From NCBI RefSeq assembly GCF_015160855.1, contig NZ_CP063373.1:1674001-1738000 (forward strand): a DNA stretch of 64,000 bases, given 5' to 3'. This stretch comes from Streptomyces ferrugineus. Its GTDB lineage: Bacteria; Actinomycetota; Actinomycetes; Streptomycetales; Streptomycetaceae. This document shows positions 1-64,000 of the stretch, piece by piece; within the stretch, counting starts at the first letter, position 1, and each line of letters begins with the position of its first letter. The notes under the pieces are model-generated. The model worked only from the letters and a program-made list of their open reading frames with translations, had not been told where the DNA came from and searched no databases. The position numbers and the translations under genes were made by a program.

Positions 1-1
1 C

Positions 2-178
2 CACGACCGGTGGTTCCTCGACCGCGTCGCCACGCACATCCTCGCCTACGAGGGCGAGTCCAAGTGGTTCTGGTTCGAGGGCAACTTCGAGTCGTACGAG
101 AAGAACAAGATCGAGCGGCTCGGCCCGGACGCGGCCCGTCCGCACCGTGCCACCTACAAGAAGCTGACCCGGGGCTGA
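2..178 (+). CDS. ettA: Energy-dependent translational throttle protein EttA (ABC-F), C-terminal end
   Basis: Only the last 58 codons are in the window; the gene starts upstream. The fragment opens on HDRWFLDRVATHI, the H-loop and following region of the second ABC domain of ABC-F proteins, and continues with WFEGNFESYEKNK and a basic tail RPHRATYKKLTRG. That tail is typical of EttA, which binds the ribosomal E site and gates the first elongation step according to ATP/ADP level. There is no membrane domain, as expected for a soluble ABC-F protein. It ends with TGA at 176-178, six bases before the thioesterase gene, so the two are probably co-transcribed. Other ABC-F paralogues cannot be fully excluded from this fragment. 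Confidence 0.85.
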   Translation, partial: HDRWFLDRVATHILAYEGESKWFWFEGNFESYEKNKIERLGPDAARPHRATYKKLTRG

Positions 179-184
179 TCGATC

Positions 185-601
185 TTGCGCCACATCTACC
201 GCTGCCCGCTGCGCTGGGCGGACATGGACGCGTACGGCCACGTCAACAACGTGGTGTTCCTCCGCTACCTGGAGGAAGCCCGTATCGACTTCCTGTTCCG
301 CCCGGACAAGGATTTCCAGCAGGGGTCCGTGGTGGCGCGCCATGAGATCGACTACAAGCGGCAGCTCGTCCACCGGCACGCGCCCGTGGCCATCGAGCTG
401 TGGGTCACGCAGGTCAGGGCCGCGTCCTTCACCCTCACCTACGAGGTGAAGGACGACGACCTCGTCTACGTCCGGGCGTCGACGGTGATAGTGCCGTTCG
501 ACTTCGAGGCACAGCGGCCGCGCCGGATCACCGCGGAGGAGAAGGAGTTCCTCCAGGAGTACATGGACGAGGCCGACGAGGAGGAGGCCGTCGCGGCATG
601 A
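185..601 (+). CDS. Acyl-CoA thioesterase, YbgC/FadM hotdog type
   Basis: A 138-residue single hotdog-fold thioesterase. Residues 11-22 (WADMDAYGHVNN) carry the 4HBT motif, with Asp15 in the position of the catalytic aspartate, followed by FLRYLEEAR on the central helix. The length fits the family. These enzymes hydrolyse acyl-CoA or 4-hydroxybenzoyl-CoA thioesters; the acyl group cannot be read from the sequence. The start is TTG at 185, the only initiator that preserves the conserved RHIYRCPLRW strand. It lies six bases after the ettA stop and its own stop overlaps the next ATG (ATGA at 598-601), suggesting translational coupling. The ettA-thioesterase pairing is, from memory, common in actinobacteria. 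Confidence 0.85.
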   Translation: MRHIYRCPLRWADMDAYGHVNNVVFLRYLEEARIDFLFRPDKDFQQGSVVARHEIDYKRQLVHRHAPVAIELWVTQVRAASFTLTYEVKDDDLVYVRASTVIVPFDFEAQRPRRITAEEKEFLQEYMDEADEEEAVAA

Positions 602-1266
602 CGGTCCTCCACCTCGCCGACGAGGGGGAGGCGGCGGATCTCGCGGCCTTCCTCTCCCGGCTGCTCCACTACGACCGGTCAGCCGCGGTGCGCCTCCAGG
701 CGGCCGGCACCGCGCTCGCGGTCTTCGGACGGCCCCCGTCCTTTGAGGTGCTGGCGATCCGCGCGGTGCGCCTCGCCAAGCCGTACGAGAACGGTCTCGA
801 CGTCACGCTGGACGTGACCGTCTCCGCCGGTGAACTCCTGGAGTCCGTCGATGAGTCGGCGGCCACCGCCGTCGTGCCCCAGGCCGTGACCGGGCCGCCG
901 TGGGCCGGAGTGCTCCCGCCGCGCGGCGGATGGCGCCCGGTGCCGGGGCTGCCCGCGCCCGACGCCCTGCGGGCGATGATCGGTGCGGGGATCGCCGAGT
1001 TCCGGTCGCGTACGCAGGAGCTGGCGGCCGAGCGGCGTACCCGCAGCGAACTCGACCGGATCGGGCGGGAGATCTGGTCCCGGACCGTCGGGGAAACCCA
1101 GCTGCCGGTACGGGCCGTGCACGCCGCCCAGTCACTGGGCTTCCTGCGCGCCACCGGGGAGCCGGCCCTGCTCTCGTCCGGCGCGTGGCTGCGGCTGCGC
1201 ACGCCGTACGGGTCGATCGCCGTACGACGTGCGGGGCTCGGCGCGCTCGACGTCAGCGTCCGCTGA
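598..1266 (+). CDS. Conserved hypothetical protein coupled to the thioesterase
   Basis: A 222-residue soluble protein starting at the ATG that overlaps the thioesterase stop by 4 bp. I do not recognise its family. The N-terminal half alternates strands and helices with an LAKPYENGLDVTLDVTVSAGELLESV segment; the middle has a Pro-rich GWRPVPGLPAPDALRAMI linker; the C-terminal half is a charged helix (residues about 130-160, RSRTQELAAERRTRSELDRIGREIW) leading to a compact end, ALLSSGAWLRLRTPYGSIAVR, which looks like a small DNA- or ligand-binding fold. There is no signal peptide or membrane segment. Tight coupling with ettA and the thioesterase suggests constitutive co-expression; the function is unknown. 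Confidence 0.75.
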   Translation: MTVLHLADEGEAADLAAFLSRLLHYDRSAAVRLQAAGTALAVFGRPPSFEVLAIRAVRLAKPYENGLDVTLDVTVSAGELLESVDESAATAVVPQAVTGPPWAGVLPPRGGWRPVPGLPAPDALRAMIGAGIAEFRSRTQELAAERRTRSELDRIGREIWSRTVGETQLPVRAVHAAQSLGFLRATGEPALLSSGAWLRLRTPYGSIAVRRAGLGALDVSVR

Positions 1267-1290
1267 CGGTCGCGTCGGCGGCCGGCAGGC

Positions 1291-1704
1291 TCAGCCCGCC
1301 GTGTTCACCATCGACGCCGCCGCGTACGTGAGGTAGTTCCACAGCGTCCGCTCGTGCTCCTCGGAGAGGCCGAGCTCGTCGACGGCGACCCGCATGTGCT
1401 TCAGCCACGCGTCGTGCGCCGCGCGGTCGACGGTGAAGGGGGCGTGGCGCATGCGCAGGCGCGGGTGGCCGCGGTTCTCGCTGTACGTGGTCGGGCCGCC
1501 CCAGTACTGGATCAGGAACAGGGTCAGCCGCTCCTCCGCCGGGCCCAGGTCCTCCTCGGGGTACATGGGCCGCAGCAGCGGGTCCTCGGCGACACCCTCG
1601 TAGAAACGGTGGACGAGGCGGCGGAAGGTCTCCTCCCCGCCGACCTGCTCGTAGAAGGTCTGCTCCTGAAGCGTGCCGCGCCGAATCTCATTCACGCCCT
1701 CCAT
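1291..1704 (-). CDS. glbO: Group II truncated haemoglobin (trHbO type)
   Basis: A 137-residue haem protein of the trHbO class. It shows the 2-over-2 globin landmarks: [21 protein letters not shown] (B/C helices with the B10 Tyr), [11 protein letters not shown] in the CD-E region, RHAPF carrying the proximal F8 His, and AWLKHM with the class-defining G8 Trp. The match to mycobacterial GlbO is close over the whole length. Members bind O2 and detoxify NO or peroxide; some associate with membranes. The start is ATG at 1704. The gene is convergent with the hypothetical upstream (24 bp between stops) and divergent from the methyltransferase, so it is probably monocistronic. Confidence 0.95.
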
Positions 1705-1814
1705 GCTCTCAGACTCGGCGACCGAGGACTCCAGGCCTAGGACCCGAGCGACTCGTTCCGGATCGTCCGGGTCAGGTGCTCGCCTCGCACCGTCTCGCGC
1801 AGGACAGTGGACGT

Positions 1815-2801
1815 ATGAGCGCGCACGCTCTCGACCGGGACCTGGAGGACCTCGCCGCCTCGGCGCGGGCCGCGCTGGTGCGCGAGATCGACCTGAGCGG
1901 GGCGTGGGCCGGCGACCCCGTGTGGCGGGACGTCTTCGGGGCCGTGCCGCGGCATCTGTTCGTGCCGTACTACTACGTCGGCGTCGCCGGCGGCTACGAG
2001 CGCCGCTGGGGCCAGAGCCCCGACCCGGCCGCGCGCGAGCGGTGGGTGCGCGGCACCTACGCCGACACCCCGCTGGCCACCCGGCTGCGCGACGGCGAGC
2101 TGCTCTCCTCCAGCAGCCAGCCGTCGCTGATGGCGATGATGCTGGTCGCGCTGGAGGTGCGGGACGGCGACCGGGTCCTGGAGATCGGCGCGGGCACCGG
2201 CTACAACGCCGCCCTGCTCGCCCACCGGCTCGGCGACGACGATCTCGTCACCACCGTCGACCTGGAGCCGGAGATCACCGAGTCGGCCCGGCAGCACCTG
2301 GCCGCCGCCGGATACCACCCCGCCGTAGTCACCGGCGACGGCGCACGCGGTGTGCCCGAGCGCGCCCCCTTCGACCGGATCATCGCCACCTGCACCCTGC
2401 CGTCCATCCCGCGCGCCTGGCTCGCCCAGTGCCGTCCCGGCGCCCGCGTCCTGACGCCGCTCGCCACCGGCCTGGTCGCCCTCGCCGTACGGGACGCCGA
2501 GCACGCCGAGGGGCGCTTCCTGCACACGCCCGCCTACTTCGTGCCGCTGCGCGGAGGCAGCCGCTGGGAGCCGGAGCCCGCGCACATGGGCGGGCTGCCG
2601 CGCCGGGCCCGCGAGCACGAACTGTTCCGCTTCCTGCTCGCCCTGACCCGCGGCAGCCTCGATCCGCAGGAGGCGTACGCGCTGTGGGAGCGCGAGGGGC
2701 GGCCGGAGCGACAGCGGTACGGGATCACGGTGCGCGGCGAGCACGAGTGGGCGTGGCTGGACGACCCCGAGGGGCCCTACGCGTGGCCGCTGCCCGGCTG
2801 A
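1815..2801 (+). CDS. PIMT-like SAM-dependent methyltransferase
   Basis: A 328-residue class I methyltransferase. SAM motif I is [15 protein letters not shown] at about residues 121-135, and it is preceded by [13 protein letters not shown] (98-110), the loop typical of protein-L-isoaspartate O-methyltransferase (PIMT) relatives. The N-terminal RHLFVPYYY and a C-terminal region of about 110 residues after the Rossmann core go beyond classical PIMT (about 210 residues). From memory, this extended form resembles methyltransferases that recur in RiPP (grasp or FxLD) clusters, but no precursor or ATP-grasp gene is adjacent. The start is ATG 1815 with AGGA 10 bp upstream; an upstream in-frame ATG at 1776 lacks a Shine-Dalgarno. 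It is convergent with the FHA gene. Confidence 0.8.
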
Positions 2802-2822
2802 GACACCGGGAGCGGCCGAGAA

Positions 2823-4364
2823 CTAGCCGCGCCGGATCGTGATCGTCGTCCACGCCCCCACGTGCACCCGGTCGCCGTCCTGCAGCGGCACCGGCACGAA
2901 GGGCTGGATCGGCTCCTCGGCGCCGTTCACCGTGGTGCCGTTCGTCGAGTTCTGGTCGACGACCGCCCAGGTGCCGTCCGGCTGCTGGACCAGGACCGCG
3001 TGCTGGTGCGAGACGCCCGGGTCCTCCGGCGGCACCGACAGGTCGATGTCGGGGGTGTCGCCGGTGGAGTGGCGGCGGCGGCCGATGGTGACCTGGTTGC
3101 CGGTGAGCGTGCGCTGCTGCTCGGGCGAGTACGCGGGCAGGTTCAGGCCCGCGGCCTCGGGGCCGGAGCGCTGCATCATCGCCATGAAGTAGTCGCGGTC
3201 CGGACCGATGGTCGCCATCCAGGTCGTCGGCTGCTGCTGGTAGCCGGGGCCGGGCGGGGGCGGGGCCTGGGTCGCGCCGGGCTGCGGGTAGCCGTAGCCG
3301 CCCTGGGCGGGAGCGCCGGGGCCCGACGAGGGCGGAGAGATCACCCAGTCGTCGTCACCGCCGCCGAAGGACGGGCCGCCGGGCTGCGGACGGTTCGGGT
3401 CCTGTCCGAATCCGGGCGGGGCCGGCGGGGCGGCGGGGCCCGGGCCGGGGCCGGTCGGCTGGAACGCCTGCGGAGCACCGCCGGTCGCGCCGGGACCGCC
3501 GGGCGGGGTGGGGCCGGGCGGCGGCGGAACCGGCCGCGAGGGGTCGCCGCCGAAGCCGGAGGGGCCGTTCATGCCCGGGCCGCCGGGGCCACCGGGTCCG
3601 CCCGGGCCGCCGGGGTTCGTGTTGCCCGGACCACCGGGACCCGCGCCGAAGCCGCCCGGGCCGCCCGGACCACCGGGGCCGCCTCCGGGACCACCGGGTC
3701 CGCCGGGACCGCCGAAGCCCGAACCGGGACCACCCATGCCACCGGGGCCGGGACCACCGGGTCCGCCAGGGCCGCCCTGAGGACCAGGACCATGACCAGG
3801 ACCGGGGCCACCGGGTGCGCCAGGGCCACCCTGAGGGCCGGGACCGCCCGGGCCACCCGGGCCGCCGGGACCCCCCTGCCCCTGCGGCTCCGCGCCGAAC
3901 GGCGGGATCGGTTCCGCCGGGCGGTTCACCTGGGACGGGCGCGAGCCCTGGTACTCGTACGAGTCACCGCCGCCGAACGACGGCGGAGGCCCCGACTGCT
4001 GCTGGAAGTGGGAGGGCAGGCCCGGGCCGCCGGGCGCCGGCTGGCGCGGGGCGGCGGGGGTGTACGACGTCGCGGTGTTGGTCAGGAAGTTCCACCGGCA
4101 CTCCTCGCAGAACGGCGCACCGCCCTCACGCGGCGTACGGCACTGCGGGCACAGCTCCGGCTCCGGCATGCCGGACATGGGCGGACGTCCGCCCTGCTGA
4201 CCGGCGTTCGGGCCACCGGACGGGCCGCCGGGCGGCGGGAAGCCATAGCCACCGCCGGGCGGGGGCGGCGGAGGGGGCGGAGGTACGGCACCGGCCATGC
4301 GGTGACCGCAGACCTCGCACCAGTCGTCGGAACCCGACTGGTGTCCGTTCGGGCAGGTCGGCAT
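2823..4364 (-). CDS. FHA-domain protein with double zinc ribbon and collagen-like linker
   Basis: 513 residues. Two zinc ribbons open the protein: Cys4/Cys16/Cys19 with His8, then Cys72/75/86/89. A low-complexity Pro/Gly region follows, including a collagen-like run of GGP/GPGG repeats at roughly residues 165-300. The C-terminal FHA domain (about 420-513) has the phosphothreonine-binding signature: IGRRR, then SHQHA, then NSTNGT. FHA domains read phosphothreonine, so this is the likely substrate or reader of the PknG-type kinase encoded four genes upstream, analogous to OdhI/GarA but far larger. The start is ATG 4364 with GAGGGGGAAG 8 bp upstream. It is last in the cluster, 38 bp after the VWA gene. 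Confidence 0.9.
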   Translation of the reverse strand: MPTCPNGHQSGSDDWCEVCGHRMAGAVPPPPPPPPPGGGYGFPPPGGPSGGPNAGQQGGRPPMSGMPEPELCPQCRTPREGGAPFCEECRWNFLTNTATSYTPAAPRQPAPGGPGLPSHFQQQSGPPPSFGGGDSYEYQGSRPSQVNRPAEPIPPFGAEPQGQGGPGGPGGPGGPGPQGGPGAPGGPGPGHGPGPQGGPGGPGGPGPGGMGGPGSGFGGPGGPGGPGGGPGGPGGPGGFGAGPGGPGNTNPGGPGGPGGPGGPGMNGPSGFGGDPSRPVPPPPGPTPPGGPGATGGAPQAFQPTGPGPGPAAPPAPPGFGQDPNRPQPGGPSFGGGDDDWVISPPSSGPGAPAQGGYGYPQPGATQAPPPPGPGYQQQPTTWMATIGPDRDYFMAMMQRSGPEAAGLNLPAYSPEQQRTLTGNQVTIGRRRHSTGDTPDIDLSVPPEDPGVSHQHAVLVQQPDGTWAVVDQNSTNGTTVNGAEEPIQPFVPVPLQDGDRVHVGAWTTITIRRG

Positions 4365-4402
4365 GTCGGCGCTTCCCCCTCTCAGGTCAGGGAACTTCTA
4401 GC

Positions 4403-5749
4403 TCACTTCTTTACACGAACAGTCTTTGTCGACCGTGTCTCGAGAGTCATCTCGTCGGCCTCCGCGACCTTCGTCTTCAGTCGCACAGTACCTGTCGTGG
4501 CATCGACCACGTCCACCACCTTCGCAAGTAGCTTCGCAGTATCCGCGTTCCCGGAGTCGTTCGCGAGCTGAACGGCGCGGCCCAGTTTGGCTGTTGCGCC
4601 ATCCATATCACCCGCTTTGCGAAGATCCAGCCCTTGTTGAATGGCTTGTGCCAGTTCGGCCTGGCCGGTGTAGTGGGCGACCTGAGGGTTGATCGACGTC
4701 GAGGCGACCATGTCGTCGGTCCATACGGCCCGTACGAGACCCTGCGCGCCCAAGTTCCCCGCGCTGCCGTCGGGTTGCGGAACGACCAGCGAGACCCGGG
4801 CGGCGAGCATCTCCTGGCCGAGGTTCGCGGCCGGGACCTCGACGCAAACGTGGTAGTCACGGGACTCGTCGCCCCAGGAGCCGGTGGGGTAGTCCCCGGC
4901 GCGCGGGCCGGCCTCGGTGCGGCGGTCGGTCAACTCCTCGACCGTCGGCGCGACCTGCTTGACGAACTTGATCGTGGTGCCGACCGGCGTCCACAGCCGC
5001 AGCGCGACGTCCGCGACCTCCTTGCCCATCGCCGTCTCCATCATCCGTGTGAAGTCGGCGGCGAGACCGGCCGGGTCCGCGACGATGTCGGCGCTGCCGA
5101 GCAGCGCGGAGGCGATCCCTGTGACTTCTTTCACTTCCCAGTCGGTGCCCACGCCGCGGGCGTCACAGGTGAACCGTCCGGCACAGGCGTCGAGCGCGGC
5201 CTTCAGGTCCTCGGGCGACTCGTGCTCGTTGCGGCCGTCCGTGAGCAGGATGCCGTGCCGGATGGCGACGTCGTCCGAGGACAGCAGCCGGTCGGCGAGG
5301 CGCAGCCAGGTGCCGATGGCCGTGCCGCCGCCCGCGCTCAGCCTGCGCAGCGCCTGCTTGGCCTGGTCACGGGTGGTGGCGTCGGCCACGGCGAGGTTGC
5401 CGCCCCCCGGGTAGACCTCCTTCGCCACGTGCGTGCCGCCGATCACCGCGAAGTGCACGCCGTCGCGCAGGGTGTCGATGGCGGCGGCCGTGGCGTCGCG
5501 GGCGTTGCGCATCTTGGTCGGCGGGTAGTCCATCGAGCCCGAGCAGTCGACCATGATCGCCACGGCCGCGGACGGGCTCTGCCCCGGCGAGTACAGGTGC
5601 GGCGCGGTGACCGCGCTGCCGATCGTGCCGCCGCCGGTCGAGGTGACCGTGACGATCGCGTTGACCTCGCGGCCGCCCTCGGGCAGGTACTCGTTCTGGT
5701 ACACGTCCACCGAGAACTGCGGCACGTTTGATTTCGAGAAATTGGCCAT
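4403..5749 (-). CDS. VWA-domain (MIDAS) protein of the signalling cluster
   Basis: 448 residues with no signal peptide. After an N-terminal beta region (about 1-60) comes a von Willebrand A domain with a complete MIDAS start, DCSGSMD at residues 68-74, later GGGTAIGTW and ILLTDGRNEHES. C-terminal beta segments follow, then a helical repeat-like region at about 345-400 (AELAQAIQQGLDLRKAGDMDGATAKLGRAVQLANDSG) that looks TPR-like. VWA proteins bind partners through a divalent metal. Beside a kinase, a PP2C phosphatase and an FHA protein, it is likely to act as a scaffold or effector; that role is inferred from context. The start is ATG 5749. It follows the PP2C gene after 96 bp that contain a hairpin at 5800-5821. 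Confidence 0.88.
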   Translation of the reverse strand: MANFSKSNVPQFSVDVYQNEYLPEGGREVNAIVTVTSTGGGTIGSAVTAPHLYSPGQSPSAAVAIMVDCSGSMDYPPTKMRNARDATAAAIDTLRDGVHFAVIGGTHVAKEVYPGGGNLAVADATTRDQAKQALRRLSAGGGTAIGTWLRLADRLLSSDDVAIRHGILLTDGRNEHESPEDLKAALDACAGRFTCDARGVGTDWEVKEVTGIASALLGSADIVADPAGLAADFTRMMETAMGKEVADVALRLWTPVGTTIKFVKQVAPTVEELTDRRTEAGPRAGDYPTGSWGDESRDYHVCVEVPAANLGQEMLAARVSLVVPQPDGSAGNLGAQGLVRAVWTDDMVASTSINPQVAHYTGQAELAQAIQQGLDLRKAGDMDGATAKLGRAVQLANDSGNADTAKLLAKVVDVVDATTGTVRLKTKVAEADEMTLETRSTKTVRVKK

Positions 5750-5799
5750 ACGTTCTCAAATCCCCCTAAAGAACCCCGCGGTGGGGCCATGGCTGCCGA

Positions 5800-5821
5800 C
5801 GGACCGGTCCCCTCCGGTCCG
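5800..5821 (-). terminator. Intercistronic hairpin between PP2C and VWA genes
   Basis: An 8-bp perfect stem (CGGACCGG / CCGGTCCG) with a 6-base loop lies between the PP2C stop and the VWA start. It has no T-run. It could attenuate transcription or protect mRNA ends, giving unequal expression of kinase/phosphatase versus VWA/FHA genes. Function inferred. Confidence 0.45.
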
Positions 5822-5845
5822 CTGAGGCCGTCCCCGCAGTAGGCC

Positions 5846-7492
5846 TCAGGCCGATCCTGCCCCCAACGGCGGCGCCGGGAACGGCAGGATCGCCACTGTT
5901 ACGTTGTCGTGGCCCCCGCCGTCGAGCGCGTGTCCGACCAGTACCCGGGCGCCGTGCAGGGGGCGCGCGGCGGCGTCGAGGGGCACGACGTCGGCCATGT
6001 CCTCGGCCGCCTCCGCGTAGTTCCACAGCCCGTCGGTGCACACCACCACCACACCCGGGCGGTCCGGCTTGAAGGAAGCGGTGTGCGGCTCCAGCTCGTA
6101 GGCGTCCGCGCCGAGCCAGCCCGTGATGGCGTGGGCGCGCTCGTCGGCGTACGCCTCGGCCTCGCTCATCAGGCCCGCGGCGACCATCTGCGCGGCCCAG
6201 GAGTCGTCCTCGGTGAGCCGGGCCGGGGGAGTGCCGCGGTCGACCGGGACCCAGTAGGCGCGGCTGTCGCCGACCCAGCCGACGACCAGCAGGCCGGCGG
6301 TGACCACGGCGCCGACGAAGGTGCAGGCCGGCGCGTTCTGGTGCGGGGCCTGCTCGCGGGCCGTGGCCGGTTCGCTCGCCAGCGCGTTGACCGCGTTCGA
6401 GGCGGCGATGATCGCGTCGTGCATGGCCTGCTGCGGGTGCGTGCCGCGCGGCAGGGCGGTCAGCAGCGACTCGCTCGCGGCCCGGGAGGCGGCCATCGAG
6501 GCGTCGTCGGGGCGGGTCGCCGAGGACACACCGTCGCAGACGATCGCGAGCACCGCCGGCCGGCCGTCGGGCAGCGTGGTGCCGCTCACGGCGAACGCGT
6601 CCTCGTTGCGGTGGTGGCGCAGACCGCGGTCGCTGACGGCGGCGACGGGGCCTGCGTCCTGCTCCATGTGGTCGCGCTCGCGCGGCTGGGCGTGCCCGCA
6701 GTTCTCGCAGTACCCGTCGTGGTCGACCCGGCCCGCCCGGCACGCCACGCACACCTTGGTGCCCTCGGGCGGGGTCGGCAGGTCGGTGGCGATACGCGGG
6801 TCGGGCGCCTGCAAGGCGTACTCCTCGGGCTGCGGCGGACGGTCGAACCGCACACCGGACGCCGGGGGGACCGGGGGGACCGGGGAGCCGGTCGGGGCCG
6901 GGGGGACGGCTGGGGGGTGCGGCGCCTGGGGGCCGACAGGGCCGACAGGGCTGCCGGGGCCCGCGTGGCCGCCGGGACTTGCGGGGCCGCCCGGACCTGC
7001 AGGGCCGGATGGGCTGGCGTGCCCGCCCGGACCTGCGGGGCCGCCCGGCGCCGGATAGCCGTGTGGTGCGTGGTGGTCCGGTGCCGGGAGGCCGGGGTTG
7101 ACGGGACCCGGCGTCATGCCCTGGCCGCTCGGCGGCACCTCGACCCCGCTCGCCGGCGGTGGCACCGGTGCGGAGGGCGGCGGGGACTGCGGGGGCGGGG
7201 GTGTGCCCGGGGGCACGGGGTGGCCGCCGGAGTGCGTGCCGTGGGCGTCCGCCGGCGGCTGCGAGGGCGCGGGCACGCCGGGGCCGTCCGGCGCGTGTGG
7301 GGTGGGCCACGCCATGCCGGGCGCGCCCGGGGCGGGGGGCGGCGCCGAGCCGTTCAGGGCGATGGTCGGGTGGTCGTCCGGCCGTACGGGCACGGCGGAC
7401 AGGTCGTATCCGCACGCACCGCAGAAACGGTCACCCGACTCGAGCGGCCATTCGCAGCTCGGGCAGGCGGACAGCTGGGGCATCTGCGACAT
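5846..7492 (-). CDS. PP2C-family Ser/Thr protein phosphatase with double zinc ribbon
   Basis: 548 residues. Zinc ribbon 1 uses Cys10/13/24/27; a Pro/Gly/Ala-rich linker spans about 35-240, partly collagen-like around 150-185; zinc ribbon 2 uses Cys248/251/262/265. The PP2C domain runs from about 283: SDRGLRHHRNEDAF (metal ligand region, Asp298), VCDGVSS (Asp320), CTDGLWNY and GHDNVTVAIL. All metal-binding aspartates are present, although DGVSS replaces the usual DGMGG. It should be a Mn/Mg-dependent phosphatase opposing the adjacent kinase. ATG 7492 is chosen; an in-frame TTG at 7495 directly abuts the kinase stop codon (TAG at 7496-7498), so translation is probably coupled. No membrane segment is seen. 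Confidence 0.92.
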   Translation of the reverse strand: MSQMPQLSACPSCEWPLESGDRFCGACGYDLSAVPVRPDDHPTIALNGSAPPPAPGAPGMAWPTPHAPDGPGVPAPSQPPADAHGTHSGGHPVPPGTPPPPQSPPPSAPVPPPASGVEVPPSGQGMTPGPVNPGLPAPDHHAPHGYPAPGGPAGPGGHASPSGPAGPGGPASPGGHAGPGSPVGPVGPQAPHPPAVPPAPTGSPVPPVPPASGVRFDRPPQPEEYALQAPDPRIATDLPTPPEGTKVCVACRAGRVDHDGYCENCGHAQPRERDHMEQDAGPVAAVSDRGLRHHRNEDAFAVSGTTLPDGRPAVLAIVCDGVSSATRPDDASMAASRAASESLLTALPRGTHPQQAMHDAIIAASNAVNALASEPATAREQAPHQNAPACTFVGAVVTAGLLVVGWVGDSRAYWVPVDRGTPPARLTEDDSWAAQMVAAGLMSEAEAYADERAHAITGWLGADAYELEPHTASFKPDRPGVVVVCTDGLWNYAEAAEDMADVVPLDAAARPLHGARVLVGHALDGGGHDNVTVAILPFPAPPLGAGSA

Positions 7493-7495
7493 CAA

Positions 7496-10033
7496 CTACA
7501 CCCACGTCCGGGGGCGGTAACGGTTGGCACGTTCCACCAGGTCGATCCTCTCCTCGCCGCCCCGTGCGAGCCGGGCCAGCACGCGGTACGAACGCTCCAG
7601 GCCGAAACGCAGTCCCCGCTCGTCCAGGCCGCTGCCGAGCAGCGTCCGTCCTCCGGCGGCGGGAGGGGCGGAACCCTGGCCCCCGGAGAGTATCCAGTCC
7701 AGCGCGCAGCCGAGGACTTCCGCCGACAACTGCTCCCGGCGCGCCGGATCCAGACCGTACGCCTCCAGCGCCTCGACCTGCCCCGCGGCGGCGGTCAGGT
7801 CGTCCAGGAACGGTACGTCGGCGGCGACCGCCGTACGGCCGCGCAGCCGGGCCCGGACGGCGGCGACGCGTGCGGCCGTGTAGTGGATGGAGCTCTCCGG
7901 AACCGACTCCAGGGTCCGTACGGCGCTGCGGCGGTCGCCGGTCGCGAGCTGGACGCGGGCCAGGCCGAAGGCGGCGCTGACATAGCTGGGGTCGGTGGAC
8001 CACACCAGGCGGTAGTACTCGGCGGCGTTGTCCAGCTGCCCCAGCACCTCCGCGCACAGGCCGAGGGCCAGCTTGGGCGCGGGCTCGCCGGGGAAGGCGT
8101 CGTAGATCGCGTCGAAGGCGAGCGCGGCGCCCTCGTGGTCGCCCGTGACCAGCGCGGCCACGCCGCGGTACCAGACCACCCGCCAGTCGTCGGGCCGCTC
8201 GTCCTCCAGCTCCAGCAACGCCTCGTGCGCGGTGCCGCTGTCGCCGTTCTCCAGCCAGGCCCGCACCTGCCTGAGCCGGGTCTCGGTCGACGGCGCGGGC
8301 GCGGCGGCCAGGGCGCCGAGCAGCTCGGCCGCCGCGGTGGTCATCAGTCCCGCGAGGAAACCGGCGTTGGGGTCGTCGGGGTCGACCCGGGGGACCGGCA
8401 GGGCGAGGGCGGCGGCGGGGGCGTCGACGCCCTTGACGATGCCGGGGGCGGTGGACGGGAGCGCGTTGGCGGCACCGCCGGCCTCCAGGGCGGGGGAGCC
8501 GGCCGCGGCGAGCTTCTTCCGGGAAGGCGCCACCCGCGCCCCCAGCCGCGAGACCTCGCCGTCCAGCTTCGGGAACAACTCCGTGTCCGTCACCCGCACT
8601 TCGGGCCCGAACAGCGTCGACAGCGACGGCCTGGCCCGCCCCGACTGCAGGGACACCACCTCCCGCAGCACGCCCGTGAGCTGCTCCGTCATCTCCTGGG
8701 CGGAGGCGAAGCGGCGGGCCGGGTCGGGGTCGGTGGCGCGGACCAGGAGGCGGTAGAACGACTCGTACTGGCGGAAGACCTCGATGTTGTCGGGGTCGGG
8801 CAGCGAGTCGACGTAGACGTTCGTGTAGCCCTGGAAGTCGAAGGTCAGTACGGCGAGCGTGCGCGCGACCGTGAACAGGTCGGACGCGACCGACGGGCCG
8901 ACGTCCGCCACCTCCGGCGCCTGGTAGCCCACCGTGCCGTAGATGGCCGACTCCTCGTCGTCCATCCTGCGCACCGCGCCCATGTCGATCAGCTTGAGCT
9001 GGTCCTCGGTCTGGATGGCGTTGTCGACCTTGAAGTCGCAGTAGAGGAGGTTGCGGCTGTGCAGGTGCCCCAGGGCCTCCAGGGCCTCGATGCCGTACGC
9101 GCACGCCTGCTCGACGGGCAGCGGGTCGCGCCGGCCGCTCTCCGTACGGCGTGAATTCGCGATCTCCTTCAGGGACTTGCCGCCGACGTACTCCATGACG
9201 ATGTAGCCGTCGAGGGAGCCGGTGCGCTGGTCGAGGTGCTCGACGAAGTTGTAGATCCGCACGATGTTGGCGTGCTCGATCTCGGCGAGGAAGCGCCGCT
9301 CGGAGATCGCCGCCGCCATCGCGTCCTGGTCGCCGGTGTCGAGCAGGCCCTTGAGCACCACCCAGCGGTCGGAGACCGCGCGGTCCACGGCGAGGTAGAT
9401 CCAGCCGAGCCCGCCGTGCGCCAGGCAGCCCACGACCTCGTACTGGCCGTGCACGATGTCGCCGGCCTTCAGCTTCGGGACGAACGAGTACGGGTGCCCG
9501 CACTTGGTGCAGAAGCCCTCGGTACGGCCCGGCCGGTCGCCGCGCGCACGGCCCACCGGCGCCCCGCAGTCCGAACGCGAGCAGAAACGCTTGCGCTCGG
9601 GAACCTCGGGGTTCTCCAGCACCATCGCGCGCGGGTCGGGCCGCGGTACGTCCGGCACCTGCACCAGACCGACACCGAGCCGGCCGCGGCCGCTGGAGCC
9701 CGCCGACGAGCCGGAGCTGCGCACCGACACCGAGCGGCCCGTGGAACGGCCCGACAGCGCGCGCGACAGCCGTCCCGACACCGAGCGCCGGGACTTCGAC
9801 GACTGCGACGACGTACGCGAACTGCCGCGGCTGCCGGAGCGGGAGCTGGTGCTGCCCGAGCCGCGCCCGCCCTTGCCGCCGCCCGTGACCCCGGTGGGCG
9901 GCGAGCCGACCATGCCGCTCGCCGAGACGACCGGGGCGAGCCCGCAGGTGTCGCAGTACAGCTCGCCACCACCCATGTCCTCGTACGCCCCGTCGCAGTC
10001 CGGCCGCTGGCAGGGCTGCTGTGCCTGACTCAT
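7496..10033 (-). CDS. pknG: PknG-type soluble Ser/Thr protein kinase with zinc ribbons and TPR tail
   Basis: 845 residues with PknG domain order: Cys motifs, kinase, TPR. Zinc-binding pairs are Cys8/13/27/30 and Cys151/156/175/178, the second just before the kinase domain like the PknG rubredoxin. Between them lies a Ser/Arg-rich tract (about 55-118). Kinase features are the glycine loop AHGGLGW (about 205-211), Lys228, catalytic Asp333 in YCDFKVDN, and Asp350 in DMG (replacing DFG), all PknG-like departures from canonical kinases. The C-terminal half has helical TPR-like repeats (LELEDERPDDWRVVWYRG, LDNAAEYYRLVW). There is no transmembrane segment. In Corynebacterium and Mycobacterium, PknG phosphorylates the FHA protein OdhI/GarA. 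ATG 10033 has GGGGGGAG 9 bp upstream. The symbol denotes family only. Confidence 0.9.
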   Translation of the reverse strand: MSQAQQPCQRPDCDGAYEDMGGGELYCDTCGLAPVVSASGMVGSPPTGVTGGGKGGRGSGSTSSRSGSRGSSRTSSQSSKSRRSVSGRLSRALSGRSTGRSVSVRSSGSSAGSSGRGRLGVGLVQVPDVPRPDPRAMVLENPEVPERKRFCSRSDCGAPVGRARGDRPGRTEGFCTKCGHPYSFVPKLKAGDIVHGQYEVVGCLAHGGLGWIYLAVDRAVSDRWVVLKGLLDTGDQDAMAAAISERRFLAEIEHANIVRIYNFVEHLDQRTGSLDGYIVMEYVGGKSLKEIANSRRTESGRRDPLPVEQACAYGIEALEALGHLHSRNLLYCDFKVDNAIQTEDQLKLIDMGAVRRMDDEESAIYGTVGYQAPEVADVGPSVASDLFTVARTLAVLTFDFQGYTNVYVDSLPDPDNIEVFRQYESFYRLLVRATDPDPARRFASAQEMTEQLTGVLREVVSLQSGRARPSLSTLFGPEVRVTDTELFPKLDGEVSRLGARVAPSRKKLAAAGSPALEAGGAANALPSTAPGIVKGVDAPAAALALPVPRVDPDDPNAGFLAGLMTTAAAELLGALAAAPAPSTETRLRQVRAWLENGDSGTAHEALLELEDERPDDWRVVWYRGVAALVTGDHEGAALAFDAIYDAFPGEPAPKLALGLCAEVLGQLDNAAEYYRLVWSTDPSYVSAAFGLARVQLATGDRRSAVRTLESVPESSIHYTAARVAAVRARLRGRTAVAADVPFLDDLTAAAGQVEALEAYGLDPARREQLSAEVLGCALDWILSGGQGSAPPAAGGRTLLGSGLDERGLRFGLERSYRVLARLARGGEERIDLVERANRYRPRTWV

Positions 10034-10058
10034 GACGACGACTCCCCCCTGTCCTGCC

Positions 10059-11396
10059 TCATGCTCGCGGCCCCCCGCGATCCTCCGGCCCGCGCGGCCC
10101 CGGCACCCGGCCGCCGCCGAGCAGGTCGGCGGCCGCCTGCTGGTAGCGCAGGACCGCCTGCTCGGCGACGCGCAGGTCGCAAGGAGCGCTCCACAGCATG
10201 CGGCGGGCCGCGTCGTAGCGCTCGATCAGGAACGGGTCCTCCGCGAAGCCGTGCCGCGCGACCTTCGCCTTGTACGCGTCGAGGCGGCCGCGCAGCTCCG
10301 CGCGGACCGCCAGGGGCGCGGTGACCGCGGTCAACGACTCGCGGGCGCGCAGCAGTTCGTCCTCCGCCTTCTGCTCCAGCGACTCCAGGAGCGGGGACAG
10401 GCGGTGCCACTGCGCGTGTCTGCGGTACTCGGCGGCCGTCGCCAACTGCTCCTGCAGCGCGGTCGGCGGGCCGCTGACGACCGGCACCTCCGTGGCGGCG
10501 ATCTTCGCCAGCACCTCGCCGCGCGCGGTGCGGGCCTCGGCGAGCGTGCGGTCCGCGCGCGAGAGCACGTCGCGCAGCTTGACCAGGCGCTGCTCGGCAT
10601 CCTGGCGGACCGTCAGCACCGCGTCGATCTCACGGCGTACGTCCTCCAGGGCGCGCGCCTCCCGGTCGTAGACCGTGGTGTCCGGCCGGCCGCCGCCCGG
10701 CGCCGAACTGCCCGGTGCGGGGATCCAGTACGCCAGCGGGTCGGAGACCACCTGCGCGCGCAGGTGGGTGAGGGTGCGGGTGATGCGCTCCAGGTCGTCG
10801 CCGGCGGGGTGCTCGCCGGGGCGTACGCCGACGGAGTGCGCGAGCCGACGGGTGCGCTGGAGCTCCGCGGCGAGTAAATCGATCCGCGCGGGCAGCGCCG
10901 ACCAGACGGCGTCGGCGGCGACGACCATGTCGAGCGAGGTCGCGTACAGCTCGTTCATCCGGTCGACCAGGGTGGCCAGCGAGAACTGCTCGCTGAGCCT
11001 GCTCGAAGCGCCTTGCAGCGTCGGCGCGTTGGCGGTCGCCGTCGCGGTCGTCGAGCCCGCGACGGTCACACAGTCGCCGCGCAGCAGCTCCGTCAGCTCC
11101 ACCAGGTCGTCCCGGCTGGACCAGCGGCGACGGGCGCGGATGTCGCGGGCGGAGCGCAACGCGTCCGTGTACGCGTCGAAGTACGCCCACAGCAGCGTGA
11201 TCGACGCCTCCGCGGCGATCCAGCGCTCCTTGGTGACTCCCGTGAGCTCGGCGCCCTCGAGAAGTCTGCGGCCCGCGTGGTCCTGCAGCGCGAGGAGCGA
11301 GGTCTCGATCGCCTCGTGCTCCGCGCCGAGCCGCGCCAGCGCACGGTCCACCTCGTCCCGGTCCATCACCGGCCCGGCGGGGTCCGTGACGCCCAT
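10059..11396 (-). CDS. Uncharacterised helical protein between GlnH-like and PknG-like genes
   Basis: 445 residues, family not recognised. No signal peptide or membrane segment is evident. The composition (E, R, A, L rich) and heptad-like runs point to long helices and coiled coils, clearest at about residues 245-300 (DREARALEDVRREIDAVLTVRQDAEQR, then LRDVLSRADRTLAEARTARGEV) and at 325-385. The N-terminal half has a conserved-looking RWIAAEASITLLWAYFDAYTDAL segment. The C-terminus ends in a short Gly/Pro/Arg tail. Spacing is 25 bp to the kinase start, and ATG 11396 has GAGAGGTG 6 bp upstream. Its position between the sensor genes and the kinase suggests an adaptor coupling them; this is inference. 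Confidence 0.8.
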   Translation of the reverse strand: MGVTDPAGPVMDRDEVDRALARLGAEHEAIETSLLALQDHAGRRLLEGAELTGVTKERWIAAEASITLLWAYFDAYTDALRSARDIRARRRWSSRDDLVELTELLRGDCVTVAGSTTATATANAPTLQGASSRLSEQFSLATLVDRMNELYATSLDMVVAADAVWSALPARIDLLAAELQRTRRLAHSVGVRPGEHPAGDDLERITRTLTHLRAQVVSDPLAYWIPAPGSSAPGGGRPDTTVYDREARALEDVRREIDAVLTVRQDAEQRLVKLRDVLSRADRTLAEARTARGEVLAKIAATEVPVVSGPPTALQEQLATAAEYRRHAQWHRLSPLLESLEQKAEDELLRARESLTAVTAPLAVRAELRGRLDAYKAKVARHGFAEDPFLIERYDAARRMLWSAPCDLRVAEQAVLRYQQAAADLLGGGRVPGPRGPEDRGGPRA

Positions 11397-11451
11397 CGAT
11401 CACCTCTCGCTGCGTCGTCGTTTCGTCAGTCGTCTGTCGGTTGATGGTGGG

Positions 11452-12537
11452 TCACTTGTACCGGGCTTCGGGAGGGGTCGCCGACGCCGACTTCTTGTCG
11501 CCCTGATCCATGGTCGGGTGCAGCCACTTCTCGTACGACGTCTTCCAGCCGCCGTCCTCGATGTAGTTCTCCAGGGTCCGGTTGACCTGGCGTACCAGAT
11601 CGTCGGAGCCCAGCTTCATCGCCACGCCGTAGTACTCGTCGGTGAACAGGCCGCCCTTCAGTTCGACGGTGGGGTCCTGCGCGGCCTGACTGGCGGCGAG
11701 GGCACCGTCGGTGACGATCGCGTCGACCTCGCCGAGCTGCAACTTCACCAGGCAGTCGAGCTGGTTGGGGACGGTGGCGGCGATGTCGGTGGAGGCGGGC
11801 AGGTCGCCGTTCTTCATGCCCGCCTGAAGGCTGTCGTAGGCCGTGGAGCCCTCCGCCGAGCAGACCTTGTTCTTCGCCAGGCTCTTGTCGAACCCGGTGA
11901 TCTTCGAGGTCTTGGGGGCCAGGACCTGCTGGCCGGTGACGAAGTACGGGGCGGAGAAGGCCACTTGCCCGATGCGGTCGCAGTTGATCGTCATGGTGCG
12001 GACCACCATGTCGACCTCGCCCTTCTGGATCGCCTCGATACGGCGGCTGGTCGGGATCGCCTTGAACCGCACGGCGTCGCGGTCGCCGAGGATGTCCTCG
12101 GCGATCCGGTGGACCAGGTCGATGTCGAAGCCCTCCAGCGCGCCGGAGGGGTTGTTCGGGTCGAGGTAGCCCCAGCGGTAGCTGTTGGTGTCGATGCCGA
12201 CGATCAGGCGCCGGTCCTTGCGGGCCTTGATGGCGTCGAGGGTCGCGGTGTCGCCGTTGCCGCCGGCCGGGGAAAGGCTCTTGTCCTGCGGGTTCTCGCA
12301 GTCCTCGGCCTTGGCCTGGAGGCCGTGGGTGACGCGGTGGCCGGCGGAGTCCTTGTCGCCGCCGGGGGCACCGGTGGTGCCGGATCGCTGGGAGAGCGGG
12401 AGCAGCAGGGCGAAGGCCAGGGCCATCGCGCACAGGACGGCCATCGCGCCCACGCCGCCCCAGCCGCGCAGGCCGGCCCGCAGCCGGTGCCAGGGGGTGC
12501 CGGTGCGGTGTGTCTCGTGTGCGTGGTGCGCGTTCAT
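11452..12537 (-). CDS. Membrane-anchored GlnH-like amino-acid-binding protein (SBP family 3)
   Basis: 361 residues. A single N-terminal membrane anchor (about 27-48, GGVGAMAVLCAMALAFALLLP) has no lipobox. After a linker, a family 3 solute-binding domain (about 105-345) shows RRLIVGIDTNSYRWGY, GFDIDLVHRIAEDILG, RRIEAIQKGEVDMVVRTMTIN and VAFSAPYF. No ABC permease or ATPase is nearby, so this is a sensor rather than an uptake subunit, as for GlnH in the mycobacterial/corynebacterial glnX-glnH-pknG locus, where GlnH reports Asp/Glu to PknG through GlnX. ATG 12537 follows a GGGGG-type Shine-Dalgarno 14 bp after the GlnX stop. The C-terminal tail is short and charged. Confidence 0.88.
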   Translation of the reverse strand: MNAHHAHETHRTGTPWHRLRAGLRGWGGVGAMAVLCAMALAFALLLPLSQRSGTTGAPGGDKDSAGHRVTHGLQAKAEDCENPQDKSLSPAGGNGDTATLDAIKARKDRRLIVGIDTNSYRWGYLDPNNPSGALEGFDIDLVHRIAEDILGDRDAVRFKAIPTSRRIEAIQKGEVDMVVRTMTINCDRIGQVAFSAPYFVTGQQVLAPKTSKITGFDKSLAKNKVCSAEGSTAYDSLQAGMKNGDLPASTDIAATVPNQLDCLVKLQLGEVDAIVTDGALAASQAAQDPTVELKGGLFTDEYYGVAMKLGSDDLVRQVNRTLENYIEDGGWKTSYEKWLHPTMDQGDKKSASATPPEARYK

Positions 12538-12551
12538 CGTCGTGCCCCCTC

Positions 12552-14003
12552 TCACCTGTACTCCGACAGCCTGCGGCCGATGCCGAGGACCGCGCCGGCC
12601 GCGCCCAGGACCGCGAGGACCGCGGCGCCGGTCGGGAGGCCGGTCAGCGAGTCCCGGCCGTCGCCCGCGGCCTGCCTGAACTCGGTCTGCTCGTGCTTCA
12701 GTGCCGTGGCCAGGGCCTGGTCGACGTTGTCGAAGCACACGCTCGTCGGCTCCTTCGCGGTGCCGATCACACGGTCGCGGGCGGCCTGGTAGTTGCCCGA
12801 GTCGTTGTCGTCGCGGGCGATGCCGTGGCGGTCCTTCCAGATCTTCATGAAGCCGTTCGCGTCCTGCACCGGCTTCCTTCCCGCCGAGTCGTCGGCGAGG
12901 CCCGCGGCCCGGGTGAGCGCCTTGCCGAGCGCCTCGATCTCCCGGTCGTAGCCCCACTCGTACGCGTCCACGACCGTGTCGTCGTCGAGTGTCCTGGTGT
13001 CCGCGCCGCGGCGGACCAGGGCGAGGTTCTCGTCGCTGCGGGCGGTGAGGGAGGCGATACGGGCCTCGTGCAGCACGTTCAGGGAGCGGACGCCGTGGTC
13101 GTAGGAGTCGTTCAGGCCCACGCGGGCGACGGTGTGCCCCACGGCGAGCCACAGCAGGACGACCGTGGCGGCTGCCGTGGCGGTGACCAGGCCGTGGTTG
13201 AGGACCCTGTTCGTGCGCTGGTAGTTGCGGCGCTGGGCCCAGGCGAGGCAGGCCAGGGCGGCGATGCCGAGGCCCGCGGCCGCCCAGGGGAACGACTTCG
13301 CGTCGGCGTAGTCGTCGCGCAGACGCTGGTTCTCGGTCTCGTGGAGCTTCTGGGCGGCCGGCAGCATCTTCTGCTGCATCATCTCGTTCGCGGCGCGCAG
13401 ATAGGCGCCGCCGACGGGGTAGCCCTGGCGGTTGTTGGCCCGCGCCGTCTCGACCAGGCCGTTGTACTCGGGGAGCAGCCTGCTGAGTTCGGCGATGGTG
13501 TGCGCCGAGGTCGAGCCCGGTTCGGAGTTGGCGGCGGCGGTGACGAGTTTGGCGGCCGCCGTGCGGATGTCCGTCTCGTAGCCCTCGCGCATGGCGGGCT
13601 TCTCCTGCAGACCGGCGAGGTAACCGCTGGCCGCGGCGGTGTTGGCGTCCGCGAGGGAGCGGTAGATGTCGGCCGCGTCCGAGGTGAGGGGCTGGCTGCG
13701 GTTGAGGACGTCGTCGGCCGCGCTCGCGCGCTCGGTCATCTGCCAGGCGGCGATGGCGCCGAACGCGATGACGAGGAGGGCGAGGAGGGCGCCGATGATG
13801 CGCAGGCGGCCGGGTTCGGTGGTGGCGGCCGCGCGGAGCTGGTCGAAGCCCTCGGCGAAGGCGGTGCGGCGGGGCTCGGTGGGGGCGGGATCGGGTGCGG
13901 CCGGGCGGTGGGGCTGTGGGGGGACGGACGGCATGGTGGGGGTGGAGTGCACCGGGTCGTGGCCCGGTGGCGGTGCGGTGCTGCTCTTCGGCGTCTGCGT
14001 CAC
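12552..14003 (-). CDS. GlnX-like four-TM membrane signalling protein
   Basis: 483 residues. A Pro-rich cytoplasmic N-terminus (1-60) is followed by TM1 (about 69-88), a helical extracytoplasmic domain (about 90-240), TM2 (about 244-262), TM3 (about 273-295), a second extracytoplasmic helical domain (about 300-450) and TM4 (about 455-475). Both outer domains look like four-helix sensor bundles. This is the topology of GlnX, the protein linking GlnH to PknG in Corynebacterium and Mycobacterium. It is first in the seven-gene minus-strand cluster. GTG 14003 has GGGGGAGG 7 bp upstream. The assignment rests on topology and synteny more than on sequence motifs. Confidence 0.82.
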   Translation of the reverse strand: MTQTPKSSTAPPPGHDPVHSTPTMPSVPPQPHRPAAPDPAPTEPRRTAFAEGFDQLRAAATTEPGRLRIIGALLALLVIAFGAIAAWQMTERASAADDVLNRSQPLTSDAADIYRSLADANTAAASGYLAGLQEKPAMREGYETDIRTAAAKLVTAAANSEPGSTSAHTIAELSRLLPEYNGLVETARANNRQGYPVGGAYLRAANEMMQQKMLPAAQKLHETENQRLRDDYADAKSFPWAAAGLGIAALACLAWAQRRNYQRTNRVLNHGLVTATAAATVVLLWLAVGHTVARVGLNDSYDHGVRSLNVLHEARIASLTARSDENLALVRRGADTRTLDDDTVVDAYEWGYDREIEALGKALTRAAGLADDSAGRKPVQDANGFMKIWKDRHGIARDDNDSGNYQAARDRVIGTAKEPTSVCFDNVDQALATALKHEQTEFRQAAGDGRDSLTGLPTGAAVLAVLGAAGAVLGIGRRLSEYR

Positions 14004-14198
14004 TGTTGACCTCCCCCGTGGTCATCCGTCGCGGCAAGTATCGCTGCCGGGACTGACATCCGCACCGGCCTTCACTGGATCTTGATCGGATCGCAGCGGA
14101 GCGCCTGCCGGCGGCCGACAGGATCCCGCACCTCCCCTGCCCATGAATACGCCGTGGGAATCGGATCGGTTCCGCCCTGGGGCTGCCGCCCCCTGCCG
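14004..14198. promoter_or_regulatory. Intergenic region: csnK terminator side and signalling-cluster promoter side
   Basis: 195 bp between the csnK stop and the GlnX-like start, both on the minus strand. Near csnK, bases 14179-14192 form GGGGC-TGCC-GCCCC, a short GC hairpin that may end the csn transcript. On the cluster side the minus strand carries a GATACT hexamer at about 14036-14041 that could be a -10 element; I see no convincing -35. A cluster of GATC-containing sequence at about 14078-14097 has no recognised meaning. Confidence 0.35.
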
Positions 14199-15164
14199 TC
14201 AGCCTTCGAAGTGTGCACGCAGCCGGGCATGTGCCTGCGGCGGTGCCCCCACCGCGTCCAGGCCCAGCAAGGCCGCCCCCAGCACCGGACTGGCCGTGAC
14301 CACCCCGGGTACCGCCTTGGGCGCGCGGGAGATGAGCAGGTCGCGGATGCCGTCGGTGAGTTGGGCGTGGCGTGCGGCCAGTACGCCACCGCCCAGCAGG
14401 ACCGGTGTCTCCTCCTCCAGCAGGTCGAGGCGGCTCAGTGCGACCGTCGCCATCGTCACCACCTCGTCGGCCAGCCGGTCCACGATCGCGCGGGCGACCG
14501 GGTCGCCGGCCTCGGCCGTGGCGAAGAGGACCGGTGTCAGTTCGTGGCGGCGGATCTCCTCGACGCGCCCCAGGTGCAGGGCCTCGATCAGGGCGTACAT
14601 GGTGGGCAGTCCGAAGTGCGCGGGGAGGGTGCGCGCCAGGGCCGTCGGCTCGCCCCGGCCGTCCTCCGCCCGCGCCGCGTGCCACAGCGCCTCCTCCGCC
14701 AGCCCCCAACCGCCGCCCCAGTCACCGGAGATACGGCCCAGCGCCGGAAAGCGGGCCGTACGGCCGTCGGGGCGCATGCCCACGCAGTTGATGCCGGCGC
14801 CGCAGACGACGGCCACGCCCCGGGGCTCGGTCACGCCCGCCCGCAGGATCGCGAAGGTGTCGTTGCGGACCTCGACCGTCGTCCCCCACGCGCGTGCGTG
14901 CAGCGCGGCGGCCAGCGTCTCCTCCTCCACCGGGAAGTCGGCGTTCGCCAGGCACGCGGAGACGTGGTCGGCGGATGTCACGCGTGCGGCCGTGAAGGCT
15001 CGGTCCACGGCCCCGGCGAGGGTGTCCACGGCCCGCTCCACGCCCACCGCGGGCGGGCGGAACCCTCCTGCGCGGGCCGTGGCCAGGACGGTCCCGTCGC
15101 CGGCCAGCACCGCCACGTCGGTCTTGCTGTTGCCCGCGTCGATGGCGAGGACACGTGCGGTCAT
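14199..15164 (-). CDS. csnK: BadF/BadG/BcrA/BcrD-family amino-sugar kinase (CsnK-like)
   Basis: 321 residues of the ASKHA-fold BadF/BadG ATPase family that includes GlcNAc/GlcN kinases. The first phosphate motif, VLAIDAGNSKTDVAVL, is at about residues 5-20. Others are NDTFAILRAG, GVAVVCGAGINCVGM and the second phosphate/adenosine region GDWGGGWGLAEEALW, then VLLGGGVLAARH. It probably phosphorylates glucosamine or a related monomer released by the GH4 enzyme. The start is ATG 15164, overlapping the GH4 stop by 4 bp (ATGA). It is last in an operon whose gene order equals csnR-csnE-csnF-csnG-csnH-csnK, known for chitosan-oligosaccharide use in S. coelicolor/S. lividans (recalled, not searched). 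Confidence 0.85.
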   Translation of the reverse strand: MTARVLAIDAGNSKTDVAVLAGDGTVLATARAGGFRPPAVGVERAVDTLAGAVDRAFTAARVTSADHVSACLANADFPVEEETLAAALHARAWGTTVEVRNDTFAILRAGVTEPRGVAVVCGAGINCVGMRPDGRTARFPALGRISGDWGGGWGLAEEALWHAARAEDGRGEPTALARTLPAHFGLPTMYALIEALHLGRVEEIRRHELTPVLFATAEAGDPVARAIVDRLADEVVTMATVALSRLDLLEEETPVLLGGGVLAARHAQLTDGIRDLLISRAPKAVPGVVTASPVLGAALLGLDAVGAPPQAHARLRAHFEG

Positions 15165-16426
15165 GCCCACGCGAGGTGCTCCCGGTTGTGTGCGATCAGC
15201 TGGTCGGTGAGCCGCTCGGCGTACTCGTACTGGCCGACGAGGGGGTGGGAGAGCAGGGCCTTGAAGACGCGGGTGCGGCCGCCGTGCAGGGCCGCGTCCA
15301 GGGCCAGGTCCTCGTAGGCCGTCACCTGGGCCATCAGACCCGCGTACAGGGGGTCCGGGCTCGGGACCGGCAGCGGGGCCGGGCCCTGTCCGCCGACCGC
15401 CGCCTGCACCTCGATCACCGCGTCGTCGGGGAGGAACGGCAGGGTGCCCCTGTTGTACGTGTTCACCACCTGGTACGTGCTGCCCGCGCCGTTCAGCAGC
15501 GCCGCCGCCAGGTCCACCGCCGCCTCCGAGTAGTACGCGCCGCCGCGCCTGGAGAGGAGTTCGGGCTTCTCGTCCAGGGCCGGGTCGGCGTACAGGGTGA
15601 GCAGCTTTCTTTCCATTTCGGCCACCTCCGCGGCGCGGGACGGCCTGGTCCGCAGTTCGCGCACCACCTCGTCGTGCGCGTAGTAGTAGCGCAGGTAGTA
15701 CGACGGGACGACGCCCAGGCGGTCCAGGAGCACCCGCGGCAGGTGCAGGTCCGCGGCGATCGTGTCGCCGTGGTCGGCCAGGAGCTTCGGCAGGACGTCC
15801 TCGCCCTCGGGGCCGCCGAGGCGTACCCCGGTCTCCCAGGTGAGGTGGTTGAGGCCCACGTGGTCCAGGTGGACCTCGGCGGGGGCGACGCCGAGCAGCG
15901 TCGCGAACTTGCGCTGGAAGCCGATCGCCACGTTGCACAGGCCGACCGCCTTGTGGCCCTCCTGGAGCAGGGCCCGGGTCACGATGCCGACCGGGTTGGT
16001 GAAGTCGATGACCCAGGCGGTGGGGTTGGCGCGGCGGACGCGGTCGGCGATGCCGAGGACGACCGGGACCGTGCGCAGGGCCTTCGCCAGGCCGCCCGCG
16101 CCCGTCGTCTCCTGGCCCACGCAGCCGCATTCCAGGGGCCACGTCTCGTCCTGCTCGCGGGCCGCCTGGCCGCCCACGCGCAGTTGCAGCAGGACCGCGT
16201 CGGCGCCGTCCACGGCCGCGTCCAGGTCGGTGGTCGTGGTGATCCGGCCGTTGTGGGCCTGGCGGGTGAAGATACGGCGGGCCAGGCCGCCGACCAGTTC
16301 CAGGCGGTCCGCCGCCGGGTCCATGAGGACCAGTTCCTCGACGGGGAGGGTGTCCCGGAGGCGGGCGAAGCCGTCGATGAGTTCGGGGGTGTAGGTCGAG
16401 CCGCCGCCGACCACGGTGAGTTTCAT
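15161..16426 (-). CDS. csnH: GH4 glycoside hydrolase, 6-phospho-beta-glucosidase type (CsnH-like)
   Basis: 421 residues of the NAD- and Mn-dependent GH4 family. The Rossmann start KLTVVGGGSTYTPELIDGF is at residues 2-20; GCVGQETTGAGG lies near 105-116; metal-binding CN is in LCNVAIG (about 168), and a second metal-ligand region is GLNHLTW. GH4 enzymes cleave by an oxidation-elimination route rather than acid-base hydrolysis. In this operon the substrate is probably a glucosamine disaccharide or its phosphate, although no PTS component is present, so an unphosphorylated substrate is plausible. The start is ATG 16426, with 7 bp to the csnG stop. Its stop overlaps csnK. Confidence 0.9.
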   Translation of the reverse strand: MKLTVVGGGSTYTPELIDGFARLRDTLPVEELVLMDPAADRLELVGGLARRIFTRQAHNGRITTTTDLDAAVDGADAVLLQLRVGGQAAREQDETWPLECGCVGQETTGAGGLAKALRTVPVVLGIADRVRRANPTAWVIDFTNPVGIVTRALLQEGHKAVGLCNVAIGFQRKFATLLGVAPAEVHLDHVGLNHLTWETGVRLGGPEGEDVLPKLLADHGDTIAADLHLPRVLLDRLGVVPSYYLRYYYAHDEVVRELRTRPSRAAEVAEMERKLLTLYADPALDEKPELLSRRGGAYYSEAAVDLAAALLNGAGSTYQVVNTYNRGTLPFLPDDAVIEVQAAVGGQGPAPLPVPSPDPLYAGLMAQVTAYEDLALDAALHGGRTRVFKALLSHPLVGQYEYAERLTDQLIAHNREHLAWA

Positions 16427-16433
16427 GTGTGGT

Positions 16434-17324
16434 TCAACCCTTTACTCCGGTGAGCGTGACGCCCTCTACGAACGCCTTCTGGGCGAAGAAGAACACGAGG
16501 ATGACGGGGGCCATGACCAGAACGGTCGCGGCCATGGTGAGGTTCCAGTCGGTGTGGTGGGCGCCCTTGAACGACTCCAGTCCGTAGGAGAGCGTCCAGG
16601 CGCCCGGGTTCTCGGACGCGTAGATCTGAGGGCCGAAGTAGTCGTTCCAGGCGTAGAAGAACTGGAAGAGGGCCACCGCCGCGACACCCGGCTTGGCCAT
16701 GGGCAGGACCACGCGCACAAGGGTGCGCAGTTCCCCGCAGCCGTCCACCTTCGCCGCGTCCAGGTACTCGTTGGGGATGGTGGTCAGGAACTGGCGCAGC
16801 AGGAAGATCGAGAACGCGTCCCCGAACGCCATCGGGATGATCAGGGGCCACAGGGACCCCGACAGGTCCAGCTGCTTCGCCCAGAACAGGTACATCGGGA
16901 TGATGACCACCTGGGGCGGCAGCATCATCATCGAGATGACCAGCATCAGGGCCACATTGCGGCCGCGGAAGCGGAACTTCGCGAGCGCGTAGGCCACCGG
17001 GACGGAGGACACGACGGTGAGGACCGTGCCCAGACCGGCGTAGATCAATGTGTTCTTCCACCAGGTCAGGAAGCCCGGGGTGTCGAGGACCTCGGTGTAG
17101 TTGCCCCATTCCCAGGTGTCCGGGACCAGGTCGCGGGTGAGTGCCTGCTGGTCGCTCATCAGCGAGGTCAGGACGACGAACACGAAGGGCAGGGTGAAGA
17201 AGAGCGCGGCCGCGACGCCGAGGGAGTGGACCGCTATCCATTCCAGGAGCGCTCTGCGTCGGGCCGTGCGCTCGGCGGGGGCCCCGGTGTCCAACTGCAC
17301 GGGCTTGTCCAGCACTTGGGTCAT
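16434..17324 (-). CDS. csnG: Carbohydrate ABC transporter permease, MalG type (CsnG-like)
   Basis: 296 residues with six predicted membrane helices. The cytoplasmic EAA loop reads EYLDAAKVDGCGELRTLVRV followed by LPMAKPG, in the usual place before the fifth helix; the N-terminus is cytoplasmic and Arg-rich. It belongs to the CUT1 (oligosaccharide) MalG branch. No ATPase gene is in the operon; in Streptomyces such importers are commonly energised by the shared MsiK ATPase encoded elsewhere (established for other CUT1 systems, inferred here). ATG 17324 is 2 bp after the csnF stop. Confidence 0.92.
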   Translation of the reverse strand: MTQVLDKPVQLDTGAPAERTARRRALLEWIAVHSLGVAAALFFTLPFVFVVLTSLMSDQQALTRDLVPDTWEWGNYTEVLDTPGFLTWWKNTLIYAGLGTVLTVVSSVPVAYALAKFRFRGRNVALMLVISMMMLPPQVVIIPMYLFWAKQLDLSGSLWPLIIPMAFGDAFSIFLLRQFLTTIPNEYLDAAKVDGCGELRTLVRVVLPMAKPGVAAVALFQFFYAWNDYFGPQIYASENPGAWTLSYGLESFKGAHHTDWNLTMAATVLVMAPVILVFFFAQKAFVEGVTLTGVKG

Positions 17325-17326
17325 GG

Positions 17327-18268
17327 TCAGTCACCTGCCTGGATCAGTCCGCCCCGGCGCCGCATCAGCAGCGCGGTGAACGCCATGGCGAGAGCGAACA
17401 GTACGAGTGCGACCACACAGGCCGAGCCGTAGTCGAAGCGCTGGAAGCCGAGGTTGTAGACGAGCTGGGGGAGCGTCAGGGTCGACTTGTCGGGGTAGCC
17501 CGGCTCGAACTGCTGGCCGGAGCCGCCGATGATGCCGGAGGCGACCTTTCCGGCCACCAGCGGCTGTGTGTAGTACTGCATCGTCTGGATCACGCCCGTG
17601 ACCACGGCGAACATCACGATCGGAGAGATGTTCGGCAGCGTGACGTACCGGAACCGCTGCAAGGCCGAGGTGCCGTCCAGCTCCGCCGCCTCGTACTGCT
17701 CCTTCGGCACGTCGAGCAGCGCCGCCATGAAGATGACCATGAGGTCGCCCACGCCCCACAGCGCCAGCGCGGTGAGGGCCGGCTTGGACCAGGTGGGGTC
17801 CGTGAACCAGCCGGGCGTCGGCAGCCCCAGGTCGCCGAGGAGGGAGTTGACCGGGCCGGTGCCGGGGTTGAGCAGGAAGACGAAGGCCAGGGTCGCGGCC
17901 ACCGGCGGGGCGAGGTAGGGGAGGTAGAAGAGGGTGCGGAAGACGCCCGTGCCGGTCTTGATCTTGGTGATGAGCAGGCCGATGCCGAGCCCGAAGACGA
18001 CCCGGCAGGTCACCATCACCAGTACCAGCCAGAGCGTGTTGCGCAGCGCCGGCCAGAACAGCGGGTAGTCGTTGAAGACGTAGGCCCAGTTGCCCAGGCC
18101 GCGGAACACCGGTGTGCCGAAGCCGTCGTACTTCATCAGGGAGAAGTACACGGTGGACACCAGCGGATAGGCGAAGAAGACGCCGAACCCGATGAGCCAC
18201 GGTGACAGGAAGGCCGCCGTTCGAAGCGCCGACCTGCGGCGCTTCGCGCGGAGCGGGTGCGAGGACAT
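17327..18268 (-). CDS. csnF: Carbohydrate ABC transporter permease, MalF type (CsnF-like)
   Basis: 313 residues with six membrane helices, the first at about 18-38 (AAFLSPWLIGFGVFFAYPL). The EAA loop is EQYEAAELDGTSALQRFRYV followed by TLPNISP. It pairs with the following permease to form the membrane channel of a CUT1 sugar importer fed by the binding protein upstream. The start is ATG 18268, 7 bp after the csnE stop, with no strong Shine-Dalgarno, so translation is probably coupled. Confidence 0.92.
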   Translation of the reverse strand: MSSHPLRAKRRRSALRTAAFLSPWLIGFGVFFAYPLVSTVYFSLMKYDGFGTPVFRGLGNWAYVFNDYPLFWPALRNTLWLVLVMVTCRVVFGLGIGLLITKIKTGTGVFRTLFYLPYLAPPVAATLAFVFLLNPGTGPVNSLLGDLGLPTPGWFTDPTWSKPALTALALWGVGDLMVIFMAALLDVPKEQYEAAELDGTSALQRFRYVTLPNISPIVMFAVVTGVIQTMQYYTQPLVAGKVASGIIGGSGQQFEPGYPDKSTLTLPQLVYNLGFQRFDYGSACVVALVLFALAMAFTALLMRRRGGLIQAGD

Positions 18269-18275
18269 CGGGGCG

Positions 18276-19637
18276 CTACTTCGCCTGCTCGATGTCGGTG
18301 TCGATCTGCCGGGCGGTCTTCTCCAGACCGGCCTTGAGGTCCTTCACCTTGCCCGACTCGTACTGGTAGCCGAAGTCCTGCAGCGTCGTCTGGTACGTGG
18401 AGCCGTTGACGGAGGCCGGCGGGGTGTTCGAGTGCGGGTTCTGGGCGATGTCCAGGAACGTCTTGAAGGCGGGGTCCACCTTCAGGTCGGGCGACTTCAG
18501 GGCCGCGAAGGTGGACGGCACGTTGTGGATGGCGTTGGCGAAGGACACGACGGCCTCGGTGTCGGTGGTCAGGTACTTCACCAGTTCCCAGGCCGCGTTC
18601 TGCTTCTCGCTCTGCGGCGCGATGCCGATGATCGTGCCGGAGAGGAAGCCCTTGCCGTACTCGTCGACCTCGTCGTCGGCGACGGGCATCGGAGCGGTGC
18701 CGATCTCGAAGTCGACGCCGGCGTCCCGCGCCATGCCGAGCCGCCACTCGCCGTCGAGCTGCATGGACACCTGGCCGGTGTGGAACGGGTGCTTGGCGCC
18801 CCACTCGTCGCCGAAGGTGTTGCGGTACTTCTCCAGTTTCGCGAAGCCGCCGAGGTCGTCGATGAGCTTCTTCTGGTAGGTGAACATCTCCGCGAAGGCC
18901 GGGTCCTTGGCGACGTTGGACTTGCCGTCGGCGTCGAAGTAGGCGTGGTCCCACTGGGACATGTAGTGGTCCAAGACCGTCTCGTAGCCGTGGTACGTCG
19001 GCATGAAGCCGAGCTGCTGGTAACTGTCACCCTTGCTTACGGTCAGCTTCTCGGCGACCTTCGCGAACTGAGACCACGTCTTCGGCGGGGACTCGATGCC
19101 CGCCTTCTCGAAGGCGTCCTTGTTGTAGTAGAGGCCGTAGGCGTCGCCCAGCAGCGGCAGGGCGCAGCGGGTGCCCTCGAACTGGGTGTAGTCCAGCATC
19201 GGCTTCGGGATGGTCTTGTCGAGGTCGAGCTTCGACTTCTCGATGAAGGGCTCGAGGTCGAGGAAGGCGCCGGAGGAGCAGAACTTGCCGATGTTGGAGG
19301 TCGTGAACGACGACACCACGTCCGGCCCGTTCGAACCGCCCGCGCGCAGCGCCTGGTTGAGCTTGTCGTCGTTGATGTTGCCGACGACCTTCACGGTGAT
19401 GTTCGGGTGGGCCTTCTCGAACCGGTCGACGTTCTCCTGGATCGCCTTGACCTCGCCGGGCGCGCTCCAGCCGTGCCAGAAGGTGATCGTCGTCCTGGCG
19501 TCGGGGTCGTCGGTGGCGCCCGACTCCGACTGGCCGGTGCACGCCGTGGCGAGGAGGGCGAGAGAGGCGGAGGCGGCGAGGGCGGCGGCTGCCCTGCGGG
19601 ACGCTATGGACATGACTTTCTGGGACTTTCCGGGCAT
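18276..19637 (-). CDS. csnE: Sugar-binding lipoprotein of CUT1 ABC importer (CsnE-like)
   Basis: 453 residues. The lipoprotein signal ends in the lipobox LLATAC. The mature family 1 binding protein starts TTITFWHGWSAPGEVKAIQ and contains KNDD-type ligand-pocket segments: NGPDVVSSFTT, GDAYGLYYNKDAFEKAGI, and HTGQVSMQLDGEW. It is anchored outside the membrane and delivers the oligosaccharide, probably chitosan fragments, to CsnFG. ATG 19637 is chosen because GGGAG lies 8 bp upstream; an upstream TTG at 19652 would begin beyond that site. The gap to csnR is 105 bp of G-rich sequence with no clear palindrome, so it may rely on read-through from the csnR promoter. Confidence 0.92.
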   Translation of the reverse strand: MPGKSQKVMSIASRRAAAALAASASLALLATACTGQSESGATDDPDARTTITFWHGWSAPGEVKAIQENVDRFEKAHPNITVKVVGNINDDKLNQALRAGGSNGPDVVSSFTTSNIGKFCSSGAFLDLEPFIEKSKLDLDKTIPKPMLDYTQFEGTRCALPLLGDAYGLYYNKDAFEKAGIESPPKTWSQFAKVAEKLTVSKGDSYQQLGFMPTYHGYETVLDHYMSQWDHAYFDADGKSNVAKDPAFAEMFTYQKKLIDDLGGFAKLEKYRNTFGDEWGAKHPFHTGQVSMQLDGEWRLGMARDAGVDFEIGTAPMPVADDEVDEYGKGFLSGTIIGIAPQSEKQNAAWELVKYLTTDTEAVVSFANAIHNVPSTFAALKSPDLKVDPAFKTFLDIAQNPHSNTPPASVNGSTYQTTLQDFGYQYESGKVKDLKAGLEKTARQIDTDIEQAK

Positions 19638-19742
19638 GGCGAGATCTCCCAAGGGCGGGACAGGGGTGGGTGAGGGAAGGGCGGGGGGTGAGTCAGAGGG
19701 CGGGGCTACGGGGGTGGGCTACGGGGGCTACGGGGCGGGCGG

Positions 19743-20954
19743 TCAGCGCGCGGTGTCGAAGACCTCGTCGCGTGTGGTCGCCAGCGCGCTCTCCAACGCG
19801 CCCCGCAGCACCGGGTGTTCACGGACGTCGCCGACGACCAGCCGGGGCCGGGACGCGGCCAGTTCCTCCAGCTCGGCCTGGACGAGGGCGCGCAGCACTT
19901 CGCCGCCGGAGGTGAGGGAGGCGCCGCTGAGGACGACCAGTTCGGGGTCGAGGACGGAGACCAGGGAGGCCAGACCGGTGGCCAGCCGGGTCGCGTAGGT
20001 CTGCAGGAGCAGCCGGTTGAGGACGGTGTCCTCGGCGGCGGCCCGTTCGACGAGGGCGGCGGCGGCCTCGGCGTACGGCGTGGACGGGATGTCGCTCATG
20101 CCGAGTTCGGCGGCGAGCCGGGGGAGGGCCTGGGAGCCGGCCAGCTCCTGGTAGCCGCCACTGTTGGCTCTGGTCACCTGCCGGACCAGGGGCGTGCCGG
20201 GAACCGGCAGGAAACCCACCTCGCCCGCGCCACCGGTCCAGCCGCGGTGCAGCCGGCCGCCGAGGACCAGGGCGGCGCCGAGTCCGCCCTCGTTCCACAG
20301 CAGCACGAAGTCCTCGTGACCGCGGGCCGCGCCGAGCCGCTGCTCGGCCACCGCCACGAGGTTGACGTCGTTCTCGTACTCGACCGGCATCGGCAGCGCG
20401 GCGGCGAGTTCGTCCAGGAGCGCTGGGGTGTGCCAGCCGGGGAGGTGGGAGGCGTAGCGCAGCCGGCCCGTGTTGGGGTCGAAGGCGCCGGGGGTGCCGA
20501 TGACGAGCCGGTGGACGTCGTCGCGGGCGAGTCCCGCCGCCTTCACCGCGCCGTCCAGGGCGTCGGTGACCTGCCGGACGACGGGCCGGCCGGTGCGTCT
20601 GCCGGGGGTGGGCAGTTCGTACGACCCGACCGTGCGGCCGGTGATGTCGGCGACGGCGGCGAGGATGCGTTCGGGGGTGACGTCGAGCCCCGCGGCGTAC
20701 GCGGAGGTCGGGTTGACCTCGTAGAGCTGGGCGCCCGGGCCGGGGCGGCCCTCCGTCGTGCCGGTGGCCAGGACGAGGCCGGCGGCCTCGAGGCGGGCCA
20801 GCAGCTGGGAGGCGGTCGGCTTGGACAGGCCGGTGAGCTTGCCGATCCGCGTGCGGGACAGCGGCCCGTGCTCCAGGAGGAGGTCCAGGGCGGCACGGTC
20901 GTTCATGGCGCGCAGAACGCGTGGGGTGCCCGGCGTACCGGCGGTTCCTGCCAT
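19743..20954 (-). CDS. csnR: ROK-family repressor (CsnR-like)
   Basis: 403 residues. An N-terminal winged helix-turn-helix (about 15-70, with IGKLTGLSKPTASQLLARLEAAG) is followed by a ROK domain: GLDVTPERILAAVADITG, GTPGAFDPNTG, ENDVNLVAVAE, and GGLGAALVLGGRLHRGWTGGAGEVGFLPV. The Cys-rich ROK zinc motif is absent, as in several Streptomyces ROK repressors. CsnR represses chitosanase and this operon until chitosan oligosaccharides appear (recalled from S. lividans work). The gene heads the operon and probably autoregulates through the palindrome at 21027-21041. The start is ATG 20954. Confidence 0.88.
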   Translation of the reverse strand: MAGTAGTPGTPRVLRAMNDRAALDLLLEHGPLSRTRIGKLTGLSKPTASQLLARLEAAGLVLATGTTEGRPGPGAQLYEVNPTSAYAAGLDVTPERILAAVADITGRTVGSYELPTPGRRTGRPVVRQVTDALDGAVKAAGLARDDVHRLVIGTPGAFDPNTGRLRYASHLPGWHTPALLDELAAALPMPVEYENDVNLVAVAEQRLGAARGHEDFVLLWNEGGLGAALVLGGRLHRGWTGGAGEVGFLPVPGTPLVRQVTRANSGGYQELAGSQALPRLAAELGMSDIPSTPYAEAAAALVERAAAEDTVLNRLLLQTYATRLATGLASLVSVLDPELVVLSGASLTSGGEVLRALVQAELEELAASRPRLVVGDVREHPVLRGALESALATTRDEVFDTAR

Positions 20955-21026
20955 GGGGTCGACACCTGCCTTTCGGCTGACCAGCTTCCCAGCGATCTAC
21001 GACGGAAGTCCATCCGAGAGCACTGT

Positions 21027-21041
21027 TAGGAAGGTTTCCTA
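21027..21041. promoter_or_regulatory. Probable CsnR operator
   Basis: A 15-bp inverted repeat, TAGGAA-GGT-TTCCTA, perfect in its 6-bp arms. It sits about 8-22 bp downstream of the predicted transcription start of csnR, an ideal position for repression. I recall a closely similar AGGAAA-type palindrome upstream of Streptomyces chitosanase genes as the CsnR target; this was not checked. Confidence 0.7.
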
Positions 21042-21055
21042 TCTGGTTGCCGAGG

Positions 21056-21084
21056 AATGTAGCTCGATGAGGAAGCGGCGTCAA
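21056..21084 (-). promoter_or_regulatory. Predicted csnR-K promoter
   Basis: On the minus strand, TTGACG (21084-21079), a 17-bp spacer, then TACATT (21061-21056), a good SigHrdB-type promoter. The predicted start near 21049 places the TAGGAA palindrome immediately downstream. The leader to ATG 20954 is about 95 nt. Confidence 0.6.
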
Positions 21085-21085
21085 G

Positions 21086-21101
21086 AGAGGTCTATACCAG
21101 C
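21086..21101. promoter_or_regulatory. DasR-responsive element-like site
   Basis: The 16-mer AGAGGTCTATACCAGC matches the DasR consensus AGTGGTCTAGACCACT at 12 of 16 positions, including the GGTCTA core with a matching ACC half. It abuts the predicted -35 of csnR. DasR controls chitin and GlcNAc catabolism in Streptomyces, so a site here would tie chitosan uptake to GlcN-6-P level. This is inference. Confidence 0.45.
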
Positions 21102-21149
21102 AATCCAGTCGTTACCTGATGGCGCTACCTGATGGCGCACCTAAGGGCC

Positions 21150-22466
21150 CTACCTGAGGGCGCTGTGCCGCGCCGTCCGCTCGCGCCGGGGAAGCAGCAG
21201 CGGCGTCGCCAGGAGCAGGGCGCCGGCAACGGCGATCGCCGCGCGCGGGCCGGTCAGCGTCGCGAGCAGCCCCCACAGCGCGGTCATGGCCGCGGTCACG
21301 GTCCTGACGGTGATCGTCCAGGCCGACAGGGTGCGGGTCACCCGGTCCGGCGGGGTCAGTTCGAGGCGCGTGGTGGCGAGCACCGGGTTGAAGACGCCCG
21401 CGCAGGTGATCAGGCCGAACTCGACGGCCATGACGAGCAGCAGGCCGGGCGTGCCCGGGCCGACGAAGGCCAGGCCGACGGGCCAGCAGGCGCGCAGACT
21501 GCCCGCGACGAGCAGGATCCGGTGCCGGCCGTGGCGGGCCACCAGGCGCCGGGACAGCCGTGAGCCCAGCAGGCCGCCCAGGCATGGCACGGCGAAGGCG
21601 AGGCCGTACTGCCAAGGGGTGAAGCCGAGTCGGCCGAGCATGAGGACGGCCAGCAGCGGGGCCGACACCATCATCAGGGAGTTGACCAGGACCGTGTTGA
21701 GGAACAGCGGGCGCAGGGTCGGGTGGCCGAGGATGTGCCGCCAGCCGGCGCGAAGGTCGCCCGCCCGTGGGCCTGATGGGCCGTCAGGACTGATCTGTTG
21801 CCTTTCCTTACCCCCGACACCCCCGATACTCCCGACACCCCCGATCGCCCGGATTCCCAGCGCCGAGAGAAGAAAGCTGACCGCGTTCGCCAGCACCGTC
21901 GCCATCGGGCCGAACACCCCGATCGCCATCCCGCCGAGCGGTGGCCCGACCGCCGTGGCCGTCCACATCGTGGCCTCGAAGCGGCCGTTCGCCACCAGCA
22001 GGTCCTCCGGGAGGTCCTCCGGCGGGAAAAGGGACTTCAGATACGCGCCGCTCGCCGCGTTGAACGTGATGTCCGCGGCGGCCATCACCACCGACGCCAT
22101 CAGAAGCTGCCCGAGACCGAGCGCGTCCAGCGCGAACGCGGCCGGGAGGCTGAGCAGCACCGCGCACCGCACCAGATCCGCCGCGACCATCACGGGCCGC
22201 TTCGGCCGGAACTCCACCCATGCCCCGAGCGGCAACGCCAGCGCTGCCCCCACCGCGAGCCCCGAGGCCGACAGCAGCGCCACCTCGGTCACCCCGGCGT
22301 CCAGCACGAGGACGGCGATCAGGGAGAACGCGTCGAACGCCAGCCACGTCCCGAAGACGCTGACCGCGTACGCCCCCCACAGCCACCGGAACCGCCGCCC
22401 CAGCGACCGCCCACCCGCCACCGGCCACCACTCCGCTCGCCACGACCGCACCCGGACCCGTGCCAT
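21150..22466 (-). CDS. MFS transporter
   Basis: 438 residues with about twelve membrane helices in two bundles. The A-like loop between TM2 and TM3 has GAWVEFRPKRPVMVAADLVR, typical of the enterobactin-exporter-like (EntS/MFS_3) group; the domain-linking loop is at about 205-240. Within that loop a short tandem repeat (IGGVGSIGGVGG, DNA about 21809-21845) looks like slippage. The substrate is unknown; the family includes drug and macrolide exporters. The start is GTG/ATG near 22466, and the C-terminal tail is basic. It is on the same strand as csnR, about 195 bp upstream of it, and is a separate unit because the csnR promoter lies between them. Confidence 0.85.
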   Translation of the reverse strand: MARVRVRSWRAEWWPVAGGRSLGRRFRWLWGAYAVSVFGTWLAFDAFSLIAVLVLDAGVTEVALLSASGLAVGAALALPLGAWVEFRPKRPVMVAADLVRCAVLLSLPAAFALDALGLGQLLMASVVMAAADITFNAASGAYLKSLFPPEDLPEDLLVANGRFEATMWTATAVGPPLGGMAIGVFGPMATVLANAVSFLLSALGIRAIGGVGSIGGVGGKERQQISPDGPSGPRAGDLRAGWRHILGHPTLRPLFLNTVLVNSLMMVSAPLLAVLMLGRLGFTPWQYGLAFAVPCLGGLLGSRLSRRLVARHGRHRILLVAGSLRACWPVGLAFVGPGTPGLLLVMAVEFGLITCAGVFNPVLATTRLELTPPDRVTRTLSAWTITVRTVTAAMTALWGLLATLTGPRAAIAVAGALLLATPLLLPRRERTARHSALR

Positions 22467-22570
22467 CCAAGCCAGCGCGACACACCGGGAGCAAACAACC
22501 GCGGGTCACGGGCCGCACAACCGTCGGCTGTACGGCGACTACGGGCGCCGACGGGGCGTCGGCCGCGTCC

Positions 22571-23668
22571 CTACTTCGTCACGCTCGGCGGCGGCGACAG
22601 CGGAGTGGCCGCCCGGGACTCCGGAGAAACGGGGTTGGCGTAGGCCGACGGAGCGGCCACGCCCGCTGTCGGATCCGCGGCGGGCTCGTCGTCCACCGGG
22701 AGCGGGGGCCCGCCGATGATGGGGATGTCGGCCGCGTCGAGGGCCTGCTTGAGGCGCCAGCGCAGTTCCCGTTCGATGCCCAGGGCCTTGCCCGGCATGG
22801 TCTTCGCGGCGACGTGCAGCACCATCGAGTCCTGTAGGACGCTGTCCAGGCCGAGCACCTCGACCGGTCCCCACAGCATCTCGTTCCACGGCTCTTCCTT
22901 GGCCATGGCCTCGCCCGCCTCGGTGAGCAGCGCCTTGACCCGCACCAGGTCCTCCTCGGGGCGGAGCGTCACCTCCACATGGGCCGTCGACCAGCCCTGC
23001 GAGAGATTGCCGATGCGCTTGACCTCGCCGTTGCGGACGTACCAGATCGCGCCGTTCTCACCGCGCAGCTTGGTCACGCGCAGACCGACCTCGATGACCT
23101 CGCCGGAGGCCACGCCCGCGTCGATCGAGTCGCCGACGCCGTACTGGTCCTCCAGGATCATGAAGACGCCGGAGAGGAAGTCGGTGACCAGGTTGCGGGC
23201 GCCGAAGCCGATGGCCACGCCCGCGACACCGGCGGAGGCCAGCAGCGGTGCCAGGTTGATCTCGAAGGTGGACAGCACCATCAGGGCCGCCGTGCCCATG
23301 ATCAGGAAGCTGGCCACGGAGCGCAGGACCGAGCCGATCGCCTGCGAGCGCTGGCGGCGGCGCTCGACGTTGACCAGGAGGCCGCCGAGGGCCGTGCCGT
23401 CCACCGCCTGCGCGGTGCGGTTCATCCGGTCTATGAGCTTGGTGATCGCCCGCCGCACCGCCACTCTCAGCACGGCCGCTATCACCAGGATCAGCAGGAC
23501 CCGCAGGCCGATCGCGAGCCAGGTCGACCAGTTCTGCTCGACCCAGCTCGCCGCCTGGGTCGCGCTCTCCTGGGCCTCCTCGATCGAGGGCACCGCCGGG
23601 GTCCGCGTCTCCGAGGGAGACGGCGACGGCGTCGAACCGGCGGCCAGTAGGAAGGCGGACAGGGACAC
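22571..23668 (-). CDS. MscS-family mechanosensitive ion channel
   Basis: 365 residues. The N-terminus has a hydrophobic start and a Ser/Pro spacer, then helices at about 55-75 and 125-145. The pore-lining TM3 region is LASAGVAGVAIGFGARNLVTDFLSGVFMI, the Gly/Ala-rich MscS signature, followed by the beta domain (QYGVGDSID, GEVIEVGLRVTKLR) and a C-terminal alpha/beta part. It should open under hypo-osmotic tension. GTG 23668 is preferred: GGAGG lies 8 bp upstream (23677-23681), whereas the in-frame GTG at 23701 has none. The C-terminal 40 residues are a disordered Pro/Ala tail. Confidence 0.92.
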   Translation of the reverse strand: MSLSAFLLAAGSTPSPSPSETRTPAVPSIEEAQESATQAASWVEQNWSTWLAIGLRVLLILVIAAVLRVAVRRAITKLIDRMNRTAQAVDGTALGGLLVNVERRRQRSQAIGSVLRSVASFLIMGTAALMVLSTFEINLAPLLASAGVAGVAIGFGARNLVTDFLSGVFMILEDQYGVGDSIDAGVASGEVIEVGLRVTKLRGENGAIWYVRNGEVKRIGNLSQGWSTAHVEVTLRPEEDLVRVKALLTEAGEAMAKEEPWNEMLWGPVEVLGLDSVLQDSMVLHVAAKTMPGKALGIERELRWRLKQALDAADIPIIGGPPLPVDDEPAADPTAGVAAPSAYANPVSPESRAATPLSPPPSVTK

Positions 23669-23985
23669 GGCAGGTACCTCCAGTGCAGCGGTCCGCCCCA
23701 CCGGTCGATGGTCAAGGTCACGAAAAGGTCACCGGCAGGGCAGGCCCACCACACTATCGGGGCATCGTGTGTGGATCGTCGCCCTCTTCGAGGGAGGAAC
23801 TGTGCCCACCCGGGGATGAACTGGTGGGATGAACCGTTCCCCGGCCGGGGGATGAATCAGATGTGGTCGAAAACACTCCCAGCCCGTTACCGGGACATGG
23901 TGGCGCTTTCACCAGGCAAGAGGGGAGACTGACTACAGATCGTCCCGGCGCGAGCCACGCGCCGCCGACGCCCAAGGAGGCATCC
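23669..23985. promoter_or_regulatory. Divergent intergenic region, mscS / HNH genes
   Basis: 317 bp without a gene. It should hold both promoters. The only structure I see is a set of three direct GGATGAA repeats at 23814, 23827 and 23850, inside GGGATGAA contexts. I could not assign a -35/-10 pair with confidence. The HNH Shine-Dalgarno AAGGAGG is at 23974-23980. Confidence 0.4.
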
Positions 23986-24522
23986 GTGCCGCATGTCCTG
24001 GTCCTCAACGCGTCGTACGAGCCGCTCGGCGTCGTACCGCTCCGCCGCGCGCTCGTCCTCGTCCTCGAGAACAAGGCCGTATGCCTCGAGGAGTCCGGCG
24101 CCTTCATGCACAGCGCAACCGTCACAGTCCCCGCACCCAGCGTGGTCCGGCTCAAGCGATTCGTCCGGGTTCCCTATCGGGGGCCCGTTCCTCTTACCCG
24201 TAGGGCGCTGTTCGCGCGCGACGGGGGCCGGTGCATGTACTGCGGTGGCGTCGCAACCAGCGTCGACCATGTCATTCCGCGCAGCCGCGGGGGCAAGCAC
24301 GTCTGGGACAACGTGGTGGCGTCCTGCCGCCGCTGCAACCACGTGAAGGCCGACCGACACCTGGTCGAAATCGGCTGGCGGCTGCGCCACAAACCCGCTC
24401 CACCCACCGGCCTCGCCTGGCGCATCATCGGCACCGGGCATAGGGATCCGCGCTGGCTGCCCTACTTGCAGCCGTTCGGCGCGGACGACGCCATGGCCCG
24501 GATCGACGGCATTTCCGCCTGA
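23986..24522 (+). CDS. HNH endonuclease family protein
   Basis: 178 residues. The N-terminal half (VLVLNASYEPLGVVPLRRALVLVLENKAV) is typical of the small actinobacterial HNH protein family. The nuclease domain has a zinc pair in RCMYCGG (about 82-87), DHVIPRSRGG (catalytic His of the first motif at about 94), WDNVVASCRRCNHVKADR (HNH Asn and second Cys pair). These proteins are conserved housekeeping-like genes of unknown role, possibly DNA repair. GTG 23986 is chosen with AAGGAGG 5 bp upstream; longer in-frame versions lack a ribosome site. It is followed by two strong hairpins. Confidence 0.9.
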   Translation: MPHVLVLNASYEPLGVVPLRRALVLVLENKAVCLEESGAFMHSATVTVPAPSVVRLKRFVRVPYRGPVPLTRRALFARDGGRCMYCGGVATSVDHVIPRSRGGKHVWDNVVASCRRCNHVKADRHLVEIGWRLRHKPAPPTGLAWRIIGTGHRDPRWLPYLQPFGADDAMARIDGISA

Positions 24523-24543
24523 CGATCCGGGTCTTCGCATACC

Positions 24544-24569
24544 CAGGGGGTGTTGTGAAACACCCCCTG
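24544..24569. terminator. Hairpin terminator with GTGA tetraloop
   Basis: An 11-bp perfect stem (CAGGGGGTGTT / AACACCCCCTG) closed by GTGA, a GNRA-type tetraloop, 21 bp after the HNH stop. Confidence 0.8.
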
Positions 24570-24587
24570 CGCACGGCGCGTGCGCGA

Positions 24588-24624
24588 TCCGGCCCCGGGG
24601 GTCCCCCGTACCCCCGGGGCCGGA
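24588..24624. terminator. Second, bidirectional hairpin terminator
   Basis: A 14-bp perfect GC stem (TCCGGCCCCGGGGG / CCCCCGGGGCCGGA) with a 9-base loop, between the convergent HNH gene and the FtsX-type permease gene. With the hairpin at 24544 it gives a tandem terminator. Confidence 0.8.
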
Positions 24625-24644
24625 CGGTCATGGGGTGCCCGTGA

Positions 24645-26030
24645 TCACGTGTACCGCAGCTCCGCCGGCCGCACCGACCGCCGCAGCAACGGCAGCGAGG
24701 TGGCCGCGGCCAGCAGACATGCCGCGTACACGGCGACCGTCACCAGCAGCACGGCGAACGGGAGGCCGAGTGTCGCCCCCTCGACGGCGAGCGAGGCGTA
24801 CCAGACGCCGACCGTCATCCCGCCGAGGCCCGCCACCGTGAGCGCGGGGGCCAGCGGCAGCGCGGTCTCCAGCAGGGTCGCCCTCGCGAGTACCGCGTAC
24901 GGCACCCCGGCCGCCGTCTGGGCGGCCAGGCCCCGGCGCCGGGTGGCGACGGACTCGGCGGTGCCGACGGCGAGCGAGGTCAGGACGAGCGCGAGGGCGA
25001 CGAGGATCGCGGCGCCGGTCAGGTTCAGGCCGTTCTCGTAGAAGGCGACATCCTCGGCGTACTGCCCGTGGTTCGCGCGCAGGGCCGACAGCAGCACCTG
25101 CCGGATGCCCACGAAGCCGGCCGCCACGACCGTCACCAGCAGCACCGCGGCATGGGTACGGGCCGCCGCCCACGGGTCGTCGCGCAGCCGTCCCGCCGCG
25201 ATCAGCACCGCCGGGCTCTCGGCGCGGGCCGTGAGCCTCTCGCCCAGCCGGCGGGCGGACACCCCGGTCAGCCACACCGCCGCCGCGCCGACCAGCAGGC
25301 ACACGGCGAACACGGTGAACGGGGCGAGCGCGAACTCGAAGGGGACCTCGTGGAAGCGGGTGGTCACGATGTACACCAGCACCAGTGCCAGCACCCCGGT
25401 CGCCACCCGGAACATCCGCCCCGGACCCTCGGCCGGCCGCACCCGCCGTATCCGCCCCAGCGGCGAGGCCACCACCCGGCGCAGCGCCAGCGCGCTCACG
25501 GCCGCGCCCAGCAGCGGCACCCCGGCGGCCACCACGGCGATGCCCGCCCAGGCCAGGGGGTCGGGGCTGCGCCACAGCCGCAGCAGCGTCAGCACCGAGA
25601 ACACGGTGGCCGTCCCCGAACCCGCCAGACACGCCAGCCCCGACTCCCACGCCGCGATGCGCCGCACCTGGGCGGGCGTGGCCCCCGACAGACGCAGCGC
25701 GGCCAACCTGCGGTCCCGGTGCACGGCGCCGATCCGGGCGCACTGGCCGAGGAACCCGAGCACCGGCACGAGCAGCAGCGACAGCGCGACGATCACGCCG
25801 GTCCGGGTGCCGGTCTCGTCGAGCAGACCGCCGCCCACGGACATGCTGTGGTGGCCTTCCAACGGCAGCAGCGCGGCGATCACCAGCCCCAGCCCGGTCG
25901 CCAGCGCGGCGCCCACGGCGGTGAGGAGCACGCGCCACCATTCGCGGCGGTCCGACCCCCGGGTGAGCAGCCACGCCAGCCGGAGATCGGCCGTCGCGGC
26001 TCCGTACGCCCTTTTGTCCTGTGCTCTCAC
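24645..26030 (-). CDS. FtsX-type ABC transporter permease
   Basis: 461 residues with about eight to ten hydrophobic segments and two FtsX-like blocks. It contains RLAALRLSGATPAQVRRIAAWES in the first half and a matching ATRRRGLAAQTAAGVPYAVLARATLLE in the second, the coupling motifs that contact the ATPase. Large extracytoplasmic domains like those of MacB are short here. It is probably an exporter or an envelope-stress (bacitracin/antibiotic resistance type) permease. GTG 26030 overlaps the ATPase stop by 4 bp (GTGA). It is last in the padR-ATPase-permease operon. Confidence 0.88.
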   Translation of the reverse strand: MRAQDKRAYGAATADLRLAWLLTRGSDRREWWRVLLTAVGAALATGLGLVIAALLPLEGHHSMSVGGGLLDETGTRTGVIVALSLLLVPVLGFLGQCARIGAVHRDRRLAALRLSGATPAQVRRIAAWESGLACLAGSGTATVFSVLTLLRLWRSPDPLAWAGIAVVAAGVPLLGAAVSALALRRVVASPLGRIRRVRPAEGPGRMFRVATGVLALVLVYIVTTRFHEVPFEFALAPFTVFAVCLLVGAAAVWLTGVSARRLGERLTARAESPAVLIAAGRLRDDPWAAARTHAAVLLVTVVAAGFVGIRQVLLSALRANHGQYAEDVAFYENGLNLTGAAILVALALVLTSLAVGTAESVATRRRGLAAQTAAGVPYAVLARATLLETALPLAPALTVAGLGGMTVGVWYASLAVEGATLGLPFAVLLVTVAVYAACLLAAATSLPLLRRSVRPAELRYT

Positions 26031-26725
26031 GCCGTCACCCCCTGCGACGCCACGATGCCGTCGGTCAGCCGCACCTCGCGGTCCGCGTACGCCGCCACCT
26101 GGGCGTCATGGGTGATCAACAGGACCGCCGTGCCCGACTCGCGGGCCGTGTGCGCCAGGGCCGCCATCACCTGCTCGCTCGCCAGGGAGTCCAGCGCCCC
26201 GGTCGGCTCGTCCGCGAAGACGACCTTCGGGCCGGTGACCAGAGCGCGGGCCAGCGCCGCCCGCTGTGCCTGACCGCCGCTCATCTCGCCCGGCCGCAGC
26301 TCCTCCTGCCCCCGCACCCCGAACCGCTCCAGCCACTCACCGGCGGTCGCCCGCGCCTCCGACCGGCGGGCACCGGCGAGCAGCAGCGGCAGCGCCACGT
26401 TGTCCAGCGCCGTCAGCTCGGGGATGAGCTGCCCGAACTGGAAGATGACACCGAACTCCGTGCGCCGCAGCTCGCTCAGCCGCCGCTCGGGCAGCCGGTC
26501 CAGCCGCTCCCCGGCGTAGGTCACCGCGCCGGAGTCCGGGCGGACGATGCCGGCCAGGCAGTGCAGCAGCGTGGACTTCCCGCTGCCGCTGGCACCCGTG
26601 ACGGCGAGGATCTCGCCGGGTGCCAGCTCGACCGAGGCGCCGCGCAGGGCCTCGGTCCTGCCGTGCGCCTTGACGAGGTCTCGGGCCGCCAGCAGCGGCA
26701 CCGGGCTCCCCCCTTGGTTGCTCAT
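26027..26725 (-). CDS. ABC transporter ATP-binding protein, LolD/MacB type
   Basis: 232 residues. Walker A is GASGSGKST, the Q-loop is IFQFGQLIPELTALDN, the signature is MSGGQAQRAALARAL, Walker B is VVFADEPTGALD, and the H-loop is LITHD. The LDN..PLL and EPTGALD segments are diagnostic of the MacB/LolD/FtsE export group. It dimerises and drives the following FtsX-type permease. ATG 26725 overlaps the padR stop by 4 bp; its own stop overlaps the permease start, so the three genes form one tightly coupled operon. Confidence 0.93.
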   Translation of the reverse strand: MSNQGGSPVPLLAARDLVKAHGRTEALRGASVELAPGEILAVTGASGSGKSTLLHCLAGIVRPDSGAVTYAGERLDRLPERRLSELRRTEFGVIFQFGQLIPELTALDNVALPLLLAGARRSEARATAGEWLERFGVRGQEELRPGEMSGGQAQRAALARALVTGPKVVFADEPTGALDSLASEQVMAALAHTARESGTAVLLITHDAQVAAYADREVRLTDGIVASQGVTA

Positions 26726-27255
26726 ACTGCATCGACCTCCGCGGTCAGGGTGGTGAGCCGGGCCGCCGTGGTCGTCATCCAGCGGAGGTCGGCGTCGAGG
26801 TGGTTGAGGGCGTAGTCCGCCGAGAGCACGGTCGCGAGATCGCCGCCGGGCGCGGTCTTGAGCGCCGTGAGCTCCCGCATCCGGGTCATGTGGGCGGCGC
26901 GCTGGGCGCGCAGATAGGCCTCGGGGTCGCCGCCGGACAGGATCGACACGACGACCTTGGCGAAGATCTCGTTCGTCACGAACGGCGCGGGCGGCGCGAT
27001 CTCCCCGGCCCACCTGGCCAGTTCGTGCGTTCCGTCGTCCGTCGAGCGGTACATGGTCCGCTCCGGCCCGCCGTCCGAGTCGATGCCGTCGACCTCCGCG
27101 AACCCGTCGCGGACCAGCCGCTGCAAGGTCGTGTAGACCTGCCCGTAGGCCAGCGGACGGGCCTGCGGGAAGCGTTCGTCGTGCCGTCGCTTGAGGTCGT
27201 AGCCATGGCTCGGTCCCGTGGCGAGCAGGGCCAGCAGGATGTGGCGGGTGCTCAT
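26722..27255 (-). CDS. PadR-family transcriptional regulator
   Basis: 177 residues. The winged helix starts at once, STRHILLALLATGPSHGYDLKRR, with AYGQVYTTLQRLVRDGFAEV forming the recognition helix and wing; the C-terminal helices (about 95-175) are the dimerisation domain. PadR proteins commonly repress an adjacent ABC exporter. ATG 27255 is chosen because a -10 (CATAAT, 27268-27263) would start transcription at about that base, giving a leaderless message; an ATG three codons upstream (27264) would fall inside the -10. Two palindromes overlie the promoter, so autoregulation is likely. Confidence 0.88.
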   Translation of the reverse strand: MSTRHILLALLATGPSHGYDLKRRHDERFPQARPLAYGQVYTTLQRLVRDGFAEVDGIDSDGGPERTMYRSTDDGTHELARWAGEIAPPAPFVTNEIFAKVVVSILSGGDPEAYLRAQRAAHMTRMRELTALKTAPGGDLATVLSADYALNHLDADLRWMTTTAARLTTLTAEVDAV

Positions 27256-27262
27256 GCGAGTC

Positions 27263-27303
27263 ATTATGCACCGAGTACATGTACTGAGTGAATAGTGATC
27301 ACT
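27263..27303 (-). promoter_or_regulatory. padR promoter with two palindromic operators
   Basis: On the minus strand a TTCACT-like -35 (27292-27287), an 18-bp spacer and a CATAAT -10 (27268-27263). The perfect 12-bp palindrome AGTACATGTACT (27274-27285) fills the spacer, and the perfect 10-bp palindrome AGTGATCACT (27294-27303) lies just upstream of the -35. Their centres are 19 bp apart. This is the expected layout for PadR autorepression. Confidence 0.6.
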
Positions 27304-27428
27304 GGACCGTTCATCACGAGGCACGGAATGTGACGAGAGGCACGTTGTTGCCATCTGTACGTCTGCCATCGCGTCTGCTGGGTAGGGCTGCGTTAACCCG
27401 CGTTGCCGTACTCGACAAGGAGGCCCCC

Positions 27429-27701
27429 GTGCCCACAGCATCGGCCCTGTCCAAACCTGAGGCGCCCTTCGACTACGAGATGCAGTACTGCGTCTTCAGC
27501 GCCGAGGGCGCCTGCGCCGAAGCCCCCCTCACCAGCGAGCCGCCCCTTCCGGACGCCGAGCCCCTCACCAGCGAGCCGCCGCTCGCCGACGCCGCGCCGT
27601 TGACCAGTGAGACGGCCGTCTGGGACATGGACATCGACACCGGTACGGATCTGGGTATGGACACCGGTATGGACATGGACGTGGACTCCACGAGGCCGTA
27701 G
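27429..27701 (+). CDS. Small acidic repeat protein abutting malQ
   Basis: 90 residues, family unknown. GTG 27429 has a strong AAGGAGG 5 bp upstream, and the TAG stop touches the malQ ATG. The N-terminus is polar with the only Lys (residue 9); then PFDYEMQYCVFSAEGAC (13-29) with two Cys. Three 12-residue repeats start at 33, 45 and 57 (APLTSEPPLPDA and variants). The tail, 64-88, alternates Met/Asp/Thr/Gly (WDMDIDTGTDLGMDTG). It is extremely acidic with no signal peptide or membrane segment. The FDYEM segment in an otherwise Ser/Thr-rich short protein faintly recalls FxLD-type RiPP precursors, but no maturase is adjacent. A regulatory or leader role for malQ is the other option. Confidence 0.7.
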   Translation: MPTASALSKPEAPFDYEMQYCVFSAEGACAEAPLTSEPPLPDAEPLTSEPPLADAAPLTSETAVWDMDIDTGTDLGMDTGMDMDVDSTRP

Positions 27702-29837
27702 ATGACAGCGCAGCGGTCGGCCGAAGCTTCTGCCGAGGGTCCCGAGGGTTCCGAAGACCCGCAGAACCTCCCCTCCGACGATCTGTGCCGGCTCGCCGAG
27801 CTGCACGGTGTCGCCCCCTCCTACCAGCCGTCCGCGGACCGTACGGTCCCGGCCTCCGCCACCGCGCTCACCCTCGCCCTGGCCGCCCTCGACGTGGACG
27901 CGAGCACGCCCGCCGCCGTCGGTGCCGCGCTCGCCGCCCGCGAACGGGAGCTGCGGGAGCGGCTGCTGCCGCCGACCGTGGTGTGCTGGGGCCAGGCCGA
28001 GCCCGAGGCGCTGGCCGCACTGCCGTCCGGCACCCGACTGCGCGTCGAGACCGAGCAGGGCGAGAGCCGCGCCGACGCCGGCCGACTCCCGCTGGGCGTC
28101 CACCGGCTGACGGCCACCGCACCGGACGGCCGTACGGCGACCAGCCATCTCGTCGTCGCCCCGCCCCGCCTGCCCACCCCCACCGGACGCTCGTACGGCC
28201 TGCTCGTCCAGCTCTACTCCCTCCTGTCCCGCCGCTCCTGGGGCATGGGCGACCTCGGTGACCTCGCCGAACTCGCCACCTGGGCCGGACGGGCGCTCGG
28301 TGCCGGATTCGTGCAGGTCAACCCGCTGCACGCGGCCGTACCCGGCGCCCCGACCGATCCCTCCCCCTACCGCCCGTCCTCCCGCCGCTTCCCCGACCCG
28401 GTGCATCTGCGGGTCGAGGACGTGCCCGAGTTCGCGTACCTCGAGGACCACGAGCGCGTGCGGGCACTGCGCGAACGGGCCGGGCGGCTGCGCGAAGCCG
28501 TGCTGGAGAAGGGGGAGTTGATCGACCGGGACGCGGTGTGGGAGGCCAAGCGGGAGGCGCTGGAGCTGGTGCGCGAGGTGCCGCTCGGGCCGGGCCGGCG
28601 CGCCGCGTACGTCGACTTCCTGGCACGGGAGGGGGACGCGCTGGAGGACCACGCCACGTGGTGCGCGCTCGCCGAGGTGCACGGCTCGGACTGGCAGCGG
28701 TGGCCGGAGGGGCTACGGGACCCGCGATCACCCGAAACGGCCCGGGCACGTGGCGAGTTGATGGACCGGGTCGACTTCCACTCCCGGCTCGCCTGGCTCA
28801 CCGACGCCCAGCTCGCCGCCGCACAGCGCCTCGCGCGGGAGGCCGGGATGCCGGTCGGGATCGTGCACGACCTGGCGGTCGGGGTGCATCCCCAGGGCGC
28901 CGACGCCTGGGCGCAGCAGGCCTACTTCGCGGCCGGGATGTCGGTGGGCGCGCCACCGGACGCCTTCAACGCCCGCGGCCAGGACTGGGGGCTGCCGCCC
29001 TGGCGCCCGGACCGGCTGGCCGAGTCGGGCTACGAGCCGTACCGGCGGCTGTTGCGGGCGCTGTGCCATTACGCCGGCGCCCTACGCATCGACCACGTCA
29101 TGGGGCTGTTCCGGCTGTGGTGGGTGCCGCAGGGGCGGCCGCCGACCGAGGGGACGTACGTCCGCTACGACGCCGAGGCCATGCTCGCGATCCTGGTGCT
29201 GGAGGCCTCCCGGGCCGGGGCGGTGGTGATCGGGGAGGATCTCGGCACGGTGGAGCCGGGCGTGCGCGAGACGCTGCGCTCGCGGGGTGTGCTCGGCACC
29301 TCGGTGCTGTGGTTCGAGCGGGACTGGGACGGCGACGGCCGCCCCCTGCCGCCGGAGTCCTGGCGCGCCGACTGCCTCGCCACCGCCACCACCCACGACC
29401 TGCCGCCCACCGCCGCCCGCCTCACCGGCGAACACGTCGAACTCCGCGACGGACTCGGCCTGTTGACCCGCCCCCTGGAACAGGAGCGCGCCGAGGCCAC
29501 GGCCGACACGGGCGAGTGGCTGGAGCTGCTGTCCCGGCTCGGGCTGCTGCGGGGCTCGCACGGCGGGCACTGCGCCTCGGAGGAGGAGGCCGAGATCCAG
29601 GCCGTGCACCGCTTCCTGCTGCGCACCCCGGCCCGCATGATCGGCGTCTGGCTCCCGGACGGCGTGGGCGACCGCCGGCCGCAGAACCTGCCGGGGACGT
29701 GGGACCAGTATCCGAACTGGCGGCTGCCGATCGCCGACGCGGACGGGCGGCCGGTGACGCTGGAGGAACTGGCGGGGGCGGCCCGGGTGTGGGGGCTGGT
29801 GGAGGTGCTGCGCGAAGGGGCCGCGCGGCGGGAGTGA
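27702..29837 (+). CDS. malQ: 4-alpha-glucanotransferase (amylomaltase, GH77)
   Basis: 711 residues. An N-terminal extension of about 165 residues typical of actinobacterial MalQ precedes the GH77 barrel, which starts RSYGLLVQLYSLLSRRSWGMGDLGDL. Catalytic motifs are ALRIDHVMG (nucleophile Asp, about 464), VIGEDLGTV (acid/base Glu, about 512) and THDLPPT (transition-state Asp, about 566), plus NLPGTWDQYPNWR near the end. It transfers maltosyl and longer glucan segments in maltodextrin and glycogen metabolism. ATG 27702 directly follows the small gene's stop. No other mal gene is nearby, which is usual for Streptomyces malQ. Confidence 0.96.
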   Translation: MTAQRSAEASAEGPEGSEDPQNLPSDDLCRLAELHGVAPSYQPSADRTVPASATALTLALAALDVDASTPAAVGAALAARERELRERLLPPTVVCWGQAEPEALAALPSGTRLRVETEQGESRADAGRLPLGVHRLTATAPDGRTATSHLVVAPPRLPTPTGRSYGLLVQLYSLLSRRSWGMGDLGDLAELATWAGRALGAGFVQVNPLHAAVPGAPTDPSPYRPSSRRFPDPVHLRVEDVPEFAYLEDHERVRALRERAGRLREAVLEKGELIDRDAVWEAKREALELVREVPLGPGRRAAYVDFLAREGDALEDHATWCALAEVHGSDWQRWPEGLRDPRSPETARARGELMDRVDFHSRLAWLTDAQLAAAQRLAREAGMPVGIVHDLAVGVHPQGADAWAQQAYFAAGMSVGAPPDAFNARGQDWGLPPWRPDRLAESGYEPYRRLLRALCHYAGALRIDHVMGLFRLWWVPQGRPPTEGTYVRYDAEAMLAILVLEASRAGAVVIGEDLGTVEPGVRETLRSRGVLGTSVLWFERDWDGDGRPLPPESWRADCLATATTHDLPPTAARLTGEHVELRDGLGLLTRPLEQERAEATADTGEWLELLSRLGLLRGSHGGHCASEEEAEIQAVHRFLLRTPARMIGVWLPDGVGDRRPQNLPGTWDQYPNWRLPIADADGRPVTLEELAGAARVWGLVEVLREGAARRE

Positions 29838-29919
29838 CGGTGGCTCGGTGAGGCCGGCCCGCGCCTCATACGGCACCCCGGGCGCGCGGCCCTTCCCGTC
29901 GTTCGATACTTTTGGCCCC

Positions 29920-30177
29920 GTGGACAAGAAGAACGCCCTGCGCGCCGGCGCCCTGGCCGCCGGTACGACGCTGATGATGCTGCTGATGTCGTCCCCCGCG
30001 CTCGCGCTGTCGCGGGACGACGGCGACGACCCCGGGCAGGGCCTGAGCGTCATGGAGACGCTGGCCCAGTTCGTGATTGCCCCGATCGTGCTCTTCGCGG
30101 TCATCGCGGGCCTCGTGATGGTCCTGGACCGCTCCACGGACCGCCAGCCGAAGGCCAAGGCGAAGGCGAAGGCCTGA
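29920..30177 (+). CDS. Small membrane protein
   Basis: 85 residues, not recognised. It has a probable signal sequence (ALRAGALAAGTTLMMLLMSSPALALS), a short Asp-rich segment, then one transmembrane helix (FVIAPIVLFAVIAGLVMVL) and a basic cytoplasmic tail ending in repeated Lys-Ala (PKAKAKAKA). GTG 29920 is chosen. No Shine-Dalgarno is visible, but GATACT at 29905-29910 fits a -10 for a leaderless message beginning at about the GTG. A strong hairpin follows at 30201-30239. Confidence 0.72.
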   Translation: MDKKNALRAGALAAGTTLMMLLMSSPALALSRDDGDDPGQGLSVMETLAQFVIAPIVLFAVIAGLVMVLDRSTDRQPKAKAKAKA

Positions 30178-30200
30178 GCGAGGCTCTTCCCCCGTCCTTT

Positions 30201-30239
30201 CGTCGAGGGCGCCGACCTGCCTGGTCGGCGCCCTCGACG
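30201..30239. terminator. Strong bidirectional hairpin terminator
   Basis: A 17-bp perfect stem, CGTCGAGGGCGCCGACC with its complement, around the loop TGCCT. It lies between the convergent small membrane protein gene and the TetR gene and can serve both. Confidence 0.85.
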
Positions 30240-30259
30240 TGTTCTCAGGCTGGTGTCTC

Positions 30260-30841
30260 TCAGGCCGGGTGCGGCGCGGTCAGATACCGCTGCACCGTGG
30301 GCGCCAGCCATGCCACGACCTCCTCGGGGGCCAGCGCCACGGCGGGCGGGAAGCGCAGGACGTAGCGCGTGAGGGCCAGCCCGAGCAGCTGTGACGACGC
30401 CAGCGCGGCCCGCGCGGGGGCCTGCTCGGGGTCGGGGCACACCCGGCGGGCGAGCGGCAGCAACTGGTCCGCGAAGATGCCCCGCATGCGCTCGGCGCCG
30501 GCCTGGTTGGTCGCGCCGACCCTCAGCAGGGCCGTGAGCACCTCGTTCTCCTCCCACATGTCCAGGAAGTGGGTCACGAGCGCCCGGCCGGCCTCGTCCC
30601 GGTTCAGCGACCCCGGGTCCGGCAGCTTCAGGTCGATGGCCATGGCCGCCGCGAACAGGCCCTCCTTGTTGCCGTAGTAGCGCATCACCATCGACGGGTC
30701 GATGTTCGCGTGCCTGGCGATGGCGCGGATGGTCGCGCGCTCGTATCCGTCGGCCGCGAAGCGCTCGCGCGCCGCGTCGAGGATCGCGGTGCGGGTGGCG
30801 TCGGAGCGGCGGGGTGGGTGCTGGGGGCGGCTCTCGGTCAT
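30260..30841 (-). CDS. TetR-family repressor
   Basis: 193 residues. The N-terminal helix-turn-helix (about 14-60) reads TRTAILDAARERFAADGYERATIRAIARHANIDPSMVMRYYGNKEGLF. The C-terminal ligand domain (about 75-190) belongs to a common actinobacterial group (TetR_C_17-like). It is divergent from the FAD monooxygenase and very likely controls it through the 14-bp repeat array. The message may be leaderless: on the minus strand TTGTTT, 17 bp, TACAGT ends 7 bases before ATG 30841, with no Shine-Dalgarno. Confidence 0.9.
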   Translation of the reverse strand: MTESRPQHPPRRSDATRTAILDAARERFAADGYERATIRAIARHANIDPSMVMRYYGNKEGLFAAAMAIDLKLPDPGSLNRDEAGRALVTHFLDMWEENEVLTALLRVGATNQAGAERMRGIFADQLLPLARRVCPDPEQAPARAALASSQLLGLALTRYVLRFPPAVALAPEEVVAWLAPTVQRYLTAPHPA

Positions 30842-30980
30842 GCCGACAACTGTAGGTCAACGGGCGTGGGCAAACAACCGTAGGCCAACAACCGTAGGCC
30901 AACAGGCGTTGACACTTTCATTCTGGGCTCTTACTGTTGCCAACAGTCGTTGACCAACGTTCGTTGGCCAACAAGTGTTG
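30842..30980. repeat. Array of 14-bp iterons between tetR and monooxygenase genes
   Basis: Eight units in a 14-bp register. Five run from the tetR start codon: at 30842, 30856, 30870, 30884 and 30898. Three more are at 30939, 30953 and 30967. Best-formed units are GCCAACAGGCGTTG, GCCAACAGTCGTTG, ACCAACGTTCGTTG and GCCAACAAGTGTTG, each with an inner CAAC-N4-GTTG dyad. The upstream units are degenerate (GCCAACAACCGTAG, GCCGACAACTGTAG). The two blocks flank the -35/-10 gap of the monooxygenase promoter. Probably a multi-site TetR operator. Confidence 0.8.
30909..30937 (+). promoter_or_regulatory. Predicted monooxygenase promoter
   Basis: TTGACA (30909-30914), a 17-bp spacer, TACTGT (30932-30937). 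The -35 lies partly in the fifth iteron and the predicted start falls in the first downstream iteron, so repressor binding would block polymerase. Confidence 0.65.
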
Positions 30981-30997
30981 GCATTCGGGAGGTCACC

Positions 30998-32464
<1,467 letters not shown>

Positions 32465-32480
32465 AAAGAATGCTCGAAAA

Positions 32481-32547
32481 CTTTCGATGGACGCGACAGA
32501 TGGCTCGCTGCGACGGTGGACGGGTCGTCGTCACCGTCCATCGAAAG
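32481..32547 (+). promoter_or_regulatory. Long inverted repeat that can occlude the EamA Shine-Dalgarno
   Basis: CTTTCGATGGACG (32481-32493) is perfectly complementary to CGTCCATCGAAAG (32535-32547), 41 bases apart. The second arm overlaps the AAAGGA ribosome site (32544-32549) of the EamA gene. Alternative pairings exist: TCGAAA at 32474 with TTTCGA at 32482, and GACGGTG near 32512 with CACCGTC at 32532. Mutually exclusive folds suggest an attenuator or translational switch. Confidence 0.5.
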
Positions 32548-32554
32548 GACCTCA

Positions 32555-33439
32555 GTGCCCGTGCCCGTGCCCGCGCCCGTTCTCGGGATCGCCCTCGCCG
32601 CCCTCGCGACCGTCGTCTGGTCCGGCAGCTTCGTCACCTCCCGCGCGCTGCACGACAGCGTGCCGCCGGTGCAGCACGCGTTCTGGAGATGGGTGGTGGC
32701 GCTGGCCGTGGTGGCGCCGTTCGGTGCGCGGCAGGCCTGGCGGCAGCGGAGGTCGATCCGCCGTCACCTCGGTTTCGTGTTCCTCGCCTCGCTGCTCGGC
32801 GTCGCCGCCTACAACACCCTCGTCAACCAGGCCGGGTTGACCACGCCCGCCGCCAACATGGGCATGATCATGGCCGCTTCGCCGGTGCTGATGGCCGTGT
32901 TCGAGCGGGCGGCCGGGGTGCGGTTGGGCGTGCGTCGGGTCACGGGGCTGCTGGTGGCCTGTTCGGGCGTCGTGCTGCTGATCGCAGGCGGGGCCGGCGG
33001 GACCCGTCTCGGCGCGGGGGACGTGTGGATGGTGACGGCGGCGTGCTGCTTCGCGGCGTACAGCGGTCTGCTGCGACGACGGCCGGCCGAACTGGGCGGT
33101 ACGGGCTTCCTGTTCACGACCTTCCTCCTCGGCACGGTCCTGCTGCTGCCCGCGCAGGGCGTGAGCCTGGCGGTGCAGGGCGGCTTCGACCCCACGCCCG
33201 GCACGGTCCTGCCGATCCTCTACGTCTCGGTCGCCTCCTCCGCCGTCGCCTTCTTCGCCTGGAACCGGGCGATCGCGCTGGTCGGGCCGAGCCGCGCCGG
33301 GGTCGTCTACTACCTCCAGCCGGTGTGCGTGTCGCTGCTGTCCTGGGCGGTGCTCGGCGAGGCGACCGGCTGGGCGCAGACGGTGTGCATGGCGCTGATC
33401 CTCGGGGGAGTGGTGCTGGGGGCGGCGGCGCGTCGGTGA
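32555..33439 (+). CDS. EamA/RhaT-family DMT transporter
   Basis: 294 residues with ten predicted membrane helices in two EamA halves. Features include ALATVVWSGSFVTSRALHDSVPPVQHAFWRW at the start of half one and SVASSAVAFFAWNRAIALVGPSRAGVVYYLQPV in half two. Substrates range from amino acids to metabolites; none can be assigned. GTG 32555 is chosen, with AAAGGA just upstream; an in-frame ATG at 32516 adds a polar 13-residue leader and lies inside the inverted repeat. The LysR gene begins 14 bp downstream on the same strand, so the regulator may be co-transcribed. Confidence 0.88.
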   Translation: MPVPVPAPVLGIALAALATVVWSGSFVTSRALHDSVPPVQHAFWRWVVALAVVAPFGARQAWRQRRSIRRHLGFVFLASLLGVAAYNTLVNQAGLTTPAANMGMIMAASPVLMAVFERAAGVRLGVRRVTGLLVACSGVVLLIAGGAGGTRLGAGDVWMVTAACCFAAYSGLLRRRPAELGGTGFLFTTFLLGTVLLLPAQGVSLAVQGGFDPTPGTVLPILYVSVASSAVAFFAWNRAIALVGPSRAGVVYYLQPVCVSLLSWAVLGEATGWAQTVCMALILGGVVLGAAARR

Positions 33440-33453
33440 CGTAGGTTGCCGCC

Positions 33454-34350
33454 ATGGTCGACTGGGACATCCGGAAGCTGCAGATCCTGCGGACGCTGCG
33501 GGAACGGGGGACCGTGACCGCGACGGCCGAGGCGCTGCGGATGACGCCGTCCGCCGTGTCGCAGCAGCTGACGAACCTCGCCAAGCAGGTCGGGGTGCCG
33601 TTGCTTCAGGCGCAGGGGCGGCGGGTGCGGCTGACGGACGCGGCGCGGCTGGTGCTGCGGCACGCCGAGGCGGTGTTCGAGCAACTGGAGCGGGCGGACG
33701 CGGAGTTGGCGGCGTACCGGCACGGCGAGGCCGGGGAGGTGCGGGTCGGGGCCTTCTCCACGGCGGTGCCCGCGCTGGTCGTACCGGCCGTGCGGGCGCT
33801 CAGGGAGACGGCGCCCGGGGTGGTCGTACGGGTGCGGGAGGCCGAGGCCGGCGAGGCTTACGAGCTGCTGGCCGGTGGGGAGGTGGACCTCGCCCTGTCG
33901 CTCGCGGCACAGGCGCCGACGGTGGGGGACGCGCGGTTCACCAGGGTGCCGCTGCTGGCCGACCCGCTGGACGTCGCCCTCCCGGCGGGGCACGAACTGG
34001 CCGCCGCGGAAGGGCTGCGGCTGGCCGATCTCGCCGGGGAGGACTGGATCTTCGGCGGCAGCGGGCCGTGGTCGGACATCACGCGCGGGGCGTGCGAGGC
34101 GGCCGGGTTCAGCCCCCGGCAGGGGCATTCGGCGGCGGGGTGGACGGCGATTCTGGCGATGGTGGAGGCGGGGATGGGGGTGGCGCTGGTGCCGCGGATG
34201 GTCGAGGTGGGGCGCGGCGGGGTCGTGATGCGGGAGGTGGCGGAACCGCGGCCGGTTCGCCATGTGGTGGCGGCCGTACGCAGGGGCGGCGAGGAGGCGC
34301 CGGCCATCGGCAGGGCGCTCGGCGCGCTGCGGAGCGTTGCCGGCACGTAG
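33454..34350 (+). CDS. LysR-family transcriptional regulator
   Basis: 298 residues. The N-terminal winged helix reads DIRKLQILRTLRERGTVTATAEALRMTPSAVSQQLTNLAKQVG (about 4-46), with the LTDAARLVL turn afterwards. The periplasmic-binding-like effector domain (about 92-295) includes GEVRVGAFSTAVPALVVPA and GGEVDLALS. It most likely controls the EamA transporter just upstream. It ends at a perfect 17-bp hairpin terminator. Confidence 0.92.
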   Translation: MVDWDIRKLQILRTLRERGTVTATAEALRMTPSAVSQQLTNLAKQVGVPLLQAQGRRVRLTDAARLVLRHAEAVFEQLERADAELAAYRHGEAGEVRVGAFSTAVPALVVPAVRALRETAPGVVVRVREAEAGEAYELLAGGEVDLALSLAAQAPTVGDARFTRVPLLADPLDVALPAGHELAAAEGLRLADLAGEDWIFGGSGPWSDITRGACEAAGFSPRQGHSAAGWTAILAMVEAGMGVALVPRMVEVGRGGVVMREVAEPRPVRHVVAAVRRGGEEAPAIGRALGALRSVAGT

Positions 34351-34364
34351 CCGGGCAGGCACGG

Positions 34365-34400
34365 AAAGGGCGCCCGGTGCCGCGGCACCGGGCGCCCTTT
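34365..34400. terminator. Bidirectional hairpin terminator between lysR and pepN
   Basis: A perfect inverted repeat with 17-bp arms (AAAGGGCGCCCGGTGCC and its complement) separated by GC, folding with a CGCG tetraloop. The arms end in AAA/TTT, giving a short T-run in each direction. The convergent pepN gene ends at 34414. Confidence 0.88.
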
Positions 34401-34413
34401 GGCGTACGGACGT

Positions 34414-36990
34414 CTACTCCGCAGCCGCCGCGTCCGCCTCCTGCGCCCGCAGCGCCCGCTCCACGCCCGCCCGGGACTCGGAGATCAGGCGGCGCAGGGC
34501 CGCGTTGGGCTCCGCCGAGGCGAGCCAGGCGTCCGTCTTGCGCAGCGTCTCCTCGGAGACCTGGAGGGACGGGTACAGGCCGATCGCGATCTGCTGGGCG
34601 ATCTCGTGGGAGCGGGCGTCCCAGATGTCCTTGACGACCTCGAAGAACGTGTCGGTGTAGGACGCCAGGAGCTCGCGCTGGTCGGTCTGGACGAAGCCGG
34701 TGATCACCGCCTCCTGGACGGCGTTCGGCAGCTTGTCGGAGTCGATGACCGACGACCATGCCTCGGCCTTGGCCTCCGGAGTCGGGCGCGCGGCGCGGGC
34801 GGTGGCCGCGTGCCGCTCGCCGGCCGCCGTCCTGTCCCGCTCGTACTCGGCCGCGATCTCCGCCTCGTCGAAGCGGCCCACCGCCGCCAGGCGCTGCACG
34901 AACGCCCAGCGCAGCTCCGTGTCGACGGCCAGGCCCTCGATCGACTGGGAGCCGTCCAGCAGGGCCTCGAGGAGGTCGAGCTGCTCCGGCGTACGGGCCG
35001 CCGCCGCGAACGCACGCGCCCACGCCAGCTGGTGGTCGCCGCCCGGCTCCGCCGCGCGCAGATGGGCCAGCGTGGCGTCCGTCCAGCGGGTCAGCAGGGC
35101 CTCGCGGGCGGCCGGGTCGGCGTACAGCTCGATCGCCAGCTTCACCTGGCGGTGCAGCGACTGCACGACACCGATGTCGGACTCCTTGCCGATGCCCGAC
35201 AGGACCAGGGAGACGTAGTCGCGGGTGGCCAGTTCCGCGTCGCGGGTCATGTCCCAGGACGACGCCCAGCACAGGGCCCGGGGCAGGGAGGCCTCGAAGT
35301 CGCCGAGGTGCTCGGTGACGAAGGCGAGGGACTTCTCGTCCAGGCGGACCTTCGCGTACGACAGGTCGTCGTCGTTGAGGAGGATCACGTCCGGACGGCC
35401 CTTGCCGGCGAGCTGCGGCACGGTGGTCAGTTCGCCGTCCACGTCCAGCTCGACGCGCTCGTCGCGCAGCAGCTTCCCGGAGGCGTCGTCCAGGTTGTAC
35501 AGGCCCACCGCGATGCGGTGCGGACGCAGCGTCGGCTCGCCCTTCGCGCCCGCGGGCAGCGCCGGGGCCTCCTGGCGGATCGCGAAGGACGTGATCACAC
35601 CGTGCGCGTCCGTCTCGATCTCGGGGCGCAGGACGTTGATGCCGGCCGTCTCCAGCCACAGCCTCGACCAGGTCTTCAGATCGCGGCCGGAGGTCTCCTC
35701 CAGGGCGCCCAGCAGATCGGACAGGCGCGTGTTGCCGAACGCGTGACGCTTGAAGTACGCCTGCACGCCCTTGAAGAACTCGTCCATGCCGACGTAGGCC
35801 ACGAGCTGCTTGAGGACGGAGGCGCCCTTGGCGTAGGTGATGCCGTCGAAGTTGACCAGGACGTCGTCCAGGTCGCGGATCTCCGCCATGATCGGGTGCG
35901 TGGACGGCAGTTGGTCCTGGCGGTACGCCCACGTCTTCATCTGGTTGGCGAACGTCGTCCAGGCGTGCGGCCAGCGCGTCCCCGGGGCGTGCGCCTGGCA
36001 GGCGATGGAGGTGTAGGTGGCGAACGACTCGTTCAGCCACAGGTCGTTCCACCACTCCATGGTGACCAGGTCGCCGAACCACATGTGGGCCAGCTCGTGC
36101 AGGATGGTCTCGGCCCGCCCCAGGTACGCCGCGTCCGTCACCTTGGAGCGGAAGACGTACTGGTCGCGGATGGTCACCGCGCCCGCGTTCTCCATCGCGC
36201 CCGCGTTGAACTCCGGCACGAACAGCTGGTCGTACTTCTTGAACGGGTAGGCGTAGTCGAACTTCTCCTGGAACCAGTCGAAGCCCTGCCGGGTCACCTC
36301 GAAGATGGCGTCCGAGTCGAGGTACTCGGCGAGCGAGGGCCGGCAGTAGATGCCGAGCGGCACGGACTGGCCGTCCTTCTCGTACACGCTGTGCACGGAG
36401 TGGTACGGGCCGACGATGAGCGCCGTGATGTACGTCGAGATGCGCGGCGTCGGCTCGAAGGACCAGACGTTGTCCTTGGGCTCCGGAGTGGGCGAGTTGG
36501 AGATGACCGTCCAGCCCTCCGGGGCCGTCACGGTGAACTGGAAGGTGGCCTTCAGATCGGGCTGCTCGAAGGACGCGAACACGCGCCGGGCGTCGGGCAC
36601 CTCGAACTGGGTGTACAGGTACGCCTGCTGGTCGACCGGGTCGACGAAGCGGTGCAGGCCCTCGCCGGTGTTGGTGTACGCGCAGTCCGCGACGACCCGC
36701 AGGACGTTGCGGCCCTCCAGCAGGCCCGGCAGGGCGATCCGGGAGTCCTTGAAGACCTCGTCCGCGTCGAGCGCGTCGCCGTTGAGAGTCACCTCGTGGA
36801 CGGTCGGGGCCACGAGGTCGATGAAGGAGTCGGCGCCGTTCTCGGCGACGTCGAAGCGCACCGTGGTCACGGACCGGTAGGTGCCGCCCTCTTGCGCGCC
36901 GGAGAGGTCGAGATCGATCTCGTACGAGTCAACGGTGAGCAGCTTCGCCCGCTGCTGCGCCTCTTCGCGAGTCAGGTTTGTGCCAGGCAC
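34414..36990 (-). CDS. pepN: Aminopeptidase N (M1 zinc metallopeptidase)
   Basis: 858 residues, the full length of actinobacterial PepN. The exopeptidase motif GAMEN is at about 264-268; the zinc site HELAH is at about 298-302 with the third ligand in NESFATY (Glu321); catalytic Tyr lies downstream in the usual place. An ERAP1-like helical C-terminal domain fills the last 350 residues. There is no signal peptide, so it is cytoplasmic, trimming peptides after proteasome/Clp action. GTG 36990 has AGGAG 8 bp upstream. A diverged paralogue is encoded at 50491-53079. Confidence 0.96.
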   Translation of the reverse strand: MPGTNLTREEAQQRAKLLTVDSYEIDLDLSGAQEGGTYRSVTTVRFDVAENGADSFIDLVAPTVHEVTLNGDALDADEVFKDSRIALPGLLEGRNVLRVVADCAYTNTGEGLHRFVDPVDQQAYLYTQFEVPDARRVFASFEQPDLKATFQFTVTAPEGWTVISNSPTPEPKDNVWSFEPTPRISTYITALIVGPYHSVHSVYEKDGQSVPLGIYCRPSLAEYLDSDAIFEVTRQGFDWFQEKFDYAYPFKKYDQLFVPEFNAGAMENAGAVTIRDQYVFRSKVTDAAYLGRAETILHELAHMWFGDLVTMEWWNDLWLNESFATYTSIACQAHAPGTRWPHAWTTFANQMKTWAYRQDQLPSTHPIMAEIRDLDDVLVNFDGITYAKGASVLKQLVAYVGMDEFFKGVQAYFKRHAFGNTRLSDLLGALEETSGRDLKTWSRLWLETAGINVLRPEIETDAHGVITSFAIRQEAPALPAGAKGEPTLRPHRIAVGLYNLDDASGKLLRDERVELDVDGELTTVPQLAGKGRPDVILLNDDDLSYAKVRLDEKSLAFVTEHLGDFEASLPRALCWASSWDMTRDAELATRDYVSLVLSGIGKESDIGVVQSLHRQVKLAIELYADPAAREALLTRWTDATLAHLRAAEPGGDHQLAWARAFAAAARTPEQLDLLEALLDGSQSIEGLAVDTELRWAFVQRLAAVGRFDEAEIAAEYERDRTAAGERHAATARAARPTPEAKAEAWSSVIDSDKLPNAVQEAVITGFVQTDQRELLASYTDTFFEVVKDIWDARSHEIAQQIAIGLYPSLQVSEETLRKTDAWLASAEPNAALRRLISESRAGVERALRAQEADAAAAE

Positions 36991-37172
36991 GCGGTCATCT
37001 CCTCGTTATGGGTGGGTTCGGTCATCCTTCCACGGGACATCGGGATCAGGCGACGAGCGGGGCTTCGCACGGGGATGTCAGGGCAACTCATGGGGATACC
37101 CCTCTACCGGGGCGGGACGCGAGGTCCGGATTCCGCCAGCCCTCCGGGCCCGCGGGCGCGAGTGTGGGCGGC

Positions 37173-39017
<1,845 letters not shown>

Positions 39018-39551
39018 GTGAGGGGGTGGCTTGTGCTGCGCAGAAAGGCCCGCCGTGTCCAGGAGGACGATCCGCTGGACGCGGCCCAGGTGCGTCGGGT
39101 GCGGGCGGTGCTCGCGCTCGGCGGGGTGCCGCAGACGGACCTGCCGGACGGGGTACAGCAGGTCCGCCTGCGGTTGCTGGAGCGGGCCGCGAGCGGACGC
39201 GAGGCGCCGCGGGACGTGTCGGCGTGGGCGGCGGTCGTCGCCTCCAACCTCGCCATGGACTGGCACCGGGCCAAGAAGCGCCAGGAACGGCTCGGCGAAC
39301 GGCTCGCCTCCCTGCGCCAGCTGGAACACCCCTCCGGCGAGGACACCAGCCTGCTCTCCCTCGCCGTCGCCCGGGGCCTGGACGAGCTGCCCGACGCCCA
39401 GCGTCAGGTCCTCGTCCTGCGCTTCTACGGCGATCTCCCGGTGCGGGACATCGCCGAGGAGCTCGGCATCCCGGAGGGCACGGTCAAGAGCAGGCTGCAC
39501 ACGGCGGTACGGGCCCTGCGCGCCCGCTTGCACGAGGACGAGGTGGTGTGA
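39018..39551 (+). CDS. ECF RNA polymerase sigma factor
   Basis: 177 residues. Region 2 is at about 20-90 (GVQQVRLRLLERA, WAAVVASNLAMDWHRAKKRQER) and region 4 at about 118-172, LDELPDAQRQVLVLRFYGDLPVRDIAEELGIPEGTVKSRLHTAVRALRARL, a textbook SigE-type HTH. Region 2.1 looks short. The start is taken at GTG 39018; a GTG at 39033 is a possible alternative. The stop is one base before the next gene's GTG, so the following membrane protein is probably co-expressed as its partner. Confidence 0.88.
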   Translation: MRGWLVLRRKARRVQEDDPLDAAQVRRVRAVLALGGVPQTDLPDGVQQVRLRLLERAASGREAPRDVSAWAAVVASNLAMDWHRAKKRQERLGERLASLRQLEHPSGEDTSLLSLAVARGLDELPDAQRQVLVLRFYGDLPVRDIAEELGIPEGTVKSRLHTAVRALRARLHEDEVV

Positions 39552-39552
39552 C

Positions 39553-40308
39553 GTGACCGCCGAGAACGAAAGCCGTGGCGTCGACGCGCTGATGGCCGCG
39601 ATCACCGGCGAACCCCTGCCGGAGGAGGCCCGCGCGGACGCCGCCCTCCTGGCCGAGCACCGCTCGGCCGTGGCCGACGTGGCGCTGCTGCGGGAGCAGC
39701 TCGGGCTGATCGGCGACGCCCTCGCCGAGCCACCGCCACCGCCACCCGCCCCGGAGCCGCAGCCCGCCCCCGCACGAACGCCCTCCCGCGCCCGGCGCCG
39801 GTTCCTCGCCGTCGGCCTCGGGAGCCTCGCCGTGGCCGCCGCCGCGTCCGTGCTGGCCGGCATGGGCTGGCTGCTGACGCAGGCCGGAGGCGGCGCCGAC
39901 TCCGACGAGGGGGCGAGCACCGCGGACAAGTCCGCACCCTCCGAGCAGTCCGGCGGCACCGCCTTCGGCAGCCCCCGCTACCTCGCCTGTGCCCGGCTGG
40001 TGGCCGAAGGGAGGGCCACCTCCGTCGAACGGCTCCCCGGCACGACGTCGATGCGGATCACCCTGCACATGACCCGCTACTACAAGCCGGACACGTCAGA
40101 TAAGCAGGGCAAAGGTGAGGAAGAGCTGACCTTCGTGGTCGACGAGACCCTCGTCCCCGGCCTGCGCAGGGGCGACCAGGTGCTCATCGGCATCGCGCGG
40201 GGCGAGCGCCAACCCGACTTCTGGGCTGTCGGCGAGCGGAACATCGCCCCGGAGCGGGCCTGGATCACCGCCTCGCTGTCCGAGGCCCGCGAACTCACCT
40301 GCGCATGA
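39553..40308 (+). CDS. One-TM membrane protein, putative anti-sigma factor
   Basis: 251 residues. A helical cytoplasmic N-terminus (about 5-58, with EARADAALLAEHRSAVADVALLREQL) is followed by a Pro-rich linker (60-78), a transmembrane helix at about 84-108, and an extracytoplasmic domain of about 140 residues beginning after a Ser/Asp-rich stretch. The canonical HxxxCxxC zinc anti-sigma motif is absent. The position one base after an ECF sigma gene and the topology suggest an anti-sigma factor or a co-sensor; this is inference. The extracytoplasmic part is not recognised. GTG 39553. Confidence 0.75.
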   Translation: MTAENESRGVDALMAAITGEPLPEEARADAALLAEHRSAVADVALLREQLGLIGDALAEPPPPPPAPEPQPAPARTPSRARRRFLAVGLGSLAVAAAASVLAGMGWLLTQAGGGADSDEGASTADKSAPSEQSGGTAFGSPRYLACARLVAEGRATSVERLPGTTSMRITLHMTRYYKPDTSDKQGKGEEELTFVVDETLVPGLRRGDQVLIGIARGERQPDFWAVGERNIAPERAWITASLSEARELTCA

Positions 40309-40312
40309 CGAA

Positions 40313-40340
40313 GGGCGGGCGCCCGCACGGACGCCCGCCC
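40313..40340. terminator. Hairpin terminator between convergent genes
   Basis: A 9-bp GC stem (GGGCGGGCG / CGCCCGCCC) with a 10-base loop that can extend by CCG/CGG pairing. It lies between the membrane protein gene and the S8 peptidase gene. Confidence 0.7.
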
Positions 40341-40359
40341 CTCACCGCCGTACCACCGA

Positions 40360-43300
40360 CTACGGCGTGACCTTCTCGATCTTCACGCTGCCCAGGCCCG
40401 CGACCGTGCCGCGCGCGTTGAGCAACCGGACCTGGCCGAAGAACTCACGGCCCTCCGGCGCCGGCGCCAGCGCGGTGACGCTGCCGGAGACCGTGGCCGA
40501 CTCGCCCGTGCCCAGCCGCACCGGCGACTCGTCGACCGTGACGGTGCCGAGCGCGGGGGAGAAGAACACGTCCAGGTAGTCGTACGCCGTCGAGCCGCCC
40601 GGCACCGCGTAGCCGATCACCTCGATGCGGTACGTCCCGGCGGCCGGGTCCGCGACCTTGACCGCCTCCTCCGAGTCACCGTCGGCGGAGCTGCCGACCT
40701 CGGTGCCGGCCGCGTCGTAGACGACCAGGTCGAGGTCGGCGGCCGCGTCGGAGACGTTGCCGATGGAGACGTCGAGCGAGGTGGCGCCCTCGGGCACGTC
40801 GACCGTGGTGGTCTGCGTGACGCCCTCGGTGATGGTCGGGCGCGCCGTCTTCGACGAGCCGAGCGGGCCGCCCGCGAGCTTGCCGTCGACGTCGGCGTAG
40901 TGGTTGGTCACCTTCCAGGAGGCGGCGGCCGGGGTGCCGACCTTGGCCTCCGGGACGGTCACGGTCTCCGGGTCGAAGGCCGCGCCGAGGACGGTGACGT
41001 TCAGCTTGTACGGGTTGTCGAGCAGCGGCGACGTACGGCGCGACTCGACCTCGATCTCCCAGACGCCCGGCTGCGGGTCGGCGTACGAGCGCAGGTCGGG
41101 GCGGCAGGGGGCGCTGGAGGGGTTGGAGTAGTTCGGGTAGCAGTTGATCGTCGAGGTCGAGTCGACCGGGACGCCGTAGGGGTGGATGGAGATGAACCGG
41201 GTCTGGCTCCCCTTCGCCAGCCCGCTCATCGCGACCTCCAGCGTCTTCGCACCCTCGGGGACGGTCACGAAGTACGAACGGGTGCTGTTGCGCTGGACCT
41301 TGCCCGAGGCGGAGAAGGTGTGGTCGACCGGCGAGGCGACCACGACCGTCGACAGGACCTGCTTGTCGATGCCCTCGGTCCGCGGGTCGTCGACCTCCAG
41401 GATCGCGCTCTTGATGCCCGCGTGCTTCGCGCGGGCCTCGATCTTGACGGTCACCGGCTTGTTCAGCGGGAGCCTGATCTCGTCCGAGCCGACGATCCGG
41501 AAGGTGCGCGCCTTGTTGTTCTCCAGGTGCAGCTCGTGCCGGATCGCCCTGTCGGGGCCGGAGGTACGGGTGATGGTGACCTCGTACGTCTTCTTCTGGC
41601 CCGCCTTCAGGCCGCCCTCACGGTCGTACAGACCCGTGCCGTATCCGGGGGTCTTCAGGAACTGGTCGATCGCGGTGTCGACCGGCGCCTTCACCGTGTA
41701 CTCGTGGGCGGTGGCGCCGTCGCGGATCGAGTCCCAGGCGTCCTCGATGTTGATGAGGCCGGCACCCTCCTCGTACGCCTGAACACCCTTGATGTGATCG
41801 GCCGTCGAGGTGAGCGCGGTGCGCAGCTTCGCCGGGGTGAGGGCGATGCCCCTCTGCTTGGCGGCGCTCAGCAGCAGCGCGGACGCGCCCGCGGCCTGCG
41901 GGGACGCCATCGAGGTGCCCTGGAGCATGCCGTAGCCGGCCGGCAGCGAGTAGCCCGCCTCGGCGACCGGGGCGCCCGGCAGCCAGGTCTGGATGGTGTT
42001 GATCGCGGCGCCCGGCGCGGAGAGCGTCGGGGTGAAGCCGCCGTCCTCACGCGGGCCGCGCGAGGAGAACGGCATCATCGCGTACTCCGTCTCCACGACG
42101 GAGCCGTAGTTGGCGGCCCAGGTCTCCTTGGAGACGGTCGCGCCGACCGAGATCACCTTGTCGGCCAGGCTCGGGTCGCCGATGGTGTTGGCGCCGGGGC
42201 CGGAGTTGCCGGCCGAGATCACCAGCTGCACGCCGTAGGTGTCGATCAGCCGCGTGTACAGCTCGGCGCGCGCGTTGTTGCCGTCGTTCAGCGCCGGCAG
42301 GCCGCCGATGGACATGTTGACGATGTCGACGCCGCGGTTGACGACGAGGTCGATCATGCCCTCGGTGAGGGCGACGTTGGTGCAGCCGCCGGACCAGGTG
42401 CAGGCGCGGGAGGAGACGATCTTCGCGCCCGGCGCCGCGCCGTTCATCCTGCCGCCGAACAGGCTGTTGGCGGCGGTGATGCCGGCGACGTGGGTGCCGT
42501 GCTCGGACTCGATGACGCCGATGTTGACGAAGTCGCGCTTCTGGCCGACCCAGTCCCCGCCGAACGGGTCCATCGGGACGTCCTTGCGGATCTCCACGAC
42601 GAACGGCTGGCGCTCGGCGACGTCGGTGGCCGGGTCGTCGGTGCCGAAGTACCCGATCTGGAAACCGTCCTTGTACGGCTTCATCGGGGTGTCGTCACCG
42701 AAGTCGTAGTTGTTGTTGAGGTCGACCCGGACGGTGCCGTTCGCGGCGTCGTACAGGACGCCCCACGAGTCGGTCTTGTCGCCGTCGCGGTTGGCGTCGC
42801 CCGCCGCGTCGCCGCCGGTGGTGTACGACTCCAGGAAGGTGCTCACCTGGTACGAGCCCGCGGGCGCCGTCCAGGTCTTGTCGCCGTAGGTGAAGGTGGG
42901 CCCGGAGACGGACGTCACCATCGGGCGCCAGGTGCGGTCGCTGTCGACTATGGGGTCGGTGGCGGTGACCCAGTCGACTATCTTCCGCTCGCCGGTGGTG
43001 GTCTTCTGCAGCGCCGGGTGGCCGAGGTCGACACCGGAGTCGAGGATGCCGATGGTGATGCCGCGGCCGTCGGCCTTCCGGTTCTTCTTCACGAAGTCGA
43101 CGGCGCCCGTCTCGAAGGACGGGTTGTACGGGTTCTCGGCGGGGGTCTTCTTGCCGGGGGCCGGGTACGTGCCCTTGCCGCGCGCCTTTCCGGTCTCGAC
43201 GGCCGGATCGTCCAGGGGTATCTCCTCGCGCAGGTCGATGCCGTGCACCGAGGAGAGCTTCGTGGCGGCGGCGATGGCCTTGTCGGCCTTGCCGGTGGGG

Positions 43301-43647
43301 ACGGTGGCCCGGACATAGCCGAGCTTGTCGTAGGTACGGCCCACAGAGCCGACCGTGTCCAGCTGCTCGGCGACCTTCTCGGTCGCGCCGGGCGCGGTCG
43401 CGACCATCATCGTGACGTTCTTGTCGCCGTCGGCCTTGGCCTCGGCGAGCAGATCGGCGTCGTCCGAACCGAGCTTGTCGTGCGCGGACTTCACGCTCGG
43501 GCCGGTCGCGGCGGGCTCGGGGTCCGCGGCCAGGGCCATGGGTATCGGCCCGGCGGCGGACAGCGCGGCGACGAGACCGGCGGCCACGGCTATGCGGGCC
43601 GTGCGTCTCGCGCCCGGCTTCGGATCGCGCTGCGGGGTGAGGGTCAT
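40360..43647 (-). CDS. Secreted subtilisin-like serine protease (S8)
   Basis: 1095 residues. A Sec signal (about 1-40, ending AMALA), a propeptide region (about 55-140) and an S8 catalytic domain follow. Asp203 is in GILDSGVDLGHP, His383 in SEHGTHVAGI, Ser579 in QGTSMASPQAAG and the oxyanion Asn481 in ISAGNSGPG. About 190 residues between Asp and His form an insert, as in larger actinobacterial subtilases. The C-terminal 450 residues are beta-rich; the last part (ADLDLVVYDAAGTEV, GTYRIEVIGY) resembles a PPC domain. ATG 43647 is preferred, 6 bp after AAGGG; the ATG at 43653 touches that site. It should degrade extracellular protein. Confidence 0.94.
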   Translation of the reverse strand: MTLTPQRDPKPGARRTARIAVAAGLVAALSAAGPIPMALAADPEPAATGPSVKSAHDKLGSDDADLLAEAKADGDKNVTMMVATAPGATEKVAEQLDTVGSVGRTYDKLGYVRATVPTGKADKAIAAATKLSSVHGIDLREEIPLDDPAVETGKARGKGTYPAPGKKTPAENPYNPSFETGAVDFVKKNRKADGRGITIGILDSGVDLGHPALQKTTTGERKIVDWVTATDPIVDSDRTWRPMVTSVSGPTFTYGDKTWTAPAGSYQVSTFLESYTTGGDAAGDANRDGDKTDSWGVLYDAANGTVRVDLNNNYDFGDDTPMKPYKDGFQIGYFGTDDPATDVAERQPFVVEIRKDVPMDPFGGDWVGQKRDFVNIGVIESEHGTHVAGITAANSLFGGRMNGAAPGAKIVSSRACTWSGGCTNVALTEGMIDLVVNRGVDIVNMSIGGLPALNDGNNARAELYTRLIDTYGVQLVISAGNSGPGANTIGDPSLADKVISVGATVSKETWAANYGSVVETEYAMMPFSSRGPREDGGFTPTLSAPGAAINTIQTWLPGAPVAEAGYSLPAGYGMLQGTSMASPQAAGASALLLSAAKQRGIALTPAKLRTALTSTADHIKGVQAYEEGAGLINIEDAWDSIRDGATAHEYTVKAPVDTAIDQFLKTPGYGTGLYDREGGLKAGQKKTYEVTITRTSGPDRAIRHELHLENNKARTFRIVGSDEIRLPLNKPVTVKIEARAKHAGIKSAILEVDDPRTEGIDKQVLSTVVVASPVDHTFSASGKVQRNSTRSYFVTVPEGAKTLEVAMSGLAKGSQTRFISIHPYGVPVDSTSTINCYPNYSNPSSAPCRPDLRSYADPQPGVWEIEVESRRTSPLLDNPYKLNVTVLGAAFDPETVTVPEAKVGTPAAASWKVTNHYADVDGKLAGGPLGSSKTARPTITEGVTQTTTVDVPEGATSLDVSIGNVSDAAADLDLVVYDAAGTEVGSSADGDSEEAVKVADPAAGTYRIEVIGYAVPGGSTAYDYLDVFFSPALGTVTVDESPVRLGTGESATVSGSVTALAPAPEGREFFGQVRLLNARGTVAGLGSVKIEKVTP

Positions 43648-43857
43648 CGGCATCCCTTGCAGGTAAAGGAGCATCAGGACGTCCGGTATGTGATCCCGGA
43701 CGACCGCACAGCCTTATGCAAGGGAAGGATGTTTGGGAAGAGTTGACCGAATCGAAATGGAAGGATGGGGAAAACCCGCGACCGGCTCAGGGGGAGATGA
43801 GCCGCAAAGGCGGGCAAGCCGCCCACGGGCGACAACGTCCGTATGTAACGTCCCCCT

Positions 43858-44328
43858 GTGCGGAAGAACTTGAGGGTGGCGGCCTACGCCATATGCGTAC
43901 GTGACGGGCAACTCCTCCTCGCCCGCTCCCCGGCACCCGGCGGCGGCTTCGAGTGGGTGCTGCCCGGCGGCGGCATGGAGCACGGTGAGGATCCGTACGA
44001 CACGGTCGTGCGGGAGGTCGAGGAGGAGACCGGCTACCGCTTCGAGCCCACCGGGCTGCTGGGCCTGGACTCCGTCCGGCGCCTGATCCCGGGCCGCATC
44101 CGCCGGGGAGTCGACCATCATGGCGTGGCGCTCGTCTACGAGGGCCGGATCGTGGGCGGCGACCTCCGCTACGAGGCCGACGGCTCCACCGACATGGCCG
44201 CCTGGCATCCCCTGGACGGCGTGACGGGGCTGACCCGCGTCCCGATGGTCGACAAGGGACTGGCGTTGTGGCGGGAACGACCGGCGGCCGGAAAAGCTTC
44301 AGTACCCCCGAAGATGAACACTGAGTGA
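43858..44328 (+). CDS. Nudix hydrolase
   Basis: 156 residues. The complete Nudix box is at about 37-59: GGGMEHGEDPYDTVVREVEEETGY (read in two parts, GGGMEHGEDPYDTVV and REVEEETGY), with the REVEEE metal-binding core. An N-terminal strand pair, VAAYAICVRDGQLLLARSP, is typical of MutT-like enzymes that hydrolyse nucleoside diphosphate derivatives; the substrate is unknown. GTG 43858 is chosen. No Shine-Dalgarno is seen; a TATGTA at 43842 could be the -10 of a leaderless message. It is divergent from the S8 protease across 210 bp containing a CGTCCGG/CCGGACG hairpin at 43680-43702. Confidence 0.9.
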   Translation: MRKNLRVAAYAICVRDGQLLLARSPAPGGGFEWVLPGGGMEHGEDPYDTVVREVEEETGYRFEPTGLLGLDSVRRLIPGRIRRGVDHHGVALVYEGRIVGGDLRYEADGSTDMAAWHPLDGVTGLTRVPMVDKGLALWRERPAAGKASVPPKMNTE

Positions 44329-44417
44329 CCGCGTCCCGGCCGTTCGAGGAGCGGCCGTGAACGCGGAAGGTAGTCCAAGATCCACGTACGGTGATCGGCG
44401 CTGCGCGTTGCCGCCCC

Positions 44418-44439
44418 GTTCATGCGCAGGTCATTCCCG
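44418..44439 (+). promoter_or_regulatory. PHO-box-like direct repeat
   Basis: Two adjacent 11-mers, GTTCATGCGCA and GGTCATTCCCG, resemble the Streptomyces PhoP direct-repeat unit (G-G/T-TCAYYYRSG). They sit about 100 bp upstream of the metallophosphoesterase gene, a plausible phosphate-starvation target. Degenerate, so tentative. Confidence 0.4.
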
Positions 44440-44528
44440 GTGCCAACGATCCACAGTGAGCGGGGTGTTCGCATCCGCGACCGCCCCGCGACCACTGCCG
44501 ACGCGTTCGCATTCGGGGAGATCGCGCC

Positions 44529-46319
44529 ATGTCGCGCATACGCTCTGTCGCCAGCTCCGCGCTGGGGATCCACCGCCGTACCCTGCTCGCCGCCACCGGA
44601 GCGGTGACCCTCTCCGCGGGCGTCGGCTACGCCCTGCGGCCCACGCAGAGTGAGGCTGCCACGACCGCCCCCCAGGCCGACACCGCTGCCGCCGGGGCCG
44701 ACGCCGCTGTCGCCGAGGCCCCGGTCGGCGCCTCCCGCAAGGTGCCGGCCGCGCTCGCCCCGTACACCCGCGGCACCACCGTCGCGGGCGTCGCCACCCC
44801 GCAGGGCAGCGGCGGCTACCGCCGGCTCGGCGACGGGCCCGGCTGGAAGCGCGTCGTCCGCGAGAACCTGGCGGCCGCCAAGTCGGGCCGCGAGAGCCGC
44901 CGTACGGCGCTCGCCGCCTTCGTACAGCTCACCGACCTGCACCTGATCGACACCCAGCATCCGCTGCGCCTGGAGTACCTGCGCTCGACGGACGTGCACG
45001 CCTGGCGGCCGCAGGAGGCGCTGACCGTGCCCGGCGCGGTGGCGCTCGTCGAGCGCGTCAACGCGCTGCGGGGCGCCCCCGTCACCGGCGCCCCGCTCCA
45101 CTTCGCCATGACCACCGGCGACAACACGGACAACAACTGCAAGTCCGAGCTGGAGTGGTTCCTGACGGTGATGAGCGGCGGCCGGATCACCCCGAACACC
45201 GGTGACCCGCGGCGGTACGAGGGCGTCCAGAACAGCGGCCTGAAGCTGTACTGGCAGGCCAACGACCGCGTCCGCGACGCCGACAAGCAGCTCGGCTTCC
45301 CGCACATCGAGGGCTTCCTGGCCGCCGCGATCCGCGAGACGCGCAGCCCCGGCCTGAACATCCCCTGGTACTCGACGGTCGGCAACCACGACGCGATGCC
45401 GCTCGGCACCTACGCCTCGCACGGCGACTCCTACCTCACCGACCTGGCCGTCGGCGGCAAGAAGCTCATGAACGCGTCGGCGTCGGACGCCAAGAAGCTC
45501 CAGGACTCCCTCAAGCAGGACAAGGACCCGCGGGGCACCGTCTTCAAGGACTTCCTCAAGGCCCACGCCCGCTCGATGCGCTCGGTCACGCCGGACGAGA
45601 GCCGTGCCCCCTTCACGCCGAAGGAGTACGTCCAGGCCCACCTGGACCCGGCCCACCGCGGCCACGGCCCGGTAGGCCACGGCTACTCGACGGCCAACCT
45701 GGACGCCGGCACCCAGTACTACAGCTTCCGCATCTCCGACGACGTCATCGGCATCAGCCTCGACACCACCGACCCCGGCGGGCACTACGTGGGGTCCATC
45801 GGGGCGGCCCAGTTCAGGTGGCTGGACCGGACGCTGCGCGAGAACAAGGACTCGTACGCGATCGTCTTCAGCCATCACACCAGCGGTTCGATGGACAACC
45901 TGCGCCGCGACCCGGCCCGCCCGAACGAGCGGCGCGTCGGCGGGGCCGAGCTGGTCCAGCTCCTCGCGAGCCACCGCAACGTGCTGGCCTGGGTGAACGG
46001 CCACATCCACAAGAACGTCATCACCCCGCACTCCACCGCCGGCGGGCACGCCTTCTGGGAGATCTCCACCGCCTCCCACGTCGACTTCCCCCAACTCGCC
46101 CGGATCATCGAGGTGGTGGACAACAAGGACGGCACGATCTCGCTGTTCACCACCCTGATCGAGTCCTCGGCCCCATACCGCGCCGACTTCGCGGACCTCT
46201 CCCAGACGGGACTGGCCGCCCTCTACCGCGAGCTGTCCCTCAACGCACCCGGCGCCAGCACGAAGCTCGCGGGTGAGCGGGGGGACCGCAACACGGAGCT
46301 GGTCCTGAAGAAGGGCTGA
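44529..46319 (+). CDS. Exported calcineurin-type metallophosphoesterase (TIGR03767-like)
   Basis: 596 residues. The N-terminus has a twin-arginine-like motif (HRRTLLAATGAVTLSAG) and an Ala-rich signal region, so export is probably by Tat. Metal motifs of the calcineurin fold are all present in order: QLTDLHLID, TTGDNTDNN, STVGNHDAM, FSHHTSG and NGHIHKN. This arrangement and length match the actinobacterial TIGR03767 family. It hydrolyses phosphomonoesters or diesters outside the cell; the substrate is unknown. ATG 44529 has a GGGGAG-type site about 9 bp upstream. A PHO-box-like repeat lies in the 200-bp leader region. Confidence 0.9.
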   Translation: MSRIRSVASSALGIHRRTLLAATGAVTLSAGVGYALRPTQSEAATTAPQADTAAAGADAAVAEAPVGASRKVPAALAPYTRGTTVAGVATPQGSGGYRRLGDGPGWKRVVRENLAAAKSGRESRRTALAAFVQLTDLHLIDTQHPLRLEYLRSTDVHAWRPQEALTVPGAVALVERVNALRGAPVTGAPLHFAMTTGDNTDNNCKSELEWFLTVMSGGRITPNTGDPRRYEGVQNSGLKLYWQANDRVRDADKQLGFPHIEGFLAAAIRETRSPGLNIPWYSTVGNHDAMPLGTYASHGDSYLTDLAVGGKKLMNASASDAKKLQDSLKQDKDPRGTVFKDFLKAHARSMRSVTPDESRAPFTPKEYVQAHLDPAHRGHGPVGHGYSTANLDAGTQYYSFRISDDVIGISLDTTDPGGHYVGSIGAAQFRWLDRTLRENKDSYAIVFSHHTSGSMDNLRRDPARPNERRVGGAELVQLLASHRNVLAWVNGHIHKNVITPHSTAGGHAFWEISTASHVDFPQLARIIEVVDNKDGTISLFTTLIESSAPYRADFADLSQTGLAALYRELSLNAPGASTKLAGERGDRNTELVLKKG

Positions 46320-46409
46320 AAGCCACCCAACCGCCGCATAGATCCTCAACCTTCGTCTCGCACCCCCGGTCGTTCTCCTCGATCGAGCCGAATGCGAGAT
46401 GGGGGAGAT

Positions 46410-47549
46410 ATGACGGTACGCACGACGATGACAGCGGTGACGGCCGCGGTGCTGTCGCTGGCTCTGGCCGGACCGGCGGTCGCGTCGGCCGACAGCAGCG
46501 GGGACTACGGACACCAGGCCACCCGCCGGGCCATGGAGGCAGCCGTCGCCGACGGCGTACCCGGCGTCACGGCCATGGTGCGGGACGGCCGTCGCGGCTG
46601 GTCGGCGACGGCGGGCGTGGGCGACCTGAAGACGGGCAAGCCGCGCTCCCCGCACGACCGCTACCGGGTCGCCAGCATCACCAAGACCTTCGTGGCGACG
46701 GTGCTCCTGCAACTGGAGGCGGAGGGAAAGCTGTCGCTGGACGACACGGTGGAGCAGTGGCTGCCGGGCCTGGTCCGGGGCAACGGCCACGACGGCAGCC
46801 GCATCACGCTGCGCCAGCTCCTGAACCACACCAGCGGCATCTACGACTACCTGGCCGACCCGGCCTTCCAGCAGACGTACATGGCCGCCGAGGGCTTCCT
46901 CCAGCACCGCTACGACCGGAAGGAACCCGAGTACTTCATCGCCATCGCCATGACCCACGAGCCGTACTTCGCGCCGGGCACCTCGTGGCACTACTCCAAC
47001 ACCAACTACGCCCTGGCCGGCCGGGTGATCGAGAAGGCCACCGGCCGCCCCTACGGCGACGAGGTCCGCGACCGCGTCATCAAGCCCCTGCACCTGAGCG
47101 CCACGTCCGTGCCGGGCACCCGTGTGACGGTGCCTCAGCCCAGCAGCCGCGCCTATTCCAAGCTGGCCAGGACGGCGACCGGCCCGACGTACGACGTCAC
47201 CGAGCTGAACCCCCGGCTGGCCTACGGATCCGGCGAGATGATCTCCAGCTCGGCCGACCTGAACCGCTTCTACACCGCGCTGCTGCGCGGCAGGCTGCTC
47301 CCGCCCGAGCAGCTCGCGGAGATGAAGACGACGGTCCGGTCCAGGGGCACGAACGGCTACGGCCTCGGCCTCGTCGAACGCACCCTGAGCTGCGGAGTCC
47401 ATGTCTGGGGCCACGACGGGGGCATCCACGGCTCGAACACGGACGCGGTGACGACGGCGGACGGGCGCCACGCCCTGGCGTTCAACTTCAACGGCGACTG
47501 GTCCGGGGACGCCGACGCGGTGGTGGAGGCGGAGTTCTGCGGCAGGTGA
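46410..47549 (+). CDS. Secreted serine beta-lactamase/D-Ala-D-Ala carboxypeptidase family protein (copy 1)
   Basis: 379 residues. A signal peptide (about 1-27) is followed by a class C/R61-like penicillin-binding fold: nucleophile Ser89 in SITK (Lys92), Tyr195 in YSNTNY, and the third motif HDGG (His about 335) in place of KTG. This HxG variant is that of Streptomyces R61-type DD-peptidases. Probable roles are peptidoglycan trimming or esterase activity. ATG 46410 follows GGGGGAG; an ATG at 46392 is upstream but poorly placed. A closely similar copy follows at 47689, a tandem duplication. Confidence 0.9.
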   Translation: MTVRTTMTAVTAAVLSLALAGPAVASADSSGDYGHQATRRAMEAAVADGVPGVTAMVRDGRRGWSATAGVGDLKTGKPRSPHDRYRVASITKTFVATVLLQLEAEGKLSLDDTVEQWLPGLVRGNGHDGSRITLRQLLNHTSGIYDYLADPAFQQTYMAAEGFLQHRYDRKEPEYFIAIAMTHEPYFAPGTSWHYSNTNYALAGRVIEKATGRPYGDEVRDRVIKPLHLSATSVPGTRVTVPQPSSRAYSKLARTATGPTYDVTELNPRLAYGSGEMISSSADLNRFYTALLRGRLLPPEQLAEMKTTVRSRGTNGYGLGLVERTLSCGVHVWGHDGGIHGSNTDAVTTADGRHALAFNFNGDWSGDADAVVEAEFCGR

Positions 47550-47688
47550 GCGTGGCGTGCCGCGGTTGTCCGAATCTGGCTCAACCGGTGCGAAGCGCCT
47601 CAACCTGAGCACGAACCCCAGAGTCTCCACCCCCGACCACGCTCGACGTGAACGACGACACGTGAACGACGACAAGGGGGAAGAAGAC

Positions 47689-48918
47689 ATGACCGTACGC
47701 ACGGCACGCGCGACCCTGGTGGCGGCGACGGCGGTGGCGTTGTCGCTGGGCCTCGCCGCCCCCGCACTGGCGACGGCACCCGCCGGAGACGGCCACCAGC
47801 CGACCCGCGACGCCATGGCGGCCGCGGTCGAGGCGGGCGTCCCCGGAGTGACGGCGACCGCGCGGGACGGCCACCGCACCTGGTCCGCGACGGAGGGCGT
47901 CGGCAACCTCAAGACGGGCAAGCCGCGTTCGGCCGCGGACCGCTACCGGGTGGGCAGCATCACCAAGACCTTCGTCGCCACGGTGCTGCTCCAACTGGAG
48001 GCGGAGGGGAAGCTGTCGCTGGACGACTCGGTGGAGGAGTGGCTGCCGGGCCTGGTGCGGGGCAACGGCCACGACGGCAGCCGGATCACGCTGCGCCAGC
48101 TCCTGAACCACACCAGCGGAGTCTTCAACTACACGGCGGACGACGACTTCGGCCGCAGGTATTTCCTGAAGGACGGCTTCTTCGAGCACCGCTACGACAC
48201 CAAGACGCCCGAGGAACTGGTCGCCCTCGCCATGACCCACAAGCCGGACTTCGAGCCGGGGACGTCGTGGAACTACTCCAACACCAACTACGTGCTGGCC
48301 GGGATGGTGATCGAGAAGGCCACGGGCCGCGCGTACGGCGACGAGGTCCGCGAGCGCGTCATCAGGCCGCTGCACCTGAGCGCCACGTCCGTCCCGGGCA
48401 CCCGTGTGATGGTGCCGCGGCCCAGCAGCCGGGCCTACTCCAAGCTGGCCGAGACGGCGACGGGGCCGACGTACGACGTCACGAGGATCAACCCGTCGAT
48501 CGCCTACTCGGCCGGAGAGATGATCTCCAACTCCACCGATCTGGGCCGCTTCTACGCCGCCCTGCTGCGCGGCAAGCTCCTCCCGCGCGAGCAGCTCGCC
48601 GAGATGACCACGACCGTTCCCCTCGACGACACCAACGGCTACGGCCTCGGCCTGATGAAGACCGAGCTGAGCTGCGGTGTCACCGTCTGGGGCCATGGCG
48701 GCGGCATCCACGGCTCGATATCGGAGGCGGTCACGACCCAGGACGGCCGGCGTTCCCTCGCCTTCAACTTCAACGGCGACTGGTCGGGGGACACGGTGGC
48801 GGTGGTCGAGGCCGAGTTCTGCGGAAAGGATGGAAAGGCTGGAAAGGCCGGAAAGGGGGGCAAGGGTGAGGCGATCGAGCCGACTCGGACACGCGGTATG
48901 ACGTTCATGCACCCGTGA
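47689..48918 (+). CDS. Secreted serine beta-lactamase/D-Ala-D-Ala carboxypeptidase family protein (copy 2)
   Basis: 409 residues, paralogue of the preceding gene. It has a signal peptide, SITK (Ser90/Lys93), YSNTNY and HGGG motifs. Long blocks are identical between the copies, for example LPGLVRGNGHDGSRITLRQL and PLHLSATSVPGTRV. It differs in a C-terminal extension after EAEFCGK: a Lys/Gly/Ala run (DGKAGKAGKGGKG) and about 20 more residues, coming from a short purine-rich repeat near 48829-48863. ATG 47689 has AAGGGGGAAG upstream; the 139-bp gap to copy 1 has no terminator, so co-transcription is possible. Confidence 0.9.
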   Translation: MTVRTARATLVAATAVALSLGLAAPALATAPAGDGHQPTRDAMAAAVEAGVPGVTATARDGHRTWSATEGVGNLKTGKPRSAADRYRVGSITKTFVATVLLQLEAEGKLSLDDSVEEWLPGLVRGNGHDGSRITLRQLLNHTSGVFNYTADDDFGRRYFLKDGFFEHRYDTKTPEELVALAMTHKPDFEPGTSWNYSNTNYVLAGMVIEKATGRAYGDEVRERVIRPLHLSATSVPGTRVMVPRPSSRAYSKLAETATGPTYDVTRINPSIAYSAGEMISNSTDLGRFYAALLRGKLLPREQLAEMTTTVPLDDTNGYGLGLMKTELSCGVTVWGHGGGIHGSISEAVTTQDGRRSLAFNFNGDWSGDTVAVVEAEFCGKDGKAGKAGKGGKGEAIEPTRTRGMTFMHP

Positions 48919-49111
48919 TGTCCGTACTGTCTGCCGTGCGGCGCCACGGCAGGCGGAGCGGGCCGTTCGCGGCGAGAAGCGCCAGCCCCTCGTCCAACTG
49001 GAGGCCGGGGCACTTCGGGGCGACGGGGACCGACCTGCCGCTCCCCAAAGTGATCAGGCCCCAGGCCAGGGGGAGCAGGAACAGCATCAGTAACACGCCG
49101 CGGAATCTCAT
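48905..49111 (-). CDS. Small membrane-anchored protein
   Basis: 68 residues, not recognised. One N-terminal hydrophobic helix (VLLMLFLLPLAWGLITLG) is followed by a short outside segment with one Cys (APKCPGLQLDEGLALLA). The reading frame overlaps the 3' end of the beta-lactamase-like gene by 14 bp on the other strand. ATG 49111 is chosen; a GTG at 49147 would extend it by 12 residues. The Shine-Dalgarno is weak. Coding status is uncertain, but the signal-anchor-like composition argues for a real gene. Confidence 0.5.
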   Translation of the reverse strand: MRFRGVLLMLFLLPLAWGLITLGSGRSVPVAPKCPGLQLDEGLALLAANGPLRLPWRRTADSTDITGA

Positions 49112-49147
49112 CCGGGCCAACCTAGGGCCTGCCCCGGCCGATGACAC

Positions 49148-49187
49148 GAGGAGGGGCCGCCGGCGTCAGGCCCGGCGGCCCCTCCTC
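49148..49187 (-). terminator. Strong hairpin terminator
   Basis: A 16-bp perfect stem (GAGGAGGGGCCGCCGG and complement) with an 8-base loop, 33 bp after the DUF559-like gene stop on the minus strand. Confidence 0.8.
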
Positions 49188-49219
49188 TCCCCTCCTGGCG
49201 CTGCCTTCGCGGTCCGTCA

Positions 49220-50281
49220 CTACCTCGGCAGCACCACGACATACGCGGCCGGCTCCCGGTCCGCCGCCGCCATCAGGGCCGTACGGACCACCGCCGCCTG
49301 CTGCTCCACCGCGTCCCGCAGCTTCTTCGGGGTGATGTGGACGACCGTGATGCCCAGACGCTCCAAGTGCTCGCGCTTGCGGGCGTATTCGGACCACAGG
49401 GCGTCGTCGTCCTGCCGGAGGCCCTGCCGGGGTGCGCGGGTGTCCAGCTCCACCGCCACCGCCTGCTCCGGCCAGTACGCGTCCAGGCCGCCGAGGTGGG
49501 GGCCGCCCGGCAGCCGCAGGTCCACGTTCCAGACCGGGTCGGGCAGGCCGTACTCGTGGACCATCGCGTACAGCCGGTCCTCCGCGATGGCGCGGCCCTC
49601 GGCGAGCAGGGAGTCCACCGCGTCCACCACATGGGGGCGGGACAGCAGCTTCGCCTGGTTCAACTCCCGTACCACCGAGGCCGGTTCGCAGTGACCGGCG
49701 CGGACGGCCTCGGTCAGCAGGCGGCGTACGGCGCTCGCGTCCGTGAGTTCGGCGACCGCGTCGGCCAGGGCGCGCGGGACCGGCGCCACCGGGAGGCCGG
49801 TGACCTGCTGGGGCGTGGGGAGCGCGGCGGTGCGCAGGATGCGGGCGCAGCCCGTGGAGCGCAGCCGGCGCATACGGGGAACCAGGACGTCGATGGTGTC
49901 CAGGGCGGTGAGCGGCGGGGTGGCCGAGAAGCCGTGCAGGGTCAGCGCCGCGAGGCCCGTGATCATCGCGTCGGCGTAGGCGGGGGCGGCGCGCCCCTGG
50001 CCGGCGTCGGGCTGGGACGGCACACCGGGCGAGCGCTCCCGCGCCGCGTACATCAGCACCGCGTGCAGCCGTTCCTCGCTGGTCGGCGGGCCGGGGTGGA
50101 GGAGATAGACGCCGGGGAGGAACTGCTGCCAGGGGCCGCCGGGGCGGCACTGCTCGCTCATCTCGGCGGGCGCGACCCCGTGCGACTTGAGCTGGGCGGT
50201 CGTCATGACACGGCGGTGCACCTCGGAGAGGTGGCACAGCGGGCGGGGGGAGAGGGGGGAGAGCGGGGTGTTGTGGTTCAT
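49220..50281 (-). CDS. AbiEi/DUF559-like protein
   Basis: 353 residues. The N-terminus (about 25-65, VMTTAQLKSHGVAPAEMSEQCRPGGPWQQFLPGVYLLH) resembles the winged-helix start of AbiEi-type antitoxin/regulator proteins. The C-terminal third (WNVDLRLPGGPHLGGLDAYWPEQAVAVELDTR, then YARKREHLERLGITVVHITPKKL) has the D-x(n)-E-x-D layout of DUF559, a small PD-(D/E)XK/Vsr-like nuclease fold. No toxin partner is next to it. Such orphan fusion proteins are frequent in actinobacteria and their role is not established. ATG 50281 is used; ATG 50206 is an alternative. Confidence 0.72.
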   Translation of the reverse strand: MNHNTPLSPLSPRPLCHLSEVHRRVMTTAQLKSHGVAPAEMSEQCRPGGPWQQFLPGVYLLHPGPPTSEERLHAVLMYAARERSPGVPSQPDAGQGRAAPAYADAMITGLAALTLHGFSATPPLTALDTIDVLVPRMRRLRSTGCARILRTAALPTPQQVTGLPVAPVPRALADAVAELTDASAVRRLLTEAVRAGHCEPASVVRELNQAKLLSRPHVVDAVDSLLAEGRAIAEDRLYAMVHEYGLPDPVWNVDLRLPGGPHLGGLDAYWPEQAVAVELDTRAPRQGLRQDDDALWSEYARKREHLERLGITVVHITPKKLRDAVEQQAAVVRTALMAAADREPAAYVVVLPR

Positions 50282-50395
50282 GACCCGGAGGCTTCCGTGC
50301 CCGATCCGCTCGCTAACCGCTGTTACACGTCCGTCGGAAAATGCGGACAATCCAGCGCTAAAGGACGGGTGTTCGGATGCCGAGTAGGCAGGGAA

Positions 50396-50428
50396 AACCC
50401 CTGGTCCGATCGGGTGGGACCAGGGGTT
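50396..50428 (-). terminator. Intrinsic terminator of the second aminopeptidase gene
   Basis: A 12-bp perfect stem (AACCCCTGGTCC / GGACCAGGGGTT) with a 9-base loop. Read on the minus strand it is followed by TTTTCCC, a genuine T-run, about 60 bp after the stop at 50491. Confidence 0.88.
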
Positions 50429-50490
50429 ACGGCTGCTATTGCCTGAATTCCGTAACGGTCACGCAGGGCCGTGATCTTTGGCCAAAGGTA

Positions 50491-53079
50491 TTAGGAGGTT
50501 GACGCCGCCGTCGCGTCGCACGCCTGCCCCCGCAGCCCCCGCGCCAGATCGTCCCGCGCCTCCAGCACCAGCCGCCGCAGCGCCGGAGCGGCGTCCTCGT
50601 GCGCCGCGAGCCACGCGTCCGTCGCGTCCAGCGTGGCCTGCGACTGCTGCAGCGCCGGGAACAGGCCCCGCACCACGTCCATGCCGATCTGGATGGACCG
50701 CTCGGCCCACACCCGCTCGATGGCCGCGAAGTACTTCTCGGCGTACGGCGCGAGCAGCTCCCGCTGCGTGGGCCGGCCCCAGCCCGCGATCGTCGCCTCG
50801 ACCAGCGCGTTCGACAGCGCGTCCGACTCCACCACCTGCGCCCACGCCTGCGCCTTCACCGCCGCCGACGGCCGGGCCGCCAGACAGCGCACCTGATGGC
50901 GCTTGCCGGAGGCCGTGTCGTCCCGGGCCAGTTCGGCGGCCAGCTCCTTCTCGCCGACGACGCCGTGCGTGGCCAGCGTGTCCAGCAGCGCCCAGCGCAG
51001 CTCCTGGTCGACCTCGAGACCGTCGACCGCCGCCGAGCCGTCGAGCAGGCCCGACAGCAGCTCGAAGCCGGGCTCGTCGGTCACCCGGGCGAAGAACCGG
51101 GCCCACGCCAGCTGGTGTTCGCTGCCGTGCTCGGCGGCGTGGAGCTGGGTCACCGCGCCCTGCGTGAGCAGCCGCGAGCCCTGCTCCCGCCAGTCCGGCG
51201 CCACGTAGTGCGTCAGCGCCGACTCGGCCCACGCCTGCAGCATCTGCAGCACACCGATGTCGGACTCCCGGCCCGCGAACCTCAGCACCAGATCGATGAA
51301 CTCCCGCGCCGGCAGCAGCGCGTCCCGCGTCATGTTCCACAGCGCCGACCAGCACAGGGCCCGGGCGAGGGGGTCGGTCATGTCGCCGAGCGCGGCCCGC
51401 AGCGTCGCCAGCGACGTGTCGTCGAAACGGGTCTTGCAGAACGTCAGGTCGTCGTCGTTGACCAGCACCAGCTCCGGCGCCTGGGCCCCCGTCAGCTCCG
51501 CCACCACCGTCCGCGCGCCGTCGACGTCCGTCTCGGCCTGCGCGTACCGCTCCAGCGCGCCCTCCCGGCCGCGCCGGTACAGGCCGACCGCCACCCGGTG
51601 CGGGCGCAGTTCAGGGTGCGACTCGGCGGCCTCCTGCAGCACCGCCAGCTCGGCCACGTGCCCGTCCGCGTCCAGCAGCACCTGCGGGGTCAGCGAGTTC
51701 ACGCCCGCCGTCTGCAGCCACGAGCGCGCCCACGCCGCCATGTCCCGCCCGCTGGTCTCCTCCAGCACCGACAGCAGATCGCCGAGCCGTGTGTTGCCGT
51801 AGGCGTGCCGCTTGAAGTAGCGCCGCGCGCCCTCCAGGAACGCGTCCTGTCCGACGTACGCCACGAGCTGCTTGAGCACGGAGGCGCCCTTGGCGTAGGT
51901 GATGCCGTCGAAGTTGAGCTTGGCGTCCTGCAAGTCACGGATGTCCGCCGTGATCGGGTGCGTCGAGGGCAGCTGGTCGGCGCGGTACGCCCATGCCTTG
52001 CGGCGGTTGGCGAAGGTGATCCAGGCGTCCTTGAAGCGGGTCGCGCCGACGCATCCGAAGGTGCCCATGAAGTCCGCGAAGGACTCCTTCAGCCACAGGT
52101 CGTCCCACCACACCATGGTGACCAGGTCGCCGAACCACATGTGCGCCATCTCGTGCAGGACGACGTTCGCCCGGCCCTCGTACGAGGCCTGCGTCACCTT
52201 GCCCCGGAAGATGAACTCCTCGCGGAAGGTGACCAGCCCCGGGTTCTCCATCGCGCCGAGGTTGTACTCGGGCACGAACGCCTGGTCGTACTTGCCGAAC
52301 GGGTACGGATAGTCGAAGTGGTCGTGGAAGAAGTCCAGGCCCTGCTTGGTGACCAGGAAGATGTCGTCGGCGTCGAAGTAGGGGGCGAGGCCCTTGCGGC
52401 ACATGGCGCCGAGCGGGATCCGCAGGGTCGTGCCGTCGGGCAGGGCGCGCTCGTAGGAGTCCGTGACGTGGTGGTACGGGCCCGCCACGACACAGGTGAT
52501 GTACGTCGAGATCGGCTTCGTCTCCGCGAACCTCCAGATCCCGTCCGCGAGTTCACCGGCCCCGTTGCTCCACACCGTCCACCCCTCCGGCGCCCGGACC
52601 TCGAACCGGAACGGCGCCTTGAGGTCCGGCTGCTCGAAGTTGGCGAAGACCCGGCGCGAGTCGGCCGGCTCGTACTGCGTGTAGAGGTAGACCTCGCCGT
52701 CCTCCGGGTCGACGAAGCGGTGCAGGCCCTCTCCCGTGCGGGAAAAGGCGCACTGGGCGTCGACCACCAGCTCGTTGTCGGCGGCCAGGTCCTCCAGCGT
52801 GATCCGCGAGCCGTCGAAGACCTCGCTCGGGTCCAGGTCCCGGCCGTTGAGGGAGACGGCCGTCACACTCGGCGCGATCAGATCCGCGAAGCTGGTCGCG
52901 CCGGGCTCGGCACACCGGAAGCGGACCGTGGTGACCGAGCGGAAGGTGCGCGCCGCCCCGCTTTGGTCGTCTCCGTCACCGAGGGCGGACCGCACGTCGA
53001 GGGACACGTCGTACCCGTCGACGGCCAGCAGGGCGGCCCGCTCCCGGGCCTCGTCGCGGGACAGATTCTCACCGGGCAC
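50491..53079 (-). CDS. M1-family aminopeptidase N, second copy
   Basis: 862 residues, colinear with PepN at 34414-36990 from the first residues (MPGENLSRDEARERAALLAVDGYDV against MPGTNLTREEAQQRAKLLTVDSYEI, shown in part) to the C-terminal ERAP1-like domain. GAMEN is at about 275-279, the zinc site HEMAH at 309-313 and the third ligand Glu332 in KESFADF; all catalytic residues are intact. No signal peptide. GTG 53079 is preferred, 9 bp after GAGGGA; the GTG at 53088 touches that site. Why two cytoplasmic M1 enzymes are kept is unclear; substrate specificity probably differs. Confidence 0.94.
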   Translation of the reverse strand: MPGENLSRDEARERAALLAVDGYDVSLDVRSALGDGDDQSGAARTFRSVTTVRFRCAEPGATSFADLIAPSVTAVSLNGRDLDPSEVFDGSRITLEDLAADNELVVDAQCAFSRTGEGLHRFVDPEDGEVYLYTQYEPADSRRVFANFEQPDLKAPFRFEVRAPEGWTVWSNGAGELADGIWRFAETKPISTYITCVVAGPYHHVTDSYERALPDGTTLRIPLGAMCRKGLAPYFDADDIFLVTKQGLDFFHDHFDYPYPFGKYDQAFVPEYNLGAMENPGLVTFREEFIFRGKVTQASYEGRANVVLHEMAHMWFGDLVTMVWWDDLWLKESFADFMGTFGCVGATRFKDAWITFANRRKAWAYRADQLPSTHPITADIRDLQDAKLNFDGITYAKGASVLKQLVAYVGQDAFLEGARRYFKRHAYGNTRLGDLLSVLEETSGRDMAAWARSWLQTAGVNSLTPQVLLDADGHVAELAVLQEAAESHPELRPHRVAVGLYRRGREGALERYAQAETDVDGARTVVAELTGAQAPELVLVNDDDLTFCKTRFDDTSLATLRAALGDMTDPLARALCWSALWNMTRDALLPAREFIDLVLRFAGRESDIGVLQMLQAWAESALTHYVAPDWREQGSRLLTQGAVTQLHAAEHGSEHQLAWARFFARVTDEPGFELLSGLLDGSAAVDGLEVDQELRWALLDTLATHGVVGEKELAAELARDDTASGKRHQVRCLAARPSAAVKAQAWAQVVESDALSNALVEATIAGWGRPTQRELLAPYAEKYFAAIERVWAERSIQIGMDVVRGLFPALQQSQATLDATDAWLAAHEDAAPALRRLVLEARDDLARGLRGQACDATAASTS

Positions 53080-53227
53080 GGGTGGCACTCCCTCAGGTGG
53101 TGTTCAGTATGCGGACGGCCCGATCCTGCCATGCGCCCCCGGCCCGCGACATCGGGGAATGGCCGGGGGAGCTGGGATGTTTCCCCAGAGGTTTGTGCTG
53201 AGACTCGCTTGCCTTCCGAGGAGAGAC

Positions 53228-53866
53228 ATGTCGGACAAGACCCCCGTCGACTTCTGGTTCGACCCGCTGTGCCCCTGGGCCTGGATGACCTCCCGCTGGG
53301 TGCTGGAGGTGGAGAAGGTGCGCGACATAGAGGTCCGCTGGCATCTGATGAGCCTCGCCGTCCTCAACGAGGACAAGCTGGACGACCTGCCCGAGGAGTA
53401 CCGCGAACTGCTCGAGACCAAGGCGTGGGGCCCGGTCCGGGTCGTCATCGCGGCGCAGGAGGAGCACGGCGCCGAGGTGCTCGGCGACCTCTACACCGCG
53501 CTCGGCACCCGCATCCACAACCAGGACGAGGGCCCCGGCAAGGAGACCGTCGCCGCCGCGCTGAAGGACGTCGGCCTGCCCGAGGCCCTCATGGAGCACT
53601 GGGACGGCACCCCCTACGAGCCGCAGCTGCGCGCCTCCCACAAGGAGGGCATCGACAAGGTCGGCCAGGAGGTCGGCACCCCCGTCATCGCGGTCCCCGG
53701 CGCCGACGGCGAACAGCTCGCCTTCTTCGGCCCGGTCGTCACCCCGGCCCCCCGGGGCGAGGAGGCCGCCAAGCTGTGGGACGGCACCCTCGCCGTGGCC
53801 TCCGTGCCGGGCTTCTACGAGATCAAGCGGACGCGGACGAAGGGGCCTGACTTCAGCAACCTGTAG
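53228..53866 (+). CDS. DsbA-family thiol protein, Rv2466c (mycothiol-dependent nitroreductase)-like
   Basis: 212 residues. The thioredoxin-fold start VDFWFDPLCPWAWMTSRWVLEVEKVRDIEVRW matches Mycobacterium Rv2466c almost residue for residue, as do AWGPVRVVIAAQEEHGA, GTRIHNQ, GTPVIAV and the C-terminal IKRTRTKGPDF. Rv2466c has a CPWC active site; here it is CPWA, so only the nucleophilic Cys remains. A monothiol enzyme using mycothiol is the likely chemistry. Cytoplasmic. ATG 53228 follows GAGGAGAG. It is divergent from the aminopeptidase gene and convergent (3 bp apart) with the zinc-ribbon gene. Confidence 0.9.
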   Translation: MSDKTPVDFWFDPLCPWAWMTSRWVLEVEKVRDIEVRWHLMSLAVLNEDKLDDLPEEYRELLETKAWGPVRVVIAAQEEHGAEVLGDLYTALGTRIHNQDEGPGKETVAAALKDVGLPEALMEHWDGTPYEPQLRASHKEGIDKVGQEVGTPVIAVPGADGEQLAFFGPVVTPAPRGEEAAKLWDGTLAVASVPGFYEIKRTRTKGPDFSNL

Positions 53867-53869
53867 GGG

Positions 53870-54079
53870 TCACTCGTCCGGCTCGGGGAACGATCCCCCG
53901 TCGTTGTGGTCCCCCAGCCGCTGGTAGCGCCGGCAGCCCTCGCGGCCGCAGCGGTAGTACGAGCCCAGGCGAGTGTGCCTGGGCTTGTGCTCCGCGACAT
54001 AGGCCTGCTCGCCGTCGTCGACGACCCGGAGAAACTCCTGGAGCGTGTCACCGCAGTTCCTGCACCGCATGGACACCAT
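53870..54079 (-). CDS. Small zinc-ribbon protein
   Basis: 69 residues. Cys pairs CRNC (about 6-9) and CGREGC (about 47-52) frame a basic middle, enough for one zinc ribbon. The acidic tail is GSFPEPDE. ATG 54079 is chosen because GGGAGGGG lies 4-5 bp upstream; ATG 54070 is internal. It lies 17 bp after the glycerophosphodiesterase gene on the same strand, so it is probably the last gene of that transcript. Function unknown. Confidence 0.75.
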   Translation of the reverse strand: MVSMRCRNCGDTLQEFLRVVDDGEQAYVAEHKPRHTRLGSYYRCGREGCRRYQRLGDHNDGGSFPEPDE

Positions 54080-54096
54080 GGGACCCCTCCCGCGCG

Positions 54097-55152
54097 TCAG
54101 CCCTTCCTGGCCATCACCGCCAGATCCGGGAAGTCGGTCACCACGGCGTCGACTCCCATCCCGTAGTACAGCGCGTACTCGGCGAACGCGTCCCCGAAAT
54201 CGTTCGCTCCGCTGCCGCGCCGGAACCGTGCCGCCAGGAACTGGTTCTCCGCACGGAAGGTGTACGGCCCCACCCGCAGCCCCGCCGCATGCGCGTCCGC
54301 CAGCAGGGAGGTGTCCACGAGCGAGGACTTGTCCGGCCCGATCCAGTCCGCGTACGCGGCGATCCGCGCCAGCCCCGCCGGCGTCATCATGTCCCGGTAC
54401 GTCGTCGGATCCCCGGCCGAGACCAGGTCGTACGGCCCGCCCGTGGTCCCCAGCGCCTGCCACAGCGGCACCCCCAGCCGCTCGGCCGCGATCCGCCGCA
54501 GGCTCGTCGGCTCGAAGGACTGCACGACACACTCGCGCCGCCCCAGCCGGTTGCGCCGGATCAGCCGCGCCAGTTGCGGCTCCAGGGGCAGGCCCAGCGA
54601 GCGGAAGTACGTCGGATGCTTGGTCTCCGGGAAGACCGCGATCGTCCGGCCGTGGGCCCTGGACAGCCCGCGCGCCAGATCGACGACCTCCTGGAAGGTC
54701 AGCACCCGGTCGCGGCCGTCGAACACGGTGTTGCGGTTGCGGACCTGCGGCAGCCGCTCCACCGCGCGCAGCGTCCTCAGCTCCGCCAGCGTGAAGTCCT
54801 CGGTGAACCAGCCCGTCACCGAACGCCCGTCCACGGTCCTGGTGGTACGGCGGTCCGCGAACTCCGGGTGCGCCGCCACGTCCGTCGTCTGCGAGATCTC
54901 GTTCTCGTGCCGGACCACCAGCACATGGTCCTTCGTCGGCACGAGGTCCGGTTCGATCCAGTCGGCGCCGGTCTGCACGGCGTAGGTGTACGAGGCCGCG
55001 GTGTGCTCGGGGCGCCAGCCGGCGGCGCCGCGATGGCCGATGACCACCGGGCCCCGGCCGGTCGGGGCGCGCTCGGCCGCGTGTGCGGGGAGGGCCGTGG
55101 CGGCCGGGGCCGCGGCGGCCGCGAGCAGGAGGGAACGGCGTCCGAGGTGCAT
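54097..55152 (-). CDS. Secreted glycerophosphodiester phosphodiesterase
   Basis: 351 residues. The signal sequence has an RR motif and Ala-rich core (LGRRSLLLAAAAAPAATALPAHAAE), suggesting Tat export. The GDPD TIM barrel begins VVIGHRGAAGWRPEHTAASY, with the catalytic His in HRGA and metal ligands in EPDLVPTKD; VFPETKHP carries a further ligand. A conserved C-terminal GVDAVVTDFPDLAV closes the barrel. It releases glycerol-3-phosphate from phospholipid headgroups outside the cell. ATG 55152 has AAGGGAG 5 bp upstream. It is 26 bp after the FGGY kinase, so part of the polyol operon. Confidence 0.92.
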   Translation of the reverse strand: MHLGRRSLLLAAAAAPAATALPAHAAERAPTGRGPVVIGHRGAAGWRPEHTAASYTYAVQTGADWIEPDLVPTKDHVLVVRHENEISQTTDVAAHPEFADRRTTRTVDGRSVTGWFTEDFTLAELRTLRAVERLPQVRNRNTVFDGRDRVLTFQEVVDLARGLSRAHGRTIAVFPETKHPTYFRSLGLPLEPQLARLIRRNRLGRRECVVQSFEPTSLRRIAAERLGVPLWQALGTTGGPYDLVSAGDPTTYRDMMTPAGLARIAAYADWIGPDKSSLVDTSLLADAHAAGLRVGPYTFRAENQFLAARFRRGSGANDFGDAFAEYALYYGMGVDAVVTDFPDLAVMARKG

Positions 55153-55178
55153 GTGACTCCCTTGTGTCGTCGGGTCGT

Positions 55179-56600
55179 TCACGCGCGAGTGCGGTCCCGT
55201 GCCTGGGCCAGCCGGGCCAGATGGTCCTCGTAGAGGTTCGCGTAGTACGCCGCCCTGGCCGCGTCCGGCTCCACGACCGCCGTCGGCTCGGTCCAGGCCG
55301 CCGCGTCCAGGGCGGCCCCGAACCGCTCCGCCGCCGCCAGCACCGCGCCCCGCGCCCCCACTTCACCCTCGACGACCCGCAGCGGCCGGCCCAGGACATC
55401 CGCGAGCAGCCGCATCCAGGCGGGGCTGCGCGTGCCGCCGCCGCACACCGCGAGGGAACCGGTCAGCCCCGCCGCCTGAAGGCAGTGCCGGGCCGCGAAG
55501 CCGATGCCCTCACAGGTGGCGCGGACCAGATCGGCCTTCGTGGACTCCAGGCAGACGCCGGTGAGTTCGGCGCGCAGCCGGGGTTCGACGAAGGGGGCGC
55601 GCTCGCCCGACGGGGCGAAGTACGGCAGCACACGGACGCCGTTGGCTCCGGGCGGGGTCTCGGCGAGCAGGGCGTCGACCTCCTCGTGCCCGACGCCGGT
55701 CGTCGTCAGCACCCAGTCCAGGGCCGCCGTACCGACCATCGCGGGCATGGCGCGCAGCCAGTGGCCGGGACGGTCGGTGGAGATGTACAGGCCGGCCGGC
55801 TCGCCCTTCAGATCCAGGTCGGTCGTGGCGACCAGGCTGGCCAGGCAGGTGCCGACGATCAGCAGCCCGTCGCCCGGGGCGGTCACGCCCGCGCCGAGTG
55901 CGCAGGACGGCAGATCGTACGGGCCGTTCGCGAGCCGCGTCCCCGGTGGCAGCCCCTCGCGCGCCTCGGCCGTCGCGATCGGATCGCCGATCGGCGCCAG
56001 CAGACCCCGGCGGTGCGTCAGGCCCAGCAGCTCCACGACCCGGTTGTCGTACGTCCGGGTGCGCGGGTCGAGGAACGGCATCGACGCGTCCGAGACATCG
56101 GTCGTCGCCGGGGCGCCGGTCAGCCGGCGGAAGACCATGTCCTTGCAGTACAGGGCCGTGGCCGCGGCGTCGAGGGCCGCGGGCTCGTAGCGGTCGAACC
56201 AGGCCAGCAGCGGGCCCGGGCACCCGGGGAACATCGCGCTGCCCGTGCGGCGGAAGACGGTCTCGAACGTGCCGTCCGCCAGCCACTGGTCGAGCAGCTC
56301 ATGCGCCCGGCCGTCCATCCAGGAGGCGGCGGGACGGACCGGGCGGCCCGCCGCGTCGACCAGCCAGACCCCGTCGCCCTGCCCGGTCAGGCCGGCCAGC
56401 TCGACCGGTTCCGCGATGCGGGCGGTGAGCGCGTCGAGCACGCCGACCACCGCGGCGTACACCTCCTCCATGTCCTGCTCGACGTGACCGCCGTGCAGGG
56501 CGAGGGCCACGGGGCGTGCCTCGACGGCGAGTTCGCGGCCGTCGGAGTCGAAGGCGGCGGCCTTCACCGTGGACGTGCCCACGTCGATGCCGATGTACAT
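55179..56600 (-). CDS. FGGY-family carbohydrate kinase
   Basis: 473 residues. The phosphate-1 motif is YIGIDVGTSTVKAAAFDSDG at the N-terminus; GLTGQGDGVWLVD and SWMDGRA follow; the FGGY C-terminal region has VCGGGTRSPAWMRLLADVLG. The family phosphorylates pentuloses, glycerol, erythritol and other polyols. Within a polyol-type ABC operon with a DeoR regulator, erythritol/xylulose-type substrates are most likely; the exact one cannot be read. ATG 56600 is chosen (GAGGTG 7 bp upstream) over GTG 56606. A different FGGY kinase starts divergently at 63941. Confidence 0.9.
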   Translation of the reverse strand: MYIGIDVGTSTVKAAAFDSDGRELAVEARPVALALHGGHVEQDMEEVYAAVVGVLDALTARIAEPVELAGLTGQGDGVWLVDAAGRPVRPAASWMDGRAHELLDQWLADGTFETVFRRTGSAMFPGCPGPLLAWFDRYEPAALDAAATALYCKDMVFRRLTGAPATTDVSDASMPFLDPRTRTYDNRVVELLGLTHRRGLLAPIGDPIATAEAREGLPPGTRLANGPYDLPSCALGAGVTAPGDGLLIVGTCLASLVATTDLDLKGEPAGLYISTDRPGHWLRAMPAMVGTAALDWVLTTTGVGHEEVDALLAETPPGANGVRVLPYFAPSGERAPFVEPRLRAELTGVCLESTKADLVRATCEGIGFAARHCLQAAGLTGSLAVCGGGTRSPAWMRLLADVLGRPLRVVEGEVGARGAVLAAAERFGAALDAAAWTEPTAVVEPDAARAAYYANLYEDHLARLAQARDRTRA

Positions 56601-56648
56601 TCCCACCCACCTCTTTGGCTTGGCCGGCTGTGCACTGCTGTCCGCGTC

Positions 56649-57677
56649 TCAGGTCAGGGCGTGTGCCAGCGGCTCGCCCCGTGCCCAGCGGCCCACCTCC
56701 GCCGCCGCGATCGCCGCCGCCTTCCGCGCCACCTCGCGGGACGCTCCGCCCAGATGCGGGGTCAGGACCACGCGGTCGGCGAGGGCGTGCAGGCGGGAGC
56801 GCGCGGGCAGCGGCTCCTGTACGTAGGTGTCCAGGGCCGCCGCCGAGAGGTGCCCGGTCTCCAGCGCGGTGCACAGGGCGTCCTCGTCCAGCAGCGGACC
56901 GCGCGCCGCGTTCACGACCACCGAGCCGCGCGGCAGCAGCGCCAGTTCACGGGCGCCGATCAGGCCCCGGGTCTCGGTGGTCAGGCGGGCATGGAGCGTG
57001 ATCACACGTGACTGGCCGAGGAGTTCGTCGAGGGCGTGGATCCGCAGGCCGTGGATCTCGCCCTGCACGTACGGGTCGTAGACCATCACCCGCGCCCCGA
57101 AGGCGCACAGCACGCGGGCGACCCGGCTGCCCACCGCCCCGTAGCCGACCAGCCCCACCGGCAGGTCCTCCAGCTCCAGGCCGCTGTGCTCGTAGGTGTA
57201 GTAGGTGGCGCCCTCCCAACTGCCCTGCCGGGCCAGGAGGTCATGGGCCTGCGGGATCCGGCGCAGCGCCGCCAGCATCAGGCCCACGGTGAACTCGGCG
57301 GTGGCGGCGGCGTTGCGGCCGGGGGCGTAGCACACCCGCACGTCGTGTCGCTTGGCCGCGTCGAGGTTGACGTTCACGGGTCCGCCCCGGCAGACGACGA
57401 CCAGCCGCAGGTCGGGGCAGGCGTCGAGGACGCGTTCCGTCACCGGGCCCATCTGGGTGACCAGCACCTGTGCGCCCGCGAGCGCCTCGATCAGCTCGTC
57501 CTCGGCGTCGCTCGCCTCCGTCACCTCGGCGACGGGGCCGAAGGGGACAAGGGGCCAGCCGAGCCGCAACTCGACGACGTCGCCGGTGAGTTCGTGGGCG
57601 AGCGCCTCCTTGATGAGCGACGGCAGGACGAAGTGGTCGCCGGCGGCCACCACACGCACACGGTTCCCGTTGGTCAT
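56649..57677 (-). CDS. D-isomer-specific 2-hydroxyacid dehydrogenase
   Basis: 342 residues. The NAD-binding Rossmann motif is GLVGYGAVGSRVARVL (about 178-193). Catalytic residues are Arg in VVVNAARGPLLDED, Glu in the DTYVQEPLP segment and His in LTPHLGGAS. It resembles the phosphoglycerate/erythronate dehydrogenase group, whose members oxidise sugar acids or their phosphates. In this operon it would act after the kinase or on an aldonate; substrate inferred only. ATG 57677 overlaps the ATPase stop by 4 bp. Confidence 0.9.
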   Translation of the reverse strand: MTNGNRVRVVAAGDHFVLPSLIKEALAHELTGDVVELRLGWPLVPFGPVAEVTEASDAEDELIEALAGAQVLVTQMGPVTERVLDACPDLRLVVVCRGGPVNVNLDAAKRHDVRVCYAPGRNAAATAEFTVGLMLAALRRIPQAHDLLARQGSWEGATYYTYEHSGLELEDLPVGLVGYGAVGSRVARVLCAFGARVMVYDPYVQGEIHGLRIHALDELLGQSRVITLHARLTTETRGLIGARELALLPRGSVVVNAARGPLLDEDALCTALETGHLSAAALDTYVQEPLPARSRLHALADRVVLTPHLGGASREVARKAAAIAAAEVGRWARGEPLAHALT

Positions 57678-58753
57678 CGCAGGGAGTCTCCCGTCTCGGC
57701 GTCGAAGACATGGGTGAGGTCGGGGTCGGGGGTGACCCGGACGCGGTCGTCGTGGGCGAGGCGGACCTCGGGGTCGGTGAGGACGACGAGGGGGCTTTCG
57801 ACGCCGTCGAGGGCGAGGGTGGCGATGCCGGCCTCCAGCAGGGGCTCGTGGGCGACGACCCTGGCGGGCAGGCCGTCGTCGCCGGTGAGGTGCACGTCCT
57901 CCGGGCGGATGCCGACGATCACCTCGCGGCCGGCCGGCACCCGCACGGGGAGGGCGATCCGCGCCGTCTCGGACAGGCGGGCGTGGCCGTCGTCCGTCAC
58001 GGTGCCGGGGAGGAGGTTGACGGCCGGTTCGCCCACGAAGTCCGCGACGAAGACGTTGGCGGGGCTGTCGTAGATCTCGTACGGGGTGCCGAGCTGCTGG
58101 ATCACGCCGTCCTTCATCACGGCGATCCGGTCGGCGAGGGAGAGGGCCTCCTCCTGGTCGTGGGTGACCAGGATGGTGGTGTGGCCCAGGTCGCGCTGGA
58201 TGCGTTTGAGTTCGCGGCGGGTGGTGTCGCGCTGGGCGGCGTCCAGGTGGGACAGCGGCTCGTCGAGGAGGAGCACGTCCGGTTCGCGGATCAGGGCGCG
58301 GGCCAGGGACACGCGCTGCTTCTGGCCGCTGGACAGGCCCGCCGGGCGGGCGTCGAGGATGGCGGTGAGGTCGACGCGTTCGGCGATGTCCTTGACCTTG
58401 CGGTCGACGTCTCCCCGGTCGGCCTTCTTACGCGCCTTGAGGCCGAACGCCAGGTTCTCCGCCACCGTCAGCGGCGGGTAGAGGGCGTAGTTCTCGAAGG
58501 CGACCCCGATGTTGCGCCGCTGGGCCGGGCGGGAGATCACCGACGAGCCGCCGACCAGGATGTCCCCGCCGGTCACCGTCTCCAGCCCGGCGATCATCCG
58601 CAGGGTGGTGGACTTCCCGCAGCCCGACGGGCCGAGCAGGCCGAGCAGTTCGCCGGAGCGCAGGGTCAGGTCGATGCCGCGGACGGCGTCCACCGACGGG
58701 CGGCCCCGCGCCGAGAAGGTCTTGCGCAGATCACGTAGCTCCAGCTCGGTCAT
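57674..58753 (-). CDS. Carbohydrate ABC transporter ATPase 1, UgpC/MalK type
   Basis: 359 residues. Walker A is GPSGCGKST, the signature is LSSGQKQRVSLARAL, Walker B is VLLLDEPLSHLD, and the H-loop is LVTHDQEEA. A C-terminal OB/TOBE domain is present (VIVGIRPEDVHL). Unusually, the Q-loop reads FENYALYP, with Glu where MalK-type proteins have Gln. It is one of two different ATPases in the operon, which probably form a heterodimer. ATG 58753 has AAGGG 6 bp upstream and overlaps the DeoR gene by 23 bp. Confidence 0.92.
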   Translation of the reverse strand: MTELELRDLRKTFSARGRPSVDAVRGIDLTLRSGELLGLLGPSGCGKSTTLRMIAGLETVTGGDILVGGSSVISRPAQRRNIGVAFENYALYPPLTVAENLAFGLKARKKADRGDVDRKVKDIAERVDLTAILDARPAGLSSGQKQRVSLARALIREPDVLLLDEPLSHLDAAQRDTTRRELKRIQRDLGHTTILVTHDQEEALSLADRIAVMKDGVIQQLGTPYEIYDSPANVFVADFVGEPAVNLLPGTVTDDGHARLSETARIALPVRVPAGREVIVGIRPEDVHLTGDDGLPARVVAHEPLLEAGIATLALDGVESPLVVLTDPEVRLAHDDRVRVTPDPDLTHVFDAETGDSLR

Positions 58754-59561
58754 CGCTGCCCTTCGTCGCGCAGACTTCGTAACGGACCTTGTGCTCGTCC
58801 AGGTCCCGCAGCGCCTCCGCCGACGCCCCGTCGTCCACGAGGAGCAGGTCGAAGTGGGAGAGGGGGACCACCCGGTGCAGGGCGACCCGGGCGAGCTTGG
58901 TGTGGTCGATCAGCAGGATGTTGCGGGCGGCCACGTCGAGCATGGCCCGCTTCACCGACACGATGTGCTGCTCCTGGTGGTAGGCGTAACCCCCGTGCAC
59001 GGCCGACGTCGACGCGAAGCACACGTCCACGCGCAGCTGCTCGATCGCCTCGACGCAGGACACGCCGAGGAAGGAGGAGTGCAGCGGGTCGTAGTCGCCG
59101 CCGAGGGCCATCAGATGGATGCCGCGCTGGTCGGAGAGGAGGTTGATGGCCTCCAGGAAGTTGGTGACGACCGTGAGGGGGGTTATCTCGCCGAGGCGCA
59201 GTCTGCGGGCTATCTCCAGGGTGGAGGTGGAGTCGTCCAGCATGATGGCCATGCCGGGCTCGATCAGCTTCAGCGCGCGGTCGGCGACGGCGGCCTTCTC
59301 GGCGCGCATGGTCTTCAGCCGGTACTGGACGTTGGACTCGAAGACACCGGAGGGCTGTGCGGTCACGCCACCCCGGAACTTCCTGACGATGCCCTGCCGT
59401 TCGAGCTCGTCCAGGTCCCGGTGGATGGTCATCAGGCTCACCCCGAACCGCTCGGCCAGCTCGGCGGCCGTCGCCGAGCCGTCGGCGAGGACCTGCTCGG
59501 CCATGGCGGCCTGGCGGGCGGCGGGGCCCTGCTGTGGTGCGTTGGTCAATCCCCGGTTCAT
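58731..59561 (-). CDS. DeoR-family transcriptional regulator
   Basis: 276 residues. The N-terminal helix-turn-helix (about 15-65) contains RQAAMAEQVLADGSATAAELAERFGVSLMTIHRDLDELERQG, and the C-terminal DeoRC effector domain has AIMLDDSTSTLEIARRL, TVVTNFLEAINLL and the LLIDHTKLARVAL segment. Such regulators sense phosphorylated sugars or polyols. It is embedded between the two ATPase genes, overlapping both, so it is autoregulated with the operon. Its probable operator is the GTTAACA pair at 63814-63841. Confidence 0.92.
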   Translation of the reverse strand: MNRGLTNAPQQGPAARQAAMAEQVLADGSATAAELAERFGVSLMTIHRDLDELERQGIVRKFRGGVTAQPSGVFESNVQYRLKTMRAEKAAVADRALKLIEPGMAIMLDDSTSTLEIARRLRLGEITPLTVVTNFLEAINLLSDQRGIHLMALGGDYDPLHSSFLGVSCVEAIEQLRVDVCFASTSAVHGGYAYHQEQHIVSVKRAMLDVAARNILLIDHTKLARVALHRVVPLSHFDLLLVDDGASAEALRDLDEHKVRYEVCATKGSDDRAGAT

Positions 59562-60643
59562 GGTCCGATCCTTCGTCCTGGACGCTCCGGCCGGTCGGCC
59601 TCGAACAGCAGCAGGTTCTCAGGCCGGACCGACAGGCGTACCGGATCGTCGGGCCGCAGCCCCGCCGCCTCGCCGCGCGGGGCGACCAGCGACACATGCT
59701 GCTCGCCCAGCCGGACGGTGACCTCCACGGACCGGCCGAGCACCTCCGTGACGTAGACGGTGCCGGACAGCTCGTGGCCGGGGCCCTCGCCGAGGGTGAG
59801 ATCGCGCGGGCGGACACCGATCAGCACCTGAGTGCCGGGGGCCGCCGGGGCCGGTGTCGGCAGCTCGACCTTGCCGTCCGCCGACGCAAAGCCCCCGTCG
59901 GCCGCGACGACGCCCGGCAGCAGATTGATCCGGGGGCGGCCGAAGGCCCGCGCGACCTCCGTGTCCCGGGGCCGGTACCAGATCTCCTCCCGCGTCCCCG
60001 TCTGCACGATCCGCCCGTCCCGGATGACGCCGATCCGGTCGCCCAGCGCCAGTGCCTCCACGGAGTCATGGGTGACGTAGAGGGTCGTGGTGCGCTGTAC
60101 GGCCCCGATCGCCTTCAGCTCCGCCCGCATCTGCTGGCGCAGCTTGGCGTCCAGGTGGGACAGGGGCTCGTCGAGGAGGAAGGCCCGGGCCGGGCGGACC
60201 AGGACGCGGCCCAGGGCGACGCGCTGGCGCTGGCCGTTGGAGAGCCGGCCGACCGGGCGGTCCAGCAGGGCCGAGATGCCGAGGAGCTCGGCGATCTCGC
60301 CGATCCGCTCCCGGGCCCGCGCGGCGGGGAGGCGGTGGCGTGGGGAGCGCAGCGGCGAGGCCAGGTTGTCGTAGGCCGACCTGTGCGGGTAGAGGGCGTA
60401 GCTCTCGAAGCACATCGCCACGCCGCGGTCGTACGGCTCGACGCCCCGCATGTCCCGGCCGTCGAGCTCGACCGTGCCGGCGTCGGGGGTCTCAAGCCCG
60501 GCGACGGTCTTCAGGGTCGTGGTCTTGCCGGCGCCCGAAGGGCCGAGCAGACAGAAGAACTCGCCCTCGCGGACGTCCAGTTCCAGGTCGTCCAGTGCGG
60601 TGACCTTGCCGTACGTCTTGCGGACGCCCGACAGCCGGATCAT
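59558..60643 (-). CDS. Carbohydrate ABC transporter ATPase 2, UgpC/MalK type
   Basis: 361 residues. Walker A is GPSGAGKTT, the Q-loop position reads CFESYALYP (Glu for Gln, as in ATPase 1), the signature is LSNGQRQRVALGRVL, Walker B is FLLDEPLSHLD, and the H-loop is YVTHD. A TOBE domain follows (VLIGVRPRDLTL). ATG 60643 overlaps the permease stop by 4 bp and its stop overlaps the DeoR start by 4 bp. Two ATPases with one permease pair recalls the rhizobial glycerol importer GlpSTPQV (from memory). Confidence 0.92.
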   Translation of the reverse strand: MIRLSGVRKTYGKVTALDDLELDVREGEFFCLLGPSGAGKTTTLKTVAGLETPDAGTVELDGRDMRGVEPYDRGVAMCFESYALYPHRSAYDNLASPLRSPRHRLPAARARERIGEIAELLGISALLDRPVGRLSNGQRQRVALGRVLVRPARAFLLDEPLSHLDAKLRQQMRAELKAIGAVQRTTTLYVTHDSVEALALGDRIGVIRDGRIVQTGTREEIWYRPRDTEVARAFGRPRINLLPGVVAADGGFASADGKVELPTPAPAAPGTQVLIGVRPRDLTLGEGPGHELSGTVYVTEVLGRSVEVTVRLGEQHVSLVAPRGEAAGLRPDDPVRLSVRPENLLLFEADRPERPGRRIGP

Positions 60644-61470
60644 GACTTCACCGCCCCGAACGACAGGCCCCGCACCAGATACCGCTGGATGGTGAGGGCC
60701 AGCAGCAGCGGCGGTACGACGGAGACCAGCGCGGCGGCGGCCGTGAGGTTGTACTTGGGCCGGTCGCCGCCGAGGAAGGACAGGGCACCCACGGTCACGG
60801 TCTGGGCCTCGTTGGAGGTCAGGATCAGCGGGAAGACGAAGTTGTTCCAGGCGAAGATGAAGGCCAGCAGGGACACGGCCGCGACCCCCGGCTTCACCAG
60901 CGGCAGGGCCACCTTCACGAACGCCTGCTTGCGGGTGTAGCCGTCCAGCAGCGCCGCCTGCTCCAGTTCGGGGGTCAGATCGGCGAAGTAGGACCGCATG
61001 ATCCACACGATCAGCGGCAGGGTGACGAGCTGGAGCACCCACACCATGCCGACGTACGTGTCGAACAGTCCCAGCTTCTGGTACAGCACGAACAGCGGGA
61101 TGATCACGGTGAGTTCGGGCGCGAACCGGAACGACAGCAGCGTGAACATCAGGTTCTCCGAGCCCTTGAACCGCCAGCGGGCCGAGGCGTACGCCGCCGG
61201 AAGACCGACGACCAGCGACAGCGCCACCGCGCCCAGCGACACCACCAGGCTGTTGACGAAGAACCGCACGAACGGGATGCCCTCGCTGTCGCCGAGGACC
61301 GTGCGGTAGCCGTCGAGGGTGGGAGAGAAGGAGAAGTAGGTGGAGAACAGCTCGTTCGTCGGCTTCAGGGACAGGATCACCATCCAGGCGATCGGGAACA
61401 GCGCGAAGACGAAGTAGAGGATGAGGGCGGCGTCGGCCAGCCATCCCAACAGGCGCTTTCTGACGGTCAT
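60640..61470 (-). CDS. Carbohydrate ABC transporter permease, MalG type
   Basis: 276 residues with six membrane helices, the first at about 12-35 (ADAALILYFVFALFPIAWMVILSL). The EAA loop reads PELEQAALLDGYTRKQAFVKV followed by ALPLVKPG (shown in two parts). It forms the import channel with the permease encoded just upstream. ATG 61470 overlaps that permease's stop by 4 bp. Confidence 0.93.
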   Translation of the reverse strand: MTVRKRLLGWLADAALILYFVFALFPIAWMVILSLKPTNELFSTYFSFSPTLDGYRTVLGDSEGIPFVRFFVNSLVVSLGAVALSLVVGLPAAYASARWRFKGSENLMFTLLSFRFAPELTVIIPLFVLYQKLGLFDTYVGMVWVLQLVTLPLIVWIMRSYFADLTPELEQAALLDGYTRKQAFVKVALPLVKPGVAAVSLLAFIFAWNNFVFPLILTSNEAQTVTVGALSFLGGDRPKYNLTAAAALVSVVPPLLLALTIQRYLVRGLSFGAVKS

Positions 61471-62348
61471 TTCACCTCCGCGGCCTTCCGCTGGATCTTG
61501 CCCAGGTGCTTCACCAGCACCATCGCGGCGAGATACACCACCGCCCACAGCACGATCGTGTAGCTGATGCCGAACGAGTACCGCTGAAAGCGGATCGCCT
61601 CCAGATAGGCCCGGATCTGGAGCACGACGGTCGAGTCGCCCGGACCGCCCTCCGTCAGGGCGTAGATGATGTCGAACACCTTCAGCGAGTCCATGAACCG
61701 GAAGATCACCGCGACCAGGACGTACGGCCACAGCATCGGCAGCGTCAGCCGCCGGAAGGTGTACCACCAGCCCGCCCCGTCGACGGCCGCAGCCTCGAAG
61801 GGGGACGTCGGCAGCGAGCGCAGCCCGGCGAGCGCCAGGATCGCGACGAACGGCGTGTACACCCACACGTCCACGGCGATGGACGACAGCAGTGCGCCGG
61901 TCGGGGTGTCCGTCCACTGGACCCCGCCCAGCCCGAAGGGTCTGAGCAGGTGGTTCACGACCCCGACCGACGGCTGGAGCATCAGCTTCCAGATGATCGC
62001 CGCGATCACCGGTGCGATCATCAGCGGCAGGATCAGGATCTTCTCCAGCACCCGCCCGACGAGCGTCGACCGGTGCAGCAGCAGGGCCACGGCCACGCCC
62101 AGCACGGTCTCCACGGCGGCCGCCCCGACCGCGTACAGCACCGTCACCCACGCCGAGTTCCAGAACGCCTCCTGCGTGAAGACGGTCTCGTAGTTCTCGA
62201 ACCGCACCATGTCCGGCTGCGGCTTGCTCGCCGAGAAGTCGAACAGCGTGTAGTAGAGGCCGAGCCCGAAGGGGTAGAGGATTCCGCAGGTCAGCAGCAG
62301 GGCGGGGACGATCAGGAGGTACGGGCGAAGGGCGAGCCGCCATCCCAT
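61467..62348 (-). CDS. Carbohydrate ABC transporter permease, MalF type
   Basis: 293 residues with six membrane helices; the first is LRPYLLIVPALLLTCGILYPF at about 7-27. The EAA loop is SPFEAAAVDGAGWWYTFRRL followed by TLPMLWP. The length fits the short MalF branch used for small sugars and polyols, without the large periplasmic loop of maltose MalF. ATG 62348 is 4 bp after the binding-protein stop. Confidence 0.93.
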   Translation of the reverse strand: MGWRLALRPYLLIVPALLLTCGILYPFGLGLYYTLFDFSASKPQPDMVRFENYETVFTQEAFWNSAWVTVLYAVGAAAVETVLGVAVALLLHRSTLVGRVLEKILILPLMIAPVIAAIIWKLMLQPSVGVVNHLLRPFGLGGVQWTDTPTGALLSSIAVDVWVYTPFVAILALAGLRSLPTSPFEAAAVDGAGWWYTFRRLTLPMLWPYVLVAVIFRFMDSLKVFDIIYALTEGGPGDSTVVLQIRAYLEAIRFQRYSFGISYTIVLWAVVYLAAMVLVKHLGKIQRKAAEVK

Positions 62349-62352
62349 CGCG

Positions 62353-63774
62353 CTAGCCCACCTTGTCGGCGAGATCGCCCGCCAGCCCGTCGAGCACCGA
62401 CTCGGCGCCCTTGCCGCCGTAGATCTCCTGGAGGGCGGCGGCCCAGCTCGTGGTCGCGTCGAAGAACTGGGCCTGCGGGGTGAACTGGATCTTCGTCTGG
62501 TCGACGACGGTCTCGAAGGTCTCGATGAAGCCGGGCAGGTTCTTCATCTTGTTCTTGTAGGCGGCGGCGTCGGCGACGGACTTGCGCACCGGGTCGATGT
62601 GGTTGTGGGTGACGGCGCCCTTGAGCAGGTGCTCCTTGCCGGTGGCCCACTGCAGGAACAGCCAACTGGCGCTCTTCTTCTTGCTCTTGGCGTTCATGCC
62701 GAGCGACCAGATCCACATGTTGGTGGCGAGAGACCCGTCCGGGCCCTTCGGCCCGGGATGGAAGGCGATCTTCCCCGAGGCGGGACTGGCCCCCTCCACC
62801 GCCTGGAAGTAGGCCGCCGTGTCCGCGTCGAACAGCATCCCGGCCTTCTTCGCACCGAGGTCGCTGGAGCACTGGTACCAGGTGTACGACGTCCAGGACG
62901 GCGGCCCGCCCTGCCTGACCATGCCGGCCCAGTCCTCGGTGAAGGCGATCGCCTCCGGGGTGTTCATGGCGGGTGTGAGCTTCCCGCCCTCGACTGTGAA
63001 GTCGCGCAGCCCGTTGCGGGCGTACATGGTCATGAAGCCCGGGTGGATCGTCGCCCAGCTCCGCGAGCCCCGTACGGCGATCCCGTACATGCCGTCGAAG
63101 CCCGCGCCCGGCGCCTTCCGCTTGATCGTGCCGGCGATCTCACGCAGCTCGTCGAAGGTCTCGGCGGGCTTGAGGCCGAGCTTGCTGAAGACGTCCGTGT
63201 TGTAGGCGACGACGTTGGTCTCCCAGCCCCACGGCAGCGCGTACTGCCCGCCCTGTCCGAGCGGCGCGCCCGCCTTCAGGGACCACTGGTCGGCCTGGAG
63301 GAGGTTCGGGAAGAAGTCGGCCTGGTCCCATTCGGCACCGGTGGCGGAGGCGTTGCGCATCCAGGGGCCGAGGTCCTCCAGCCAGCCCGGTGGCCCGTAC
63401 TGCCACACCATGTACGCCCCGAGCATGAAGACGTCGTACGAGGCCCGCCCGCTCGACAGATCCACGGTGAGCTTGTCGAAGTAGTTGTCCTCGGGGAAGA
63501 CGTCGTACTCGACCTCGATGCCGGTCTTCTCGGTGAACGACTTCAGGTCGGCGACCAGCGCGTCCGTGTACGGGTGCTTGTTCAGCAGCGCCTTGACGGT
63601 CGTGCCCTTCTCGCGCTTCCAGTCGAAGGAGCCGGTGACGTCGTCCGCCGCCGAGCCGTCGCTCTTGTCGTCGTCACCGCCGAATCCGGCACCGCAGGCG
63701 GTCAGGAAGGGCGTGGCGGCCAGGGCGGCGCTCAGCGCCAGGAAGCGTCGGCGGTCGTGCGCGTGCGTGTCCAT
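62353..63774 (-). CDS. Carbohydrate/polyol-binding lipoprotein of ABC importer
   Basis: 473 residues. The signal has a twin-arginine-like DRRRFLAL and a lipobox FLTAC, so the protein is a lipoprotein possibly exported by Tat. The mature family 1 domain includes VKALLNKHPYTDALVADLKSFTEKTGIEVEYDVFPEDNYFDKL (in parts), WGWETNVVAYNTDVFSKLG, and GMLFDADTAAYFQ, resembling binding proteins of polyol/glycerol-type importers. It is first gene of a ten-gene minus-strand operon. Its promoter must lie in 63775-63940 with the DeoR-like operator. Confidence 0.92.
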   Translation of the reverse strand: MDTHAHDRRRFLALSAALAATPFLTACGAGFGGDDDKSDGSAADDVTGSFDWKREKGTTVKALLNKHPYTDALVADLKSFTEKTGIEVEYDVFPEDNYFDKLTVDLSSGRASYDVFMLGAYMVWQYGPPGWLEDLGPWMRNASATGAEWDQADFFPNLLQADQWSLKAGAPLGQGGQYALPWGWETNVVAYNTDVFSKLGLKPAETFDELREIAGTIKRKAPGAGFDGMYGIAVRGSRSWATIHPGFMTMYARNGLRDFTVEGGKLTPAMNTPEAIAFTEDWAGMVRQGGPPSWTSYTWYQCSSDLGAKKAGMLFDADTAAYFQAVEGASPASGKIAFHPGPKGPDGSLATNMWIWSLGMNAKSKKKSASWLFLQWATGKEHLLKGAVTHNHIDPVRKSVADAAAYKNKMKNLPGFIETFETVVDQTKIQFTPQAQFFDATTSWAAALQEIYGGKGAESVLDGLAGDLADKVG

Positions 63775-63813
63775 CCGTGACCTCCACGTGGGGTTCGGCC
63801 ATCCGGGTGCTCG

Positions 63814-63841
63814 GTTAACACGGCGAGTCGACTCGTTAACA
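63814..63841. promoter_or_regulatory. Probable DeoR operator in the divergent promoter region
   Basis: Two GTTAACA copies (63814-63820 and 63835-63841), exactly 21 bp apart (two helical turns), flank a perfect 12-bp palindrome CGAGTCGACTCG (63824-63835). GTTAAC is itself palindromic. The region serves both the minus-strand operon and the plus-strand kinase. A further TTGA-GCG-TCAA palindrome is at 63861-63871. Confidence 0.6.
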
Positions 63842-63940
63842 GAGGGTGGAACGGCGGAAGTTGAGCGTCAATCCCTCGCGCGACGGAAAATCTCAGTGCA
63901 GAGTGAGAAGTTCACGGATCGGAATGTGCGGGAGGTCCGG

Positions 63941-64000
63941 ATGGCTGACGAGCGTGACGCCTGGCTGGGGATCGACCTGGGCACCCAGAGCGTCCGGGTC
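63941..64000 (+). CDS. FGGY-family carbohydrate kinase, N-terminal fragment
   Basis: The first 20 codons of a gene running off the right edge. ATG 63941 has GGGAGG about 6 bp upstream. The residues WLGIDLGTQSVRV form the phosphate-1 motif of FGGY kinases. It is divergent from the polyol operon and shares its control region, so a second kinase may act in the same or a linked pathway. Confidence 0.85.
   Translation, partial: MADERDAWLGIDLGTQSVRV

Follow-up and report, generated by a model that had tools for sequence, protein, structure and literature searches.

A PknG gene cluster in Streptomyces and its candidate VWA-FHA phosphoswitch

PknG has been studied for its roles in Mycobacterium tuberculosis virulence and in glutamate production, and a single output of the kinase, OdhI/GarA, dominates there. 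In mycobacteria and corynebacteria, signalling from GlnH through GlnX to the TPR domain of PknG has been proposed. What, then, might PknG act on where its gene is followed by those of a phosphatase, a VWA protein and an FHA protein? We address this question for one such locus, located in a 64,000-nucleotide stretch of Streptomyces ferrugineus DNA (the window).

The seven-gene cluster and its sensor module

The region 2823-14003 contains seven genes on the minus strand, in agreement with the seven same-strand genes of a sequence-only reading of the same DNA. Pfam and NCBIfam matches identify the products of six, GlnX, GlnH, PknG, PP2C, a VWA protein and an FHA protein, and a helical protein is encoded between GlnH and PknG; the gaps are 14, 55, 25, 3, 96 and 38 bases (range 3-96). 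The actual frames of GlnH (11452-12537) and PP2C (5846-7492) differ from the longest ORFs listed. The features are as follows.

12552..14003, minus strand: GlnX-family transmembrane transducer, 483 aa, GTG start (NF058618 transduce_GlnX, 495 bits, cut-off 250; 79 of 80 Streptomyces loci)
11452..12537, minus strand: GlnH-like amino-acid-binding protein, 361 aa, with an N-terminal hydrophobic stretch and without a lipobox (SBP_bac_3, E 4e-27)
10059..11396, minus strand: all-helical coiled-coil protein, 445 aa (structure model; 80 of 80 Streptomyces loci)
7496..10033, minus strand: PknG, 845 aa, with a Cys-pair motif and a Ser-rich stretch at the N-terminus, and with rubredoxin, kinase and TPR domains (PF16918, E 5e-87; PF16919, E 2e-30; PF00069, E 3e-24)
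5846..7492, minus strand: PP2C phosphatase, 548 aa, with zinc ribbons at the N-terminus and a Pro/Gly linker (PF13672, E 2e-13)
4403..5749, minus strand: VWA protein, 448 aa, a beta-sandwich with an inserted VWA domain, C-terminal helices and a Thr-rich tail (VWA and VWA_3_C matches)
4406..4456, minus strand: C-terminal tail of the VWA protein, DEMTLETRSTKTVRVKK, proposed phosphorylation site (motif conservation)
2823..4364, minus strand: zinc-ribbon FHA protein, 513 aa, with two zinc ribbons, a long Gly/Pro linker, a pre-FHA motif and an FHA domain (PF00498, E 1e-16)
2856..3092, minus strand: FHA domain with predicted pThr-binding residues IGRRR, VSHQHA and STNG (sequence)

The first genes resemble the GlnH-GlnX-PknG-OdhI/GarA system of Corynebacterium and Mycobacterium, in that GlnX, GlnH and PknG homologues occur in the same order and an ETTS-bearing OdhI/GarA orthologue is encoded elsewhere in the genome; the cluster differs in adding the helical 445-aa protein, PP2C, the VWA protein and the zinc-ribbon FHA protein. 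Against the narrower model NF041460, GlnX scores 196 bits, under the cut-off of 780. The best PDB match of GlnH is 6h1u (E 4e-44), the GlnH of M. tuberculosis (PMC6069109). When the two are aligned, Arg147, Thr162, Arg169 and Asp250 are kept, Ser164 is replaced by Thr, and Trp232 is replaced by Gln, which at least 98% of 81 Streptomyces sequences keep; Arg147, Thr162 and Trp232 were taken as the Asp/Glu contacts, and Ser164, Arg169 and Asp250 as backbone contacts. Streptomyces GlnH also differs in lacking the lipobox pattern in 80 of 81 sequences (first 60 residues), a hydrophobic stretch standing in its place, and lipoprotein status was not treated as a defining feature of the sensory module. 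PknG matches structure 2pzi (E 1e-165) and keeps its catalytic residues (kinase motifs YCDFKVDN and IDMG), its rubredoxin and its TPR, and PP2C carries CDG, GDSR, TDG and GHDN. The predicted model of the helical protein (pLDDT 87.5) is almost wholly helical, and no family in Pfam or NCBIfam scored over its cut-off.

Comparable sets of genes are known from other systems. The threonine-phosphorylation pathway of type VI secretion (PpkA, PppA, Fha), which is tied to secretion genes, likewise combines a kinase, a phosphatase, an FHA reader and a VWA domain. In that pathway the VWA domain is fused to the kinase, at the C-terminal side of PpkA according to the available passages of PMC1262709, whereas the cluster has separate VWA and kinase genes. 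In the GAP1-N2 neighbourhoods of actinobacteria, genes for a kinase (often with a zinc ribbon), PP2C and stand-alone vWA proteins are adjacent (PMC7159879), and the cluster might by that likeness be a conflict or envelope-stress module. We regard this as very improbable, since those neighbours of the cluster that had matches point to sugar use and to a PCMT-like methyltransferase instead of to GTPases, and its kinase is PknG with GlnX/GlnH as sensors and an FHA reader. Of the 11 flanking frames, several of which are not real genes, none was recognised by Pfam as a GTPase, and GAP1 may have no Pfam model.

Co-conservation across Streptomyces and the class

In each of 80 named Streptomyces loci, the best 80 of 535 confirmed matches and hence close kin, all genes found lie in the same order and on a single strand; the absences among them (GlnX 1, PP2C 1, VWA 5, FHA 6) each fall at a contig end. 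An identity comparison was based on the 73 rows common to all five alignments. In 21 of 22 listed same-genus genomes PknG and the VWA protein are both present, and the 22nd has a broken copy. Across 246 genomes of the class, PknG_TPR was found in 76, the VWA profile in 49 and both in 48 (E up to 1e-20; Fisher p 6e-30, a nominal value, the genomes being related). The VWA match lies downstream of PknG_TPR on the same strand, 61-3098 bases off, in 45 of these 48 genomes. The cluster genes thus associate beyond chance; they are co-conserved far outside Streptomyces, and the cluster is no peculiarity of that genus.

We opened 59 of the 98 listed PknG_TPR places, picked to span families, along with the genome's own OdhI locus as a sixtieth stretch, as well as two further loci (L250 and L251). 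In family f3, PknG occurs without the VWA protein in 19 genomes, and the four loci opened from these (L208-L211) all have the three-gene form GlnX-GlnH-PknG; f3, probably Mycobacteriaceae in view of its three-gene loci and the high scores of its PknG_TPR matches, is the sole opened family with this form in every locus opened. Outside f3, the opened loci in which PknG was accompanied by the GlnX/GlnH pair alone were L166, from a single f68 genome, and second copies in f69. The description of the cluster as a sensory module extended by further genes may therefore have the direction reversed.

Such loci bear on the idea that there are two separate units, GlnX-GlnH-PknG acting on OdhI/GarA only and PP2C-VWA-FHA being an independent neighbouring cassette. 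In line with it are the trio standing alone in f3 and some f69 genomes with PP2C-VWA-FHA and no PknG-profile match alongside (L244-L247, L253). Against it, the VWA gene keeps its same-strand place downstream of PknG in nearly all genomes with both, the genes of the cluster are closely spaced, and in f68, where the GlnX/GlnH pair is encoded elsewhere, PknG remains beside PP2C, VWA and FHA. We consider separate units quite unlikely. A full VWA gene is absent beside PknG in five f68 genomes (G258, with a 24-bit fragment, G302, G370, G378 and G396), three of which still have PP2C and FHA (L155, L160, L164).

The FHA and VWA proteins and their archaeal likeness

The sequence-only reading took the FHA protein for a local counterpart of OdhI/GarA. 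This is not supported: against the OdhI family model it scores 23 bits (cut-off 200), ETT[ST] occurs in 0 of 59 sequences, and a separate orthologue with SETTSTIS lies in the same genome at C1:3479449-3479781 (188 bits, just below the cut-off). The 513-residue length and the position within the cluster, also pointed out in that reading, do stand, but the length is mostly Gly/Pro linker, and relatives of the same architecture go down to about 240 residues.

The FHA protein might nevertheless be a PknG substrate and effector in the manner of OdhI/GarA, with the VWA protein as scaffold; it would be recruited through the autophosphorylated N-terminus of PknG and phosphorylated near its zinc ribbon, at LTNTATSYT. 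Accessible passages of PMC8546545 describe recruitment of FHA substrates by the phosphorylated N-terminus of PknG, and Streptomyces FHA proteins conserve this Thr-rich stretch, which lies past the second zinc ribbon. We think this unlikely in view of the absent ETT[ST] motif and the low OdhI score, and because FHA proteins from the other families in alignment A3 have not preserved NTATSYT.

Profiles of the FHA family match ArnA (5a8i and 8s05_C) from the zinc ribbon through the FHA domain, with GR, SxxH and NG present; when only the FHA core is compared, ArnA is slightly outscored by GarA, OdhI and a plain FHA protein (1uht). ArnA and ArnB of Sulfolobus form an archaellum-regulating complex, with ArnC as kinase and PP2A as phosphatase. 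Like ArnA, the FHA protein has a zinc finger followed by a C-terminal FHA domain with pThr-binding residues, and its gene adjoins that of a protein built like ArnB, with a VWA domain inserted in a beta-sandwich, a C-terminal helical domain and Thr motifs in the C-terminal part. Both systems also have a phosphatase, a kinase that contains a TPR or TPR-like region and, by prediction in the cluster, a nutrient input. The cluster differs in being bacterial and in having PknG with a membrane amino-acid sensor instead of ArnC and PP2C instead of PP2A, so that it would work like the archaeal system without being a member of it.

Moreover, the C-terminal sequence family of the VWA protein appears to differ from that of ArnB: VWA_3_C was found in 12 of 13 members by Pfam, which matched the ArnB C-terminal family in none of the 13, and VWA_3_C was not found in 14 control genomes. 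The Catenulispora acidiphila VWA protein 4FX5 belongs to the same family over its entire length, including a STKTVR tail. In the portions available, PMC6509490 uses 4FX5 as a fold comparison for ArnE/vWA2, PMC12852372 counts the Catenulispora vWA as one of the structural orthologues and states that the three-domain blueprint of ArnB for the most part plays no role in multi-phosphorylation, and neither gives a function or FHA partner for 4FX5.

Where ArnB has several ETT helices, the VWA protein has one short tail, which we propose from its sequence conservation as the likely phosphosite region. In the last 15 residues, [DE]TxST is present in 75 of 75 Streptomyces VWA sequences and matches once in the other six families together. 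In a comparison of tails across families that covers loci with VWA scores of 100 bits or more (and so not L251, for example), most PknG-linked f69 copies have Ala in place of the Thr that follows the acidic residue (LDAxSTxT; L182 has LDT), although their kinase looks active by its motifs; this Thr therefore cannot be the universal phosphosite. In the same comparison, the next Thr is Val in three f68 loci (LDTGSVRT). Two PP2C-less second copies in Streptomyces (L213, L250) retain a shorter STKT. On the VWA tree, which includes L251 and leaves out L252 (broken) and L253 (short), two changes suffice for the PP2C-less state, so that the co-loss represents few events and not seven. The likeness of the tail motifs was spotted post hoc.

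A proposed nutrient-sensing phosphoswitch

We consider it fairly probable that the cluster is a nutrient-sensing phosphoswitch in which PknG phosphorylates the VWA tail, PP2C reverses this and the FHA protein reads it; we infer each of its phosphorylation, binding and regulatory steps. The model builds on the gene identities, the co-conservation, the fold and profile match to ArnA/ArnB and the conserved tail. Counting against it are the tail variants in f69, f68, L213 and L250, the few events behind the PP2C co-loss, the f68 genomes lacking a full VWA gene beside PknG, the post hoc motif likeness, the FHA-core scores, the VWA_3_C terminus, PP2C in place of PP2A and the statement of PMC12852372 on multi-phosphorylation. 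By orthology, GlnH would bind an extracellular amino acid and GlnX would relay this signal through the membrane to PknG, reaching the kinase at its TPR domain. PknG would then have two outputs, OdhI/GarA encoded elsewhere and a local route in which it adds phosphate to the Thr-rich tail at the C-terminus of the VWA protein and PP2C strips it off. The FHA protein might be held loosely by its zinc ribbons until its FHA domain locks onto the phospho-tail, the assembled VWA-FHA complex being the putative effector; the model follows, by analogy, the mechanism described for ArnA and ArnB, with ArnC as kinase and PP2A as phosphatase. The phospho-relay of the sequence-only reading survives in this form, shorn of the FHA protein as OdhI/GarA: those motifs of the kinase, phosphatase, VWA and FHA proteins that were inspected are intact, and a relay of sensor, kinase, phosphatase and reader explains the cluster most economically.

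The cluster thereby points to a second, hitherto unstudied output of a kinase known mainly from mycobacteria, and it predicts a local PknG substrate, with a likely phosphosite region, phosphatase and reader. Additionally, a bacterial amino-acid sensor is tied to a complex with a solved archaeal structure, which offers a testable function for the 4FX5 family and a possible nutrient input to Streptomyces physiology. We tentatively raise the idea, possible if doubtful, that driving an Arn-like VWA-FHA switch, a nutrient module common to archaea and bacteria, was the oldest task of PknG in actinomycetes, that OdhI/GarA, with ETTS resembling the VWA tail, is a second branch, and that the first was lost in the best-studied PknG lineage. 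The ArnA/ArnB relationship, the VWA tail and the nature of the helical gene all go beyond the sequence-only reading.

Organization of the cluster and its conservation in Streptomyces

The seven-gene cluster is located on a chromosome of 9.96 Mb (window, G000:C1:1674001-1738000, where G000 is the S. ferrugineus genome and C1 the contig), and its surroundings are as follows.

1776-2801, convergent with the FHA gene: PCMT-like methyltransferase gene
2823-14003, minus strand: seven genes encoding GlnX, GlnH, a 445-residue helical protein, PknG, and PP2C, VWA and FHA proteins
10059-11396, minus strand: the helical protein, without a known family (pLDDT of the model 87.5; resembles the EzrA cytoplasmic domain weakly)
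11452-14003, minus strand: GlnX and GlnH
14199-20954, minus strand, upstream: BadF-type ATPase, family 4 glycosidase, two ABC permeases, solute-binding protein and ROK regulator, an apparent sugar-use operon

The reading frames of the GlnH and PP2C genes had to be corrected. The cluster is real, operon-like and widely conserved, with intergenic gaps of 14, 55, 25, 3, 96 and 38 bases. PknG keeps the catalytic residues VVLKG, YCDFKVDN and IDMG together with its rubredoxin and TPR domains; by inspection of the sequences, the PP2C motifs, the metal site DCSGS of the VWA protein and the residues GR, SxxH and NG of the FHA domain are also intact.

The 80 named loci with the best PknG matches, out of 535 confirmed, all come from Streptomyces and are hence closely related. 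All 80 contain GlnH, the helical protein and PknG, whereas GlnX and PP2C were each found in 79, VWA in 75 and FHA in 74; every missing gene coincided with a contig end, and the gene order and single strand were constant. In the 73 rows common to all five alignments, mean pairwise identity was 91% for VWA, 88% for the helical protein, 86% for PknG, 72% for GlnX and 69% for GlnH. GlnX and GlnH diverge fast and in step with each other (r 0.89), unlike the cytoplasmic genes, and their divergence correlates poorly with that of VWA (r 0.29 and 0.27); the sensor half is therefore the variable one, and the cytoplasmic half stays constant. In one Streptomyces genome (G334) the cluster is decaying (locus L252), with PknG, VWA, GlnH and GlnX in pieces and the FHA, PP2C and helical genes still open frames. 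In three second copies from Streptomyces (L207, L213 and L250), a PknG-TPR-like kinase adjoins a VWA protein with a C-terminal zinc ribbon, and the family profiles used gave no PP2C or FHA match.

Distribution across the class

In the survey of 246 class genomes (profile matches at E up to 1e-20), PknG_TPR was found in 76, VWA in 49 and both in 48, the sole VWA genome outside these 48 being G334. Of these 48 genomes, 45 carry VWA on the PknG strand and downstream of that gene; two others have it on a separate contig, and G272 has a distant remnant. VWA was present in 48/57 PknG genomes outside f3, a family taken to be Mycobacteriaceae, and in 0/19 within it. GlnX-GlnH-PknG were the only ones of the seven families found in four opened f3 loci, the arrangement described for mycobacteria and C. 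glutamicum in passages of PMC6069109.

Family f68 departs from this layout: in 12 of 14 opened loci (L154-L167) a weak and strongly divergent match to GlnX or GlnH is placed downstream, not upstream, of the kinase block, as if the sensor were exchangeable. Five f68 genomes have no complete VWA gene next to PknG, and PknG with the sensor pair alone occurs in one f68 genome and in second copies in f69. The helical protein was not recognised in opened f62, f77, f91 and f3 loci. The sequence-only reading had treated these genes as one system and had named a neighbourhood survey as the check that could refute it; despite the incomplete loci, co-conservation was borne out.

The VWA tail, the phosphatase and the FHA protein

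The VWA protein ends in DEMTLETRSTKTVRVKK. The pattern [DE]TxST falls within the last 15 residues in 75/75 Streptomyces VWA sequences and occurs once in the other six families taken together. The last modelled helix stops at residue 439 and confidence drops to an average of 58 in the final block, which makes a free tail probable. It resembles the ArnB phosphopeptides RMELIETTRR and ISESIETTRR, the GarA/OdhI peptide SDEVTVETTSVFRADFL and SETTSTIS of this genome's own OdhI, likenesses that were all noticed post hoc. The motif is not uniform: LDAxSTxT is the usual form in PknG-adjacent f69 copies, and three copies in f68 have LDTGSVRT.

Co-loss was followed in a further 47 VWA loci, distinct from the 80 above and including nine first copies from Streptomyces. 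PP2C is present in 40, of which 39 match LD/E[TAS]xS[TV]xT; the one left is the broken L252, of which the end fragment also matches. The full motif occurs in 0/7 loci lacking PP2C, with a shorter STKT before the zinc ribbon in L213 and L250. All 39 FHA proteins from loci with PP2C keep the FHA Arg. The two from PP2C-less loci (L184 and L188) have lost it; judged by their residues, the kinases adjoining these two still look active. Mapped on the VWA tree, presence or absence of PP2C takes two changes, so the co-loss amounts to few events, and the PP2C-less rows sit on long branches.

In f69, five loci (L244-L247, second loci of G230, G414, G343 and G362, and L253) carry a PP2C-VWA-FHA cassette with tail motif and FHA Arg intact, and the PknG profile recognised no kinase beside it. 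Both features are also kept in L248 and L249 (f69), where the cassette adjoins a PknG-like frame without the Lys after the catalytic Asp (DLAPGN) and without the DxG Gly (IDLQ).

The cluster FHA protein consists of two zinc ribbons, a linker, a conserved pre-FHA stretch and the FHA domain; the linker differs widely among relatives, giving totals of about 240 to 513 residues. It had been proposed as the local counterpart of OdhI/GarA, and we rejected this equivalence: it scores 23 bits with the OdhI model (cut-off 200), compared with 188, just below the cut-off, for the best match in the genome, C1:3479449, which contains SETTS. In that orthologue frame (L149, L212), a zinc-ribbon-like Cys motif precedes SETTS.

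We regard as a well-supported inference a phospho-relay in the cluster in which PknG would phosphorylate the VWA tail, PP2C would reverse this and the FHA protein would read it. The incomplete f68 loci, the Ala of the f69 tails and the better score of GarA with the FHA core speak against this reading, but the f69 kinases appear intact, and the odds of the readings are therefore left unchanged.

Published precedents and the sensor

The sensory half of the cluster is already known, and according to passages of PMC6069109 Streptomyces has conserved the sensor, signalling and effector proteins. The other half is, by fold and profile, a bacterial relative of the archaeal FHA-VWA switch. Within open-licence titles, abstracts and passages we found no description of PknG clustered with PP2C, VWA and FHA genes; a single paper contains both PknG and vWA as whole words and treats them separately in its passages on them, and no paper of the open-licence library searched mentions ArnB together with PknG. 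A kinase-PP2C-vWA trio appears in another setting in a passage of PMC7159879.

Aligned with M. tuberculosis GlnH, whose residue roles we took from passages of PMC6069109, GlnH keeps Arg147, Thr162, Arg169 and Asp250, with Ser164 replaced by Thr and Trp232 by Gln. The ligand is likely an amino acid, but we are unsure of Asp/Glu specificity. Of 81 Streptomyces GlnH sequences, 80 are without a lipobox; the protein carries a hydrophobic stretch at its N-terminal end.
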